DNA of 58,422 nucleotides from a virus, in IMG/VR virus record IMGVR_UViG_3300021963_000148, positions 1 to 58,422 of that record; one strand, 5' to 3'. The notes under the pieces are model-generated. The model was not told where the DNA came from, searched no databases, and was given only the letters and a program-made list of their open reading frames with translations. The translations under genes were made by a program, and so were the position numbers. Position 1 is the first letter of the stretch. Each line of letters starts with the position of its first letter. Below are positions 1 through 58,422 of the stretch, one piece after another.

Positions 1-3000
1 ACTACCCAGGACCTAAGATCTAGTTCGGGCGGCACAGCGTCGATCGTTGACCTAGCTGACTATTCAGACTTTGGTGCCGAAGTTCGCAGCATTGGTTCTG
101 CTTGTGTGTACGGTAACTACGGCGCATATGGAGATGGCGATGGGGTCATAGCATATCTCATCGGACAGAACCTAGCTTATATTGGTCTAGGTAAAGACAC
201 TGATAACGATCCCACATCAGTAATACAAGCTAATGAAATTGTACAACTTAATCGAGCAAAACTCTACTATTCATCTGTAGATGCTCGAGGAAATTTCCGT
301 ATAGGTGAATATTTTTCTGTTAATCAAGACACTGGCGAAGTAGTATTTTCAAACAGTAACTTAGCTGTTACTGGTAGTATTGTTTTAACAGACGGTGTAA
401 ACACTACAACAGTTCAAGCTACAGGTATTGAAACTGGAAATTTAAGAATATCAGGCAACACCATAGAAAGCACTATTAATGAAATTAATATAACGGCTTT
501 CAATAACGAAATTAATCTACAAAGTGACACATTTATCACAGGAAATCTTGATGTTACAGGCAATGTAACCATTGGCGGAAATATAACCATTGGTGATCAA
601 ACTACTGACACTGTAACAATTTCTGCTAGGGTTGACAGTGACATTGTTCCTAAAATTACCGATACATATAATTTAGGTTCTGATAGTCTGCGTTGGAAAG
701 AACTGTTTACAACCAAAGTTACCTTAGACAATATTGTCATTGACGACAACAGAATTTCTACTACAGTTTCAAATTCAGATTTAGAATTTGCTGCCAGCGG
801 CACAGGTCGTATATATGTTCCCGAAGACAATGTTTTATTAGATCAAAATTTAACAGTACTAGGAACAACAAATCTCAACGGTACAACTATAAATGGAAAT
901 GTTACACAGACTGGTAATCTAACACAGACTGGTAACACCACACAAACTGGTGATTACACTTTAAATGGGTTACTGACTGTTGATAGTCTATTGTTAGAAG
1001 GTATTGCTGTACAAGACAACAATATTAGAACTACTAATTCCAACAGCGACCTACAGTTACAAGCCAGCGGCACTGGTAACATTGTTGTTCCTACTAATGA
1101 TGTTGTTATTTCACAAGACTTAACTGTTCTTGGTGCTACAGTATTAAATCAATTACAATTAACAGGGTCAATTACTGCTCCGGAATTTGGCACAGGCGAC
1201 ATTGTTGTATCTGGAAACCTAATAAAAACAACACTAAGCAACAGTGATTTAGAATTGTCTGCTAATGGCACTGGTGTCGTGAACATCTCGTCAAACGATT
1301 TACAAGTTACTAACGACTTTATAGTGTTAGGCAGCACTACATTAGATGATACACAGATTGATGGTACATTAACACATACTGGAACTTTAAATCAAACCGG
1401 CGATACTAATCAAACCGGCAACTATACACTAACTGGTTCAATTGACATCAGCGAAGTTGCTCAGTTTAAAGATGTACGAATCAATGACAACACTGTTAGT
1501 ACTACACTAGGAACTGACCTAGTGTTAGATGCCAGCGGCGCTGGTAAAATTTCAATACCAAATAACAATGTACAGATAGATCAAAATCTAACAGTGCTAG
1601 GTGATCTTACAGCCTACAATATCAACACTATAGGTACAATGACTGCGCCTGTGTTAAGCAATGGCGATATTGAATTAGCTGGAAACTTAATTAGAACCAC
1701 AACCAGCAACAGTGATCTAGAACTACGTGCCAACGGCACAGGGCAAGTACTAGTTCCAACAAATAATGTACAGATAAACAACGATCTCACAGTTAATGGA
1801 ACTGCGTATCTTAACAATTCCACTGTAACTGGCACAATTACACAGGTTGGAAATTTTAATCAAACTGGTACATTTACACAGACTGGTAACTTTACACTTA
1901 ACGGAAATTTATCAGTAACTGGCGAAACACAATTCTATGACATTAACATAGACAACAATGTTATTACTACCACTATTGGTAACAATGACCTTATCTTAGA
2001 AGCAGCAGGCACAGGTAGAGTTTATATTCCTAGTGATAATGTTGTAGTTGAACAAAATCTCACAGTTACTGGAAATATAACTGCTAGCACATTAACCGTA
2101 AATCAAACATTAAACACTGATGCGTTCAGCGATGGCGACATAGTCATTGAAGGTAATTTAATACAGACTACTCTAAGTAACAGCAACTTAGAACTTAGAG
2201 CAAATGGCGCTGGCACGGTTTTAATTCCTAGCAATAATGTTACATTAGGTCAGAATCTAACAGTAACAAATGCTACAACACTAGCAACTACTAATCTTGT
2301 AGGAACACTAACACAAACTGGCAATACTATACAAACTGGAACTGTAAATCAAACTGGAGCTTACAACTTAACAGGTATATTAACAGTCACCGGCGCAGCA
2401 CAGTTTAAAGACATACGTGTTGACAACAATGTAATAACAACAACCATAGGTAACAATGATCTGTTGATACAGGCTGCTGGTTCAGGCAACGTATTCATAC
2501 CTAACAACGACGTGTTGATTACACAAAACTTGTCTGTTACAGGAAATACTACCACAGCAAATCTCACAGCCAGCGGAGAAATAGCAGCACCTACATTAAG
2601 AACTAGTGCTATTAGAATAAATGGCAATTTAATAGAAACCACAGTATCCAACGCTAATTTAGAATTACGTGCTAATGGTACCGGCGCTATTGAAATTGAA
2701 CAGGTATTTGTTAACCAAAGTACTATCAGCACTGAAAACAACGACGATCTAGTATTACAACCTAACGGAACTGGTATTGTAACTATAAATTCTACACAGA
2801 GTTTGAGACTGCCAGTAGGCACTGAGTTACAGCGACCAATTGGTCAAGCCGGTATGGTACGTTTTAATACAGATATTGGGGGGTATGAAGGATTTGATGG
2901 CACAAATTGGCGTAGATTAGACGGAGTATGGGATGTTGACAGAAACACATATATTACTGCTGAACTTACTCCAGGATCAAACGACAATATTATACGATTC

Positions 3001-3462
3001 TACAACAATGGTGCTTTAACAGCGTCATTGACAGCCAGCAGATTAGATGTACCAGAAGTACAAATTGACGATATTAACATCAGCGGCACTACAATATCGA
3101 CCACAGCACCTGATGCTGATATTGTATTTGCTCCAAATGGCACTGGATCTACAATTATTGGCAATTTTGCCTTTAGACAAAATACGATAACTAATACAGT
3201 AGCTGATAGTGTTACTTTTTTTAATCAAACAGGTCTTGGTTATTTTAAAATTTCAGGAACTACTGGATTTGTAATACCAAGCGGTGAAGACAGTCAGCGT
3301 GGCGCATTTGTAGACACAGGGATGATCCGCTTCAACACCACAGATAACCGTGTTGAGATCTACGACGGAACTCAGTGGATTTCAGCCGCAGGCGCAGGCG
3401 GTGGCGTAACAATAACAGAAGCAGAAGATATCGCGATTAGAAACGCACTTATTTTTGGATAA
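1..3462 (+). CDS. Repetitive tail-fibre-like virion protein (5' end outside window)
   Basis: The frame is open from base 1, so the gene starts upstream; the GTG at 106 is only an internal Val codon. The first ~100 residues carry a motif (GNFRIGEYFSVNQDTG) that recurs near the C-termini of the two giant paralogues at 4195 and 10356, so the missing N-terminal part may resemble them. Residues from about 270 to 940 are a regular tandem array. Segments of the type IPxNNVxxxQNLTV recur with alternating spacing of ~90 and ~66 residues (156-residue super-repeat), each long unit holding short TQTGN hexads. This suggests a trimeric beta-rich shaft. The C-terminal ~150 residues are non-repetitive, with an FDGTNWRR / YDGTQWIS motif seen in many phage fibre ends. 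Fibre or structural role is inferred from composition and context. Confidence 0.75.
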   Translation, partial: TTQDLRSSSGGTASIVDLADYSDFGAEVRSIGSACVYGNYGAYGDGDGVIAYLIGQNLAYIGLGKDTDNDPTSVIQANEIVQLNRAKLYYSSVDARGNFRIGEYFSVNQDTGEVVFSNSNLAVTGSIVLTDGVNTTTVQATGIETGNLRISGNTIESTINEINITAFNNEINLQSDTFITGNLDVTGNVTIGGNITIGDQTTDTVTISARVDSDIVPKITDTYNLGSDSLRWKELFTTKVTLDNIVIDDNRISTTVSNSDLEFAASGTGRIYVPEDNVLLDQNLTVLGTTNLNGTTINGNVTQTGNLTQTGNTTQTGDYTLNGLLTVDSLLLEGIAVQDNNIRTTNSNSDLQLQASGTGNIVVPTNDVVISQDLTVLGATVLNQLQLTGSITAPEFGTGDIVVSGNLIKTTLSNSDLELSANGTGVVNISSNDLQVTNDFIVLGSTTLDDTQIDGTLTHTGTLNQTGDTNQTGNYTLTGSIDISEVAQFKDVRINDNTVSTTLGTDLVLDASGAGKISIPNNNVQIDQNLTVLGDLTAYNINTIGTMTAPVLSNGDIELAGNLIRTTTSNSDLELRANGTGQVLVPTNNVQINNDLTVNGTAYLNNSTVTGTITQVGNFNQTGTFTQTGNFTLNGNLSVTGETQFYDINIDNNVITTTIGNNDLILEAAGTGRVYIPSDNVVVEQNLTVTGNITASTLTVNQTLNTDAFSDGDIVIEGNLIQTTLSNSNLELRANGAGTVLIPSNNVTLGQNLTVTNATTLATTNLVGTLTQTGNTIQTGTVNQTGAYNLTGILTVTGAAQFKDIRVDNNVITTTIGNNDLLIQAAGSGNVFIPNNDVLITQNLSVTGNTTTANLTASGEIAAPTLRTSAIRINGNLIETTVSNANLELRANGTGAIEIEQVFVNQSTISTENNDDLVLQPNGTGIVTINSTQSLRLPVGTELQRPIGQAGMVRFNTDIGGYEGFDGTNWRRLDGVWDVDRNTYITAELTPGSNDNIIRFYNNGALTASLTASRLDVPEVQIDDINISGTTISTTAPDADIVFAPNGTGSTIIGNFAFRQNTITNTVADSVTFFNQTGLGYFKISGTTGFVIPSGEDSQRGAFVDTGMIRFNTTDNRVEIYDGTQWISAAGAGGGVTITEAEDIAIRNALIFG
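750..2700 (+). repeat. In-frame tandem super-repeat of ~468 bases in fibre gene
   Basis: The codons for the IPxNNV-type segment begin near 812, 1082, 1280, 1549, 1748, 2021, 2219 and 2489. Spacings alternate between about 270 and 198 bases, so a 468-471-base unit is repeated about 3.5 times. The 198-base part encodes an APxxxxGDIxIxGNLI-type module and the 270-base part the TQTGN hexads. Copies have diverged in sequence but kept their length. Confidence 0.8.
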
Positions 3463-3467
3463 TACTC

Positions 3468-3797
3468 ATGGCAACATTTTTTAGAAACAAAATTGTAAAC
3501 GAACTAGGAACTACAAGAACTCGGTTAATTGAAACACAACCGGCTAGTCGTATCACAGTCATTGGATTTAGCCTTTGTAATTTAACCACAGCTACAGTAC
3601 GAGTTAGTGTGCTAATTGAAGATGCTAGTTCGGTTATGGGATATTATATAAAAGATATAACCTTGCCACCATATCAAAGTGCTCGTATTGTTAACGGCGG
3701 TGAAAAATTAGTTTTAGCAGAAAACAATGCTATCTATGCGGAATCAGATACAGATAATGCTGTTGATGTTGTTGTTAGTTACGTTGAGTTAGTATAA
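3468..3797 (+). CDS. Small virion-type protein, paralogue of the protein at 16631
   Basis: A 109-residue protein starting 5 bases after the fibre gene stop, so translation is probably coupled. It is a predicted all-beta protein without Cys clusters or membrane segments. Its organisation (short N-terminal strand, ISVxxLCN-like core, LAENNAIYAESD near the C-terminus) parallels the 106-residue protein at 16631, which also follows a giant fibre-like gene. I infer a small virion protein associated with the preceding large protein. No specific function is recognised. Confidence 0.6.
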   Translation: MATFFRNKIVNELGTTRTRLIETQPASRITVIGFSLCNLTTATVRVSVLIEDASSVMGYYIKDITLPPYQSARIVNGGEKLVLAENNAIYAESDTDNAVDVVVSYVELV

Positions 3798-3806
3798 GGA
3801 AAAATC

Positions 3807-4169
3807 ATGTCTACATATTATGTTGGTGATGTTAATTTACAAAATCTTTTAGGAGATGGAGTTCAGCGTTATTTTTATGGGTTAAGAAGAACCGATGATG
3901 GTGATCTTTATATGGGAAAATTAGATCAGTTAAGAGCCGACGATGTTATTACGGTTAATAACCCCGGCTCTACCGAAGACAATTACAACGATTTCGAACT
4001 AGGTATTGATTTTACCGAAGGTCGAGACGTAACACACCAGTTAGTATATGCTAATATCAAATATGAACAATATCGTTGGGACGGTAGAGATTTATTTTAC
4101 TATATCGACGATGACGGACAGCTAGTTATAAGAATTAATGAAAATTACACCTATCCAGCGGGTATATAA
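3807..4169 (+). CDS. Hypothetical virion protein
   Basis: A 120-residue acidic protein preceded by a good ribosome site (aagga, 6 bases before ATG). It contains a YRWDGRDLFYYIDDDGQ segment of the kind seen in small structural proteins of T4-like aquatic phages. No catalytic motif is visible. Its stop overlaps the TATAAATA box that serves the next gene. Position in the fibre cluster suggests a structural part; function unknown. Confidence 0.6.
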   Translation: MSTYYVGDVNLQNLLGDGVQRYFYGLRRTDDGDLYMGKLDQLRADDVITVNNPGSTEDNYNDFELGIDFTEGRDVTHQLVYANIKYEQYRWDGRDLFYYIDDDGQLVIRINENYTYPAGI

Positions 4170-4172
4170 ATA
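4165..4172 (+). promoter_or_regulatory. Late promoter box TATAAATA
   Basis: A perfect T4 late consensus overlapping the stop codon of the preceding gene. In T4, transcription starts about six bases past the box, which gives a ~17-base leader containing taagaga before the ATG at 4195. Confidence 0.75.
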
Positions 4173-4194
4173 TTTGGAATTTAAGAGATAAACA

Positions 4195-7100
4195 ATGGCC
4201 GAATTTAAAATAAGTAGAATAAAATTTACCTGGTTAGGTGAATGGGTACCTAGTTTTAACTATGTCAAAGATGATATTGTTAGATACGGAGCAAAGTCCT
4301 ATGCGTGTTTACACGGACACACATCGTCACCAAATTTTTACACTGATTTAGAAAAACAAGATACAACTACAGTTCCAATTACTGCTGATCCTCAGTGGCA
4401 ATTGATGTTTGACGGGTATGAATGGCAAGGCGATTGGATTCCTAATAATTTCTATAATCTTGGCGATTTAGTAAAATATCGCGGTATAGTTTACATCTGT
4501 ATTGAAAGACACACCTCTTTAAGCAGCACAGTCGGTATTGAAGGAAGCATTGTTAAATGGGCACCTTATGCCAAGTCCGAAGAATGGACCGGCGATTGGA
4601 CTCCAAACACCAAATATTCAATCAATGATATTGTAAAGTGGGGCGGAATTGTTTATCGCTGTGTATTTGCTCATATTAGTGCCTCGCTATCATCCGGCCT
4701 TGAACAAAACCAAGGATCTTGGGAAGTTGTAGTTCCTTCTGAGCAATGGAAAGGCAATTGGACAGTTGACACACAATACAAAGTCAACGACATAGTAAAA
4801 TACGGAGGCATTGTTTATCGTTGTAGCATTGCTCACACATCTTCTACAACTGTCGATAATGGACTTGAAATTGATTTAGATTTGCTTGATAGCACATTAA
4901 GTAAATGGGAAATTGTTCAAGAGGGCATTGAATATCTAGGCAATTGGATTCCTGAAATTACAGGAGTTACACCTTCACCCGGGTATAGATATAAATTAAA
5001 TGATGTGGTAAAATGGGGCGCAGGTATTTGGATTTGTTCTGAAGGTCATACGTCAGAAGATACGTTCGATCTTACAAAATGGATTATCTACGTACCAGGA
5101 TTTGAGTATGATAATACTTGGGAGTCTACAACAATATATCAAAAAGGTGATGTAGTTAAGTATGGTGGTTATTCATATTATGCTATTCGAAATAACACAA
5201 ACTCAGTACCATCGACTGCACTTGGCGACAGTACGTTAGACAATTGGGAATTATTAACCAAAGGATTTAAAATACAAGGCGAATGGGCACCTGCTATTGT
5301 TTACAGAGTAGGCGATGTTCTACGTCGCAGTGGTCAATTATATGTTGCGGTCCAAGACACTGCTACAGACCCTAACGATGATTCTATTAATTGGGAATTA
5401 ATTATTCCTGGCGAAAAATGGCAAACTCGCTGGCAGTCTGGTGCTAATTATGTTATTGGAGATATGTTAACTTTTCAAAGTAACACATATCGATGTTTAG
5501 TCAAACATACTTCTAATTTAGCAACAAGACCTGATGTTGATGCTGGCGGACTATGGGCGTTAGTCAACGAAGGTGATGAATTTAATTCTCTAAGAGAGCA
5601 AGGCGATTTAAAATTTTATGGAGTAACTGAGGACGGATCAAGTATTGGAAACACTAATCTTCCAATTGGTATTGATGGTCAGGCCTTACAGGTAACTTCA
5701 TCTAACGAACCGGATTGGGCTTCATTCCAGTTAGTAGAAAAAGTATATTACGTAAGTCTTGACGGTGTTGATCAACCAAACTACGGCACAACAATCAATG
5801 CTCCTTGGCGTACGGTCAAATATGCCTGTGACAGTATAATAGGACCAGCTACTATTTTCATTAAAGTTGGTGTATATTCTGAACAATTACCAATTAAAGT
5901 ACCTAGAGACGTTGCCCTTGTTGGTGAAGAATTACGTAGTACAATAATTGAGCCAGCGCAAGGATATGCGTTGTCTAATATGTTCTATGTTAACAACGGA
6001 ACAGGTATACGAAATATGACGTTGCGTGGATTAAACGGAACACTGGGACCATTTAATCAATATCTAACTCGACGACCAACTGCTGGTGCGTATGTTTCTT
6101 TAGATCCAGGTCTAGGGCCTGACGATACTTCGGTGTGGATTATTAACAAATCATGTTACGTTCAAAACGTAACAACATTTGGTAACGGATGTACAGGTCT
6201 TAAAATAGATGGAGCCATACATCATGGCGGAAACAGATCAATTGTTGCCAACGATTTTACACAGGTATTGTCGGATGGCATTGGCGTGTGGTGTACAAAC
6301 AAAGGGTTAACTGAGCTTGTTTCCGTATTCTCATACTATGGACATATTGGTTACCTAGCAGAAAATGGCGGAAAAATTCGTGCTACTAACGGTAACAGCT
6401 CATATGGCACTTACGGTTGCGTTGCTGAAGGGGTTGCTGAAGATGAATTACCTATTAGCGGAGTTATTAATAACGAAACGCAAGAAGCACAAATTCGAGC
6501 TGCGTTTTCAGGTGAAGCCAATGATGAAATATTAAAATTAGAATTTTCAAATGCTGGCCAGAACTATACTTCTGCTAATTTTGCCTTTACTGGATCAGGA
6601 GTCAATGCTCAAGTAATTGGCGACGAAATTAGAGATAACGCAATTTTTGAAGCAAGGATTTTAGATCCTGTTGATTCTACTGGCAGTGTTGGAGGCGGTG
6701 GCTACATATCAACAGGTAACAATGCTCAAGCAGGTGATCCTTGGTCTGTAACGATTGCCACAGGTGATCAGAATGATATCACTACATATTACGGTTGTAG
6801 AATTATACTTCAAAGTGGTACTGGAACTGGTCAATATGGTAAAGTTGTTGCCTACGACACTGTGTCTAAAATCATAAGTGTAGCTAGCGAACACTTTCAA
6901 ACTATTACTTCTACAGCTACAAGTGTAACAAACAATTTAATATCTGCCGACACATCGTCATTGTATGTTGGTATGCCTGTGTATCTTAGTTATGAAACTA
7001 TAAACGTTGTTATTACTGCTACTTCTGTAGGAACCAATCGTGTAACATTAAACAGCAATGCTGGTCTTGTTGTAGGAATGCCTATAGAATTTGAAGGCCC

Positions 7101-10100
7101 AATAGGTGTAATTTCAGGAGCCACAGTATATTATGTTCAGTCAATTATACCAGGCGGCACACAAATTACAATAAGCACAACTAACGGAGGTGGTGTTCTT
7201 TCTTTAACTAATGCTACTGCTACAATTAACGGTGTTGCTGGCGGAATGTTAGGAGGGTTAACTGCTGGTCAATTGTATTATGTAATAGCAGCTAACTTTT
7301 CATCTACACAATTTGCTGTTAGTACAGCACCTGGCGGTACAGCAGTTACATTAACTACCCAAATAGGATTAATGTATATTGATCGAGCAGGATGGAGTCA
7401 TGTCAATGCTGGCACTACAAATATTGCCTTATTAGACACAACATCAGTATATCGTATAGAACCTCGCCCAACATTTAGTTTGCCACCTTACTCTGAAGTG
7501 GGACTAACAGTAGCAGGTACGGGACTAACTTGGGCCGATGCTGTGTATGGATCAGACAAGTGGGTGTTATTATCGCAATCTGGAACTGTGCTAACATATG
7601 ATGGCAGCAATTTTTCAACAGTTACTTTACCAACACCAGCTGGCGGAGTTTACTCATCAATAAGCTACGGTGGCGGCAAGTTTGTAGCTATTGCCACTAA
7701 CGTAGATAGCGTAGGTAATCCAGCAACAACAGCGTACTCAGCTAATGGGTCTAGTTGGACAGGCGGTACAATGCCTGGTACAACTACAAATTGGATTGAC
7801 ATCACATACGGTGGCGGCAAGTTTGTAGCAGTATCAGCAACATCAGGAACTACGGCTGCGTATAGTTTAGATGGTATATCTTGGTCAAGCGCATCTTTAC
7901 CGTCTTCTGGAATTTGGGCATCAGTGGCGTATGGTGCTGGAAAATTTGTAGCAATTAGAACTACTAGTTCAGTGGCCGCATACAGTTCAGATGGAATTGC
8001 TTGGAGTTCGTCAACTTTACCAGCATCGGCTACGTGGACTTCTGTGACTTTTGGCAATGGTAGATTTGTTGCTGTTGCTTCTGGTGGTACTAGATCCGCT
8101 ATTAGTTTTAACGGGATTGATTGGAGTGAATCAATACTACCAGTATCAACTAATTGGTCTAAGGTGTCCTATGGCCAAGGTCAATTCTTGGCAATATCGT
8201 CGTCTACTACTGCTACTGTGGCATTTTCAGATGATGGTTATTATTGGGAAGCCAAAACAGTGTCAGGCAACATTGGAAGAAACGCAGTAGCGTTTGGAAA
8301 CCCTAATAATATTGGAAGATGGATAACATTGCCAATTAACGGTAACAGCGCAAACAGTATAACATATGGTTCAGCAGCCCGCGGCCGTGTTGAAGTCAAC
8401 GGCGGCAGAATATCGTTAGTAAAATTATGGGATCCGGGTAGCGGTTATATAGGAACAGAACCAACATTAACATTAACAGATCCTAATATAACATCATCAG
8501 CAAACTTTGAATGTCGATTGGCTACAGGTGTGCTTGGAAATCCAACATTTATTAATCGAGGCATTGGATACAAGACTTCTACTACAATAGTAACTGTGTC
8601 GGGTGATGGCTTTGCCAACATATTACCAGTTGGGCAAAATCTAATTCTTGATAATGTTACTAGAATTCCAAGAACTGGCGCAAACCTTACACTAGATCTT
8701 ATATCTTGGGAAACCAGCAATATGCCTTCAAGTAACTTGTGGTCTAGTGTTACTTACGGAGATAAATTTGTTGCGGTGGCCGGAGCAACAGGAACACCAA
8801 CAACTAGCGCAGCATATTCTACTAATGGATCGTCGTGGTTTTCGTCAACCTTGCCAGCATCAGCAGCATGGTGCGGTGTAGCATATGGTAACGGATATTA
8901 TGTAGCAATAGCGTCCGCGTCAACTGAAGCAGCATATTCCGCAAATGGAATAAGTTGGAATTCAGCAGCATTGCCAGCAGGAAGAAATTGGAAATCAGTA
9001 ATTTTTGGCAATGGTGTATTTGTTGCGATTGCTACAGGAACTAATAAAGCAGCATACAGTGTAGATGGACAAAATTGGTTAGAATCAAATATGCCTGCTA
9101 CTGCGGATTGGACTGGCATTGGGTTTGGCAATGGTCTGTTTATGGCGGTTGCCTCTGGTGGTACAATCGCGGCAACATCAAGTAACGGTATTAACTGGAA
9201 CGGCAAAGCATTACCTAGTACAAATTCTTGGAGCTTGGTATCATTCTATGCTGGTCAATTTATAGCGGTAGCAACAGGATCAGACAAACTTGCCTACACC
9301 ACAGACGACGGTACTTCGTGGAATGAAATAACATTGCCAACTAGTGCTACTTGGTCCGCGTTAACACACGCAAACGGAAAATATCTTTTAGCCAGCAGTA
9401 TTGGAGACTTTATAACATCTACTGACGGGTTAACTTGGAAAACTCGATCGATTGAGTTGTTATCAGTAAAATCATTTGCTGCCGGAGCAAACGTATTTGT
9501 AGCAGTAGGAACAGGGCCGTTGTCAGCAGTAGCACCTGACGGTTCTACTGATATTGTTTATAGAGTTTTAACTATTTCATTACTCAGTGGAACGCCGCCA
9601 ACAGCAAGAGTTGCTATACGAGTAAGTCCAGCATTTACAAGAACAAATGCGCCGATCACTGGAGTTGATGTAGTTATACGAGAAAAATATAGTCAAGTGC
9701 GATTAACTGGTCACGATTTCTTAGAAATTGGTACTGGAAATTTTGTTGATACAAACTATCCTTTAACCTCAGTTAATAATTTCCAACCAGATAAAGAAGT
9801 ATACTATCGTGGTGGCGGTCGTGTATTTTACACAAGTACTGACCAAGACGGTAACTTCAGAGTTGGTGAATTATTTGCGGTTGAACAAGCAACAGGTGTT
9901 ATTACAATTAGTGCTGATTATTTCGACTTAAGCGGATTATCAGAAATTAGATTAGGCGGTATTAGGGTAGGCGGTACAGGTGTAGTTATTCGAGAATTTT
10001 CAACAGATGCTACATTTACCGCAGATTCAAACAATATAGTACCAACACAAAAAGCAATTAAAGCCTATATTGGCCGACGTATTTCGGGCGGTGGATCAGA

Positions 10101-10302
10101 TGCTGCAACAGGTAGACTTATTGCTGGTACAGTATCTATTGGGCCTGACAGTATTGGAAATACCACAGGTATTAGGAATCAAATGACAGTGCCAGTGCTG
10201 TTTAAAAAGGGACAGGGCGGTTATATGACCGCTTGGAGCATGTTTGCAGACAGCTTTAATTCGCAGTTAGATTGGCAGGAAGTGGGTAGAGATTTAGGAT
10301 AA
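4195..10302 (+). CDS. Giant modular tail/fibre protein with saccharide-binding-like repeats and propeller-like blocks
   Basis: 2,035 residues. Residues 1-460 hold eight ~45-55-residue repeats of the form W..W....Y...D.V.YGG..Y.C...HTS, resembling chitin/cellulose-binding CBM5/12-type modules. Residues ~515-750 look like a pectate-lyase-type right-handed beta-helix (APWRTVKYAC, then IGYLAENGGKIRATNG). Residues ~1105-1365 and ~1500-1780 are two blocks of about six 40-residue units with YGGGKFVAVA and an Asp-box-like S.DG..W, as expected for six-bladed propellers. The end (DQDGNFRVGELFAVEQATG) is shared with the neighbouring giants. It is collinear with the paralogue at 10356. A receptor- or glycan-binding virion protein is inferred. 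Confidence 0.8.
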   Translation: MAEFKISRIKFTWLGEWVPSFNYVKDDIVRYGAKSYACLHGHTSSPNFYTDLEKQDTTTVPITADPQWQLMFDGYEWQGDWIPNNFYNLGDLVKYRGIVYICIERHTSLSSTVGIEGSIVKWAPYAKSEEWTGDWTPNTKYSINDIVKWGGIVYRCVFAHISASLSSGLEQNQGSWEVVVPSEQWKGNWTVDTQYKVNDIVKYGGIVYRCSIAHTSSTTVDNGLEIDLDLLDSTLSKWEIVQEGIEYLGNWIPEITGVTPSPGYRYKLNDVVKWGAGIWICSEGHTSEDTFDLTKWIIYVPGFEYDNTWESTTIYQKGDVVKYGGYSYYAIRNNTNSVPSTALGDSTLDNWELLTKGFKIQGEWAPAIVYRVGDVLRRSGQLYVAVQDTATDPNDDSINWELIIPGEKWQTRWQSGANYVIGDMLTFQSNTYRCLVKHTSNLATRPDVDAGGLWALVNEGDEFNSLREQGDLKFYGVTEDGSSIGNTNLPIGIDGQALQVTSSNEPDWASFQLVEKVYYVSLDGVDQPNYGTTINAPWRTVKYACDSIIGPATIFIKVGVYSEQLPIKVPRDVALVGEELRSTIIEPAQGYALSNMFYVNNGTGIRNMTLRGLNGTLGPFNQYLTRRPTAGAYVSLDPGLGPDDTSVWIINKSCYVQNVTTFGNGCTGLKIDGAIHHGGNRSIVANDFTQVLSDGIGVWCTNKGLTELVSVFSYYGHIGYLAENGGKIRATNGNSSYGTYGCVAEGVAEDELPISGVINNETQEAQIRAAFSGEANDEILKLEFSNAGQNYTSANFAFTGSGVNAQVIGDEIRDNAIFEARILDPVDSTGSVGGGGYISTGNNAQAGDPWSVTIATGDQNDITTYYGCRIILQSGTGTGQYGKVVAYDTVSKIISVASEHFQTITSTATSVTNNLISADTSSLYVGMPVYLSYETINVVITATSVGTNRVTLNSNAGLVVGMPIEFEGPIGVISGATVYYVQSIIPGGTQITISTTNGGGVLSLTNATATINGVAGGMLGGLTAGQLYYVIAANFSSTQFAVSTAPGGTAVTLTTQIGLMYIDRAGWSHVNAGTTNIALLDTTSVYRIEPRPTFSLPPYSEVGLTVAGTGLTWADAVYGSDKWVLLSQSGTVLTYDGSNFSTVTLPTPAGGVYSSISYGGGKFVAIATNVDSVGNPATTAYSANGSSWTGGTMPGTTTNWIDITYGGGKFVAVSATSGTTAAYSLDGISWSSASLPSSGIWASVAYGAGKFVAIRTTSSVAAYSSDGIAWSSSTLPASATWTSVTFGNGRFVAVASGGTRSAISFNGIDWSESILPVSTNWSKVSYGQGQFLAISSSTTATVAFSDDGYYWEAKTVSGNIGRNAVAFGNPNNIGRWITLPINGNSANSITYGSAARGRVEVNGGRISLVKLWDPGSGYIGTEPTLTLTDPNITSSANFECRLATGVLGNPTFINRGIGYKTSTTIVTVSGDGFANILPVGQNLILDNVTRIPRTGANLTLDLISWETSNMPSSNLWSSVTYGDKFVAVAGATGTPTTSAAYSTNGSSWFSSTLPASAAWCGVAYGNGYYVAIASASTEAAYSANGISWNSAALPAGRNWKSVIFGNGVFVAIATGTNKAAYSVDGQNWLESNMPATADWTGIGFGNGLFMAVASGGTIAATSSNGINWNGKALPSTNSWSLVSFYAGQFIAVATGSDKLAYTTDDGTSWNEITLPTSATWSALTHANGKYLLASSIGDFITSTDGLTWKTRSIELLSVKSFAAGANVFVAVGTGPLSAVAPDGSTDIVYRVLTISLLSGTPPTARVAIRVSPAFTRTNAPITGVDVVIREKYSQVRLTGHDFLEIGTGNFVDTNYPLTSVNNFQPDKEVYYRGGGRVFYTSTDQDGNFRVGELFAVEQATGVITISADYFDLSGLSEIRLGGIRVGGTGVVIREFSTDATFTADSNNIVPTQKAIKAYIGRRISGGGSDAATGRLIAGTVSIGPDSIGNTTGIRNQMTVPVLFKKGQGGYMTAWSMFADSFNSQLDWQEVGRDLG

Positions 10303-10321
10303 AGGGCAGTTTTAGGGTATG

Positions 10322-10329
10322 GATAAATA
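10322..10329 (+). promoter_or_regulatory. Late promoter box GATAAATA
   Basis: Matches the T4 late consensus in 7 of 8 positions and lies 26 bases before the ATG at 10356. The leader holds a gcggag ribosome site. Confidence 0.7.
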
Positions 10330-10355
10330 TACTAACATCATAAGCGGAGTGATTG

Positions 10356-13300
10356 ATGGCTGAGTTTAAATTAGGTAGAATACGATTTATTTGGAAAGGC
10401 AATTGGACTGCCGGAACCGCCTACGTCAAAGACGACGTGGTTCGAGTAAACGGTAAAGTCTTTATTTGCGTTATTGGCCACACTGCCGATACTGATTTCT
10501 ATGTAGATTCTGAAAATGTTCCAGCAAGATGGAATCAAATTGCTGACGGTTCAGAATGGCGAGGAGATTGGGTAACCAACGAAGTTTATTACAAAAACGA
10601 CATAGTAAAATATGGCGGACAAGTGTACATCTGTACAGTTGGTCATACATCAGCAGCATCAATTACATTAGGTTTAGAAACTGATTTAAATTTAGGTGAT
10701 AGCACATTATCTAAATGGGATCAATTTGCTGAAAGTTTTGATTGGAAAGGCGATTGGTCAGCAGCTACACGATATAAAGAAAACGATATTGTAAAATACG
10801 GCGGCAATCTTTATCTTTGTAATCTAGGACATACATCTGCTTCTACTATTACTCAAGGTCTTGAGGGTCTAGGTCGAATAACTCCGGGCATTCAAGAAGA
10901 TATTGGAAAATGGGATATCTATTCTGAAGCATTTGATTGGAAAACTGACTGGGCTGTAGCTACTAGATACAAAATCAATGACGTTGTTAAATTTGGCGGC
11001 ACTACATATGTTTGTAATCTAGGACATACATCTGCCGCAACATTTACTCTTGGCCTAGAAGCCGATCAATCCAACTGGGATTATTTTAATCAAGGGATTG
11101 AATATCTAAGCGATTGGGACAATTTTAACGTTGATTATAAAATTAACGATGTAGTAAAGTATGGCGCAAGTCTTTGGATATGTACAGCCAAGCATACTTC
11201 TAGCCTAACAACTACATTTGAAGCTGATGAAGATGCTGGTCGTTGGGCTAGATTTGTTGAAGGCTTAGAGTTTGAAAGTTCTTGGAATACACTAACTATC
11301 TATCAGCCAGGCGATGTGATTACCTACGGTGGTTTTGCTTATATTTCTAAAACAAACCATAGCGGCATTGCTCCTACAACACCAACCACTGGTGCTGTGA
11401 ACTGGGATTTATTTACAACTGGTTTTAAACTACAAAACGATTGGAACTATTCTTTAGATTATAAGATTGGCGACGTAGTAAGACTTAATGGTTATACATA
11501 TACTGCTATCGTTGATGTTCCAAACATAGTAACCACAGCAACTGCAACAGACATTGCTACAAAACGTATCACAGTAACAGATACTACAGGATTTGTAGTA
11601 GGCATGAGTGTGAGATTTGGCGGCACTCTATTTGGAAATTTACAAAACAATGTCACTTACTATGTAAATTCAATACCATCAGGAACAGAATTTACGATTC
11701 GTGTAACAGAATCTGGATCAACACCTGTTGATGTTCAATCATCAACAGGATCAATGACTGTTACAGTAACACCACAGCCACCAAACGCTAGTTATTGGTC
11801 AAGATTAAACAGCGGCATACGCTGGTTTGGCCAATGGCAAGACGATTACGATTATGTGTTAGGTGATGCTGTTAGCTATGGACCTAACAGCTATATTTGT
11901 ATTAACCCACATCATTCAGAAGGGGACGACGGGTCTACATTAACTGTAGGATCTCTAACAACCAGACCGGACGTTGATGTTTCTGGCACATACTGGAATG
12001 TATTAACAGTTGGTAGCGAAACAAATGTTCTAACTACACAGGGCGATATTGTCTATTATGGCGGCGCAGGCCCTACAAGATTACCAATTGGCGCAGATGG
12101 TCAAGTGTTAGTAGTCAACAATGCTGCGGCACCTCAATGGAAATATTGGGGACTCATTGATCAATTATACTATGTTGATATCAACGGTACAGACAGCCCA
12201 GCGCCAACATGGGGGATCACATTAGACAAACCATGGAACACCATACAATATGCTTGTCAACAAATTGAAAAAGGCGCACGAAATCCTAATGCTGCCTATG
12301 CTTTAGAAATTAATAGACAATTTATTCAACGAGAAACTGTTGAATGGATTGATTATCAACGAACAAATAACATTTCTCCGTTTGTTTCTGGCTTTACCTA
12401 CGACAAGACTAAATGTGAACGAGATGTTGGTTATATTTTAGATGCGTTAATTAAAGATGTACGTCAAGGCGGTAATGCTAATACACGTAGAGCAACATTA
12501 GAGTATATTAATAATGCTCCAAACGTTTATTCTTTAGGTCAAGAACAAGAAACTGTGGCAGCTCTTCAGTATGCTATCAACACATTGGCAATTGCTGCTG
12601 TGTTAACTGGTACTCCGCCTGCTGCTAATTACCAAACATTAAACGGCATCTCAGTTGGCAATAGAATCTTACAAATAACAGGCCTAGATGACACTGAACA
12701 AGATGCTTTAAATCAATTAGCTGATCTAAAAGACATAGTGTATGTTAACGTATTAGCTGGTACAACAACAAATTTACCATTAGAAGTACTACCACAAAGA
12801 ACTATTCTAGCTAAGACTGGTGTGTATTATGAAACACTGCCAATTGTTGTGCCTATTAACACAGCAGTAGTTGGTGACGAACTACGATCAACAAATATTA
12901 GACCAGCAGCATCGCAGATTGGATCCGGTGATGTAGCTAAGAGCCTTGATGCTCTGTCACGAATCAGCGCAATAATCAGTGATATTGTACAGGGTAACAC
13001 AGTAGCAAAAACAACAACAGGTTCAAATCCTAACACAGTAGTTCAAAGTCAAACTAAACCGTTTGCTACCGCTACTCAAGGAACCCTGTTAACAGGTTTA
13101 ATAACCAACGCAACAGCATATATTAATTTTTATATCAACGCAACCGGATCTGCTCCTACAATGTCTGGCAGTAACAGTCCAGTGTCATCATATGATGTAT
13201 ATGCTGCTGTTCGTCAATTAGAACTTAATAAAGACTTTATCATTGCTGAAGTTCATGCTTACATAGCATTAACATATCCTTCATATACCTACACACTAGC

Positions 13301-16300
13301 TGCGTGTGCTAGAGATGTTAGCGAATACATAAATGCTTTCAAATATGACTTAATTTACACAGGCAATTACGCAACATTAGTTACTGCTCAATTATACAAA
13401 AACGGTGTAACTGGTTCAATATCAGAGAATATGTTCTTTGTAAGAAACAGCACCGGTCTTCGTAATTGTACTGTACAAGGCCTAACAGGAACACTTGGAG
13501 CTCCTAATGCTTTTGGAACTAGACGACCAACTGCTGGTGCTTATGTTTCCTTAGATCCAGGTTGGGGGACAGGTGATATAAGAGCTTGGATTACCACAAG
13601 ATCATGCTATGTACAAAACGTTACTACCTTTGGTACAGCCTGCGTTGGTCTAATGATTGATGGCAATTTACATGCTGGTGGAAATAAATCTGTAGTTGCC
13701 AACGACTTTACACAGGTATTATCAGATGGTATTGGTGTATGGTGTACGAATTTAGCTAGAACAGAGCTTGTTTCTGTGTTCTCATATTATGGACATATTG
13801 GTTATCTAGCAGAAAACGGTGGTAAGATTCGTGCTACTAACGGTAATAGCTCATATGGTACATTTGGTTGCGTATCTGAAGGTGTTGATCCAACAGAAAC
13901 TGCTATCACTGGCACTGTAAATAACAGATTTGAAGAAGCAGCAGTATCAAAAGTTATAACAAACAACAGTTCAATTCAACGTGTTGAATTTTTAAATGCT
14001 GGTAGTGACTATACATCAGGAACATTTACATTTAACGGCGCTGGTATTAATGCTGAAACAGTTGGCAACGAAGTTCGAGACAACGCTGTTTTTGAAGTAA
14101 GATTGTTAGACTTAGATGATAGTTCTGGACAGTTTGGCGGTCAAGATTATGTCAGCGTTGAAAACGTGGCACAAACTGGATCTAGCACATCAATCACGTT
14201 AGCAGCCACAGACGCAAACACTAGTTCTGCTTATGTTGGAATGAGAATATTGTTAACAGGCGGTACTGGTCAATCACAATTTGGTTACATCAATTCTTAT
14301 AACAGTGGTACTAAAGTAGCACAGATTTACAAAGAATCAACGGGCACAGCAGGTTGGGATCACAGTGTTCCAGGCACAACAATTACTGCGCCTGATGCGT
14401 CAACACAATACATTATTGAACCAAGATTAACATTCACAGCACCGGCATTTACTGACACTGTTACTAATACACTACCAGTAACAGTTGGCATTAATGAAGT
14501 GATATATGCTCCAACAAGATCGTCACACCCAGCAACTTCAGCTACAGGTGGCGCAGGCACGCTGGCAACATTTGATGTTATAAGAATTGGATTAGTGTAC
14601 ACAGTGACTCTAAATTCAGGAGGGTCGGGATACGTTGTAGGAAATACTCTAACGATTGCAGGTACTAGTGTTAACGGTGCTACTCCTACTAATGATATTA
14701 CAATAACTGTAACTAACGTCACATCACCTGCTGGAGTTATCACAGGGTTTACTTCTAGCGGGTACGCTCGTGGTGGCAATTACGTAGCTGTTCCGATCAG
14801 CGGCGCTTCTGGAATGTATTCGCAAGATGCTGTAACATGGACATCAAGTACATTGCCAGCAACTCAAGCATGGTCCAGCGCAGCATTTGGTACAATTGGC
14901 TCTACAGAATATGTAGTAGCACTGCCAAGTTCGGGATCAACCTCGGCGGCATCAAGTACCAATGGCGGCGAAACATGGGCATTAGCAACATTACCACAAA
15001 CTGGAACATATACAGCAGTGGCATTTGGTAATTCAAGATTTGTTGGAGTACGCAGCGATTCCGCTACTCCAGTAGTTTCGACAAACGGTACAACATGGGC
15101 AAACGGTTCTAACACATTGCCGACTGCTACTAGTTGGACTTCGATCACATACGGCGGCGGGAAATTTGTTGCTGTAGCAACAGGCACTAACACTGCCACA
15201 TATAGTTTAGACGGTATAACATGGGCTTCTGCTACATTACCATCTAGCACTACATGGTCAAGTGTGTCCTATGGTAACAACAGATTTGTTGCTGTAAACT
15301 CAACAGGAACAGCAGCCGCATACAGTACAAATGGTACATCATGGACCGCTGTAAGTTCGCCTCCAGGTGCTAACAGAGTGTCTTACGGTCAGGGAGTGTT
15401 CCTTGGAACACGTATTGACTCTGCTGGTACTTCTATTTGGACTTCACCTGATGGTATAGTATGGACTACACGAACCGTGACTAGCGGTCGATATGCTAAA
15501 CCTGCTTTAGGAAATTCAAATTGGACTCCTCGTTGGGCGTTGATCAATAATACTACAGGCACTACAGGAAGATACGTAGTTGCTGGTGCTACAACACAGG
15601 CAAGATGTACAGTAACTGACGGAAAAATTACAGAAATTAGAATTGTAGAACCTGGTAGCGGCTACTCAAGTGCTCCTACTATGACTGTTACTGATCCTAA
15701 CAATACCTACGAAGTGCCATTTACAGTGAGAACAGGCCGTGGTGCTCTAGCAAATCCATCCTTTAGTAACAGAGGAACTTTATGGGTAACTGCTACAGCA
15801 ACAATTACTGGTAATGGATATGCTGATTTATTCCAGCCTGGCAGTTATGTTGACGTTAAAGATTTGTTCAGCGTACCAGTAGCAGGCTCAAACGTTGTAT
15901 TCTCAAGCCTACCAAACAATTATTACAAATTAGTTACAGTTACAAATCTAGCAGGTACTGGACCTTATACTGCTAGATTACAGGTTAGCCCTCCAATAAC
16001 AATCGCTGAAGCACCTGCGCACAACGAATCTTTTGAAGCAAGAATTCGTTATTCACAGTGTCGTTTGACTGGACATGACTTCTTAGATATTGGTACTGGT
16101 AACTTTGCTAATACCAACTACCCAGGATTGCCTTTACAAAACCCTGTTCAAGCATCAGAAACAGTGGAAGGCGGCGGAGGACGAGTGTTCTTTACATCAA
16201 CAGACCAAGACGGTAACTTCCGTGTTGGTGATCTGTTTACTATTGAACAGGCAACAGGTACTGCTAGTTTGAATGCTTCAGCGTTTAATTTAGCTGGACT

Positions 16301-16619
16301 ACAAGAACTTCAGTTGGGTTCTGTGGAATTAGGAACTGGCGGAGCAACAATTACTGAATTTAGTACAGACCCGTTCTTTACAGCTGATTCAGATAGTGTA
16401 ATTCCAACACAACGGGCAATTAAAGCGTATATTGCGTCTCAGATTGGTTCAGGTTCTAGTACTTTGAACGTAAATACACTTACCGCAGGTTCGGTATTTG
16501 TATCTGGGTCAACTATTACAACAACTACTGGATTCAAAATTACAGTTAACACTAAATTTGAATTTACCCGTGGAATTGACGGATACCCAGTAGCAATGAA
16601 TTTGTTCTTACAAGGATAA
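10356..16619 (+). CDS. Giant modular tail/fibre protein, paralogue of the protein at 4195
   Basis: 2,087 residues. I place the start at ATG 10356 rather than the TTG three bases upstream, because MAEFKLGRIRFIWKG aligns with the paralogue's MAEFKISRIKFTWLG. It contains eight N-terminal W..W...Y..DVVKYGG..Y.C..HTS repeats (residues ~1-545). An inserted helical segment has KCERDVGYILDAL and ACARDVSEYINAF, the repeat type found in the 2,610-residue protein at 26031. A beta-helix follows at ~1020-1180. One ATFDVIRxG...GYVVGNTL module lies near ~1410. One six-unit propeller-like block lies at ~1475-1705. The C-terminus shares the GNFRVGDLFTIEQATG motif. Likely a glycan-recognising virion protein; the exact position in the tail is unknown. 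Confidence 0.8.
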   Translation: MAEFKLGRIRFIWKGNWTAGTAYVKDDVVRVNGKVFICVIGHTADTDFYVDSENVPARWNQIADGSEWRGDWVTNEVYYKNDIVKYGGQVYICTVGHTSAASITLGLETDLNLGDSTLSKWDQFAESFDWKGDWSAATRYKENDIVKYGGNLYLCNLGHTSASTITQGLEGLGRITPGIQEDIGKWDIYSEAFDWKTDWAVATRYKINDVVKFGGTTYVCNLGHTSAATFTLGLEADQSNWDYFNQGIEYLSDWDNFNVDYKINDVVKYGASLWICTAKHTSSLTTTFEADEDAGRWARFVEGLEFESSWNTLTIYQPGDVITYGGFAYISKTNHSGIAPTTPTTGAVNWDLFTTGFKLQNDWNYSLDYKIGDVVRLNGYTYTAIVDVPNIVTTATATDIATKRITVTDTTGFVVGMSVRFGGTLFGNLQNNVTYYVNSIPSGTEFTIRVTESGSTPVDVQSSTGSMTVTVTPQPPNASYWSRLNSGIRWFGQWQDDYDYVLGDAVSYGPNSYICINPHHSEGDDGSTLTVGSLTTRPDVDVSGTYWNVLTVGSETNVLTTQGDIVYYGGAGPTRLPIGADGQVLVVNNAAAPQWKYWGLIDQLYYVDINGTDSPAPTWGITLDKPWNTIQYACQQIEKGARNPNAAYALEINRQFIQRETVEWIDYQRTNNISPFVSGFTYDKTKCERDVGYILDALIKDVRQGGNANTRRATLEYINNAPNVYSLGQEQETVAALQYAINTLAIAAVLTGTPPAANYQTLNGISVGNRILQITGLDDTEQDALNQLADLKDIVYVNVLAGTTTNLPLEVLPQRTILAKTGVYYETLPIVVPINTAVVGDELRSTNIRPAASQIGSGDVAKSLDALSRISAIISDIVQGNTVAKTTTGSNPNTVVQSQTKPFATATQGTLLTGLITNATAYINFYINATGSAPTMSGSNSPVSSYDVYAAVRQLELNKDFIIAEVHAYIALTYPSYTYTLAACARDVSEYINAFKYDLIYTGNYATLVTAQLYKNGVTGSISENMFFVRNSTGLRNCTVQGLTGTLGAPNAFGTRRPTAGAYVSLDPGWGTGDIRAWITTRSCYVQNVTTFGTACVGLMIDGNLHAGGNKSVVANDFTQVLSDGIGVWCTNLARTELVSVFSYYGHIGYLAENGGKIRATNGNSSYGTFGCVSEGVDPTETAITGTVNNRFEEAAVSKVITNNSSIQRVEFLNAGSDYTSGTFTFNGAGINAETVGNEVRDNAVFEVRLLDLDDSSGQFGGQDYVSVENVAQTGSSTSITLAATDANTSSAYVGMRILLTGGTGQSQFGYINSYNSGTKVAQIYKESTGTAGWDHSVPGTTITAPDASTQYIIEPRLTFTAPAFTDTVTNTLPVTVGINEVIYAPTRSSHPATSATGGAGTLATFDVIRIGLVYTVTLNSGGSGYVVGNTLTIAGTSVNGATPTNDITITVTNVTSPAGVITGFTSSGYARGGNYVAVPISGASGMYSQDAVTWTSSTLPATQAWSSAAFGTIGSTEYVVALPSSGSTSAASSTNGGETWALATLPQTGTYTAVAFGNSRFVGVRSDSATPVVSTNGTTWANGSNTLPTATSWTSITYGGGKFVAVATGTNTATYSLDGITWASATLPSSTTWSSVSYGNNRFVAVNSTGTAAAYSTNGTSWTAVSSPPGANRVSYGQGVFLGTRIDSAGTSIWTSPDGIVWTTRTVTSGRYAKPALGNSNWTPRWALINNTTGTTGRYVVAGATTQARCTVTDGKITEIRIVEPGSGYSSAPTMTVTDPNNTYEVPFTVRTGRGALANPSFSNRGTLWVTATATITGNGYADLFQPGSYVDVKDLFSVPVAGSNVVFSSLPNNYYKLVTVTNLAGTGPYTARLQVSPPITIAEAPAHNESFEARIRYSQCRLTGHDFLDIGTGNFANTNYPGLPLQNPVQASETVEGGGGRVFFTSTDQDGNFRVGDLFTIEQATGTASLNASAFNLAGLQELQLGSVELGTGGATITEFSTDPFFTADSDSVIPTQRAIKAYIASQIGSGSSTLNVNTLTAGSVFVSGSTITTTTGFKITVNTKFEFTRGIDGYPVAMNLFLQG

Positions 16620-16630
16620 TGGAGATTTAA

Positions 16631-16951
16631 ATGGCAACAGGAAGATTAGGAGCATCAGACCTTTCAGCAGCGACAAATACGTCGCTATACACTTGCCCCT
16701 CAGATACATTTGCGGTTATTTCAGTATCGCTGTGTAACAGGGCTAACCAAGCATGTAATATACGTATGGCAGTGGCTAATGCTGCTACGCCAACAAATGC
16801 TGAATGGATAGAATTTGACACGGAACTTTTAGGTAAAGGTGTGCTTGAAAGAACTGGTATAGTCATGGACGCAGGCAAAATTTTGGTGGTTTACAGTAAC
16901 CAAGCCAACGTTAGCGCAGTGGCGTTTGGACTCGAAACATCTACGATTTAA
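16631..16951 (+). CDS. Small virion-type protein, paralogue of the protein at 3468
   Basis: 106 residues, with a ggaga ribosome site. It has the same length class and gene context (directly after a giant fibre-like gene) as the protein at 3468, and shares the pattern of a hydrophobic V-S-L-C-N core strand and a C-terminal AxxF/Y strand. Reads as a single beta-sandwich domain. No enzyme motif is seen. A structural accessory role is inferred. Confidence 0.6.
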   Translation: MATGRLGASDLSAATNTSLYTCPSDTFAVISVSLCNRANQACNIRMAVANAATPTNAEWIEFDTELLGKGVLERTGIVMDAGKILVVYSNQANVSAVAFGLETSTI

Positions 16952-16959
16952 AATAAATA
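16952..16959 (+). promoter_or_regulatory. Late promoter box AATAAATA
   Basis: Late-type box 17 bases before the ATG at 16977. The short leader holds a strong aggggac ribosome site. Confidence 0.65.
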
Positions 16960-16976
16960 TTCCATAGGGGACATAA

Positions 16977-17309
16977 ATGGGAAGATATATTACAACAACT
17001 GGCACAGCAGGCACTACTATACGTGAAGTTAGCAGTGCTTTTAATGCTTCAGTTAATGATCGAATTTTAGCAAATTCGTCAGGCGCTGCGTTTACAATTA
17101 CGCTGCCATCGTCATCGACGTTATTTTTGAATGACACAATTCAAATTATTGACATTGGCGGTGTTACAGCAACAAATAACATCACTGTTGCTCGAAACGG
17201 AGCAAAAATACAAAACGTAGCTGACGATTTAACAATTGACATTAACGGGTCTATTATTACTTTGACATATACTGGTTCGAGTTACGGATGGATTGTATCA
17301 TCGGCTTAA
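16977..17309 (+). CDS. Small beta-rich virion protein
   Basis: 110 residues with a Thr/Ile/Asn-rich, strand-forming sequence (FTITLPSSSTLFLNDTIQI, then GAKIQNVADDLTIDINGS). This pattern is typical of the C-terminal beta domain of phage fibres and tail spikes that wrap trimeric tips. Here it is a separate gene with its own late promoter and strong ribosome site. It sits just before the Cys-rich adhesin-like genes, so it may be a tip or adaptor protein. Function inferred from context only. Confidence 0.6.
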   Translation: MGRYITTTGTAGTTIREVSSAFNASVNDRILANSSGAAFTITLPSSSTLFLNDTIQIIDIGGVTATNNITVARNGAKIQNVADDLTIDINGSIITLTYTGSSYGWIVSSA

Positions 17310-17351
17310 TGATGAAACTAATGTTTACAACAAATAGGAAGCGAGAAAACT

Positions 17352-18326
17352 ATGCCTGTATCATTTAAAAGCCTGATAGGGACCAAAACAAATAGTTTCT
17401 ACACCACTAACGGTGATGAAAGCAATTTGGAAAGAGGTCGAGTATGGAGCTATACACCAGGTAACGATTTTTCACAGTTTGCCATGTGCTGGATTGCCCC
17501 GTCCCGCGGTACTGCTGTGATTGAAATTTGGGGTGCTGGCGGAAGTACTGGTCGCATGTGCTGTTGTGGAGGTGGTACTCCTGGCAACGCCGGAGCATAC
17601 TCTAAAAAAACAATTAAGATGGAAGCTGGTTGTTTTATCTGCGGATCAGTGGGTTATGCCTGCGGTAACGATGCTATGTGCTTTAGAGGTTGTTCAGATC
17701 CAACAGGATTATATTGGTACGGCAATTGCGGTACCAGCGGTTGCATGTGCGCTCAAGGTGGCGCAGGCGGCAGAAGTATGTGCTCTACTGGTACATCTTT
17801 GTTCTGTTGCTTTGTAAACCAAAGCCATTGTTTTTCTGGACCATACAATGATAACTGCGGATTGATTTGTAACTACTTCGGTGGTATTTGGATTGCCTGT
17901 GCCTACGGCGGTGATGTTAATCGATGTGGACATTTTTCATGTTCACTGTTTGTTGGCTGCTCGCCACAGTGTCCTTGTTCATTCCAATATTTTATGGCTA
18001 CACCTGCTGGTCAATTTGCCAAATGTGGCGGAGTTGTTCAGTTTGGTGTTGAAGACGGTAATGAGTTTTCAAACTGGTCAGGGCAGGGCCCACACCAACA
18101 TCAAGCAGGATTAAACGGATTATCTAGAAAACCCAATGGCGGTGTGCCTTGGGCATACTGCTGGGGAGCTGGTGTAGGTTGCGGCTGTTACGAAAACCAA
18201 GGCTGCTCAACAAACATGCCACCGGGTCATCCTGCTATGGCTGTTCACCCATGCCCTGGCGTTAGAGACAACGGTAACCGCGGTGGTCACGGCGCAATAA
18301 GAATTAAGTTTATCGAAGGAATTTAA
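17352..18326 (+). CDS. Gly/Cys-rich adhesin-like protein 1 of 3
   Basis: 324 residues with 30 cysteines (about 9%) and many glycines. The core pattern VIEIWGAGGSTGR...GNAGAYSKKT and the ending GGHGAIRIKF match the glycine-rich domain common in phage tail-tip proteins (Gly_rich type). Many positions that are normally Gly are Cys here, for example MCCCGGG and SGCMCAQGGAGG. There is no signal peptide. The ribosome site is aggaag. It is the first of three tandem paralogues. I infer a receptor-binding tip protein whose fold may be stabilised by disulfides or bound metal; neither can be shown from sequence. Confidence 0.7.
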   Translation: MPVSFKSLIGTKTNSFYTTNGDESNLERGRVWSYTPGNDFSQFAMCWIAPSRGTAVIEIWGAGGSTGRMCCCGGGTPGNAGAYSKKTIKMEAGCFICGSVGYACGNDAMCFRGCSDPTGLYWYGNCGTSGCMCAQGGAGGRSMCSTGTSLFCCFVNQSHCFSGPYNDNCGLICNYFGGIWIACAYGGDVNRCGHFSCSLFVGCSPQCPCSFQYFMATPAGQFAKCGGVVQFGVEDGNEFSNWSGQGPHQHQAGLNGLSRKPNGGVPWAYCWGAGVGCGCYENQGCSTNMPPGHPAMAVHPCPGVRDNGNRGGHGAIRIKFIEGI

Positions 18327-18327
18327 T

Positions 18328-19326
18328 ATGCCAACGTCGTTTAGATCACTAACAAGAACAAAATTAAATTTTATTGCTGACGAAGAAGAAAATCTCGAAC
18401 AAGGTAGAATTTGGGCATTTACTCACGGCAACGTAAGAACAAAACACTGTACAGGATTTTGTTGGACTGCTCCTAGCGCAGGATGTGTGACATTAGAAAT
18501 ATGGGGTGCTGGCGGCAGCGGCGCAAAAATGTGTTGTTGTGGTGCCGGCATTCCTGGAAATCCAGGTGCTTATTCTAAAAGATCATTTGTCACAAACACA
18601 GGTTGTAAAATCTGCGGTGATGTAGGTTTTAGTTGCGGCAACGCCAATGACCTTTGCTTCCGTGGCTGTTCTGAATCCACGCAGGTATGCTGGTTCAGTT
18701 CAACAACTAATGGTTGTATGTGCGCTCAAGGTGGGCGTGGAGGTACTAGTTACTGCTCCACTGGTACTGCTTTATATTGTTGTTTTATTGCTGGTAATTT
18801 TTGCGGAACACAAGTTGGCAGCCCAGGCTGTGGAATTATATGTAATTATGGTCCAGGCACCGGTACTTGCTGTGCCCAAGCCTATGGCGGTGATGTAAAC
18901 TGTTTTGGTGGATTTAGCTGTGTGAGCTTTTTTGGTTGCTTGCCAACATGTCCTTGTTTGTTTCAATACCACCATGCTATACCAGCAGGCAGATATGCGC
19001 AAGATGGTGGTGTTATTACGTACACTACTGATGCTGACAATGGTGCTGAAAACTGGTCAGGTACTGGATTAAACGGATTTTTAGTTGGACTTGGTGTTGC
19101 TGGAAAAAGTCCATCACATGGATACATGAATAATAACTGCTGGACAGGCGGAAGATCATGTGGGTGCTATGACGGTCAAGGTTGTATAGTGTTTGTGCCG
19201 CCCGGGTTTCCAGGAAGACCAGGAAAGGGATGCCCAGATGTTCGAGATCACGGCGGCCGTGGCGGACATGGTGCTGTGCGTATTCGATTCGTTGCAGCAG
19301 GAACTCGAAACAATTTCTTAGAATAA
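18328..19326 (+). CDS. Gly/Cys-rich adhesin-like protein 2 of 3
   Basis: 332 residues with 32 cysteines. It starts one base after the previous stop, with ribosome site aagga in the end of the upstream gene. It has the same glycine-rich core (LEIWGAGGSGAKMCCCG) and C-terminal GRGGHGAVRIRF, followed by an extra 10-residue tail absent from its sisters. The segment between residues ~235 and 285 is the most divergent, which is where receptor-specific loops would be expected in an adhesin family. Confidence 0.7.
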   Translation: MPTSFRSLTRTKLNFIADEEENLEQGRIWAFTHGNVRTKHCTGFCWTAPSAGCVTLEIWGAGGSGAKMCCCGAGIPGNPGAYSKRSFVTNTGCKICGDVGFSCGNANDLCFRGCSESTQVCWFSSTTNGCMCAQGGRGGTSYCSTGTALYCCFIAGNFCGTQVGSPGCGIICNYGPGTGTCCAQAYGGDVNCFGGFSCVSFFGCLPTCPCLFQYHHAIPAGRYAQDGGVITYTTDADNGAENWSGTGLNGFLVGLGVAGKSPSHGYMNNNCWTGGRSCGCYDGQGCIVFVPPGFPGRPGKGCPDVRDHGGRGGHGAVRIRFVAAGTRNNFLE

Positions 19327-19339
19327 AGAGAGAATACAG

Positions 19340-20302
19340 ATGCCAACGTCGTTACAATTATTAGTTAGATCAAGATCAATAGCTCGAGAAGAAGAGAATA
19401 TCGAAAAAGGTCGTATTTGGGTATATACTCCTGGTACATTTTACACAAATCTTGTTAACGGATTTTGTTGGCAAGCACCAGGGACCGGAACTGCTGTTAT
19501 TGAGCTATGGGGTGCTGGCGGCAGCGGTGGTCGTATGTGCTGTTGCGGTGGCGGCCTTCCGGGCAATGCCGGAGCATACTCAAAACGAACCATACAGGTA
19601 TGCGCAGGAAAATATGTGTGTGGCGGCCTAGGATTTAGCTGCGGCAACGCAGACGCTATTTGTTTCCGTGGTTGTTCAGACTCATCGGGATTATGTTGGC
19701 AGGGTGCTGCTAGTACCAATGGTTGTATGTGTGCGCAAGGCGGCGCTGGCGGAAGATCATTCTGCTCAACAGGCACATCAATGTACTGTTGTTTTGCTGC
19801 TAACGGGTTTTGTGCTCGTGGACCATACAACGACAACTGTGGGTTAATCTGTAACTACTTCAGTGGTATTTGGATTGCCTGTGGTTACGGTGGCGATGTT
19901 AACTGTTGTGGACAGTTTAGTTGTACTTCGTTCAACGGATGTCAACCAAGTTGTACCTGCTGTTTTGCTTATCACATAGCCACACCAGCTAATTTTTATA
20001 GTTGCTGCGGCGGGACTGCTGCTTATCAAACAGAAGATGATAACAGACATACCAATGGACATAACGGTCAAGGTAAGATGCAGTCTATAAACGCAATCGC
20101 ATCATTGAGCAGAAGCCCAACTACGGGAGTTCCTCACAGTTATTGCTGGCGTTCAGATCGTGCTTGTGGCTGTTACGAAATGCAGGGTTGTACACCTTAT
20201 ATTCCACCAGGAACTGGCGGATGGGCACCAAGACCATGTCCAGATCACAGAGATCACGCAGGTCGTGGCGGTCACGGCGCTGTACGCATTAAATTCTTTT
20301 GA
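19340..20302 (+). CDS. Gly/Cys-rich adhesin-like protein 3 of 3
   Basis: 320 residues with 33 cysteines, the highest fraction of the three (about 10%), including CC pairs not present in the others. The ribosome site is agagag. It ends at GGHGAVRIKFF. The variable region at residues ~225-260 (NRHTNGHNGQGKM) is His/Asn-rich. Together with the two upstream copies it probably forms alternative or hetero-oligomeric fibre tips; this is inference. Confidence 0.7.
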   Translation: MPTSLQLLVRSRSIAREEENIEKGRIWVYTPGTFYTNLVNGFCWQAPGTGTAVIELWGAGGSGGRMCCCGGGLPGNAGAYSKRTIQVCAGKYVCGGLGFSCGNADAICFRGCSDSSGLCWQGAASTNGCMCAQGGAGGRSFCSTGTSMYCCFAANGFCARGPYNDNCGLICNYFSGIWIACGYGGDVNCCGQFSCTSFNGCQPSCTCCFAYHIATPANFYSCCGGTAAYQTEDDNRHTNGHNGQGKMQSINAIASLSRSPTTGVPHSYCWRSDRACGCYEMQGCTPYIPPGTGGWAPRPCPDHRDHAGRGGHGAVRIKFF

Positions 20303-20308
20303 TAAATA
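20301..20308 (+). promoter_or_regulatory. Late promoter box GATAAATA
   Basis: Overlaps the stop codon of the third Cys-rich gene. It lies 16 bases before the ATG at 20325, with agagga as ribosome site. Confidence 0.65.
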
Positions 20309-20324
20309 GATTTAGAGGATAATT

Positions 20325-20969
20325 ATGAGAAAAGCATTTACTTTTTTATTACCAGATGAACCATATAAAACAACCACTGTTAACAATTATACAGTGAATG
20401 CTGTTTATACAGGTCCAAGATATCTTGCCCTATGCGTAATTGACGCTACTGGCGAGATCAAATATATTGCCAAACGTGCTGACACTGAAGCAGAATTAAA
20501 TTTTGAAGCATTAGTCGATGACGATCCAGAAACTACTTTTATTAAATTAGACGCAGATGTGCACACATATCAAGCAGCATATTTGACCAATTCCTACGAA
20601 TACGCCCAAGAAATTTCAGATTACGAAGAAGATGTCCCTGGCGGAAAATACACATATCAATACGATCAAAAGCAAGGCGCATTGGGTCAATGTCGTTGGG
20701 TTAATGACTTGAAATACGTTGACGGAAATTACGTAGGTCCAAGATTCCGTGAGCATGCCAATTCTAGAGCAAGTTTTTTTGAAAGTATAAAACTTGTGAT
20801 TCCTGCGATTGAAAATGCTATTTCACAGCGTGTTGAAAATCTTTATACAGACGAAGATGTTCAAAAATTAGAAGATCATTTAGATTTTTTAAAAAATATT
20901 GAAACAACATACGCAGGTGTTGACCACTGGAAAATTCCTTTCCCAAGCGATTTGCCAAATTACTATTAA
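20325..20969 (+). CDS. Hypothetical protein, possible fibre-assembly factor
   Basis: 214 residues, acidic in the middle (residues ~105-115). The C-terminal third is helical (ENAISQRVENLYTDEDVQKLEDHL) and ends in HWKIPFPSDLP. That layout resembles the C-terminal helix plus Pro-rich end of phage tail-fibre assembly chaperones, which usually lie just after the adhesin gene, as here. The similarity is weak, so a small virion protein is equally possible. Confidence 0.5.
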   Translation: MRKAFTFLLPDEPYKTTTVNNYTVNAVYTGPRYLALCVIDATGEIKYIAKRADTEAELNFEALVDDDPETTFIKLDADVHTYQAAYLTNSYEYAQEISDYEEDVPGGKYTYQYDQKQGALGQCRWVNDLKYVDGNYVGPRFREHANSRASFFESIKLVIPAIENAISQRVENLYTDEDVQKLEDHLDFLKNIETTYAGVDHWKIPFPSDLPNYY

Positions 20970-20975
20970 AAATAC

Positions 20976-21005
20976 TTGAACCAAGATTAGGTTCTGTGTT
21001 ATTAT
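20976..21005 (+). promoter_or_regulatory. Sigma70-like promoter overlapping a hairpin
   Basis: TTGAAC at 20976-20981 and TATTAT at 21000-21005 with an 18-base spacer. The -10 lies at the top of the 20988-21033 hairpin, so RNA started here (about 21012) lacks the left arm. It would serve the glycosyltransferase/carbamoyltransferase pair. Confidence 0.45.
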
Positions 21006-21037
21006 TGTTTGATACATAGTAACACAGAACCTATTTT
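20988..21037 (+). terminator. Long perfect hairpin, probable terminator
   Basis: A 14-bp perfect inverted repeat (20988-21001 with 21020-21033; aggttctgtgtta / taacacagaacct core) with an 18-base loop, followed by a weak T-rich run. It separates the fibre cluster from the sugar-modifying pair. Confidence 0.6.
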
Positions 21038-21049
21038 CTTGGAGTATAA

Positions 21050-21994
21050 ATGGAGAAACGCTCTAAAGCATTTTTTATCAACGGCGGTGCGGGCCGTATG
21101 TTATGTTCAGTACCCGCATTTGAAAAATATGAACAAGAGTCCGGCGATAAAGATTTTATCATAGTCTGCGAAGGCGGAACGGATGTGTTCAAAGGGCATC
21201 CTACCTTAGATTCTAGGACCTATGATGTTTGGCACAAAAATCTTTTTGTAGAAAAACTCAAAGACAAAGACATCTATACCATAGAACCTTATCGTGTTTG
21301 GGAATATTACAATCAAAAATGTAGTATTGCTCAAGCAATAGATATTGAAATTAATAAACAAGGTATTAGAGAATTATCAAAACCCACACTACGACTAAGC
21401 AAAGACGAGTTAATTGCTGGTCGTCAATTAATCAGCGAAGTTAAAAAGAAACTAAAAAAAGAAAAAGTAATAGTATTCCAGCCATTTGGCCGTGGCATTG
21501 AATATCTCGATGAATCATTTGTAGACAGAACTTCTAGAAGCATTGAATATAAAGATGTTAAAAAAATAATTCAAAAACTTCAAGAAAAGGGGTTTGCTGT
21601 AATAATGATGAGCGAAATAAAACTTGATTTAACTCAAGAAAAAAATATCAAAGATGAAATAGCATTTCCAGAAAATGTATCAATTAGACAATGGGCTGCT
21701 GTGATAAAATACGCTGATCACTTTTTAGGGTGTGATAGTTTAGGACAACACCTTGCTTATTCTATGGATAGGCCATCGACTGTAGTGTTTGGCTCTACGT
21801 ATCCTATAAATGTTTCTTATCCTAACGCTAAGAACTTTAATATTTTAGACATGGGTGAAGAACTTCGAGAATACAGTCCTATTAGAATCACTATGGATGA
21901 GCGCATTGATAGAAAACATGAAAGTCTTATGACAATGACTCCTGAAATTATTGACTATGTAGTTGACGCTGTAATAGGAAAACATAAAAAATGA
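21050..21994 (+). CDS. GT9-like glycosyltransferase (heptosyltransferase family)
   Basis: 314 residues. The N-terminal GGAGRMLCSVPAFEKY, the mid-protein VIVFQPFGRG and the C-terminal FLGCDSLGQHLAYSMDRPS/VVFGSTYP follow the two-domain GT-B plan of family 9 (ADP-heptose:LPS heptosyltransferases), where the GCDSG.xH..A segment binds the nucleotide sugar. The length is typical or slightly short. The ribosome site is tggag. It overlaps the carbamoyltransferase gene by ATGA. It probably transfers a sugar to host surface glycan or a phage product. An ADP-heptose donor is plausible given the heptose operon at 33903, but is not shown. Confidence 0.65.
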   Translation: MEKRSKAFFINGGAGRMLCSVPAFEKYEQESGDKDFIIVCEGGTDVFKGHPTLDSRTYDVWHKNLFVEKLKDKDIYTIEPYRVWEYYNQKCSIAQAIDIEINKQGIRELSKPTLRLSKDELIAGRQLISEVKKKLKKEKVIVFQPFGRGIEYLDESFVDRTSRSIEYKDVKKIIQKLQEKGFAVIMMSEIKLDLTQEKNIKDEIAFPENVSIRQWAAVIKYADHFLGCDSLGQHLAYSMDRPSTVVFGSTYPINVSYPNAKNFNILDMGEELREYSPIRITMDERIDRKHESLMTMTPEIIDYVVDAVIGKHKK

Positions 21995-23820
21995 ACACTG
22001 AACAACAAGATTTAACTCCAAAATTAAAAACAGGGTGGATAGCAGCCATAGCACGTGGCCATAACTCTGGAGTTTGTTTATTAAAAGACGGAGAAATTGT
22101 ATTTTCTATAGAAGAAGAAAGATTGACACGCCACAAGTACGACGGCGGCCCATATGCTTCTATAATGAAAATTTTAGAGTATACTGATAAATTAGATTAT
22201 CTAGTCGTTGCTCACACACAGAAATTAAATGATACTGCTGGCCGAGTTGACTACACCGGAGACGATGTGTATACCGGGCTAGCTCGTAAAATGGGATTGA
22301 TTGATCGAAAAGCCAATCTCTACAATCACCCACAGGTCATTGATCTTAGCTTTTTACATCATAAATTACATGCTGCTTGTGCTTTTTACAGATCAGGATG
22401 GGAAGAAGCTGTTTCTTTAATTGTTGATGGTGCTGGAACATTCATTCCTTTATCCTATGATAATCAACAGATATGGAGTTACGAAGTAGAGACAATTGTT
22501 GACTGTGCGTATCCTTCTCAATTTACTACCTTATACAAACATTACGGTGTGCGTGAAGGTATCCCAGCACAGTATTATGACAAACTTCCTTCTGATCAGT
22601 TTGGCGAAGCTGGAGAATTTCATCAAGCATGGGTTTCTGACCGAGCCGGTATTGTTAAAACCTACGAAGGTGTTACAGAGTACTGCGGCTTTACTGCTAT
22701 TGAAGCAGGAAAGACCATGGGATTGTTTCCATACGGTAAGCCTAACGATAAGATACCTAAGTTATTTGAATCAAACTCAAAGTTTCCTGTTTCAAACAGA
22801 AACTTAATTGTTCCAATGTATCCATCGAGTTCAACAGTTAACGCAAACCTTTTTGATTTTTTAGATGAAAATCCAGAAGATGAAAAAACTGATGTTACTA
22901 CTTTACAGAATCGTAGAGATATGGCCTACGCTGTACAGACTGAAACACAAGAACAAGTTTTAAAATTAATTCGAAAAGCTTCTGAAATGAGTGGTAAGAA
23001 GCGAGTAGTGATCAGTGGAGGTTATGGTTTAAATTGTGTAGCCAACTATTATTACTTAGAACATCTTAAAAACGAAGGTATTGAAATTTATGTAGAACCA
23101 ATTTCAAACGATGCCGGTACTGCGATGGGAGCAGCATTGATGTTTTGGCATGCCTTAGACGACAACATGACAATTCAAAAACTCGATACGTTGTATCTTG
23201 GACCAGTTCATACATACACACAATCTGAAATTGAAGAAAAAGTTAAATTTGCTGGAGGCAAGCTGACTGATGCCACACACAAAGATGTTGTTAAACTGTT
23301 ACGTGAAAAGAACATTGTTACGATATTTCAAGGACGTTCAGAAAACGGTCCAAGAGCATTAGGCAATCGTTCAGTGCTTTTTGACCCTACATTTCCAGAT
23401 GGCAAGGACTATGTAAATCAAGTAAAACATCGCGAATACTTCCGACCATTTGCTGGCAGTATTTTAGAAGAAGATGCGCACGATTGGTTTGATCTACGTG
23501 GAATGAAAAACAGCCCACACATGATGTACGCTGTAAATTGCCAGCCCGGTGTTGAAGAAAAGATTCCAAGTATTATTCATGAAGATCATACTTGTCGTAT
23601 TCAAACAGTTAATCCTGAGCAAAACAAACATTATTATGATTTGATCAAAGCATTTAAAGACGAAACTGGAATCCCTATTTTGTTTAATACTAGTTTTAAT
23701 TTGGGCGGAGATCCGTTAGTTGAAACTCTAGATGATGCTATAGATACGCTGATGCGCAGTGATATTGAATATTTGTATTTGCCCGAATATGGCAAGCTAA
23801 TAAAAATAGAAAACAGCTAA
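21991..23820 (+). CDS. NodU/CmcH-family O-carbamoyltransferase
   Basis: 609 residues, a usual length for the family. The N-terminal Kae1-like ATPase fold starts with ARGHNSGVCLLKDG and continues with IEEERLTRHK; a metal-binding HHKLH segment lies near residue 125. The C-terminal catalytic domain contains GRSENGPRALGNRSVL near residue 447 and the terminal FNTSFNLGGDPLV. Such enzymes move a carbamoyl group from carbamoyl phosphate to a sugar hydroxyl. Start ATG overlaps the upstream stop (ATGA). The gene is followed by a strong terminator. With the GT9 gene it forms a two-step sugar-modification cassette; the acceptor is unknown. Confidence 0.85.
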   Translation: MNTEQQDLTPKLKTGWIAAIARGHNSGVCLLKDGEIVFSIEEERLTRHKYDGGPYASIMKILEYTDKLDYLVVAHTQKLNDTAGRVDYTGDDVYTGLARKMGLIDRKANLYNHPQVIDLSFLHHKLHAACAFYRSGWEEAVSLIVDGAGTFIPLSYDNQQIWSYEVETIVDCAYPSQFTTLYKHYGVREGIPAQYYDKLPSDQFGEAGEFHQAWVSDRAGIVKTYEGVTEYCGFTAIEAGKTMGLFPYGKPNDKIPKLFESNSKFPVSNRNLIVPMYPSSSTVNANLFDFLDENPEDEKTDVTTLQNRRDMAYAVQTETQEQVLKLIRKASEMSGKKRVVISGGYGLNCVANYYYLEHLKNEGIEIYVEPISNDAGTAMGAALMFWHALDDNMTIQKLDTLYLGPVHTYTQSEIEEKVKFAGGKLTDATHKDVVKLLREKNIVTIFQGRSENGPRALGNRSVLFDPTFPDGKDYVNQVKHREYFRPFAGSILEEDAHDWFDLRGMKNSPHMMYAVNCQPGVEEKIPSIIHEDHTCRIQTVNPEQNKHYYDLIKAFKDETGIPILFNTSFNLGGDPLVETLDDAIDTLMRSDIEYLYLPEYGKLIKIENS

Positions 23821-23825
23821 AAACA

Positions 23826-23845
23826 CCCCCGCAAGGGGGTTTTTT
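23826..23845 (+). terminator. Rho-independent terminator
   Basis: ccccc-gcaa-ggggg stem-loop with flanking A/T pairs, followed by six T. It lies directly after the carbamoyltransferase stop. Confidence 0.9.
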
Positions 23846-23861
23846 ATTATATTCAAAATCT

Positions 23862-23869
23862 GTTAAATA
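23862..23869 (+). promoter_or_regulatory. Late promoter box GTTAAATA
   Basis: Late-type box 21 bases before the ATG at 23891, placed just after the terminator. Confidence 0.55.
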
Positions 23870-23890
23870 CATAATAACCTCGAGCGAGCT

Positions 23891-25453
23891 ATGGCAGATT
23901 TTAACAAGTATTTTGTACCTAATGTAAAAAACACCCTACAAGTCAAAAATGGGGTGAATTTTCTTCACAAAGGCCCATGGATACAGATCTTTGATGATAC
24001 TGAAATCGACAGATGGTATGTTGGCGATTTTGCCAGCGCCAGCTATCAGCTTTCCATCGAGTTTAATTCAAACAAAAAAGAAACACTACAGGTATTAGTT
24101 GTAGCTAGACCAGATTACGCAAATTATTCTATTATTGGTCGAGTTGCCATCGACGACGAACTTGTAGATATTTCAGCTACTGTTAATAACAGCTATCTTA
24201 GTTTAAAATTGTCACCTAAAATTCCAGCATATCGTGGAATGAAAGCAATTTATAAAGCAAACTACTCAGGTGTTTTAAACGAAATTGAACGTCCGGCCAC
24301 TCCAACGTTTTTAGTACCTTCGACAGTGCCTTCAACACCGGGCACTGGTGGTGGCGGTGGGTCAAGTGTAGACTTAGGTTCAATCACACAAGACATTGTT
24401 CCGTCAACTGCTGGCTCTGTAAATTTAGGATCTTTGGCAAATAATTGGAATGACCTGTATCTACAAAATTCTATAGTGTTAAACGGTGCTGTTATATCTA
24501 GCACAGGATCAAATGCTATCGAATTACCATTTGGATCTACTATTGGCGGCACAGCATTAAATTTCTTTTCTAGACTAGCAGTTTCAGGCGAAAGCGATGT
24601 TGTTGCTGAAACACCAAACGACACAGTTACACTAGTAGCAGGAACTGGCATTAGCATATCCACTGACCCACTAACTGACTCAATAGTAATTACAAATACA
24701 GGTAGCGGCACTGAAGGCGGTGGTGGCGGGGGCGGTAGTACATCATTGTCAAACTCATTTACAACTATAGCCGTGTTGGGCCAATCAAACGTAGTTGCTG
24801 ATACTCCGTCAGACACGTTAACTTTAGTAGCCGGCAGCGGAATGACTATATCTACTAATGCTGCTGCTGATACTATTATATTTTCTTCCACAGGTGGCAG
24901 CGGAGGTGGCAGCGGAGGTACAGCAGCATCTGTGCTTGTTCAAGAAATTACAACAGGAATATTTCCGTTAGTAGTATCAACAGGAGTTGATTCTGTATCA
25001 GGACAATCTCTGTATGCTGACACGGCGGTAACACTAAACACTGCTACAAATGTTTTAACTGTTACTGCTACACAAGCACAATGGGCGGACTTAGCAGAAA
25101 ATTATCAAGCAGATTTTAACTATGCCCCAGGGACTGTGTTAGAATTTGGTGGCGAATACGAAGTAACCGAAGCCACAGACGAAACAAGACGTGTAGCTGG
25201 AGTAGTATCAACTAGCCCAGCACATTTGATGAATAGTAAATTGATTGGAAATAATGTTGTTGCCATTGCTCTTCAAGGTCGTGTCCCATGTAAAGTTCGT
25301 GGAAAAATTAGAAAAGGCGATTTAATGGTAAGTGGCGGTGGCGGATACGCAAGACCAACACAGGATCCTAAAATTGGCACAATCATTGGAAAAGCCCTAG
25401 AAGACTTTAACGATGTTGAAGGTGTTATAGAAGTGGTAGTAGGCAGGCTATAA
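23891..25453 (+). CDS. Virion protein with C-terminal processing/chaperone-like domain
   Basis: 520 residues. Residues 1-135 form a conserved globular domain (WIQIFDDTEIDRWYVGDFASA). A Pro/Gly-rich linker and two related repeats (FFSRLAVSGESDVVAETPNDTV and FTTIAVLGQSNVVADTPSDTL) follow. The last ~150 residues (WADLAENYQADFNYAPGTV, AGVVSTSPAHLMN, ALQGRVPCKVRGKIRKGDL, GTIIGKALEDF) match the C-terminal domain common in T4-like aquatic phage fibres, related in pattern to intramolecular-chaperone/peptidase G2 domains. Glycine runs act as hinges. A fibre or baseplate role is inferred. Whether self-cleavage occurs cannot be read from the sequence. Confidence 0.7.
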   Translation: MADFNKYFVPNVKNTLQVKNGVNFLHKGPWIQIFDDTEIDRWYVGDFASASYQLSIEFNSNKKETLQVLVVARPDYANYSIIGRVAIDDELVDISATVNNSYLSLKLSPKIPAYRGMKAIYKANYSGVLNEIERPATPTFLVPSTVPSTPGTGGGGGSSVDLGSITQDIVPSTAGSVNLGSLANNWNDLYLQNSIVLNGAVISSTGSNAIELPFGSTIGGTALNFFSRLAVSGESDVVAETPNDTVTLVAGTGISISTDPLTDSIVITNTGSGTEGGGGGGGSTSLSNSFTTIAVLGQSNVVADTPSDTLTLVAGSGMTISTNAAADTIIFSSTGGSGGGSGGTAASVLVQEITTGIFPLVVSTGVDSVSGQSLYADTAVTLNTATNVLTVTATQAQWADLAENYQADFNYAPGTVLEFGGEYEVTEATDETRRVAGVVSTSPAHLMNSKLIGNNVVAIALQGRVPCKVRGKIRKGDLMVSGGGGYARPTQDPKIGTIIGKALEDFNDVEGVIEVVVGRL

Positions 25454-25456
25454 ATA
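25449..25456 (+). promoter_or_regulatory. Late promoter box TATAAATA
   Basis: Perfect late consensus that contains the stop codon of the upstream gene; 13 bases before the ATG at 25470. The predicted leader is about 8 bases. Confidence 0.7.
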
Positions 25457-25469
25457 CTCTGGATAAATT

Positions 25470-26021
25470 ATGACTGTAGGACAAAAAGCATTTAAAAGTG
25501 ATTTTGGGTATCAAAGCCCGGGATTTTCTGTTGACGATCAAGGAAACTTAATTGCTAATGATTTTATTCTTAGCGGTTCTGGTTCATTGTTTTCGTCTGG
25601 CGGCACCTCTTTAAACAGTATTGTAATAAACAGCAGTCTAAGAACATTAGGCACACTGACACAATTACAAGTCAATGGTGATGTATATCTTAAAAATAAC
25701 AATGTAAGCAGATTATCGATTGTATCGGGTCGTATTGTTATAAACAGCCAGACAGTAGGAACTGTTGACAACGTAAACATTGGTACGATAGCTCCCGGGA
25801 CTGTGTCAGCATACCAAGTAAATTTGGTAAGTAACGGTGTTAGTCCAGCTGGTTTGAATATAGATAATGCTGATATATCTGCGTCAGGCGCGGAAGTTAA
25901 CGGAATTATGACATTTGTTGACGGACTAGTAGTACCAATACCAACAACAGCAACACAAGCAGCAAGAAAAGATTATGTAGACAACTCAGTTATCGCTTTT
26001 GCGGTAGCATTTGGAGCCTAA
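25470..26021 (+). CDS. Short fibre-like virion protein
   Basis: 183 residues of beta-rich, Asn/Ser/Val-rich sequence (LRTLGTLTQLQVNGDVYLKN) of the type seen in the repetitive fibre at 1-3462, but without clear repeats. It ends with ATQAARKDYVDNSV, a motif frequent at the C-terminal part of phage tail fibres. It lies 9 bases before the giant gene at 26031. Probably a short fibre or fibre-connecting subunit. Confidence 0.6.
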   Translation: MTVGQKAFKSDFGYQSPGFSVDDQGNLIANDFILSGSGSLFSSGGTSLNSIVINSSLRTLGTLTQLQVNGDVYLKNNNVSRLSIVSGRIVINSQTVGTVDNVNIGTIAPGTVSAYQVNLVSNGVSPAGLNIDNADISASGAEVNGIMTFVDGLVVPIPTTATQAARKDYVDNSVIAFAVAFGA

Positions 26022-26030
26022 GAGAGAAAC

Positions 26031-29000
26031 ATGGCAAAGAAAAAGATTAACAATTACGTATTTAGACCGGGCATGAGTTACTTAGGTAACTTAAAACCAA
26101 ACGCCTACGCCAGTATATTAGCAAATAGAGAACACTTAAAAAAGGAACTGTCGGGTTTCATTAATCGTCGTGTTACTGTTGATACTGCGTTTCAATATTA
26201 TCCAGAAGCAATTCGATTATTAACTAATAATAGAACCTACATGCAATACGAAGTTGTTGCGTGGATACAATATCAAGTTGCTAATAATATTGCTCCGTTT
26301 GTTGGTTATACCTACGACAGTGCTAAATGTTTAAGAGATACATTGTATAATATCGATGCGTACATCCATGATTTACGTTACGGCGGCAATGAAGAAACAA
26401 GAAGGATCGCAGGGTTTTATTGGATTGGGTCAACGCCACAAATTGACGGTCCGCGAACTCCAGAAACTGCAGCATATACATTTCTAAGATCGTTAATCAA
26501 CAACTATATTTTAACTAGAACAGCAGCGCCTTCATATCAAGGCACATATTCTCAGTATACTACAAGTCCCTCGGCAGAATCTCAAGTTGCTTCAAAAGTT
26601 ACAGCTCTAACACAGATAACCATTGATGTAATAACCAACGGTCTAAGTTCTTTACCGGCTATTCAATACAAAGCATCTACCTATGAAAATTACACATATA
26701 GTGTAGAAAAATGCGAAAGAGATTTTGGTTTTGTTATTGACGCATATCTAAATGATTTACGATATGACGGTACCGAGGACACTACTCGTGTTGTTAAATT
26801 ATATTATGACGGCGATACACTTCAAGTTGACGGCAGCGGCCAAGCAGAAGTTGAAGCTCATCGATTTATTCGTGAAAGAATAAACTCAAATATTATACAA
26901 AACGTAGTAGGCACAGAAGATTATACAGAAGCCGTGCGACTGTTGACCGAAAATAAAACGTATCTTCAATACGAAGTTACTGCTTGGATTCAAGATCAAA
27001 TAGACACTGCTTCAAAATGTGTTCGAGATATTGGGTATCTTATAGACGGTGTTCAATATGATGTAGTGCTTGGAACAAATTATAACGCAGTCTTTTTAGG
27101 TCTAGCTGAATATAATTCTTTAGACAACGATTTTATTGTGTTAGATACTATTCGACGAGCAGGATTAGAAGTAGCAGACCTAACAGCAGTAGCAGCAAGC
27201 ACCGCTGCTACAACTAGAGCAACAACATTTTTTAACGAAGTTCGTGACATTGCTACTAACGGAAGAACTGCTGCCGATGTAATAACTTTCACAAACCCAA
27301 CATCAGCTACAGCTAGTCAAATTGCTGCCAAAGACAAACTAATAGCAAACAAAAATTTCCTAGCTGCCGAAGTCAATGCTTGGGTAGCTGACACATATCC
27401 GTTACACGATCATGACGAAGCAAAATGTACACGAGATGTCAAGTATGCCATAGACGCTATTTGTTACGACATACTGTATGGTGGCAATTCAGCCACATAC
27501 GATCAGGCTAAATTTTTCTTCTATGGATTTGCCAGCGGCGCACCTGGAATCGATCCAACACATAGATTACAAACTGTAGCAGCGTATGGAAGATTAAAAA
27601 CAATTATAGCTCAGGTAGTACAAGGAGTTCCAGTAATTAAAACAACTACTGGTTCAACTCCAAATACACTAACACAGGTAACTTCTGGTGCTAACGCCAG
27701 CTCTGGTGATGCTACTACTATACAAACATTGGTTCAAATCACTGCCGATGTTGTTAACGCTACGACACAAGCAGCAGCAAATTTAATACTAGCATCTATA
27801 CCCAGAACCTTACCAAATGTTTCGTGGGCACCTACCGCATTACAAAATGCGCAGTCGGCAATAGCAGCCGCAAAAACAACTATTGTTAACGGTGTTGTAG
27901 ATTTCAATGGATTCACTTACGATCAAGCCAAATGTATTCGAGATGCTGGCTATGTGATAGACGCTTATATCTATGATCTACGATATAACGGTAACGAAGA
28001 AACTTATCGTGTTACTACAAAATATTATTATGGCAACGAAATACAAGTTGACGGCGATAGATATCCAGAAGCCTATGCTCATACTTTCTTAAGAAATACT
28101 ATTAACAATTACATATTACCTCGTATTGTTGCGCCGTCTTTTCAAAATGTCTACACACAGGTAACAACTTCTCCGTCGGCCGAAAGTGGTGCTACTTCAA
28201 GAATTACTGCTCTATCTGATGTGTTGATTAATTTGTTGTTAAATGGAACTGGATCATTGCCAGCAATATCATATAGAACTGTTCCATATCAAGTGTTAAC
28301 TCCCCAAGTAGTAACAGTTGGTCTAACCCCAGAAACCGGAGCAGCAGCAAAAATAGTCGAATTGTCAAATATTTTGTTAACATTAATTCCTGGCGGTCTT
28401 AGTGTATTGGCAACACCAATATCAAGTACATATGGTCGACTTAAAATTCAAGGCAAATATACTACCGATGATTTTTTACTGATCACTAATACGTCAACAA
28501 ATAATATTATCTACAATTTTAGTAACATCGACACCGGTGGAACTATTGAACAAGAAGTACTAGAAGACGACGATTTTGTTAAGTTTTTACAAACAACCGA
28601 TGGAGTCACATCGATTAAACTTAACTACGACACGTCGTCAATGAGCAGCAACGATGACATACAAATTTTTGTTGAAAATTCAGAACAGATAGTAAGACCT
28701 TATGATTTTGGCACTGACGCTATTGAACGGCATCGTGTGGCAACACCGCAAAGTATGTTAGATGCTGACTTTGAATACGGTCTCCAACCAACTAAGTGGC
28801 AGGCTATTGCTGTAGCTCGAGGTTATCCAAGTATATACGAAATTCCAGGTACTGATCAAGATGTAACCAGTATTTTGTCAGACGCTTCTGCTGGAACTAG
28901 TGGCGTTGGCGGTTCACTGATCACTGTTACAACTAATTCATCACATGGATTTAGTGTAGGAACTCCAGTTACTATTAGAGGACTAACGCAATCAATACCT

Positions 29001-32000
29001 AGTGTGTCTAGAGCAGAAGGTTCTTTCGTTATCACAGCAGTTCCAACAAATAGAACATTTTCATACTATGCCAAAGCAAGAGTCGGAACAGCAAACCCTA
29101 CAGAGCTGTCAACGACCTTTGCGCAAATTAGACAGGGCGGCTTTTATACCGGTGCTGAAATTGGAACCCCTGTATTCACAGTGACTAGTAATGGTACTAG
29201 CGGAACATTATCTACAGCTTGGAATATTGCCACAAGTTCTAACAGAATAGCATTTACAGGAACTGCTCCGGAACTAGGAGCACCAATAACAGGCACCGGC
29301 CTTGGTGTTGGTTCACAGGTAACTTCAATATTGGGCACCGGCGGTGTAGTAGTTACTCCGTTACTGACTGCTGATTATCCAATAGGCACAACAGTAGTGT
29401 CTGTGTCCAGCACCAGTAGTGTACAAGTTGGACTTGGAGTCAGCGATGGCTCAGGCACAGCAACATTTGTTACAGAAATTAACGGATTAGATCTTACATT
29501 ATCAAGACCTTTAGCAGCAGCTATCAAAGGAAACACAGTTACCTATAGTGGTATATCTGGGACTAATGTCGTAGGTATAGGTAGCAGCGCAACCTTTGAT
29601 ATTACTAGAGATAATACAACCACTTACTCATCAATAATTCTTAATACGCCCGGCACTGATTATGCTGAAGGCGACACTATTAAAATATTAGGCACTGCTC
29701 TTGGCGGCACATCCACAGCAAATGACCTTTATTTAAACGTTGAAACAATTGGCGGTGGTGGATCTATAGTGAGTGTATCTGTTATTGAGGGTGAGGCAAA
29801 TCCTGTAGCTAATCAAACAGTAACAGGTGTTGACAACACTGTTTATACCACAGCAGCAGCAGGAACTGGAGCAGTATTCCAAGTAACAAGATCAGGTAGT
29901 GCGTACACTGCTGGCATAACAACAGCAGGTTCAAATTATTCAAACAGTGAAACTTTTACAGTTCCAGGAACTGTGTTTACCCTTGGAGCAAGTCCAGCAA
30001 ACGATGTTACTATAACTGTGTCACAGGTAGCAAATTCGTATACCAGTATAATACAAGATTCTACAACTGGCGTAGGCAGTGCTGCACAATTTTCAATATC
30101 AAGAAACGGCACTGTGTATTCAGTGACATTAACTAATCCGGGCTCGGCATACATTGACACCGAAGTGCTGACAATATTTGGCACACAACTTGGCGGAGCA
30201 TCGCCTGCTAACGATCTAACAATCAGCGTAGTGTCTACAACGCTCACTGGCGGCATATCTACATTTACAAGTTCAGGATTGGCCAGCAATTTATCAGGAG
30301 CAATCACTGAAGTTGCTGTAACAGGTACTGGAGCATATCAAGTTACCTATACAAATATTGGTGGTTCAAATGTAGCAGCTCTGGGCACATCGGCACAATT
30401 TACTGTGACTAGAACTGGTAGCACCTACAGCTCAATCACTGTTAGCAACGGCGGAACAAATTATCGTGTCGGAAATAAAATATTACTTAGCGGAACCTCA
30501 TTGGGCGGCGCAACCCCTACCAATGATGTTGAAGTAACTGTTGGCACAGTATCCACAGGTGCTATTGTAGATCCTATTTTTATAGGTACACATACTGCTT
30601 CTGCTGGATTTACGTTTGCTTTATATTCTTCAATCACAGTCAGCGAATTTACCACAGCAGTAATACCGCAATCTACTACATTGTCGTTTGCTGCGTTGGC
30701 TACTATTCGAGTAGACTTTTTAGCAGCGCACGGAATACCTCCAGGTGGAGCATTTATTGTAGTTCCTACGTCGGATAACGGCTCAAACAATCACACACTA
30801 GCTGGCGGCTCATACACAGCAACATCTATACCAACTGCTACTTCTTTAAGTTATCAAGCTAGAGCAGCTGGCTCGATTTCAGGAACAATTACTGGAAGAA
30901 TTTATGCAAGACCAGATTCGTTCTTTACACATAGACCATTTGATGGCGGTGTTCAATTGGGCACAGGCGGGCCACAACACGGAGTACAAGCAGTACGTCA
31001 AAGTAAAAAGTATATTCGTTATCAGTCTGGTAAAGGTATCATGTATACCACTGGTGCGTTATTTGCTCCAAGTTACGATATACAAAATATTGTTGCCGAA
31101 GGTGTTGAAGTTGGTTCAGTGATTACAATTACTTTAGATGAAAACGATCATGGTTTTCAAATTGGCGCAAAGGTAAGAATCACTGGAGTAATAACACCTG
31201 GGTACGACAGTAACACAGAATATTATCCAGACGAAGATTACACAGTTACTGAAGTTGTTAGCGAACGAGTATTTCGTGTAACAGCATTAAGAAGACTAGG
31301 ATCAAAAATTCCAACATTAGGATTTAGCTGTCAAGTATCTACCTTAAATTGGAAAGGTGCTGTGGTAAGAGCAGGTGCGTTTGATGATCAAAACGGCATG
31401 TTCTGGGAATACAATGGCGACGAACTAGCAGTAGTTCAACGCTCATCAACCAAACAGCTAGCTGGAACAATCACTGCTGTTCCAGGCAGTAACACAATCA
31501 TAGGAACAAACAGTCGTTTCTTAGATCAACTTAAAGCTGGTGATTTTGTAGTAGTCAAAGGAATGACACATGTGATCACCACAGTGGCCTCAGATACATC
31601 TATAACTGTTAATCCAGATTTCCGTGGTGTTAGCACAGTAACAGGCAGTAAAATATGTTTGGTTACAGACAAGCGAGTGCCTCAGCATGAGTTTAATCGA
31701 GATCGATTAGACGGTACTGGACCAAGCGGCTACAAAGTTGACATTACAAAAATGCAGATGATTGGTATCCAATACACTTGGTATGGTGCTGGATTTATTG
31801 ATTTTATGATACGTGGTAGCGATGGTAATTTTGTGTTTGCGCATCGTATGCGAAATTCCAACGTTAATTCAGAAGCGTTTATGCGTACTGGTAACTTGCC
31901 GGTGAGATATGAAGTTGCTAACTACGGTGCTGTGTCACGATTAACCAGCAGTATTTCACCTTCGGCGTCAACAATACCTGTAGAATCAACAGAATTTTTT

Positions 32001-33863
32001 CCGGATTCGGGTGTTGTGTATGTAGACAACGAACTTATATCTTATACAGGAAAAACAGCCACAACCTTAACTGGCGCTGTTCGTAGTGCGCAATTAAGTA
32101 ATTTCCAATCAGGAGCATTAAGAAGTTACAGAGCAGGAGTTGCCGCTGACCATACTCAGAAAACTGGAGTCATTTTATTAACAAACACTACAACGCCGTT
32201 GATTAGCCACTGGGGTAGTGCGTTTTTAACTGACGGAAGATTTGACGAAGATCGAGGATATTTGTTTAGCTATACATCAACTGGTAACTCAATTTCTACT
32301 ACAAAGAAAACAGTGTTTTTGATTCGATTAGCACCATCTGTATCAAACGCGGTGGTGGGAGACTTAGGGGAAAGAGAACTGTTAAACAGAGCTCAGTTAC
32401 TGCTTAACGAAATTTCTATTGCGTCAGACACAGGCACAGGTGGTATCGTGGTTGAAGGTGTATTGAATCCACAAAACTATCCGTTGAATCCGGGCGACAT
32501 TACATGGGGTAGACTAAGCGGTCTAGCTCAAGGTGGACAACCAAGTTTTGCTCAGATCGCTCCGGGTGGTTCTGTTAACTGGGCAGGCGGCGGATCTTAT
32601 ACATTTACCACAGCTACTGCGCTTAACACAGTAACTGGTAACGCTACTGTTCCTACAGGTACTGCCTTTAACAGAAGTTCTGGAACAACTATTGCGTATG
32701 TTACAAGAACCAGTTGGGACGGTATTGGCGCTGTAGTAGGTCAAGCAGTTTCTGATGCCAAATTTCCATCAGGAACTACAGTAACCGCTAGAACACTTAG
32801 CCCAACACCTACAGCAACTACGTTGCCGCAACTATCATCTTCAGCACAACGAGTATTCACGATAGGGTCTGGCAGCTTTGTATTGTATTATTATCAAGCA
32901 AGTTGGGCAACATTACAAGGATCAACTACAGTAACTGACATTTTTACCAATGATACTAGCTTGTTTGCTGACGGCACATACGTAACAGCCGTAACAGGAC
33001 CAAGCGGCGGCTATTATACTGTTTCTTTCAGCACCCCTACACTAAGAAACAGTAACAACAATGAGTTTAATTCGTTTAGATTTGCTGGTAATAGAGCTAT
33101 TGGAAATACCATACATTTCTTCCAACAAGCTAGCTGGGCTGCTTTACCTGTTGATGTTATCGCAGGACAAACAACCAACGATGGCAAGTTTAGTGGTGGA
33201 ACTCAAATTAGTTCTGTAAGTACCCTAAGAACATTTGCGGGAACTAGTTATTATGCTGTGACTTTTAACGCAGGAAATACTGCTTTAGTTTCTGCCAGTG
33301 GTACTGTGACGTTTAATACAACGTTGTATTACACACTATCGTTTAGTAGAGCATCAACATCTGCGGTTAATAACACTAATAATATTACATTTTCGTTGGC
33401 ACAATCTACTGCTAATACTTCTACAATTTACTTTACACAAGCAAGTTGGGAAGCATCAGGCGCAGCAGCCAACACTGAAATTGCTACAACAGAAACTAAG
33501 TTTCCTGCTGGTACTCGTGTACAATCAGTAAGTACTTTACAAACATTTGCCAGCACGACCTATTACACTGTTACGTTTACTCAGACAACAAACGTTGTGA
33601 TAACTGGCGGCAATACAGTACAGTTCCAATTTGGTAATCCGCCTTATGCGTTACCGGGCGAAACTATATTTTCGTTCATTACCAATCCGGGCTCTACAGA
33701 CGCACTGAGTTTGAATAGTTTGAAAGAATTAACAACTACAGCACTTGGTGGTCGTGGCACATTCCCAAATGGTCCTGACGTATTGGCTATTAACGTGTAT
33801 AAGGTATCAGGAACAGCGGTTCCGGCAAATATTATTTTGCGTTGGTCTGAAGCTCAAGCCTAA
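26031..33863 (+). CDS. 2,610-residue modular virion structural protein
   Basis: The largest gene of the window; ribosome site aagagag. Residues ~1-850 carry five helical repeats with the signature KC.RD..Y.IDAY..DLRY.GNEET, separated by coiled linkers. Residues ~1180-1505 contain four ~75-110-residue beta modules (SAQF.VTR.G..YS...N.G..Y..G...L.GT.LGG..P.NDV). The central region (~1630-1960) includes GGVQLGTGGPQHGVQAVRQ and IGIQYTWYGAGFIDFMIRG, typical of very large structural proteins of T4-like aquatic phages. Residues ~2220-2540 have four further repeats with QASW...T...F..GT.V..VST. No transmembrane segments. Likely part of the tail-fibre or baseplate periphery; function not known. Confidence 0.75.
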   Translation: MAKKKINNYVFRPGMSYLGNLKPNAYASILANREHLKKELSGFINRRVTVDTAFQYYPEAIRLLTNNRTYMQYEVVAWIQYQVANNIAPFVGYTYDSAKCLRDTLYNIDAYIHDLRYGGNEETRRIAGFYWIGSTPQIDGPRTPETAAYTFLRSLINNYILTRTAAPSYQGTYSQYTTSPSAESQVASKVTALTQITIDVITNGLSSLPAIQYKASTYENYTYSVEKCERDFGFVIDAYLNDLRYDGTEDTTRVVKLYYDGDTLQVDGSGQAEVEAHRFIRERINSNIIQNVVGTEDYTEAVRLLTENKTYLQYEVTAWIQDQIDTASKCVRDIGYLIDGVQYDVVLGTNYNAVFLGLAEYNSLDNDFIVLDTIRRAGLEVADLTAVAASTAATTRATTFFNEVRDIATNGRTAADVITFTNPTSATASQIAAKDKLIANKNFLAAEVNAWVADTYPLHDHDEAKCTRDVKYAIDAICYDILYGGNSATYDQAKFFFYGFASGAPGIDPTHRLQTVAAYGRLKTIIAQVVQGVPVIKTTTGSTPNTLTQVTSGANASSGDATTIQTLVQITADVVNATTQAAANLILASIPRTLPNVSWAPTALQNAQSAIAAAKTTIVNGVVDFNGFTYDQAKCIRDAGYVIDAYIYDLRYNGNEETYRVTTKYYYGNEIQVDGDRYPEAYAHTFLRNTINNYILPRIVAPSFQNVYTQVTTSPSAESGATSRITALSDVLINLLLNGTGSLPAISYRTVPYQVLTPQVVTVGLTPETGAAAKIVELSNILLTLIPGGLSVLATPISSTYGRLKIQGKYTTDDFLLITNTSTNNIIYNFSNIDTGGTIEQEVLEDDDFVKFLQTTDGVTSIKLNYDTSSMSSNDDIQIFVENSEQIVRPYDFGTDAIERHRVATPQSMLDADFEYGLQPTKWQAIAVARGYPSIYEIPGTDQDVTSILSDASAGTSGVGGSLITVTTNSSHGFSVGTPVTIRGLTQSIPSVSRAEGSFVITAVPTNRTFSYYAKARVGTANPTELSTTFAQIRQGGFYTGAEIGTPVFTVTSNGTSGTLSTAWNIATSSNRIAFTGTAPELGAPITGTGLGVGSQVTSILGTGGVVVTPLLTADYPIGTTVVSVSSTSSVQVGLGVSDGSGTATFVTEINGLDLTLSRPLAAAIKGNTVTYSGISGTNVVGIGSSATFDITRDNTTTYSSIILNTPGTDYAEGDTIKILGTALGGTSTANDLYLNVETIGGGGSIVSVSVIEGEANPVANQTVTGVDNTVYTTAAAGTGAVFQVTRSGSAYTAGITTAGSNYSNSETFTVPGTVFTLGASPANDVTITVSQVANSYTSIIQDSTTGVGSAAQFSISRNGTVYSVTLTNPGSAYIDTEVLTIFGTQLGGASPANDLTISVVSTTLTGGISTFTSSGLASNLSGAITEVAVTGTGAYQVTYTNIGGSNVAALGTSAQFTVTRTGSTYSSITVSNGGTNYRVGNKILLSGTSLGGATPTNDVEVTVGTVSTGAIVDPIFIGTHTASAGFTFALYSSITVSEFTTAVIPQSTTLSFAALATIRVDFLAAHGIPPGGAFIVVPTSDNGSNNHTLAGGSYTATSIPTATSLSYQARAAGSISGTITGRIYARPDSFFTHRPFDGGVQLGTGGPQHGVQAVRQSKKYIRYQSGKGIMYTTGALFAPSYDIQNIVAEGVEVGSVITITLDENDHGFQIGAKVRITGVITPGYDSNTEYYPDEDYTVTEVVSERVFRVTALRRLGSKIPTLGFSCQVSTLNWKGAVVRAGAFDDQNGMFWEYNGDELAVVQRSSTKQLAGTITAVPGSNTIIGTNSRFLDQLKAGDFVVVKGMTHVITTVASDTSITVNPDFRGVSTVTGSKICLVTDKRVPQHEFNRDRLDGTGPSGYKVDITKMQMIGIQYTWYGAGFIDFMIRGSDGNFVFAHRMRNSNVNSEAFMRTGNLPVRYEVANYGAVSRLTSSISPSASTIPVESTEFFPDSGVVYVDNELISYTGKTATTLTGAVRSAQLSNFQSGALRSYRAGVAADHTQKTGVILLTNTTTPLISHWGSAFLTDGRFDEDRGYLFSYTSTGNSISTTKKTVFLIRLAPSVSNAVVGDLGERELLNRAQLLLNEISIASDTGTGGIVVEGVLNPQNYPLNPGDITWGRLSGLAQGGQPSFAQIAPGGSVNWAGGGSYTFTTATALNTVTGNATVPTGTAFNRSSGTTIAYVTRTSWDGIGAVVGQAVSDAKFPSGTTVTARTLSPTPTATTLPQLSSSAQRVFTIGSGSFVLYYYQASWATLQGSTTVTDIFTNDTSLFADGTYVTAVTGPSGGYYTVSFSTPTLRNSNNNEFNSFRFAGNRAIGNTIHFFQQASWAALPVDVIAGQTTNDGKFSGGTQISSVSTLRTFAGTSYYAVTFNAGNTALVSASGTVTFNTTLYYTLSFSRASTSAVNNTNNITFSLAQSTANTSTIYFTQASWEASGAAANTEIATTETKFPAGTRVQSVSTLQTFASTTYYTVTFTQTTNVVITGGNTVQFQFGNPPYALPGETIFSFITNPGSTDALSLNSLKELTTTALGGRGTFPNGPDVLAINVYKVSGTAVPANIILRWSEAQA
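26310..28050 (+). repeat. In-frame helical repeats (KCxRDxxYxIDAxxxDLRY type)
   Basis: Five copies start near 26328, 26710, 27015, 27420 and 27927. The third and fourth are degenerate in the second half (VVLGTN, ILYGGNSATY). Related copies occur in the other giant gene near 12410 and 13305. Confidence 0.75.
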
Positions 33864-33867
33864 ACCG

Positions 33868-33895
33868 TTGACATCTTAGGGTCATACCGTATAAA
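33868..33895 (+). promoter_or_regulatory. Strong sigma70-like promoter of the heptose operon
   Basis: TTGACA at 33868-33873, a 16-base spacer, and TATAAA at 33890-33895 (reading on as TATAAAATA). The expected start lies at about 33902, next to the ATG at 33903, so the mRNA would be leaderless or nearly so. Confidence 0.65.
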
Positions 33896-33909
33896 ATATA
33901 GTATGACCC
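33879..33909 (+). promoter_or_regulatory. Hairpin enclosing the -10 and the start codon
   Basis: A perfect 9-bp inverted repeat, gggtcatac (33879-33887) and gtatgaccc (33901-33909), with a 13-base loop holding the -10. The right arm contains the ATG at 33903. No T-run follows, so this is not a terminator. In read-through RNA the start codon would be paired; in RNA started at the local promoter the left arm is missing. Confidence 0.6.
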
Positions 33910-34295
33910 GAATATTCGTTAACGGCACTTTTGACATTTTACATATTGGACATCTAGAACTGCTGAAATATGCTCGCAGTTTAGGTGACCATCTCACCGT
34001 TGGCATTGACTCTGATGCTAGAGTATCCAGGCTCAAAGGCCCAACTCGACCAATAAACAATCAACAAGAACGAACAACAATGTTACAGCATCTACGATCA
34101 GTTGATGATGTTGTAGTTTTTGATACAGAACAAGAACTAGTTGATCTTATTGCCAATTCGGATATTATAGTCAAAGGCAGCGACTATCAAGGAAAGCCTA
34201 TTGTAGGCGCACATGTTAGTAAGCAATTAGTATTTTTTGAAAGAATCGATGGATATTCAACAACAGAAAAAATTCAAGATATTATTGATCGGTGA
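33903..34295 (+). CDS. hldC: D-glycero-D-manno-heptose 1-phosphate adenylyltransferase (HldE C-domain / HldC type)
   Basis: 130 residues equal to the C-terminal domain of HldE as a separate protein. GTFDILHIGH (residues 8-17) is the nucleotidyltransferase HxGH motif. ARSLGDHLTVGIDSD, RLKGPTRPIN and IIVKGSDYQGK follow the E. coli HldE sequence closely, and the end GYSTTEKIQDI corresponds to its STTNIIKKI. It makes ADP-heptose from heptose 1-phosphate and ATP. First gene of a five-gene overlapping operon. No ribosome site is seen before the ATG, in line with a leaderless mRNA. In E. coli the domain is fused behind the kinase; here it precedes the kinase as its own gene. Confidence 0.85.
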   Translation: MTRIFVNGTFDILHIGHLELLKYARSLGDHLTVGIDSDARVSRLKGPTRPINNQQERTTMLQHLRSVDDVVVFDTEQELVDLIANSDIIVKGSDYQGKPIVGAHVSKQLVFFERIDGYSTTEKIQDIIDR

Positions 34296-34998
34296 CAACT
34301 GCCTTGACATATATCAATACGGCACCGTAGATAGAATCAGTCCAGAAGCCCCTGTGCCAGTGTTTAAGTTTAGCTACGAAGAACACAGTCCGGGTATGGC
34401 TGGCAATGTTGCTTGTAATCTAAAAGCACTAGGCTGTGATGTTGACTACTTACACGGAGAGACTAGTACAAAAACTAGACTTGTAGATATTCGCAGTAAA
34501 CAACAGATTGTTAGAATAGATAATGATGTTGTTTCACAACCTATTGAATTTGAAACAGCAATACCTAAAATCTATGATGCTATTGTTATCAGCGACTACG
34601 ATAAAGGCACAGTGTCTTACGATATTATTGAAGAAGCTATTGCTACTAGAATGCCTGTGTTTGTTGACACAAAAAAAACAGATCTAGAACGACTTCAAGG
34701 TGCTTGGGTTAAAATTAACGAATTAGAATACAGCAAAATTAAATCTGAGTGTACAGGATTAATAGTTACCAAAGGTGCTAAAGGCGCAGTAATACCACAT
34801 CATGAATTTTCTTCTTCTGCTCCTGTGGTTGAAGTAGTGGATGTTACCGGAGCTGGAGACACATTTCTAGCTGCGTTAACGTATATGTATCTAGAAACAA
34901 AACAAATTACATCTGCTGTAGATTTTTCTAACAAAGCTGCGTCAATAACAGTACAACACGTAGGTTGTTATGCTCCAAATTTAAAGGAAATAAAATGA
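34249..34998 (+). CDS. hldA: PfkB-family heptose 7-phosphate kinase (HldE N-domain / HldA type)
   Basis: 249 residues from ATG 34249; a TTG at 34237 in frame is a less likely start. It overlaps the adenylyltransferase gene by 47 bases in another frame. VDRISPEAPVPVFKF and MAGNVACNLKALG match HldE almost residue for residue, and the PfkB signature DVTGAGDTFLAAL (residues 198-210) supplies the catalytic Asp. About 60 residues shorter than E. coli's kinase domain: the segment between the substrate region and TKTRLVDI is trimmed, as is the C-terminus. It phosphorylates D-glycero-D-manno-heptose 7-phosphate at C1. Whether the trimmed enzyme is active is unknown. Confidence 0.82.
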   Translation: MDIQQQKKFKILLIGDNCLDIYQYGTVDRISPEAPVPVFKFSYEEHSPGMAGNVACNLKALGCDVDYLHGETSTKTRLVDIRSKQQIVRIDNDVVSQPIEFETAIPKIYDAIVISDYDKGTVSYDIIEEAIATRMPVFVDTKKTDLERLQGAWVKINELEYSKIKSECTGLIVTKGAKGAVIPHHEFSSSAPVVEVVDVTGAGDTFLAALTYMYLETKQITSAVDFSNKAASITVQHVGCYAPNLKEIK

Positions 34999-35393
34999 CA
35001 CAATTACAAGGTTATCAAGAAAAAGGGTGGGGTTACGAATTAATATTTGCCACCAACGAGCATTATACAGGAAAAATTTTATGCTTTACAAAAGTAGGTG
35101 CTAAGTTCAGCATGCACTTTCACAAAGACAAAGTAGAAACTTGGTTTGTTAATACTGGAAAATTTAAAGTTCGATGGATAGATACTAGTAACGCAATCCT
35201 TTTTGAAAAGGAACTTAACACCGGCGACACTTGGCATAATCCTCCACTTCAGCCACATCAATTAGAAGCACTAACACCAAACGCAATGATTTTTGAAGTA
35301 AGCACTGCGGATTCTGTTGAAGACAATTATAGAATTATTCCAGGTGACAGTCAAGTAGTGTTGCCCGCAGACGGTGAAGGTACATTGTCATGA
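34995..35393 (+). CDS. Cupin-domain protein of the heptose operon
   Basis: 132 residues from ATG 34995 (ATGA overlap with the kinase gene; aagga ribosome site). A single cupin barrel: motif 1 with H41, H43 and E48 (SMHFHKDKVETW) and motif 2 with H88 (HNPPLQPHQLEAL), the usual four metal ligands. Small cupins of this type occur as sugar-phosphate isomerases or epimerases in surface-polysaccharide clusters, often annotated as mannose-6-phosphate-isomerase-like. A heptose-related isomerase role is possible, but it is not a GmhA homologue (GmhA has a SIS fold). Confidence 0.65.
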   Translation: MTQLQGYQEKGWGYELIFATNEHYTGKILCFTKVGAKFSMHFHKDKVETWFVNTGKFKVRWIDTSNAILFEKELNTGDTWHNPPLQPHQLEALTPNAMIFEVSTADSVEDNYRIIPGDSQVVLPADGEGTLS

Positions 35394-35881
35394 ACATCTA
35401 TCTAGACATGGATGATGTAGTTGCTGATTGGTTTGGCTACGCTAGAGCCTATCTCAAAGAACCGTTTTTTAAAGATGGCGACTTACTGCCTGAGACAACT
35501 TGGCGTAGGCTCAAAGATGATCAGCGAATGTATAGTAAGCTGCCAATAAAAGAAGGAGCTCACGAATTAGTAAAATGGGTCACTGATTATAAAACAAAAA
35601 CAAACTGTGGATTGTATTTTTTAAGTGCTATTCCTAAAGGCAATGACATGCCATGGGCTCCACAGGATAAAGTATTTTGGGCATTTGAAAATTTCCCACA
35701 CATTCCAGTATTTCTTGGTCCTTACAGCTATGAAAAACATATGCACTGTCGTAACGTAGGCGACATTCTAATTGACGACAGGACCTCAAATTGCGAAGAA
35801 TGGATTCAAGCTGGCGGCCGAGCACACATTTATAAAGATTGGCCTAATTGTAAAACTTGGCTGGAGAAGACCCTAGGATGA
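35390..35881 (+). CDS. HAD-family phosphatase, 5'(3')-deoxyribonucleotidase-like
   Basis: 163 residues. The DxD nucleophile motif is at residues 6-8 (YLDMDDVVADW); the later acid motif GDILIDDRTSNC near residues 122-133 completes the HAD active site. The overall pattern (AD after DxDxxx, GAHELVKWV, FLSAIP) fits the NT5C-type deoxynucleotidases often found in phages. It overlaps both neighbours by ATGA inside the heptose operon, so it may instead, or also, dephosphorylate heptose 1,7-bisphosphate, the GmhB step, which is otherwise missing. The zinc-binding Cys cluster of classical GmhB is absent. Confidence 0.7.
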   Translation: MNIYLDMDDVVADWFGYARAYLKEPFFKDGDLLPETTWRRLKDDQRMYSKLPIKEGAHELVKWVTDYKTKTNCGLYFLSAIPKGNDMPWAPQDKVFWAFENFPHIPVFLGPYSYEKHMHCRNVGDILIDDRTSNCEEWIQAGGRAHIYKDWPNCKTWLEKTLG

Positions 35882-36750
35882 TAGTAGTTACTGGCGCAGC
35901 GGGATTTATAGGATCTAATATAGTTCATGGCCTAAACAAACTAGGACGCACTGACATTATCTGTGTTGACAATTCTCGTGCTAATATAGAGTTGACCTAT
36001 GACAAATGGCTTTCTATTGACGAGTTTTATGAAGAATTTAACAAATGGAATAAAGTTGAGGTTGTTTATCACGAGGGTGCGATATCTAGTACAACAGAAC
36101 GTGATAAAAATCTAATACACAGAAAAAATAAAAATCCCACAGTGTTTCTTATAGATAAAGCAATCGAACATGATTTTCTTTTATCATATGCTAGCTCTGC
36201 TAGTGTGTATGGAGCCGGGCCGTTGTTTAAAGAAAATCAATCTCTCGATCCTAGATCTTTGTACGCACAAAGCAAAGCCGACACAGATTACTATACCGCT
36301 ATCAAACTATTAGAAAATCCTAGAGCTAAGTTACAAGGCTGGAGATATTTTAATGTATATGGCAATGGTGAAAAGCACAAAGGAGCGCAGGCAAGTCCTA
36401 TACACAAGTTTTCTCAACAGGCACAGATAGAAGGAACTGTGTTTGTATTCAAAGGCAGTGAAAATTTTCTAAGAGATTTTATCTGTGTTGATGATATTGT
36501 TAATATTAAATTGTCAGTAGGACACTGGCACAGCGGTATATTCAATTTAGGCACAGGCACAGTTATTTCTTTCAAAGATGTAGCTGAGCTTGTTGCTAAA
36601 AAATACAATGCTTCGATAAAAGAAATTGAATTTCCTGCTGAATTAGAAGGGCAGTATCAGACGTACACCTGTGCTGATATAGAAAAATTAAAATCAGTGA
36701 TTGGGGATTACCAATTTATTTCGGTAAAAGATTTTCTAGATCGACTCTAA
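35878..36750 (+). CDS. hldD: ADP-L-glycero-D-manno-heptose 6-epimerase
   Basis: 290 residues from ATG 35878, which overlaps the upstream stop (ATGA) and gives MIVVTGAAGFIGSN, aligned with E. coli HldD's MIIVTGGAGFIGSN. NAD(P) loop G6xxG9xxG12; YHEGAISSTTERD (64-76) is the HldD hallmark; catalytic Y129-x3-K133 and K168 (EKHKGAQAS) are all present. The C-terminus FPAELEGQYQTYT matches FPDKLKGRYQAFT. It converts ADP-D,D-heptose to ADP-L,D-heptose, the donor for LPS inner-core heptosyltransferases. Last gene of the operon; its 3' end overlaps the convergent gene at 36716 by 35 bases, with no terminator seen. Confidence 0.9.
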   Translation: MIVVTGAAGFIGSNIVHGLNKLGRTDIICVDNSRANIELTYDKWLSIDEFYEEFNKWNKVEVVYHEGAISSTTERDKNLIHRKNKNPTVFLIDKAIEHDFLLSYASSASVYGAGPLFKENQSLDPRSLYAQSKADTDYYTAIKLLENPRAKLQGWRYFNVYGNGEKHKGAQASPIHKFSQQAQIEGTVFVFKGSENFLRDFICVDDIVNIKLSVGHWHSGIFNLGTGTVISFKDVAELVAKKYNASIKEIEFPAELEGQYQTYTCADIEKLKSVIGDYQFISVKDFLDRL

Positions 36751-36973
36751 GTTTGTTGAGTTCGGCTCGAGCGTCGACATGAAAAGAATAATTAATTGGA
36801 GCCCAAGCAACGTTTTCCAAAGTGTCGTCGATTCTTTTTACAGCATCTGTAAATCGACGAAAAAGTTTTTCAGCTTGAGCTTTTTTGTCGCCGTCTAATT
36901 GATCTATAACTTCTTTAAATCGATCAAAATCTTTTTTAAACTGAGCATTATTTTTAATAGTTAAGAATGTCAT
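36716..36973 (-). CDS. Small helical hypothetical protein
   Basis: 85 residues, mostly charged and helical (FKEVIDQLDGDKKAQAEKLFRRF, DARAELNKLRVDLENL), probably a coiled coil. Start ATG overlaps the stop of the upstream gene (ATGA), and the end runs antisense into hldD. Last gene of the gp14-gp15 operon. Not recognised. Confidence 0.6.
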   Translation of the reverse strand: MTFLTIKNNAQFKKDFDRFKEVIDQLDGDKKAQAEKLFRRFTDAVKRIDDTLENVAWAPINYSFHVDARAELNKLRVDLENLLPK

Positions 36974-37356
36974 AGGTCTTTCCCCATTAATAATATTGTG
37001 TTTATTTTGGTTTGAATTATTTTATTTGCCAGTGTTGCTTTTAGCCCACTGTGTAAATTTTTTGGAAGATTAGTCAACGTTGCCCAGCAATAAGTTTCAT
37101 CGTTGCTGGCTGTGAAATCATCGTTGATCAAACAGATGTATGTGGAAAATTCAAACCCTTGATCTTGACTCAAATATAATTCTATTGGAATTAATTTTGA
37201 TTCTTTATCATAGTATGATTTGATAACTGGAGTCGCATCTTCAATAACAGACTGTGATCGAGTAAATGTAGGCACAATCCATTTTCCTTCGTTCAACAGA
37301 AGAAAAATTCTAGAAGATTTTTTTGAAATAAAAAGTATACCGGCATGTTTCTGCAT
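36970..37356 (-). CDS. Nudix-fold-like hypothetical protein
   Basis: 128 residues from ATG at 37356; a TTG at 37371 in frame is possible, and neither has a good ribosome site. The start AGILFISKKSSRIFLLLNEGKWIVP looks like the first strands of a Nudix domain (FLL...G.W..P), but the catalytic Nudix box GX5EX7REUXEEXGU is not present. So it is either a non-catalytic Nudix relative or only similar by chance. It lies 17 bases after gp15 and overlaps the next gene. Confidence 0.55.
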   Translation of the reverse strand: MQKHAGILFISKKSSRIFLLLNEGKWIVPTFTRSQSVIEDATPVIKSYYDKESKLIPIELYLSQDQGFEFSTYICLINDDFTASNDETYCWATLTNLPKNLHSGLKATLANKIIQTKINTILLMGKDL

Positions 37357-37373
37357 GCTAATATGTATCAACC

Positions 37374-38816
37374 TTAAAGATCAAAACTCCAATATCCGGC
37401 AGTGTATTCACCTTCAAATGACTTGAGCCACTGTTCTCCATCCCACTTATATTGAATTTTAGTTCTTAAATTAGTAACATAAGAAACAGTATCGACGCTG
37501 GCCGAATTAAACGATACTACCCAATTTGTGCCGTTCCACTCAATTATGTCATTAGCTTTGGCTACAAGATCAACGTTGGTAACGCCTTTCCACCCATCAG
37601 CACCATCTGTGTTATTTTCGTTGCCAATGTCCTCTAAGATCAAATATCTAGTTCCTACAGGGATATTTGCTTTAGATTCAAATGCGGTCAACGGATTAAA
37701 TGTCTGTGGATTAATTATTGATGTAACATGAGTTAGTGTATTGGTTGGCAATGTTCCAGAATCAAATGACACAACCAAGTAGGTTGGATCTAATTCGTTG
37801 ACTGAGAATGTGCCTATAATTTCGCTGCCATTTGGTTGTAAAAATCTAATTCTACTAATATCAGCTTTATAACCTACATACTGTAACAATACTTTATTCC
37901 AGTCAATGCGTTCGCCTTGTTTGACTCCCATTTCTAAACCCATTTCTTTAATGGCTTCGTTGGGATCTAACACGGACACATAATAGGTGTTCATATCAAC
38001 ACCTGTTATTGATTTATCAGCAACCAACAACACACCGTATTGGCCAGGGGTTACTATAGATGCGTATAAGTTAGCCTCTGGACCGTCAGTGATATCAAGA
38101 TTAAATGCCAGTTCATTTACAGGTCTTAATTCGCCGTCGGCATTAAACATATTCATAATAATGTTTTGTATAACACCAAGTTTTTTAACTTTAGCAGGCG
38201 GGCTAATGTATATAGGCATTTCAAAATCTAAAGTACAAATATCAATTTCGTCTTCAGTGCCAGCAGGTATTGTTCTTGAACTGAATGTTGAACTAACTAA
38301 ATCAATGACACTTAAACTAGTCCAATCAATATAGTTGTCTGTGGTTTGTACTTCAAGACTTGGATTAAACAGTACTAGGATTTGCTCTAACAGTTGTAAT
38401 TTTTGATCTGTGTTTGAAGACCATATGTCAGCTCTCATGCTTAACTTAAACGGAGTAGGCATCAAACGTTCTACGGTATACCCACCGCCTTGATAATTTT
38501 CATAAAGAGGTTTTCCGTTTTCATCATATTCACTAAACGCTCTTTCTCTTATGTTAACTTTTGATACAAAACTAGGATCAGCTAATCTTGATCTGTCTAT
38601 TTCTAGACTTGTGATATAACATGCCACACGTGGCACAGATGGTAATTTGTTGCTGGAATTTTCAGCAATAATACTGCCAACTTGTCTACTAAGGTCACCG
38701 TAAAGCACAGGCACTTGGCGTAAGGTGCCGTCACCTGACTTGTAATTAAAACCTATAAAGATACGCATAAACTGAGTAACGTATCGTCTTATCTGTCCGT
38801 CGTAGAAAAAATCCAT
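37374..38816 (-). CDS. 15: Tail sheath stabiliser and completion protein gp15-like
   Basis: 480 residues. The N-terminal half aligns with T4 gp15: FFYDGQIRRYVTQFMRIF to YFYNSSFRRYATLMGDLF; a PTPFKLSMRADIWS segment to PSPIKMIYELSIFT; QKLQLLEQILVLFNPSLEV to DMFQIVEQILPYFQPHFNT; and IPAGTEDEIDICTLDFEMPIYISPP to the SLTFEVNGWMYPPV end. gp15 forms the hexameric ring that caps the tail tube and sheath and binds the neck. T4 gp15 is 272 residues; here ~230 extra residues at the C-terminus contain two WNGTNWVV/WDGEQWLK units of unknown use. The start overlaps the gp14 stop (TAATG). Confidence 0.8.
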   Translation of the reverse strand: MDFFYDGQIRRYVTQFMRIFIGFNYKSGDGTLRQVPVLYGDLSRQVGSIIAENSSNKLPSVPRVACYITSLEIDRSRLADPSFVSKVNIRERAFSEYDENGKPLYENYQGGGYTVERLMPTPFKLSMRADIWSSNTDQKLQLLEQILVLFNPSLEVQTTDNYIDWTSLSVIDLVSSTFSSRTIPAGTEDEIDICTLDFEMPIYISPPAKVKKLGVIQNIIMNMFNADGELRPVNELAFNLDITDGPEANLYASIVTPGQYGVLLVADKSITGVDMNTYYVSVLDPNEAIKEMGLEMGVKQGERIDWNKVLLQYVGYKADISRIRFLQPNGSEIIGTFSVNELDPTYLVVSFDSGTLPTNTLTHVTSIINPQTFNPLTAFESKANIPVGTRYLILEDIGNENNTDGADGWKGVTNVDLVAKANDIIEWNGTNWVVSFNSASVDTVSYVTNLRTKIQYKWDGEQWLKSFEGEYTAGYWSFDL

Positions 38817-40132
38817 TATTCGTCTGCCTTAGGTCTTAAAGCCTTGCTAAGGCTTTGCTTCTCTGGTACTTGTTTGCCGTCAATGGTATTGACTTTGGTA
38901 TTATTAATAAATGTTCCTCGCTGATTTAATCTTGGCTCAGCTGACTCAGAACCGTTATTGCTCATGGTCATACGCACATTATCTTCGTACTTGACCCAAC
39001 GTTTGCCATCGTATCTAAACAATCGTTTAGGAAAATAATCTGTTCGTAGACAAAATTGCCCTTCTACCGGCGATAAAGGAAATGCTATACCGCTGGTAAA
39101 GGGAGCACCGTTTGGTGGCAATGCTTCTTGGTGATAGCTATCATAACCATCTTTAACTGGATGAGCTACTACATAACTAGCATCTACGCCTGCGTTTGGA
39201 TCGTCATTGTCAACCGTAACTGCTTCGCCATCGGCGGTTACTAGTTTTATTTTACCATTGTCATCTAACGGAACAGTATAAAACATAGAAGTATCATATC
39301 CACTTTTTGGAGCATCGGCTTCTGCTTGATCTAAAACTGCCTGTGTTATTTGCATTTCAGTTTCATAGGTACTCATTATATCTCTAAGAGTATCGGCATC
39401 TCGATAGTAAGTGGTATTTGGTGGAGTGACACCTGTGACTTCTGATATCACTGTGTATTTTCTACCGTCTGGTCCTGTTACTACATCATCTGGATAATAG
39501 GTAGTTGTAGATGACCACCCGCCTTTGTAATTTTCAGTATCGGCAATGCCGTCTAAAATTTGTTTAAACTCTTGACTGTCTACTAACGGTTTACATTTTG
39601 CTCGATATAGATGAGGATACCATGTTGCTGAGAAACCTTCAGCTGCTCTATTAACTTCTTGTATAACATAAAATCTTTTAAGAGCAAACTTAAGATCATT
39701 AAGAGCATACTCGTCCTTAAGATGCGGTAATTCTAATACATCGCCTGCCATAATCTTACGACCTAATTTTTCTACAGTATCGTTAATATGGAAGGTGATA
39801 AAAATTGTATCGTTTTGTAAAAATAAACCAAATTGACTTAGGTTAAAATCTATGTCTTGAATATTGTATATGCCTCTCATTACATAAACATCAGGGTCAT
39901 ACTTGCGATCACGATTTTCTAAAAATAACAAATCTTGTATTTGAAGCTCAGGAATACCGCCTGTGTATTGCGGAGTCGTTGGTGTACTTTCGCCTGGTAG
40001 CGGAGCGCCTGGTCCTACGTATTTGTGGACTAAAACGTCGGTTCCGCCTACTTGGAACATTTCCCAAATATTGCGATCAAAGAACCTATAATCGTTGCCC
40101 TTTTCGGGCTTGTATAATGAAAGTCTTGGCAT
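38816..40132 (-). CDS. 14: Neck protein gp14-like
   Basis: 438 residues from ATG 40132 (MPRLSLYKPEKGNDYRF). ATG 40138 and TTG 40174 also lie in frame. I prefer 40132 because the late box at 40140-40147 puts the transcription start about 2 bases before it. Residues ~85-165 (QIQDLLFLENRDRKYD, FGLFLQNDTIFITFHIND, KIMAGDVLELPHLKDEYALND) match the central T4 gp14 domain (FGMQVQDEVTLSIN, PKEGDLIYFPMDNSLFEI). T4 gp14 is 256 residues, so the C-terminal half is an extension. It joins with gp13 to form the collar that closes the filled head. It leads a minus-strand operon divergent from gp13, unlike T4, where 13-14-15 run the same way. Confidence 0.8.
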   Translation of the reverse strand: MPRLSLYKPEKGNDYRFFDRNIWEMFQVGGTDVLVHKYVGPGAPLPGESTPTTPQYTGGIPELQIQDLLFLENRDRKYDPDVYVMRGIYNIQDIDFNLSQFGLFLQNDTIFITFHINDTVEKLGRKIMAGDVLELPHLKDEYALNDLKFALKRFYVIQEVNRAAEGFSATWYPHLYRAKCKPLVDSQEFKQILDGIADTENYKGGWSSTTTYYPDDVVTGPDGRKYTVISEVTGVTPPNTTYYRDADTLRDIMSTYETEMQITQAVLDQAEADAPKSGYDTSMFYTVPLDDNGKIKLVTADGEAVTVDNDDPNAGVDASYVVAHPVKDGYDSYHQEALPPNGAPFTSGIAFPLSPVEGQFCLRTDYFPKRLFRYDGKRWVKYEDNVRMTMSNNGSESAEPRLNQRGTFINNTKVNTIDGKQVPEKQSLSKALRPKADE

Positions 40133-40139
40133 AGTCATA

Positions 40140-40147
40140 TATTTACC
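40140..40147 (-). promoter_or_regulatory. Late promoter box GGTAAATA (minus strand)
   Basis: On the minus strand the box is followed by t-ATG-act-ATG. The predicted start is near 40134, two bases before ATG 40132. It lies back to back with the gp13 box, only 5 bases apart. Confidence 0.5.
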
Positions 40148-40152
40148 GCAGC

Positions 40153-40160
40153 AATAAATA
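40153..40160 (+). promoter_or_regulatory. Late promoter box AATAAATA, 5 bases before ATG
   Basis: The spacer to the gp13 ATG at 40166 is ctagc. There is no Shine-Dalgarno. The expected transcription start coincides with the A of the ATG. Confidence 0.65.
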
Positions 40161-40165
40161 CTAGC

Positions 40166-40930
40166 ATGAGCCAACTAGATCAAGAAAAACAAAAAGTCTA
40201 CGATTACTGTAAAACTATGCTGGGCGACGGTATGGTTGACGTTGAACTAGACCCAAAACACTACGAAACAGCACTAGATCGTGCCCTTGCTATTTTTAGA
40301 CAGCGCAGCGATAATTCTGTAGAAGAGAGCTTTGCTTTTTTAACACTTCAACTTGACCAGAACGAATACATACTGCCCAAAGAAATACAAGTAGTACGTG
40401 AAATATATCGAAGAAGCATAGGGTCAAAATCGGGTGGCGGCAACGGCGGTACTGTTTTTGAACCATTTAACTTAGCCTACACAAACACTTATTTGTTATC
40501 ATCAACAAACATGGGTGGGCTTTTAACCTACGAATTATTTGCCCAATATCAAGAACGTGTAGGTAAAATGTTTGGTAGCTTTATTCAATTTACTTGGCAT
40601 GCGCAAAGTCGTAAATTAACAATACATCAAAGACCAAGATCCGACGAGGAACTAATGCTTTGGGTATACAACACACGCCCAGACCACGCTATACTTACAG
40701 ACACTTACGCTAATATCTGGATCAAAGATTATACTTTGGCTAATTGTAAGATGATGTTAGGTCAAGCTCGTGAAAAATTTGCTGGCATAGCTGGTCCACA
40801 GGGAGGCACACAGCTAAACGGAGCGGCCCTCAAACAAGAAGCTGCTGCTGATATCGAAAGACTAACCGCAGAATTAGTTAACTATGTTCCAGGACACGCC
40901 AACGCAGGATATACATTTGTGATTGGCTAA
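40166..40930 (+). CDS. 13: Neck protein gp13-like
   Basis: 254 residues (T4 gp13 is 309). The N-terminal helix (YDYCKTMLGDGMVDVELDPKHYETALDRALAIFRQ) and EYILPKEIQVVREIYR reproduce the gp13 layout of a C/D-rich helical start followed by a strand that positions the neck ring. The region LMLWVYNTRPDHAILTDTYANIWIKDY is also typical of gp13 in aquatic T4-like phages. It partners gp14, encoded divergently 33 bases away. It ends before a hairpin terminator. Confidence 0.78.
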   Translation: MSQLDQEKQKVYDYCKTMLGDGMVDVELDPKHYETALDRALAIFRQRSDNSVEESFAFLTLQLDQNEYILPKEIQVVREIYRRSIGSKSGGGNGGTVFEPFNLAYTNTYLLSSTNMGGLLTYELFAQYQERVGKMFGSFIQFTWHAQSRKLTIHQRPRSDEELMLWVYNTRPDHAILTDTYANIWIKDYTLANCKMMLGQAREKFAGIAGPQGGTQLNGAALKQEAAADIERLTAELVNYVPGHANAGYTFVIG

Positions 40931-40937
40931 GCCACAC

Positions 40938-40966
40938 TTGACACAGAACAAAAAGCCCTTTATTAT
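40938..40966 (+). promoter_or_regulatory. Sigma70-like promoter inside a terminator
   Basis: TTGACA at 40938-40943, a 17-base spacer, and TATTAT at 40961-40966. The -35 precedes the left arm of the terminator hairpin and the -10 lies in its 18-base loop. RNA from here (start about 40973) lacks the left arm and reads into the dNMP kinase gene. Confidence 0.65.
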
Positions 40967-40988
40967 ATAACAAATAGAGGGCTTTTTT
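40951..40988 (+). terminator. Rho-independent terminator after gp13
   Basis: aaaagccct (40951-40959) pairs perfectly with agggctttt (40978-40986), followed by a T-run that ends at the next ATG (40989). The right arm also holds gaggg, the ribosome site of the next gene. Confidence 0.8.
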
Positions 40989-41636
40989 ATGATCATAGGA
41001 ATCTGCGGTTTTATTGGTACTGGCAAAGACACCATTGCTGACTATCTGGTAAACTTTCATGAGTTTCGTAGGGACAGTTTTGCTAACACGCTTAAAGATG
41101 CTGTAAGTGCTGTATTTGGTTGGGACCGAGTTATGTTAGAAGGTCGTACCAAAGAAGCTCGTGAGTGGCGTGAGCAAGTAGATCCGTGGTGGGCAGAACG
41201 TCTAAACATGCCACATCTAACTCCTAGATGGGTACTACAATATTGGGGCACAGAAGTTTGCCGCAAAGGTTTTAATGACGATATTTGGATTGCTAGCTTA
41301 GAAAATAAGCTCAGTAAAAGTCAAGATAACATTGTAATCAGCGATGTGCGTTTCCCTAACGAAGTAGCAGCTATAAAACGTGCCGGTGGTATGGTCATAC
41401 GAGTAGTTCGTGGCGATGAACCTGTTTGGTTTGACACTGCTAGACTTGCTTGCCAAGGCGATAAAACAGCGTTAGAAACAATGGCAACTGAGCATCGCAT
41501 TCACGCATCTGAATGGGCTTGGGCAAACACTGATTTTGACGTAGTTGTTGATAACAATGGAACTATTGATGACCTGTTTAAACAAAGCGAACTACTGGTT
41601 AAAAATCAGCAGTTAGATCTCCTTGTTTCCATTTAA
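40989..41636 (+). CDS. 1: Deoxynucleoside monophosphate kinase (T4 gp1-like)
   Basis: 215 residues. P-loop GFIGTGKDT (residues 7-15) near the N-terminus, then DSFANTLKDAVSAVFGWD, LTPRWVLQYWGTEVCR and VISDVRFPNEVAAIK, all typical of phage dNMP kinases. It phosphorylates dNMPs (in T4 dTMP, dGMP and hydroxymethyl-dCMP) to supply phage DNA synthesis. Its own sigma70-like promoter inside the gp13 terminator suggests early expression. The 3' end overlaps the convergent HNH-like gene by 38 bases. Confidence 0.85.
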   Translation: MIIGICGFIGTGKDTIADYLVNFHEFRRDSFANTLKDAVSAVFGWDRVMLEGRTKEAREWREQVDPWWAERLNMPHLTPRWVLQYWGTEVCRKGFNDDIWIASLENKLSKSQDNIVISDVRFPNEVAAIKRAGGMVIRVVRGDEPVWFDTARLACQGDKTALETMATEHRIHASEWAWANTDFDVVVDNNGTIDDLFKQSELLVKNQQLDLLVSI

Positions 41637-41934
41637 TACCTTCTTTGGCTAATATTCGCTGACAGTTAGCACAGACTGTTTTAAGATTGCTAGGACGACA
41701 ATTATTAAGATTTTCGTCAACATGATATACCGCAAAAACTTCTTTATGTTGAGATTTAAATCCGCACTTGTCGCATTGTGATTTTTTTCGATATCCAGCT
41801 CTGTGCCATTTAGGTATTCCAAAGAACTTGCCTTTTTTTAAACAAGTTTCACACATGGACCTGTAGAAAGTTTTACCATTTTTATGGTAGTTAACCGCAG
41901 AGGGTCTTAAACCGCATTCGCATAAAGGTCTCAT
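41599..41934 (-). CDS. Zinc-ribbon / degenerate HNH-like protein
   Basis: 111 basic residues with four Cys pairs (C5/C7, C28/C31, C54/C57, C88/C91). HVDENLNNCRPSNLKTVCANCQ (71-92) follows the HNH plan (H...N..NL..LC..CH), but the last His is Gln. It is thus a zinc-binding, HNH-derived protein that may bind or cut DNA. Proteins of this kind are frequent in T4-like aquatic phages. The only minus-strand gene in this block; its end overlaps the dNMP kinase gene by 38 bases. Not flanked by signs of an intron or insertion. Confidence 0.65.
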   Translation of the reverse strand: MRPLCECGLRPSAVNYHKNGKTFYRSMCETCLKKGKFFGIPKWHRAGYRKKSQCDKCGFKSQHKEVFAVYHVDENLNNCRPSNLKTVCANCQRILAKEGIKWKQGDLTADF

Positions 41935-41969
41935 ACAAATACTTACCCTTTTCTTTCCCTTTCCTGAGG

Positions 41970-41978
41970 GTTATAACA
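41970..41978 (-). promoter_or_regulatory. Possible extended -10 promoter for the HNH-like gene
   Basis: On the minus strand TG-t-TATAAC, about 36 bases before the ATG. No good -35 is visible. Confidence 0.3.
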
Positions 41979-41998
41979 GTGTATTTTTGGCAAACGGC

Positions 41999-42006
41999 GC
42001 TAAATA
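41999..42006 (+). promoter_or_regulatory. Late promoter box GCTAAATA
   Basis: 35 bases before the gp18 ATG; the predicted ~30-base leader contains the strong ribosome site aggagag. Confidence 0.65.
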
Positions 42007-42041
42007 TCTATACAAAGTTTTAACCATCAGGAGAGAACGGC

Positions 42042-45000
42042 ATGGCCCTAACATCACCAGGCGTACAGGTTACAGTAAATGACGAGAGTTTTTATACCCC
42101 AGCAGAAGCAGGGACAACACCTCTTATTATCGTAGCCACAGCCCAGAATAAATCAAACGCTAGCGGAACTGGCATTGCCAGAGGCACACTCGCAGCAAAC
42201 ATTGGAACAGTATATAGAGTTTCAAGTCAGAGAGAACTTGTAGACTTTTATGGTACTCCAACTTTTAAAAGAACAATTTCAGGAAGTTCTAGAAACGGAG
42301 ACGAGCAAAATGAATACGGTCTCCAAGCAGCTTATAGTTTCTTAGGAATTTCAAATACAGCATATATCGCAAGAGCAGATATCAATTTAAATGACCTGTC
42401 TGGAACTTCGACAGTTCCGGGATCAGAAGCATCAGAAGGCCAATGGTGGTTAGACACCCAAAGCACTAAATGGGGTATTTTTGAATGGGATGCTTCTCCA
42501 GCTTCTCTTGGTGGCCAAAAGTTTGTTGCTAAAACTCCTATTGTGTTATCAGAATCAGATGCTGACAAAATTGACGGCAACGAACCAGCAAGCGGTGTTG
42601 GTAAAGTAGGCGATTACGCTGTAGTTGCTAAGTCAGATGTTATTAGATATTTTTACAAAGGTAAAGACTACACAGGCCTAGCTACTTCAGCAGCTTGGAC
42701 ACTAGTTGGTTCAAAAGATTGGAGAGGTACATCTCCTACAATAGTTACTACAACAGCAGGATATGCTTCTTCAGGCCTATCAAGCAGTGGCTATAAATTT
42801 ATAATCAACGGTGTTTCAATCACTGTTGGTTCGGGCAATGATCTTGCTACTGAAATGGTTAGCTTGATCAACGGTTATGCTATACAAGGCGTTAGAGCAG
42901 GAGTAGTAAACGGCAAAGTTGGTTTCTTTGTAACCAGCAACACTGACGAAGCAGGCGATTCTACAGATACAGAAGGTGCTTCTATTACATTCCAAACAAG
43001 TCCAGAAAATCCATCAATTACTATTGCTAGTATTTTTGGATTCGCAGAAGGACAGTATTTTGCTCCTGACTTAGCTATTGCTCCACACACCACAGTTCCA
43101 CAGTGGAAAGCTGGCACACAAGAGCCTCGTCCAAGTGGATCAGTTTGGGTTAAATCAACAGAACCAAACAGTGGCGCTCGTTGGAGAATTAAGAAATGGA
43201 ACAGTTCATCTAAAGCATGGATTGAAACTGTAGCTCCTTTATACAGCGCAGGCCACACAGCTATCTATGGTCTAGATAAAGCCAGCGGTGGAGAGAAAAT
43301 TTCCAAAGATGCTGTCTATGTTCAGTATAACTATTCAGAAGATACTGGCTATGATGACACTCCACAAACAGCTAGTTTTAAAATTTTTGTAAGACGAGCA
43401 ACTGGCGCAACAGCCATTGTTTCAGATCAAATTGGTACAGGTACATTATCTGCTGGTTCTAAATCGTTTACAATTAGAGAAAGCGTACTAGGCAGCAGAC
43501 TGTTAGGAACTCCAGATCCGTTAGGAATCAGTGCTCCAGCTCCAGTTACTATCACATTTACCGCGGCCAGCAATGCCACAGACGCAAACGCTATTGCCGA
43601 AGCAATTAATGCTTCAACTTTGGTTAACGTAGAAGCATCTGTTTCTAACGGTAAACTAGTAATCAGTCACAAACTAGGTGGCGAATTTAGACTGTTAGAC
43701 ACTAACGATGCTCTAGCAGACATTGGCTATACAGGTTTTAATATCTCAAACGGCGACGGCACAGTTGACTTATATGATGCGCCAGCTGGTGAAACATACG
43801 ACTTTATTGCCAGCAATTGGTTGCCAATGGCAGGTTCTGCTACAGGTTATGTAGCTGACATGGATCCTCCATTAAACGATCCAACAGATGGACAGCTATG
43901 GTATTCAAGTTCTCTAAACCAAATTGATATTATGGTCCACGACGGTAACACTTGGGTAGGATACCTAAACGAGTTTCCGTCAGCTGATCCAGCAGGCCCA
44001 ATAATTTCTGCTACAAAACCAGTAAAACAAAGCGACGGCGCATCAAATCTTGCTGCTGGCGATTTATGGATTGACAGCAGTGATACTGAAAACTATCCAA
44101 CAGTATATCGTTGGAACACAGATACTTTAAAATGGGTTCAAATTGACACTGGTGATAACACTTCTGAAGAAGGAATATTATTTGCCGATGCTCGTTGGAC
44201 TACAGGTCCAGGTGCCGGAACAGAAAGCACTGAGCCAGCAGATATTGCTGACTTGTTAGTGTCAGATTTCTTAGACTTTGACGCACCTGATCCAGAATTG
44301 TATCCACAAGGTATGCTGTTATGGAACACACGTAGAAGTGGGTTCAATGTTAAAGCATATCGCGCAGACTATGTTAGCACAGAAGATGATAATCCAAGAC
44401 AAGGCGATGAATCAATGGCTGACTATCAGCCAGCACGTTGGGTCACAGTGTCAGGGTCAACATTTGGCCGTAAAGCACAGCGTCAAGTTATTGTAGCTGC
44501 TTTAAAAGCAACTATTACAACTAACCAACAAATTAGAGAAGACGAAGTTCGTAGTTTTAATCTAATTGCTTGCCCAGGATATCCAGAAGTTCTACAAAAT
44601 CTAGTTGATTTAAACAATGATCGTGGAGGTACTGCGTTTGTTGTTGGTGACAGTCCAATGCGTCTAGCCGCAGACACTACTTCGATCACTAACTGGGGAA
44701 GTAACGCTAACGGTGCTACTGACAACGGTGACTCAGGTTTAGTAACGTATGATCCATACGCAGCGGTATTTTACCCAAGCGGATTGACCAACGATAACAC
44801 TGGTAACAGCATTGTAGTTCCAGCAAGTCACATGATGCTAAAAACTATTGCTCTAAGCGACCAAGTTGCTTATCCATGGTTTGCTCCAGCAGGTATTCGT
44901 AGAGGTGCTATTACTAACGCAACCGCAGTTGGTTACATTGACACAACATCAGGTGAGTTCAAATCAGTGAGCTTAACTGAAGGTCAGCGTGATGCGCTGT

Positions 45001-45419
45001 ACAATGTCAAAGTTAACCCACTAACATTCTTTAACGGTGTTGGCCTAGTTAACTATGGTCAAAGAACACGATCAGCTGGAAGTTCAGCACTTGATCGTAT
45101 TAACGTAGCACGTCTAGTAGTTTATCTAAGAACACAGCTGAATAAACTAGCTAAACCGTTTGTTTTTGAACCTAACGATAAGATCACTAGAGACGAAATC
45201 AAACAGGCAATTGAAAGTCTATTGTTAGAGTTAACTGGTTTACGAGCAATCTATGACTATGCTGTTGTATGTGATGAAACAAACAATACACCAGCAAGAA
45301 TAGACAGAAACGAGTTGTATGTTGATATCGCAATAGAACCTGTAAAAGCTATTGAATTTATCTACATACCATTAAGACTTAAGAACACAGGAGAGATTCA
45401 GGGCGCAAGAGCATCGTAA
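42042..45419 (+). CDS. 18: Tail sheath protein gp18
   Basis: 1,125 residues, against 659 in T4. The N-terminal MALTSPGVQVTVNDESFY, the early domain (GTPLIIVATAQNKSN) and the C-terminal domain (YPWFAPAGIRRGAI, LYNVKVNPLTFFNGVGLVNYGQRT, LRTQLNKLAKPFVFEPND, DRNELYVDIAIEPVKAIEFIYIPL) are the classical contractile-sheath signatures. The long middle (residues ~110-760) is an insertion with several GQWWLDTQSTKW / GQLWYSSSLNQIDI / GDLWIDSSD units, probably decorating the outer surface of the sheath. Strong ribosome site and leader, as expected for an abundant protein. Confidence 0.92.
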   Translation: MALTSPGVQVTVNDESFYTPAEAGTTPLIIVATAQNKSNASGTGIARGTLAANIGTVYRVSSQRELVDFYGTPTFKRTISGSSRNGDEQNEYGLQAAYSFLGISNTAYIARADINLNDLSGTSTVPGSEASEGQWWLDTQSTKWGIFEWDASPASLGGQKFVAKTPIVLSESDADKIDGNEPASGVGKVGDYAVVAKSDVIRYFYKGKDYTGLATSAAWTLVGSKDWRGTSPTIVTTTAGYASSGLSSSGYKFIINGVSITVGSGNDLATEMVSLINGYAIQGVRAGVVNGKVGFFVTSNTDEAGDSTDTEGASITFQTSPENPSITIASIFGFAEGQYFAPDLAIAPHTTVPQWKAGTQEPRPSGSVWVKSTEPNSGARWRIKKWNSSSKAWIETVAPLYSAGHTAIYGLDKASGGEKISKDAVYVQYNYSEDTGYDDTPQTASFKIFVRRATGATAIVSDQIGTGTLSAGSKSFTIRESVLGSRLLGTPDPLGISAPAPVTITFTAASNATDANAIAEAINASTLVNVEASVSNGKLVISHKLGGEFRLLDTNDALADIGYTGFNISNGDGTVDLYDAPAGETYDFIASNWLPMAGSATGYVADMDPPLNDPTDGQLWYSSSLNQIDIMVHDGNTWVGYLNEFPSADPAGPIISATKPVKQSDGASNLAAGDLWIDSSDTENYPTVYRWNTDTLKWVQIDTGDNTSEEGILFADARWTTGPGAGTESTEPADIADLLVSDFLDFDAPDPELYPQGMLLWNTRRSGFNVKAYRADYVSTEDDNPRQGDESMADYQPARWVTVSGSTFGRKAQRQVIVAALKATITTNQQIREDEVRSFNLIACPGYPEVLQNLVDLNNDRGGTAFVVGDSPMRLAADTTSITNWGSNANGATDNGDSGLVTYDPYAAVFYPSGLTNDNTGNSIVVPASHMMLKTIALSDQVAYPWFAPAGIRRGAITNATAVGYIDTTSGEFKSVSLTEGQRDALYNVKVNPLTFFNGVGLVNYGQRTRSAGSSALDRINVARLVVYLRTQLNKLAKPFVFEPNDKITRDEIKQAIESLLLELTGLRAIYDYAVVCDETNNTPARIDRNELYVDIAIEPVKAIEFIYIPLRLKNTGEIQGARAS

Positions 45420-45423
45420 TTAG

Positions 45424-45443
45424 AAGGGGTTTATACCCCTTTT
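45424..45443 (+). terminator. Rho-independent terminator after gp18
   Basis: aaggggt-ttat-acccctt stem-loop followed by tttt. Confidence 0.8.
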
Positions 45444-45450
45444 GATTCGT

Positions 45451-45458
45451 GATAAATA
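45451..45458 (+). promoter_or_regulatory. Late promoter box GATAAATA
   Basis: 22 bases before the gp19 ATG, directly after the gp18 terminator; leader with ccgga. Confidence 0.65.
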
Positions 45459-45480
45459 ACATTACCCGGAGCAAACAGAT

Positions 45481-46122
45481 ATGGCAATTTCAACACTATC
45501 AAAATTATCAGTACCCTTAGCAACTGATGCTTCATCATCAAGTCAAGGCTTGTTGATGCCTAAGCTAAAGTATAGATTTAGGGTCACACTACAGGGCTTC
45601 GGTGCTAACGGTACGGTGCCCACAGAGCTAACAAAACAAGTAATGGACATTACTCGTCCTAAGATTAACTTTGAAGAAATCGAACTTCCAGTTTACAATT
45701 CTAGAGTATATCTAGCTGGTAGACACAATTGGGAGCCGTTAACACTCAACGTTAGAGATGACGCTACTGGAGCAATCCAAAGATTGTGCGGAGAACAAAT
45801 TCAGAAACAATTTGACTTCTTTGAACAGTCTGGCGCAGCATCTGGACAAGACTACAAGTTTACCACAGTTATTGAAGTACTAGACGGCGGTAATGGTACA
45901 CAAACACCAAACACATTAGAAACATTTGAATGCTATGGTTGTTTTGTACAAAATATTGACTACGGCGATCTAAACTACACAACCAACGAAGCAGCCAGCA
46001 TATCATTAGCTATTAGATATGACAACGCTATTCAGTACAAAGGCGGCGGCGTTGACGGCATTGGCCGTAATATTGGTGCTAGAACAATTGGCGCACTATC
46101 AACTGGTGGTGGCGGTTTGTAA
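45481..46122 (+). CDS. 19: Tail tube protein gp19
   Basis: 213 residues (T4 gp19 163). The sequence LKYRFRVTLQGFG, the RPKINFEEIELPVYNSRVYLAGRHNWEPLTLNVRDD segment and the C-terminal NYTTNEAASISLAIRYDNAIQY are the tail-tube fold signatures. It polymerises into the inner tube of the contractile tail. It has its own late promoter and terminator between gp18 and the tube-like gene downstream. Confidence 0.88.
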   Translation: MAISTLSKLSVPLATDASSSSQGLLMPKLKYRFRVTLQGFGANGTVPTELTKQVMDITRPKINFEEIELPVYNSRVYLAGRHNWEPLTLNVRDDATGAIQRLCGEQIQKQFDFFEQSGAASGQDYKFTTVIEVLDGGNGTQTPNTLETFECYGCFVQNIDYGDLNYTTNEAASISLAIRYDNAIQYKGGGVDGIGRNIGARTIGALSTGGGGL

Positions 46123-46138
46123 CAGTTACACAGTAATT

Positions 46139-46169
46139 AAAAAGCCCAATTTAAAGTTGGGCTTTTTTT
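46139..46169 (+). terminator. Rho-independent terminator after gp19
   Basis: aaaaagcccaa-loop-ttgggcttttt with a 7-base loop and T-run. Confidence 0.85.
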
Positions 46170-46172
46170 ACG

Positions 46173-46180
46173 ACTAAATA
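46173..46180 (+). promoter_or_regulatory. Late promoter box ACTAAATA, 5 bases before ATG
   Basis: Spacer attat to ATG 46186; no ribosome site in the preceding T-rich terminator. Predicts a leaderless mRNA. Confidence 0.6.
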
Positions 46181-46185
46181 ATTAT

Positions 46186-47307
46186 ATGGCAGATAAAACT
46201 ACTAGATTTTTACAAGGCTTTGGTGCCGGAATAACTAATCCCAAAGGAAACCTTGGTGATGCTCGTCACGCGGCACGTCTTTATACTGATCACACCTTTG
46301 CTCGAGCACCTCGAACAAAGTTCATGTACTATGTGTATCTTGAACTAAACCCAAAGGCTATTCGATCAGCATCATGGAAACTTAGACATCAATTAGAAGC
46401 TGGGCTGTTAGTTAAATCAGCAGATTTACCTAAAATTACCATGGAACACGAAGTTAAAAATATGTACAACAAAAAGAAAGTTGTATATAAAGATATAAAA
46501 TTTGAGCCGTTAAATCTTCAATTCCATGATGATAATCTAGGTATTACCAATTCGTTATATGCGTTATATTACGGATACCATTCACCAGAACGATTTTTAA
46601 CTACAGAAGTAGCACATGCCGACCCTGGAAGTAGCACAGGAAGTCCATATTGGAAGGAACGTGGTGGTGCTAGATATGGCCTAGATCAAAACGGTAGCGA
46701 TGAAAGTTTTTTTAAATCTATACAAATTTACACACTAGCTAGAAAATCATGGAACGGATATAAATTAATTAACCCTAGAGTAGTTAATTGGAGCCATGGC
46801 TCAGTTGATCAAACAGCCAGTAACGGAACTATTGAAAGCGGCATGACAGTGGTCTATGAAAGTGTAATGTATGGTCAAGGAGTGGTTACAAAAAATGGAA
46901 AATTACCTCCACAGTTTGGTACCGTACACTACGACAAAGTTCCAAGTCCATTAAGTCTAGGTGGCGGAGTGAATCCAAGCATATTTGGACTTACTGGAGT
47001 ATTTGGCCAACCAACAGAAATTCTTCAAGATGCTGCGGATATTTTTAAAGACTATTACGAAGCTGGCGACGAAATGGGCGGCGGCCTATTACAAACTGCT
47101 ATTAAAGCTGTTAATTTTTATAAGAGTGTGGCCAGCATCAGTAAAGAAAGTTTAATAGCGGATGCTACAAATATTTTAGCTTCGCCAAACGCACTCACTA
47201 ATGTCACTAGCGGTCTTCCTGGAATTAGTTTTGGAACACCACCGGGTTTTGCCTCAGGCAATGCTCCTGAGGTAACACCTGGGCGGCCAGTAGTAAATTT
47301 GGATTAA
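46186..47307 (+). CDS. Second tail-tube-fold protein (gp19/gp54-like)
   Basis: 373 residues. KFMYYVYLELNP, LVKSADLPKITMEHEVKNMYNKK and IKFEPLNLQFHDDN, then VNWSHGSVDQTASNGTIESG and MTVVYESVMYG, follow the tail-tube fold found in gp19 and in the T4 baseplate tube initiators gp48 and gp54. The C-terminal ~120 residues are an extra Gly/Pro-rich and helical tail. Placed directly after gp19, so it may start or cap the tube. Which of gp48 or gp54 it replaces cannot be decided here. Confidence 0.65.
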   Translation: MADKTTRFLQGFGAGITNPKGNLGDARHAARLYTDHTFARAPRTKFMYYVYLELNPKAIRSASWKLRHQLEAGLLVKSADLPKITMEHEVKNMYNKKKVVYKDIKFEPLNLQFHDDNLGITNSLYALYYGYHSPERFLTTEVAHADPGSSTGSPYWKERGGARYGLDQNGSDESFFKSIQIYTLARKSWNGYKLINPRVVNWSHGSVDQTASNGTIESGMTVVYESVMYGQGVVTKNGKLPPQFGTVHYDKVPSPLSLGGGVNPSIFGLTGVFGQPTEILQDAADIFKDYYEAGDEMGGGLLQTAIKAVNFYKSVASISKESLIADATNILASPNALTNVTSGLPGISFGTPPGFASGNAPEVTPGRPVVNLD

Positions 47308-47313
47308 ATTTAA

Positions 47314-47706
47314 ATGAATAATTTCCCATCACAAATTAAATCAAATCTACCAGCGCAAACTGACAGCGTTGACAGCGCAGATTTTGCTAAAGTATATTTT
47401 AACAATTATGCCGACCCTGGAGAAGAATATAAATCCGGTGATGTTGATGCGGCTGTTGCGTTCTTAGAACAAAAAGGTTTTGGACAACAAGCATCAATTG
47501 TCACCGCTATTATTTTGTTAAAACAAGCAAAGATTGAAAACATCTCAGTTAATGCTTTATTAGATACGCTCAAAGGTTTAGAAAGTTTAGAGTTATCTTC
47601 TATTGTTAGTACTATTTTAAATCAAAATAGATCAGCAACATCAAAATTAGGTTACAGAGTAACTCAGTCTGTAAATCAATTTCAAGTTAGAAATGTAGTG
47701 GCCTAA
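47314..47706 (+). CDS. Hypothetical protein between tube and gp4 genes
   Basis: 130 residues, helical with a hydrophobic centre (AVAFLEQKGFGQQASIVTAIILLKQAKIE). No transmembrane call is justified, since the hydrophobic helix is amphipathic. Starts 6 bases after the preceding stop without a clear ribosome site, and its stop shares one base with the next ATG. Probably a virion or assembly protein; not recognised. Confidence 0.55.
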   Translation: MNNFPSQIKSNLPAQTDSVDSADFAKVYFNNYADPGEEYKSGDVDAAVAFLEQKGFGQQASIVTAIILLKQAKIENISVNALLDTLKGLESLELSSIVSTILNQNRSATSKLGYRVTQSVNQFQVRNVVA

Positions 47707-48146
47707 TGGGTAAATTTGCTCAAGGAAGATTTGAAATGAAAAATCCTGACAAATATATCGGGAAAAGAACTCCTTTGGCTCGCAGTAGTTGGGAATTTGT
47801 TTTTATGCGAATGCTTGACGAACATCCAGGTGTACAAAATTGGGCCAGCGAAAGCATACAGATTCCCTACAAAGATCCGCTAACAGGAAAAAGCACAATT
47901 TACGTACCAGATTTTTTTGTTGTGTATGTAGACAAAGACAAAAACAAACACGCAGAAGTCGTTGAAGTAAAACCCAGTAACCACATGTTAAAAGAACGTG
48001 TGGGCAAGAGTTTATATAATCAAGAACAATATGTAAAAAACATAGCCAAATGGGAAGCTGCCAATGCTTGGTGTAAACAACAAGGCATTCGTTTTCGAGT
48101 AGTCAACGAAGACGATATTTTTCATAAAGGCACAAAGCGCAGATAA
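47706..48146 (+). CDS. 4: Head completion protein gp4-like
   Basis: 146 residues, the same size as T4 gp4 (150). FAQGRFEMKNPDKYIGKRTPLARSSWEFVFMRMLDEHPGVQNWASES, IPYKDPLTGK and YVPDFFVVY/HAEVVEVKPS align with T4 gp4 (QGLFTPKNPQKYVGD, RSSWERKFMEYCDLNPNILQWASEE, IPY.SPLDG, YFPDFF, VEVKP). The E...PDFF...VEVK set is a TnsA-like nuclease core. In T4 it acts in head maturation before tail joining. Confidence 0.82.
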   Translation: MGKFAQGRFEMKNPDKYIGKRTPLARSSWEFVFMRMLDEHPGVQNWASESIQIPYKDPLTGKSTIYVPDFFVVYVDKDKNKHAEVVEVKPSNHMLKERVGKSLYNQEQYVKNIAKWEAANAWCKQQGIRFRVVNEDDIFHKGTKRR

Positions 48147-48153
48147 GTAAAGT

Positions 48154-48633
48154 ATGACTAAAAAATTAGAAGAACTTTTTAATCTTGACACGCCAACTCC
48201 AGAAGTTGTGCCCGAAATAGAAGCTGAGCAATCAAAGGACCAAGTACGCAGCCTTGAACGCAGCTATAAAGAAATTGAACACATAGCTGGGACTTTGCCA
48301 GCAATTGACGACCTCGAAAATTTAGACGAAAAGGATCTAGACGACCTAGCTAAAAAAGCAGAATTAGCCTACGACGATCTAATGGATTTGGGCATGAACG
48401 TAGAAGTTCGCTACAGCGGCCGTATTTTTGAAGTGGCAGGTACTATGATGAAAAACGCCATAGATGCTAAATCAGCAAAGATTGATAAAAAATTAAAGTC
48501 AGTAGAATTAAAACTTAGAAAGCTCAAAATAGACAAAGATGCGGGAGAAGATGACGGAAATATGCTTAACGGGCAAGGATACGTTATTACTGATCGCAAC
48601 GAGCTTCTTAAAAAACTTTCAGGAAAAGCATAA
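48154..48633 (+). CDS. 16: Probable small terminase subunit gp16
   Basis: 159 residues (T4 gp16 164), acidic and helical throughout. The central DLMDLGMNVEVRYSGRIFEVAGTMMKNAID followed by a coiled-coil SAKIDKKLKSVELKLRKLKI, and the short ending YVITDRNELLKKLS, match the gp16 layout (helical oligomerisation core, then a VFMGSPTELM-type end). Its place two genes before gp17 supports this. Identity is by pattern and position, so moderate. Confidence 0.6.
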   Translation: MTKKLEELFNLDTPTPEVVPEIEAEQSKDQVRSLERSYKEIEHIAGTLPAIDDLENLDEKDLDDLAKKAELAYDDLMDLGMNVEVRYSGRIFEVAGTMMKNAIDAKSAKIDKKLKSVELKLRKLKIDKDAGEDDGNMLNGQGYVITDRNELLKKLSGKA

Positions 48634-48636
48634 ATA
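48629..48636 (+). promoter_or_regulatory. Late promoter box CATAAATA, 5 bases before ATG 48642
   Basis: Overlaps the stop of the upstream gene; spacer tgagt to ATG 48642. An earlier ATG (48636) with a distant aggaa is the alternative. Confidence 0.55.
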
Positions 48637-48641
48637 TGAGT

Positions 48642-49208
48642 ATGAAAACATTTAATGAATATCTTACCGAAAGCAAGAAAACATATGGTTTCCGTATTAA
48701 GGTAGCCGGTAATCTAGCGGAAGGATTTGCCGATAAAGTTAAGTCAGGTTTGGCAAAATACGGTTGTATGAAAGTTGAAAAATCAACTACAACACCTATT
48801 CGCCCTACAGCATTAGATTTTCCAGAATTAAAAAACATCGAAGTAACAATGTTTGAAGCTGATTGCGAATATCCTGTAACACCGCAACAAGTATCTATCC
48901 TTATTCGTGAATTCACTGGGATGCCGGAAAGTCATTTCCGTGTAAGAAATATCAACGACACTTCAGAAGAAGGATATTTTGATCCAGCAGAGCCCAACGG
49001 CAAATCATTGTTAAACACAGATTTAACAGATCCAGAAAAAATCCGTCATAGAGATTATTTTGGTGACGACCACGTAACAAACTTTTTAAAAGACATTGCC
49101 AAAGAAGCAAAAGCTCGTAAAAAAGACGAAGGGCAAAATGTCGAATATAAATTACCTAAACATAAAGAAGACAAGGCAGGCACTAAAAGTGCTGTTGGGA
49201 GCAAATAA
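48642..49208 (+). CDS. Probable prohead internal protein with capsid-targeting-like N-terminus
   Basis: 188 residues from ATG 48642, chosen because the promoter spacing equals that of four other genes and because the protein then begins MKTFNEYLTE. This resembles the capsid-targeting sequence of T4-type internal head proteins, which ends in a gp21 protease site (L/I-x-E). The rest has a beta/alpha core (GFRIKVAGNLAEGF, PELKNIEVTMFEADCEYPVTPQQVSILIREF) and a Lys-rich C-terminus, fitting a DNA-contacting internal protein. An alternative start at 48636 adds two residues. Function inferred. Confidence 0.6.
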   Translation: MKTFNEYLTESKKTYGFRIKVAGNLAEGFADKVKSGLAKYGCMKVEKSTTTPIRPTALDFPELKNIEVTMFEADCEYPVTPQQVSILIREFTGMPESHFRVRNINDTSEEGYFDPAEPNGKSLLNTDLTDPEKIRHRDYFGDDHVTNFLKDIAKEAKARKKDEGQNVEYKLPKHKEDKAGTKSAVGSK

Positions 49209-49714
49209 TGAATTTTCAAGATATCTACAAAAAAGTAGTTGAACTAGACCAGCCCAAAGCACAGGTTAACGAAGAATGCGGCATGCCTCCAAGTATGGGA
49301 TCAACACCGTCAACACCTCCACCAAGTGTAAGCATCAATCTTAATGCTCAGGGCATGGATAACATAGAAAGTCTATTTAAATTAATGACTAAAGTTAATC
49401 CTGACATGATGCCTAAGACTGCTGAGCCGATGCCTAGTATGACTAACCCAGTAATGAAATTAGCTATGGCTAAAAAGCCAGGAGACGACGTCGAATTAGA
49501 AGATGGATTTGACACAGCCACTACTGCGCCTAATCCAGAATACAAAGATATTTCTGCTTCTATTCCTAACGGCAATGATATTCACAAACCTAAAAGAGCA
49601 TTTCCAGCAACTGCCGGTGGCGATAACCCAATGAATGTTGGCGAACACAGCGATCTAGTTAACAGTATTAAAACACAACTACTAGCACAGTTAGCTGAAC
49701 ATAAAAAACAATAA
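49208..49714 (+). CDS. Hypothetical protein upstream of gp17
   Basis: 168 residues, Pro/Met-rich and low in structure: a Pro/Ser stretch (MPPSMGSTPSTPPPSVSI) near residue 30 and several PMPSM-like turns. The start ATG shares one base with the preceding stop, with ggga ribosome site. Proteins with an MNFQDIYKKVVELD-like start occur before gp17 in related aquatic phages; a packaging or head role is possible but unknown. Followed by a terminator. Confidence 0.55.
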   Translation: MNFQDIYKKVVELDQPKAQVNEECGMPPSMGSTPSTPPPSVSINLNAQGMDNIESLFKLMTKVNPDMMPKTAEPMPSMTNPVMKLAMAKKPGDDVELEDGFDTATTAPNPEYKDISASIPNGNDIHKPKRAFPATAGGDNPMNVGEHSDLVNSIKTQLLAQLAEHKKQ

Positions 49715-49730
49715 TAGATCATAAGATCCA

Positions 49731-49757
49731 AATAGGCTCTACGGAGCCTATTTTTTT
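49731..49757 (+). terminator. Rho-independent terminator before gp17
   Basis: aataggctc-tacg-gagcctatt perfect 9-bp stem followed by a run of T. It directly precedes the gp17 late box. Confidence 0.9.
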
Positions 49758-49758
49758 C

Positions 49759-49766
49759 AGTAAATA
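49759..49766 (+). promoter_or_regulatory. Late promoter box AGTAAATA, 5 bases before ATG
   Basis: Spacer ttagt to the gp17 ATG at 49772; only terminator sequence lies upstream, without a ribosome site. Confidence 0.65.
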
Positions 49767-49771
49767 TTAGT

Positions 49772-51358
49772 ATGGCAAAATCATTAGATGGCGTATTAAT
49801 CAAAAAGGCACACAAGCCCGAACGATATACCCTTGAAGAAGTAAAACACCTAGAAGCATGTATGGATCCAGTAACTGGTCCGTTATATTTCATGCGACAT
49901 TTTTTAAAAATACAGCACCCTGTTAGAGGTGCTATTGACTTTGAACCTTACGACTATCAGGTAAGATTGATCGAAGCATACCATTCACACAAAGATGTAA
50001 TTGCTATGTTACCTCGTCAGATGGGTAAAACAACCTGTGCCTGCGGATACTTACTTTGGTTTACACAATTTGTTCCTGAAGCACAGGTGTTGATTGCTGC
50101 TCACAAGTACGAAGGTGCGCAAGACATTATGAATCGTTATCGTTATGGCTATGAGAACTTGCCAGATTTTATTCGTGCTGGTGTTATCAGTTACAACAGA
50201 AACACTATCGAATTTGACAACGGTGCTCGAATACAAGCAACCACAACAACAGAAAATACCGGTCGTGGTAAATCTCTTTCATTGATTTACTGTGATGAGT
50301 TTGCGTTTGTGCAACCACCAGAAAAAGCCAAAGAGTTCTGGACTGCGTTAAGTCCAACACTGTCAACAGGTGGTCGTGCTATTATAACATCAACACCTAA
50401 CTCAGACGAAGATCAGTTTGCTATGATCTGGACTGAAGCTAATAAAAAGTTTGATGAGTATGGCAACGAACAAGAATTAGGTGTAAACGGATTCTTTCCT
50501 TACTTTGCTCATTGGAATGAACATCCAGATCGTGATGACGCATGGGCAGCAGTTGAACGCAGTAAGATCGGCGAAGAACGTTTCCGTCGTGAGTTTGACT
50601 GCGAATTCTTGATCTTTGATGAAACGCTGATCAATGCTGTAAAACTAGCTGAACTAGAAGGCAAAGACCCTATTATGTCTATGGGTCAAACACGTTGGTA
50701 CAAAGACATTGATCCTAGATGTACATATCTGGTAGCACTTGATCCTAGTCTAGGCACAGGCGGCGACTACGGAGCAATTCAAGTTTTTGAAATGCCGTCA
50801 ATGACTCAGGTTGCAGAATGGCATCATAATTTAACACCTATACAGTCGCAGGTTAAACATCTTAGAGAAATTTGTAAGTATATACAATCTCGAGGTGAAG
50901 AACTAGGCGGAAATCCGCAGATTTATTATTCTGTGGAGAATAACACCCTAGGTGAAGCAGCACTAATCGTTATCAGTGACATTGGTGAAGAAAACTTTCC
51001 AGGTTTATTCTTAAGCGAACCTATACGAAAAGGACACATACGTAAATTCCGTAAAGGGTTTAATACCACACACAGAACTAAAATAACATCATGTAGCATA
51101 TTGAAAAATATGTTAGAAAATTACAGAATGAAGATCAGTTCAAAACCTTTGATTTCTGAACTTAAAACATTCATAGCACATGGGGTTGGATTTGGAGCAA
51201 AAACAGGAGAGCACGACGACTTGGTCAGCTCAACTCTGTTAATTGTACGCATGGCTGGCGTCCTAAGTGATTGGGATCCGCAAATCTACGAAAAAATGAC
51301 CGAAAAATTAAGCGAAGATCAGATGCCTATGCCGATCTTTGTCAGTTCAGGATTTTGA
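49772..51358 (+). CDS. 17: Large terminase subunit gp17
   Basis: 528 residues (T4 gp17 610). ATPase domain: Walker A MLPRQMGKTT (79-88), Walker B LIYCDEFAF with D175-E176, coupling motif TSTPN (207-211). Nuclease domain of RNase H fold: ALDPSLGTGGDYGA with D324, and the late acidic motif GEHDDLVSS near residue 480. It drives DNA into the prohead and cuts the concatemer. Late promoter lies 5 bases before the ATG. Confidence 0.95.
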   Translation: MAKSLDGVLIKKAHKPERYTLEEVKHLEACMDPVTGPLYFMRHFLKIQHPVRGAIDFEPYDYQVRLIEAYHSHKDVIAMLPRQMGKTTCACGYLLWFTQFVPEAQVLIAAHKYEGAQDIMNRYRYGYENLPDFIRAGVISYNRNTIEFDNGARIQATTTTENTGRGKSLSLIYCDEFAFVQPPEKAKEFWTALSPTLSTGGRAIITSTPNSDEDQFAMIWTEANKKFDEYGNEQELGVNGFFPYFAHWNEHPDRDDAWAAVERSKIGEERFRREFDCEFLIFDETLINAVKLAELEGKDPIMSMGQTRWYKDIDPRCTYLVALDPSLGTGGDYGAIQVFEMPSMTQVAEWHHNLTPIQSQVKHLREICKYIQSRGEELGGNPQIYYSVENNTLGEAALIVISDIGEENFPGLFLSEPIRKGHIRKFRKGFNTTHRTKITSCSILKNMLENYRMKISSKPLISELKTFIAHGVGFGAKTGEHDDLVSSTLLIVRMAGVLSDWDPQIYEKMTEKLSEDQMPMPIFVSSGF

Positions 51359-51364
51359 TAAATA
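51357..51364 (+). promoter_or_regulatory. Late promoter box GATAAATA, 5 bases before ATG
   Basis: Contains the stop codon of gp17. Spacer ttaac to ATG 51370; no ribosome site at normal distance. Confidence 0.65.
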
Positions 51365-51369
51365 TTAAC

Positions 51370-53268
51370 ATGGAAGATAATCTTAAAAGCGTAAGCACAG
51401 ACTTATTTTATAAAATAAGAAGCCGTTTCTCTGGCCTAAAACTAGGTTCAGAAACTGGCGAAGTAACCATAAACCCAGAAGAAGCTGTGTTTTTTGATTT
51501 TGATTACATGGAGGGCGAAAACCCTATTGGCCATGTAAGCATCAGCCTTGCTGAGCCTTCTAACATGAAGGTCTATTACAGCACTGGTATTGCCGAAGGC
51601 ATGGACAGTGTTCAAAAAACTAACTGGTATGATTTCCTAAGAGGATTAAGAGAGTTCGCTAAAAGACGTTTAATGAGTTTTGATACTCGCGATATATCTA
51701 AAGACAATCTTGATAAAAGAGATTACGCTTTCCTCACTCAATACGCAAACAATTCGCCCATTGGAGAAGCAATTATGAAAGAAGGCATGTATGGTAGCAC
51801 AAAAACCAGCTATCAAAAATTAGAAAACACAACGCTGATAATCAAGCACAACCAAACAGTTGACGAAAACAGCCCGGGAGCAAGAACAAGAAACATCAGC
51901 GCAATGTTCATTGAAAATGGCCAAGGCGAACGTTTCAAATATCCATTTATTCATCTAGCCGGTGCTCGTGCTATGCAAAGACACGTACAGGAAGGTGGAT
52001 TACCCTACGACGATATTGGTCGACATATCATTAACATGAGTGAACAAATTGCTCAGTTAAAGAATTTTGGAAACTATGTTGTTCGTAACGATTTAATGAA
52101 TTCCGATACAAATAATATTGTTGAAAAAAGCGGACAGGCACTTAACTCTCTTAGAGAAGAAATTAAAAAACTTGCTAGACAAAATTATTATCATCAATTT
52201 AAAGAAACTTTTCAAAGTCAAACACAAGCCGAAGTACCACAAGATGTAATAGAAGATCTTACAAACAAATTTACGGTTAAAAACTTCAAAGAAGATATCA
52301 AGAGTGTATTCCCATTGATTTATAATCTAATGAGAGAGGAAGACAACGGATTAGGCTATGACGACATAGTCGCAATGACACAAGAAGCTGTAGAAGAACA
52401 AGACCTAAGCACAACATACACATTTGAAAATGATTTTGAAAACTTCGAATCTTGGGTTTTGAATTTAGGCGAAGAATCAGCAATACTCAGCGGTGATGAA
52501 GAAGAAAAAACCGCTGCTATTGAAGAATTACAAAAATTAGTAGACGAACATTTTCCAGCAGGCGTAGATGGCTCAAATGCTATTGGCAGTCTCAAAGGCA
52601 TTATTGACGATCCACAATTACACCAAGAAATAAAACAAGCAGCCAAAGAAGATTCAGACACTTGTGTACGTCCATTAGTATACCAATGGTTACAGGACAA
52701 CGCACCAGAAGTTATTGATGAATTAGATTTTGGTGACATGGACATGCCTCAACCAGAGTATGATGACGAAGGTGGCGAAACTGACGACGGTTATGCACTA
52801 GCATCAGCAGGGTTTGGCTCAGATGAAGACTACGGCGATTATGGCAACGATCAATACGAAGCCAGCGATCCAAATCATCCAGAGTACGACAAACAAGATG
52901 ACTACGATTTATCGCCAGCACAACGTGGCAAAGGCACAGACAAATATCGCTTACCAGATCCTAAAAAACATGACGACCGTCATGCTCGAGATTTCCGTAA
53001 GCGCACAGGTCAAGAAGAATCTTTGAATATTACTGAATTGGCAGCATTTATAGGCTCATTCTATGATAAACAAAACGAAGAATTTCCAAAAGGCCAAACA
53101 GCAATTGTAACCATGTGTGGTAAAAAATATGGTGATAAGGCAGCTATACTAGCACAGGAAATGATTGGTAGATTAGACCAACGTAAACTAGCTGGTAATC
53201 AACAGGTACTTCAAAATTCAGCATCGAACAGTGATTTAGAAAGAATCAAAAAATTATCAGGCATATAA
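51370..53268 (+). CDS. Conserved hypothetical protein of T4-like phages, acidic C-terminal part
   Basis: 632 residues from ATG 51370, fixed by the late box; the frame is open upstream inside gp17, but that part is not used. Residues 1-250 are globular (FFDFDYMEGENPIGHVSISL, LENTTLIIKHNQTVDENSPG). 250-450 are helical with acidic stretches. 455-560 are very acidic and Tyr/Gly-rich (EDYGDYGNDQYEASDP). The last ~70 residues form a compact helical domain (ITELAAFIGSFYDKQNEEFPKGQ). No enzyme motif is seen. Head or virion role inferred from place behind gp17 and late promoter. Confidence 0.65.
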   Translation: MEDNLKSVSTDLFYKIRSRFSGLKLGSETGEVTINPEEAVFFDFDYMEGENPIGHVSISLAEPSNMKVYYSTGIAEGMDSVQKTNWYDFLRGLREFAKRRLMSFDTRDISKDNLDKRDYAFLTQYANNSPIGEAIMKEGMYGSTKTSYQKLENTTLIIKHNQTVDENSPGARTRNISAMFIENGQGERFKYPFIHLAGARAMQRHVQEGGLPYDDIGRHIINMSEQIAQLKNFGNYVVRNDLMNSDTNNIVEKSGQALNSLREEIKKLARQNYYHQFKETFQSQTQAEVPQDVIEDLTNKFTVKNFKEDIKSVFPLIYNLMREEDNGLGYDDIVAMTQEAVEEQDLSTTYTFENDFENFESWVLNLGEESAILSGDEEEKTAAIEELQKLVDEHFPAGVDGSNAIGSLKGIIDDPQLHQEIKQAAKEDSDTCVRPLVYQWLQDNAPEVIDELDFGDMDMPQPEYDDEGGETDDGYALASAGFGSDEDYGDYGNDQYEASDPNHPEYDKQDDYDLSPAQRGKGTDKYRLPDPKKHDDRHARDFRKRTGQEESLNITELAAFIGSFYDKQNEEFPKGQTAIVTMCGKKYGDKAAILAQEMIGRLDQRKLAGNQQVLQNSASNSDLERIKKLSGI

Positions 53269-53289
53269 AAATATATAGATAGTCAAATT

Positions 53290-53310
53290 GGGCACTTCGG
53301 TGCCCTTTTT
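53290..53310 (+). terminator. Rho-independent terminator
   Basis: gggcac-ttcg-gtgccc with a UUCG tetraloop and five T. Confidence 0.92.
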
Positions 53311-53334
53311 CTTGATCAGTTTTACCGAACCACG

Positions 53335-53365
53335 TTTACTGACCATTGCTCTTTGGCGTTATATA
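53335..53365 (+). promoter_or_regulatory. Possible sigma70-like promoter of the secreted small protein
   Basis: TTTACT at 53335 and TATATA near 53360 with a 19-base spacer (GTTATA at 17 is the alternative). RNA would start near 53371, exactly at the following hairpin. Confidence 0.35.
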
Positions 53366-53369
53366 TACA

Positions 53370-53390
53370 GTTGCTGAGTATTTCAGCAAC
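53370..53390 (+). promoter_or_regulatory. 5' leader hairpin
   Basis: gttgctga-gtatt-tcagcaac, a perfect 8-bp stem at the expected 5' end of the mRNA, followed by an unpaired A-rich stretch and the ribosome site ggag. Such 5'-terminal stems slow decay by RNase E in known enterobacterial mRNAs. Confidence 0.5.
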
Positions 53391-53412
53391 AAAACAAAAT
53401 GGAGATTTTCAT

Positions 53413-53592
53413 ATGAAATCGATCGTAGCATTAACCGCTGCTCTTTTTGCAGCAACGACAGCATTTGCTCAAGCACCTGCTAAGAAGGAAGCAGACAAGG
53501 AAGTAAAAGCAGCCCCTGCTGCTTCTAAACCTGCTGATGCTAAAGCTGCTCCTGCTAAGAAAGAAGAAAAGAAAGACGCAGCTAAAAAGTAA
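53413..53592 (+). CDS. Secreted Lys/Ala-rich small protein
   Basis: 59 residues from ATG 53413 (ggag 8 bases upstream); the frame is open further 5' but without a ribosome site. Residues 1-21 (MKSIVALTAALFAATTAFAQA) are a classical Sec signal peptide with an AFA/AQA cleavage site. The ~38-residue remainder is Lys/Ala/Pro-rich with KKE and APA repeats, and no Cys or aromatic residue. Small periplasmic proteins with this make-up are common in betaproteobacteria, so it may be host-derived. Own promoter, leader hairpin and terminator, apart from the head genes. A surface or periplasm role is inferred; function unknown. Confidence 0.7.
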   Translation: MKSIVALTAALFAATTAFAQAPAKKEADKEVKAAPAASKPADAKAAPAKKEEKKDAAKK

Positions 53593-53603
53593 TCTGCGAG
53601 TAG

Positions 53604-53632
53604 AGAAGGTCTCTTTTGAGGCCTTTTCTTTT
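53604..53632 (+). terminator. Rho-independent terminator
   Basis: gagaaggtctc-tttt-gaggccttttc stem with one G-U near the middle, followed by tctttt. Confidence 0.7.
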
Positions 53633-53663
53633 GGCAAAAAAATATTTTGATACATACTTGACC

Positions 53664-53698
53664 TTGCTAAATAAAAAGCGCATACTATAACATATGCG
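53664..53698 (+). promoter_or_regulatory. gp32 promoter region with hairpin around the -10
   Basis: TTGCTA at 53664 and TATAAC at 53686-53691 (16-base spacer). The -10 lies in the 8-base loop of the perfect 6-bp stem cgcata/tatgcg (53679-53684, 53693-53698). TTGACC at 53658 is another -35 candidate with poorer spacing. TTGCTAAA resembles a T4 MotA box, but the spacing is not exact. Confidence 0.4.
53666..53673 (+). promoter_or_regulatory. Late promoter box GCTAAATA
   Basis: Late-type box 69 bases before the gp32 ATG. It would give a ~64-base leader holding the hairpin above and the ribosome site aaggagg. Confidence 0.5.
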
Positions 53699-53742
53699 TA
53701 CAAGGCATAACATTTTAGGCATAACACAAGGAGGCATTTAAA

Positions 53743-54717
53743 ATGGCAACATTAGCAGAAATTCGTGCGAAACTTCAAGAAGCACAAACAGGCCCAAGCG
53801 GCAAATCAAGCGGCGGCGACAACGCAATTTATCCACACTGGAACATGGAAGAAGGTAAAGAAGCAACTATTCGTTTCTTGCCAGATGGTGATTCATCTAA
53901 CACATTCTTCTGGGCAGAACGTGCGATGATCAAATTGCCATTCGCTGGTATCAAAGGCGACACAGGCAGCAAGCCAGTACAAGTACAAGTCCCATGTATG
54001 GAAATGTGGAATGAAACATGTCCAATTCTTTCAGAAGTGCGTGGCTGGTTCAAAGACAAGTCGTTAGAAGATATGGGCCGTAGATACTGGAAAAAGCGTT
54101 CATACATTTTCCAAGGTTACGTAGTGAAAAGTCCTATCGCCGAAGATACGACACCAGAAAACCCAATTCGTAGATTTATTATTGGTCCTCAAATCTATCA
54201 AATCATCCGTTCAGCATTGATGGATCCAGAACTCAATGAGTTGCCAACAGATTTCTTACACGGTGTTGATTTCCGTATTGCTAAGACATCTAAAGGTGGC
54301 TATGCTGATTATTCTACTTCTAAATGGTCACGTAACGAACGTGCTCTATCAGCTGAAGAAGCAGCAGCGATTGAAACACATGGTTTGTTTAATCTCAAAG
54401 ATTTCTTACCTAAGAAACCAACTGATGTCGAACTTAAAGTTATCAAAGAGATGTTTGAAGCATCTGTTGATGGCGAAGCTTATGACATGGATCGTTGGGG
54501 TCAATACTTCAAACCAGCAGGCATGAGCCAAGCAACTGGTGATCCTTTGAAGGCATCATCACGCCCAGCGGCTGTTGCTGACGAAGTTGATGACGAGCCT
54601 GCTCCAGCAGTAAGCCGTCCTGCTCCAGTAGCAGAGACTCAAACAGCAGCCCCTGCTTCTGAAAATAACAGTCGTGCGCAAGACATCCTTGCCATGATTC
54701 GTAACCGTCAGAAGTAA
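53743..54717 (+). CDS. 32: Single-stranded DNA-binding protein gp32
   Basis: 324 residues (T4 gp32 301). The sequence NMEEGKEATIRFLPDGD, VPCMEMWNETCPILSEVRGWF, RYWKKRSYIFQGYVV and RRFIIGPQIYQII are the OB-fold core of gp32. Of the T4 zinc site (one His, three Cys) only two Cys (85, 93) are evident here, as in related aquatic phages. The C-terminal part (residues 260-310) is a Pro/Ala/Glu-rich flexible tail ending in an amphipathic helix (AQDILAMIRNRQK), the expected contact arm for replication and recombination partners. Very strong ribosome site aaggagg. T4 gp32 regulates its own mRNA through the leader. Confidence 0.92.
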   Translation: MATLAEIRAKLQEAQTGPSGKSSGGDNAIYPHWNMEEGKEATIRFLPDGDSSNTFFWAERAMIKLPFAGIKGDTGSKPVQVQVPCMEMWNETCPILSEVRGWFKDKSLEDMGRRYWKKRSYIFQGYVVKSPIAEDTTPENPIRRFIIGPQIYQIIRSALMDPELNELPTDFLHGVDFRIAKTSKGGYADYSTSKWSRNERALSAEEAAAIETHGLFNLKDFLPKKPTDVELKVIKEMFEASVDGEAYDMDRWGQYFKPAGMSQATGDPLKASSRPAAVADEVDDEPAPAVSRPAPVAETQTAAPASENNSRAQDILAMIRNRQK

Positions 54718-54728
54718 TATGACTAAAC

Positions 54729-54762
54729 ATAGAGTGTGGCGTAATGCCACGCTCTATTTCTC
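54729..54762 (+). terminator. Hairpin between gp32 and uvsX
   Basis: atagagTgtggc-gtaat-gccacGctctat, a 12-bp stem with one T-G pair, followed by ttct. A probable partial terminator that lowers uvsX relative to gp32. Confidence 0.65.
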
Positions 54763-54777
54763 AACAGGGCTATAATA

Positions 54778-55857
54778 ATGACAAAAGCATTCGATATTTC
54801 TAAATTTAGAAAATCAATAACTAAATCCATCGAAGGACTTAGTGTTGGTTTTAATGATCCAACAGACTGGATTTCAACAGGCAACTATGCCTTAAACTAT
54901 TTGATCAGCGGCAACTTTAATCGTGGTGTTCCGTTGGGCAAAGTCACAGTATTTGCTGGCGAATCTGGCGCAGGTAAATCATATATCTGCTCAGGCAATC
55001 TTATTCGTCACGCACAAGAACAAGGTATCTATCCAATTTTAATTGACAGCGAAAACGCTCTAGATGAAAAATGGCTACACGCACTAGGTGTAGATACCAG
55101 CGAAGGTAAACTGTTAAAACTTAACATGGCAATGATCGACGATGTTGCTAAAACCATTCATGAATTTATGAATGAGTACAAAGCAATGGCAGACGAAGAC
55201 AAACCTAAGGTTTTATTTGTTATTGATTCACTAGGTATGTTACTGACTCCAACAGACGTTAATCAGTTTGAAGCAGGCGATCTTAAAGGTGACATGGGCC
55301 GTAAACCTAAGGCACTAACCGCATTGGTTCGTAACTGCGTTAACATGTTCGGTAGCCATAATGTTGGTCTAGTAGCAACTAATCACACATATGCTAGCCA
55401 AGATATGTTTGATCCAGATGACAAGATCTCCGGCGGACAAGGCTTTATCTATGCGTCTAGTATTGTTGTTGCTATGCGTAAGCTGAAGTTAAAAACAGAC
55501 GCCGACGGCAATAAGACTACAACTGTAAATGGTATTCGTGCCGCATGTAAGATCATGAAAACACGTTACGCAAAGCCATTTGAAAGTGTACAAGTTGAAA
55601 TTCCTTATGAAACAGGTATGAGTCCATATAGTGGATTAGTCGACTTGTTTGAAGCCAAAGGTATGCTCAAGAAAGAAGGAAACAGTCTTGTATATGTGAC
55701 CAAAGAAGGTGAGATCATCAAGCAGTTCCGCAAGGCTTGGGAGAAAAATGAAAAGGACGGTCTTACCATTATGATGGAAGACATTTCAAAACATGGCGAA
55801 AATTCCGTATCAGAGATAACTACAAATGTTGAACCTGAAACGGAGACCCAAGAATGA
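54778..55857 (+). CDS. uvsX: UvsX RecA-like recombinase
   Basis: 359 residues (T4 UvsX 391). Walker A GESGAGKS (61-68), Walker B VLFVIDSLG near 145, DNA-binding loop regions FEAGDLKGDMGRKPKAL and KISGGQGFIYASS. It forms filaments on ssDNA covered by gp32 and starts recombination-dependent replication. Follows gp32 closely, while in T4 the two genes are far apart. Ribosome site aggg. Overlaps the next gene by ATGA. Confidence 0.93.
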   Translation: MTKAFDISKFRKSITKSIEGLSVGFNDPTDWISTGNYALNYLISGNFNRGVPLGKVTVFAGESGAGKSYICSGNLIRHAQEQGIYPILIDSENALDEKWLHALGVDTSEGKLLKLNMAMIDDVAKTIHEFMNEYKAMADEDKPKVLFVIDSLGMLLTPTDVNQFEAGDLKGDMGRKPKALTALVRNCVNMFGSHNVGLVATNHTYASQDMFDPDDKISGGQGFIYASSIVVAMRKLKLKTDADGNKTTTVNGIRAACKIMKTRYAKPFESVQVEIPYETGMSPYSGLVDLFEAKGMLKKEGNSLVYVTKEGEIIKQFRKAWEKNEKDGLTIMMEDISKHGENSVSEITTNVEPETETQE

Positions 55858-56090
55858 AAGATGATTTGATTGCCGATATCTGGAATGTAATGAGCGAGCA
55901 TATTCCAGAAAAATTCAAAAAAGACGTAGCCGCAGACTTTGTTAGTACTCTGTTAGACTACGGTGTAAAAGAATCAGTGCTCGACAATCTTTTAGGAATT
56001 GATCCTTTCCTTGACGAAGCTATAGAATATTCCCTAGACGGAGAAGACTACAGCGACGATGAGGATAGTTATGATGATGAGGATCAATGA
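55854..56090 (+). CDS. Small acidic protein after UvsX
   Basis: 78 residues. Helical N-terminal 55 residues (DLIADIWNVMSEHIPEKFKKDVAADFV) and a strongly acidic tail (SDDEDSYDDEDQ). Overlaps uvsX and the next gene by ATGA, which makes translational coupling likely. Possibly a recombination accessory that interacts through its DNA-mimic tail; not recognised. Confidence 0.65.
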   Translation: MKDDLIADIWNVMSEHIPEKFKKDVAADFVSTLLDYGVKESVLDNLLGIDPFLDEAIEYSLDGEDYSDDEDSYDDEDQ

Positions 56091-56542
56091 ACTGGTACGA
56101 TAAGATCTCCAAGGATATTTCACATATTCCAGACGCTGCTGTATATTATGAATCAGAATTACAAGCAGCAAAGGTTGAAGTTAAGATCTATGGGAATGTC
56201 GAAAAAGCAGCAGCAAATATGCCTGGAATAATCGAGCATCGCTTTAATCAGCTACAAGAGATTGAAGCGGTACTCGAGTACCTTAACATTGAACTACGTC
56301 GTTTAAAAAGTCAGCATTTTAGAAAATATCTTGAAAATTATCAACGTGCTTTGTCGTCAAGAGACTGTGAAAAATTTGTAGACGGCGAAGCTGACGTTGT
56401 AGACTTTGAGAAAATTATTAACGAATTTGCTCTGCTACGTAATAAGTGGCTAGGCATTATCAAAGCACTTGATCAAAAGCAATGGCAGTTAACTAACATT
56501 GTTAAACTGCGTGTTGCCGGTATGGAGGACGCAACGCTTTGA
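56087..56542 (+). CDS. Conserved hypothetical protein of the recombination block
   Basis: 151 residues, almost entirely helical, with a likely coiled coil at residues ~50-90 (NQLQEIEAVLEYLNIELRRLKSQHFRKYLENYQRAL). Its start overlaps the upstream stop (ATGA) and its stop overlaps the TTG start of the next gene. Similar helical proteins follow UvsX in other aquatic T4-like phages. No enzymatic motif. Confidence 0.6.
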   Translation: MNWYDKISKDISHIPDAAVYYESELQAAKVEVKIYGNVEKAAANMPGIIEHRFNQLQEIEAVLEYLNIELRRLKSQHFRKYLENYQRALSSRDCEKFVDGEADVVDFEKIINEFALLRNKWLGIIKALDQKQWQLTNIVKLRVAGMEDATL

Positions 56543-57327
56543 AAATAGGTATTATTGGTTTTGGTTTTGTAGGCGGCGCAGTAGGTTGGGCATATAGAAA
56601 TGCTGATCTTATTATTAGAGATCCTAAACTACAAGACTCAGCAAGTTTAGATAAGTTTGTAGATCGAGATGCTATCTTTATTTGTGTGCCTAGTCCGTCA
56701 ACGGAAGATGGCCACTGCGATACTTCTATCCTTGAACAAGTATTAAAAGAATTGTTGTTTGTAACAATTCAAAATCCCAAGGTTGTATTGATTAGTAAAT
56801 CTACTGCGCCACCGAGCGTCTATAAACGACTTCAACAAGAATATCCAAATCTTATTCATGTACCGGAGTTTTTAACACAGGCAAATGCCAATGCTGATTA
56901 TGCTAATGCAGACTACTGTGTTATTGGCGGAGATTACGATTGGGCAGTTAGAGCTCGAGAAGTCCTTGTCTACGGTCGTAAATTAACCCACAACAAACAT
57001 ATTATTGTCCCAATTGAAACTGCTTCAATGTACAAGTATATGATGAATAGTTATCTTGCTGCTAAAGTAACATTTATGAATGACTTTAAAAAACTTGCTG
57101 ACGCAGAAGGAGTTGATATCAAAGACCTAGCATACTTAGCGGCCTATGATGATCGAATTGGTACAACGCATATGGAAGTGCCAGGACCTGATGGCCAGTA
57201 TGGTTGGGGTGGCGCCTGTTTTCCTAAAGATGTTGCTGCGATAATAATGGAAGGACTAGACCTAGGAGTTGATCTTAAACTACTAGGCCGAGTTGAAGAT
57301 ATTAATAAGAAACATCGAGCTCTTTGA
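56539..57327 (+). CDS. Short UDP-glucose/GDP-mannose dehydrogenase-like protein
   Basis: 262 residues. It begins at TTG 56539 (TTGA overlap with the preceding stop; strong ggagg 10 bases upstream), because this gives the family start MKIGIIGFGFVG, with no ATG nearby. NAD loop G7-F-G9-F-V-G12, VPSPS (50-54), and the active-site GGACFPKD with Cys227 are present. Usual UGDHs are ~390-450 residues; the C-terminal UDP-binding domain is missing. Sugar oxidation may still be possible if the domain is supplied by another protein, or the substrate may differ. Ends antisense into the epimerase gene by 26 bases. Confidence 0.78.
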   Translation: MKIGIIGFGFVGGAVGWAYRNADLIIRDPKLQDSASLDKFVDRDAIFICVPSPSTEDGHCDTSILEQVLKELLFVTIQNPKVVLISKSTAPPSVYKRLQQEYPNLIHVPEFLTQANANADYANADYCVIGGDYDWAVRAREVLVYGRKLTHNKHIIVPIETASMYKYMMNSYLAAKVTFMNDFKKLADAEGVDIKDLAYLAAYDDRIGTTHMEVPGPDGQYGWGGACFPKDVAAIIMEGLDLGVDLKLLGRVEDINKKHRAL

Positions 57328-58216
57328 GTTTTTCTTCTACGTAATCTTCTATACGTTTAGTAGGTTGCCAACCTAGTACAGTTTTAATTTTTTCGTTGTT
57401 GGCCAATGTGATATAAGCCTCGCCTAATCGCGGGGCTATCATTTTTGTATTCTCTGAAATCATCGCAGCAAGTTCTAGCACAGAATGATTTGTACCTGTG
57501 CCAACATTAAACACTTCACCGTATCGTTCGTGATCTACAGACATTGCTAGTATATTAGCATTTACAATATCGCCGACGTGAGTAAAATCTCTACGTTGTG
57601 TTCCGTCTGGAACTATGGTTAATGATTCGCCTGCTTTGTGTTGTCTTAGAAACAAACCTACCACAGGAGCATATGGACCACGTAAGGGTTCTCTATCGCC
57701 ATAGACATTAAAATATCTAAAAATCACAGTTGGTAATTTAAATAAATCCGTGTACATTTTACATAGTTTTTCGCCGGATACTTTTGATACTGAATAAGGA
57801 TTAAGACAATCGTCTGGCATGTCTTCACTCAAGGGTGGTTCATTTTTTAAACCGTAACCAGATGATGTGGAACTATACATCACTTTTTTGACACCGGCTT
57901 CCCTACTACATTGTAATACTGTTGCTGTGCCTAGTACATTGGTTTTAACAGTTCGCAGTGGGTTTAAAATTGTAGGCTGTATTCTAGATTCAGCAGCACA
58001 ATGGAATACGTAATCAACACCTTCGTATAATTCTCTTGTTAATTCATAGTCAGCAATGTCGTATTTGTAATACCAAGCTCTATTATTATAATAAAATTGA
58101 TCGTGTGTTTCTGCTGTTTCTGTATCAAGAACAACAACTTCGTGTCCTAGGTCTATTAAGCGATCAACAATATGTGAGCCAATAAACCCAGCTCCTCCAG
58201 TTACTAATGATTTCAT
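57302..58216 (-). CDS. NAD-dependent nucleotide-sugar epimerase/dehydratase (SDR)
   Basis: 304 residues from ATG 58216, which overlaps the stop of the upstream glycosyltransferase (ATGA); the TTG 15 bases earlier is not needed. Extended SDR: GGAGFIGS (7-14), catalytic Ser near 116, Y141-x3-K145 (NPYSVSK), FRYFNVYGDRE and RRDFTHVGDIVNANI. This is the UDP-glucose/UDP-GlcNAc 4-epimerase or dTDP-glucose-dehydratase class; the exact substrate cannot be told from sequence. With the GT25-like gene upstream and the UGDH-like gene convergent, it forms a third nucleotide-sugar module. Confidence 0.82.
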   Translation of the reverse strand: MKSLVTGGAGFIGSHIVDRLIDLGHEVVVLDTETAETHDQFYYNNRAWYYKYDIADYELTRELYEGVDYVFHCAAESRIQPTILNPLRTVKTNVLGTATVLQCSREAGVKKVMYSSTSSGYGLKNEPPLSEDMPDDCLNPYSVSKVSGEKLCKMYTDLFKLPTVIFRYFNVYGDREPLRGPYAPVVGLFLRQHKAGESLTIVPDGTQRRDFTHVGDIVNANILAMSVDHERYGEVFNVGTGTNHSVLELAAMISENTKMIAPRLGEAYITLANNEKIKTVLGWQPTKRIEDYVEEKLKELDVSY

Positions 58217-58422
58217 TTTAATGTGTCCCAATTTATGCGTCTAACTAATGATTCTTTTTCATCCATTGTTTTTGATCTACCGATTACCTGAGGATGTATT
58301 TCCATTTTTATTATTTCTGAGTTCATCGCAACATCTGAAATTATGTAAGAATTTTTGTATGTTTCTACTAATTTTTTAGCAGCCACAGGTTTAATAATAT
58401 ATCCCGAAGTTCCTGGAATAAA
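58213..58422 (-). CDS. Glycosyltransferase, GT25-like (3' end only)
   Basis: The minus strand is open from the window end (58422) to a TGA at 58213-58215; 69 residues are visible. FIPGTSGYIIKPVAAKKLVE followed by DVAMNSEIIKMEIHPQVIGR follows the C-terminal pattern of family 25 glycosyltransferases (LPS galactosyltransferases, T.GY.I...A.KLL...PVD), which end with a segment on the acceptor side. The start lies outside the window. ATGA overlap with the epimerase supports a joint operon. Family call is moderate because only the end is seen. Confidence 0.5.
   Translation of the reverse strand, partial: FIPGTSGYIIKPVAAKKLVETYKNSYIISDVAMNSEIIKMEIHPQVIGRSKTMDEKESLVRRINWDTLK

Follow-up and report, generated by a model that had tools for sequence, protein, structure and literature searches.

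The window, a 58,422-base IMG/VR-type virus record that we assigned to a T4-type myophage, carries three consecutive genes for glycine- and cysteine-rich proteins which, on balance, are likely to encode three distinct subunits of one long-tail-fibre receptor-binding tip, stapled through their cysteines by disulfides. The nearest relatives of the window's tail sheath are those of large myophages such as Phosso, PA5oct and Atu_ph07.

A cysteine-rich gene triplet within a tail-fibre gene run

The triplet and its neighbours are as follows, where the neighbourhood counts, out of 134 or 144 loci, include near-identical contigs:

10353..16619, plus strand: giant long-tail-fibre protein (2088 aa; CBM5/12 repeats; Pfam CBM_5_12, 3.5e-41; phrog_9851 tail fiber, 3.9e-183)
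16631..16951, plus strand: small tail-fibre-associated protein (106 aa; phrog_11338 tail fiber, 1.1e-9; upstream in 138/144 loci)
16977..17309, plus strand: 110-aa protein equivalent to the C-terminal domain of the S-SSM7 tail fibre (upstream in 136/144 loci)
17352..18326, plus strand: Cys/Gly-rich tip protein, copy 1 (324 aa, 30 Cys, 9.3% Cys; phrog_4205, 5.4e-10)
18328..19326, plus strand: Cys/Gly-rich tip protein, copy 2 (332 aa, 32 Cys, 9.6% Cys; phrog_4205, 3.3e-10)
19340..20302, plus strand: Cys/Gly-rich tip protein, copy 3 (320 aa, 33 Cys, 10.3% Cys; phrog_4205, 1.8e-7)
20325..20969, plus strand: probable tail-fibre assembly chaperone (214 aa; phrog_9740; directly 3' of the triplet in 128/134 loci)
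21050..21994, plus strand: GT9-type (heptosyltransferase-like) glycosyltransferase (Pfam Glyco_transf_9, 5.4e-8; downstream in 128/134 loci)
21991..23820, plus strand: NodU-type carbamoyltransferase (NodU model, 1.7e-41; 4-base overlap with the GT9 gene)
23825..23840, plus strand: strong intrinsic-terminator-like hairpin (ACCCCCGCAAGGGGGT-TTTTT), 5 bases past the carbamoyltransferase stop, closing the co-oriented gene run

A first-pass annotation of this DNA had described three tandem Gly/Cys-rich proteins with 9-10% cysteine, and the open reading frames agree with it to the base, at 9.3-10.3% Cys and 17-19% Gly, with 51-59% identity to copy 1 across the triplet. The other genes of the tail-fibre region contain between 0 and, at most, 2.8% Cys, so that the enrichment is specific to the triplet and does not reflect a genome-wide bias; the purely compositional bias of the whole phage that the same annotation had named as one refuting outcome is thereby contradicted. 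Elsewhere in the window, the only further Cys-rich reading frames are a 98-aa one that is probably spurious and a zinc-ribbon-like small protein of 111 aa (41599-41934, minus strand, 8.1% Cys), which is unrelated to the triplet.

A homologue of the giant fibre lies upstream of the triplet in 136/144 loci. In the window, two giant fibre genes (4195-10302 and 10353-16619) are tandem paralogues, both starting with MAEFK and containing repeated CBM5/12-like segments, and the triplet accompanies the second only. The 110-aa protein at 16977-17309 matches the last domain of the S-SSM7 protein SSSM7_113 (BLASTP 3e-16, 38% identity over 96 residues), pointing to a gene fusion in S-SSM7. The T4-type late promoter TATAAATA is not enriched in the window (2 sites vs 5.7 expected); the sole two sites, at 4165-4172 and 25449-25456, lie 13-31 bases upstream of the structural genes starting at 4195 and 25470.

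Family membership and distribution

The profile of phrog_4205, a PHROGs family of unknown function, covers most of each copy (1.8e-7 to 3.3e-10) and is matched by 8/8 members of set A3. Pfam gives no match for the triplet proteins at E<=1, Gly_rich_2 (PF21722) included, and G000 is likewise without Gly_rich_2, whereas cyanophage homologues score over the Pfam cut-off for this domain. The window-type and cyanophage-type groups share about 25% identity and are joined unambiguously by profile-profile comparison (hhalign, 99.7%, E 4e-26). The window proteins are thus homologues of Gly_rich_2 through the cyanophage intermediates.

A scan of IMG/VR yielded 177 relatives, and a second scan with the cyanophage members 227 candidates; all family members checked contain about 7-12% Cys. 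Among isolates, the family occurs in the Synechococcus phages S-CAM1, S-CAM3 and S-SSM7 and in the Prochlorococcus phage P-SSM2, and it is also carried by the single-cell virus AG-345-F15; its members there are labelled hypothetical or are unannotated. Against isolate phages, tblastn gave no match at 1e-5 for copy 3 and only weak S-CAM1 matches for copy 2; these relatives, which profile searches recovered, were probably masked by low-complexity filtering. A scan of genome contigs returned a single match, in a MAG labelled Euryarchaeota archaeon (L164, PAOW01000006.1), which is probably a misbinned phage contig. We found no paper on these Cys-rich tip proteins in the open-access literature and no virion proteomics covering them; the genomes of S-SM1, S-PM2 and Syn9, phages with virion proteomes, contain no Cys-rich family member that we could find.

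Other cyanophage Gly_rich_2 proteins are poor in cysteine (0.8-2.5% in Syn9 gp36/38/39 and 0.4% in PSSM2_126, vs 10.1% in PSSM2_304/306), and the Cys-rich state is therefore a property of the present lineage and not of the domain. These low-Cys relatives show the cysteines to be an addition within the Gly_rich_2 kin. As a side observation, Syn9 gp39 (L203, 5150-6328) resembles two tandem Gly-rich units with out-of-frame stretches, which suggests a decayed duplication.

Predicted fold of the tip proteins

An AlphaFold model of copy 1, built with 106 family sequences, reached a pLDDT of 82.4 and a pTM of 0.82. Its best PDB match is the Pam3 fibre (7ypx; Foldseek E 1.4e-5), and model residues 28-324 superimpose on residues 77-278 of Pam3 gp24 with a VIA Z of 14.7 (193 aligned, rmsd 3.4). 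The next solved folds are the Bxb1 tail tip and then the ALK/LTK TG domain, and the best matches among viral models are the S-CAM3 and P-SSM2 homologues; sequence profiles of the tip family found no match in the PDB. In this single-chain prediction, the N-terminus contains only one helix (residues 5-15), at low confidence.

The matched region of Pam3 gp24 comprises the TNF-like and glycine-rich host-recognition domains, and the fibre forms a 3:3 complex with its chaperone gp25 (PMC9608196). Since a confident model matches the receptor-binding half of this fibre, the designation as tail-tip adhesin is well supported. The glycine-rich tail-tip domain proposed in the first-pass annotation is thus recovered both in this fold match and in the Gly_rich_2 assignment of the cyanophage homologues.

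Copy number and lineage of the triplet

In the comparison of copy number that had been suggested for this locus, exactly three copies are present in 111 of the 123 loci with both flanks (near-identical contigs included; 102 distinct triplets). Among loci found through GT9, 54/64 have three copies and ten have two. One- or two-copy relatives are a minority, P-SSM2 having two, and the Cys content is still about 10% in four single-copy loci (L021, L063, L073 and L078).

In a tree of the window group, copies 1, 2 and 3 cluster mostly by position and not by phage, which indicates that they are old and separately maintained. A single clade uniting copy 1 of the window and cyanophage groups is rejected (p-AU 7e-6), each group going with its own three, and additional, distinct triplets, each clustering within itself, are present in S-SSM7 and L161. 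On these grounds, three-ness has recurred. As far as the trees allow, the triplets would reflect either several triplications or an early homogenisation of sets, and both would favour selection for three. Position-wise lineages and repeated triplets therefore suggest three non-interchangeable subunits of a trimer; the copy facts support a heterotrimer without proving it, and a trimer whose chains come from one, two or three genes would accommodate the one- or two-copy relatives. A recombining adhesin cassette serving host-range change, as had been envisaged, was set aside as unsupported, given that the copies sort by gene position and are not exchanged or homogenised within each phage.

Conservation and chemistry of the cysteines

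The earlier impression that the Cys are conserved in all copies, with variable mid-late loops, holds: about 24 Cys columns are conserved at >=0.92 in the window group, and residues ~228-268 are variable. When set against relatives that are about 60-70% identical, copies 1, 2 and 3 share 30/30, 28/32 and 30/33 of their Cys, respectively, vs about 60% of other residues, and 32 of these 88 kept Cys (~36%) have undergone a synonymous codon change. Twelve Cys are common to at least half of both groups, which are only about 25% identical (70, 71, 72, 104, 114, 133, 144, 160, 203, 209, 270 and 301 in copy 1 numbering). Cysteine richness by chance is excluded, since the homologues all have about 7-12% Cys and their Cys outlast other residues and are often recoded.

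It had also been claimed that the Cys replace glycines. Cys sites do not alternate with Gly, however; where a Cys is lost, R, T, D, Q, Y, I or N takes its place, and Gly makes up 6.7% of replacements vs 16.5% in the background. The Cys are therefore no stand-in for Gly, and a mutational Gly-to-Cys bias was rejected on the same evidence.

The total of Cys per triplet shows no parity signal (52 odd v 50 even among the 102 distinct triplets), covariation between Cys is confined to a few weak pairs (87/119, 119/224 and 121/197), too few to assign disulfides, and the number of Cys is not constant, being over- rather than under-dispersed. As totals are even and odd equally often and variable Cys seldom change pairwise, not every Cys is obligately paired. 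In addition, the Cys serve the protein itself and not GT9, because single-copy loci keep about 10% Cys and L063, the one of them that was inspected, lacks both an adjoining GT9 and a chaperone-like gene. With full pairing excluded by parity and covariation, and with Cys that serve the protein itself, we consider a partial network of disulfides more plausible than metal binding, albeit with low confidence. In this regard, disulfides have been listed as one of the stabilisers of Gly-rich PPII bundles (PMC8409303).

Genes following the triplet

The 214-aa protein encoded directly after the triplet is a probable fibre-assembly chaperone. Two of 91 homologues match PF16778 Phage_tail_APC (2.5e-8) and one each matches tail-fibre-assembly PHROGs; the window protein itself matches none of these. 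In its AlphaFold model (pLDDT 96.4), a beta-rich N-terminal part precedes two long helices at the C-terminus; a fold search of the PDB with this model gave no informative match, and sequence profiles found only implausible weak matches there. Several relatives (L030, L035, L045 and L161) have two copies of this gene, and in L161, P-SSM2 and AG-345-F15 one copy lies between Cys-rich genes.

GT9 is present in 6/6 records with Cys-rich proteins and in 0/11 without, in tests that are not independent, as the phages are related. A reverse search by GT9 alone found Cys-rich neighbours in 71/80 loci, and several of the remaining loci are truncated. Four loci with GT9 relatives (L277, L285, L294 and L295) have no Cys-rich protein in the available flank and a rearranged gene order, with one or two related ~300-aa reading frames (RLFTFGCSYTSYSWPTW-type start) after GT9. 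Family profiles of the 21050-21994 product gave only weak LPS heptosyltransferase matches, with no BAHT (autotransporter heptosyltransferase) model among the NCBIfam matches, and a profile search found no relative in the PDB. The carbamoyltransferase follows in 119/134 loci and occurs in 6/6 Cys-rich-positive and 1/11 negative records.

Farther along the window (33903-36750) lies a set of ADP-heptose genes, namely an adenylyltransferase, an HldE-type kinase and an HldD-type epimerase, together with a cupin and an unassigned 163-aa reading frame. P-SSM2 and S-CAM1 have the equivalent cluster directly 3' of the tip, GT9 and carbamoyltransferase genes. In the P-SSM2 cluster, PSSM2_312 (L204, 11637-11993) is annotated as a cysteine dioxygenase, and the window cupin (34965-35393) is similarly placed; the dioxygenase label may therefore be a non-specific assignment of a cupin.

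Discussion

Our findings allow us to propose a model in which each copy is predicted to fold, much as the distal half of the Pam3 fibre does, into a TNF-like beta-sandwich bearing a head that is rich in glycine and of the polyglycine-II type. Copies 1, 2 and 3 would together make up a single heterotrimeric head that caps the trimeric fibre, a proposal that we base on the trimerisation of TNF-like heads in Pam3 and on the recurrence of exactly three separately maintained paralogues. Folding of the head would be helped by the chaperone-like protein encoded directly after the triplet. The conserved Cys occupy positions other than those of glycine and lie beyond the N-terminal stalk; after exit from the reducing cytoplasm, they would form disulfides between neighbouring strands and loops, and probably between subunits, making a floppy glycine scaffold rigid, and some would remain free. 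The linked GT9 and carbamoyltransferase may serve to decorate either the tip or the surface of the host. That all of these elements operate together, in a heterotrimeric tip of co-evolving Cys-rich polyglycine-head paralogues that is assembled in the reduced state by a dedicated chaperone, locked by oxidation on release and decorated by linked glycosyl- and carbamoyltransferases, is a speculative extension that we consider quite improbable as a whole.

Several other explanations deserve to be weighed against the disulfide-stapled tip. The three proteins could act as alternative adhesins on separate fibres and make up a polyvalent set, not the subunits of one head; the loops that vary between copies, the use of several receptor-binding proteins by many phages and the two paralogous giant fibres of the window speak for such a set, which nevertheless seems doubtful to us in view of the fixed gene order, the position-specific orthology, the repeated arrival at exactly three, the one fibre gene directly upstream and the usually single chaperone-like gene per triplet. 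It is likewise unlikely, in our judgement, that the Cys bind iron, zinc or copper instead of forming disulfides, with CCC, CxC and CGC clusters holding ions that rigidify the tip or allow the phage to exploit a metal-uptake receptor of the host, along the lines of the Ferrojan-type idea. Conserved CCC, CxC and CC clusters and the tolerance of odd Cys totals are consistent with metal binding, and marine phages have been suggested to carry iron-binding motifs in their tail fibres (PMC11705849); we identified no conserved classical metal motif, however, and His is not enriched.

We also give a low probability to the idea that the tip itself is glycosylated by GT9 and the carbamoyltransferase, perhaps at Cys, Ser or Thr residues, with ADP-heptose made by the phage. 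The co-occurrence of GT9 with Cys-rich proteins in both directions of search, the placement of GT9 and the triplet in one co-oriented, terminator-closed gene run and the ADP-heptose genes of the window would accord with it. On the other hand, the four single-copy loci at about 10% Cys, with L063 lacking an adjacent GT9, indicate that Cys richness can do without GT9, which could alter host LPS instead, and a BAHT-type match is missing. Finally, it is hardly credible that the Cys are a functionless product of mutational bias: Gly and Cys codons are only one base apart (GGY to TGY), but lost Cys turn to R, T, D, Q or Y instead of Gly, kept Cys persist across synonymous codon changes and other genes are Cys-poor.

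Databases label the triplet proteins hypothetical or of unknown function, although aquatic T4-type phages encode them beside a tail fibre in hundreds of contigs. Should they prove to be the host-recognition tip, many cyanophages and jumbo myophages would gain an adhesin that has been missing so far. In that case, they would also exemplify, in nature, a trimeric adhesin that has repeatedly expanded from one subunit to three, and would allow a test of whether disulfide or metal chemistry is used by phages to harden a receptor-binding head once the cell has lysed. The linked GT9 and carbamoyltransferase, moreover, raise the question of glycosylated phage tips.

Among known systems, the fibre gp24 of the myocyanophage Pam3 (7ypx, 7yfw) resembles the triplet in its distal head, TNF-like and glycine-rich, and in the chaperone-like gene adjoining it. 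It is nevertheless a homotrimer from one gene with a long N-terminal helical bundle (PMC9608196), whereas here there are three paralogous genes with about 30 Cys each and a short N-terminal helix of low confidence. Tail proteins with Gly_rich_2 (PF21722), such as Syn9 gp36/38/39 and PSSM2_126, share a domain family with the cyanophage homologues by Pfam but differ from the triplet in their low Cys content (0.4-2.5%), and the window members lie below Pfam detection. The T-even gp38 adhesins of S16 and PP01 are alike in their polyglycine-II lattice and variable recognition loops (PMC12892980); they differ in having a beta-helix domain and not a TNF-like one and in their attachment, and they are absent among the fold matches listed. 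The extracellular TG domain of ALK/LTK, which combines TNF-like and glycine-rich folds (VIA Z about 8-10.6), belongs to animal receptor kinases, and its likeness to the tip proteins is one of fold only.
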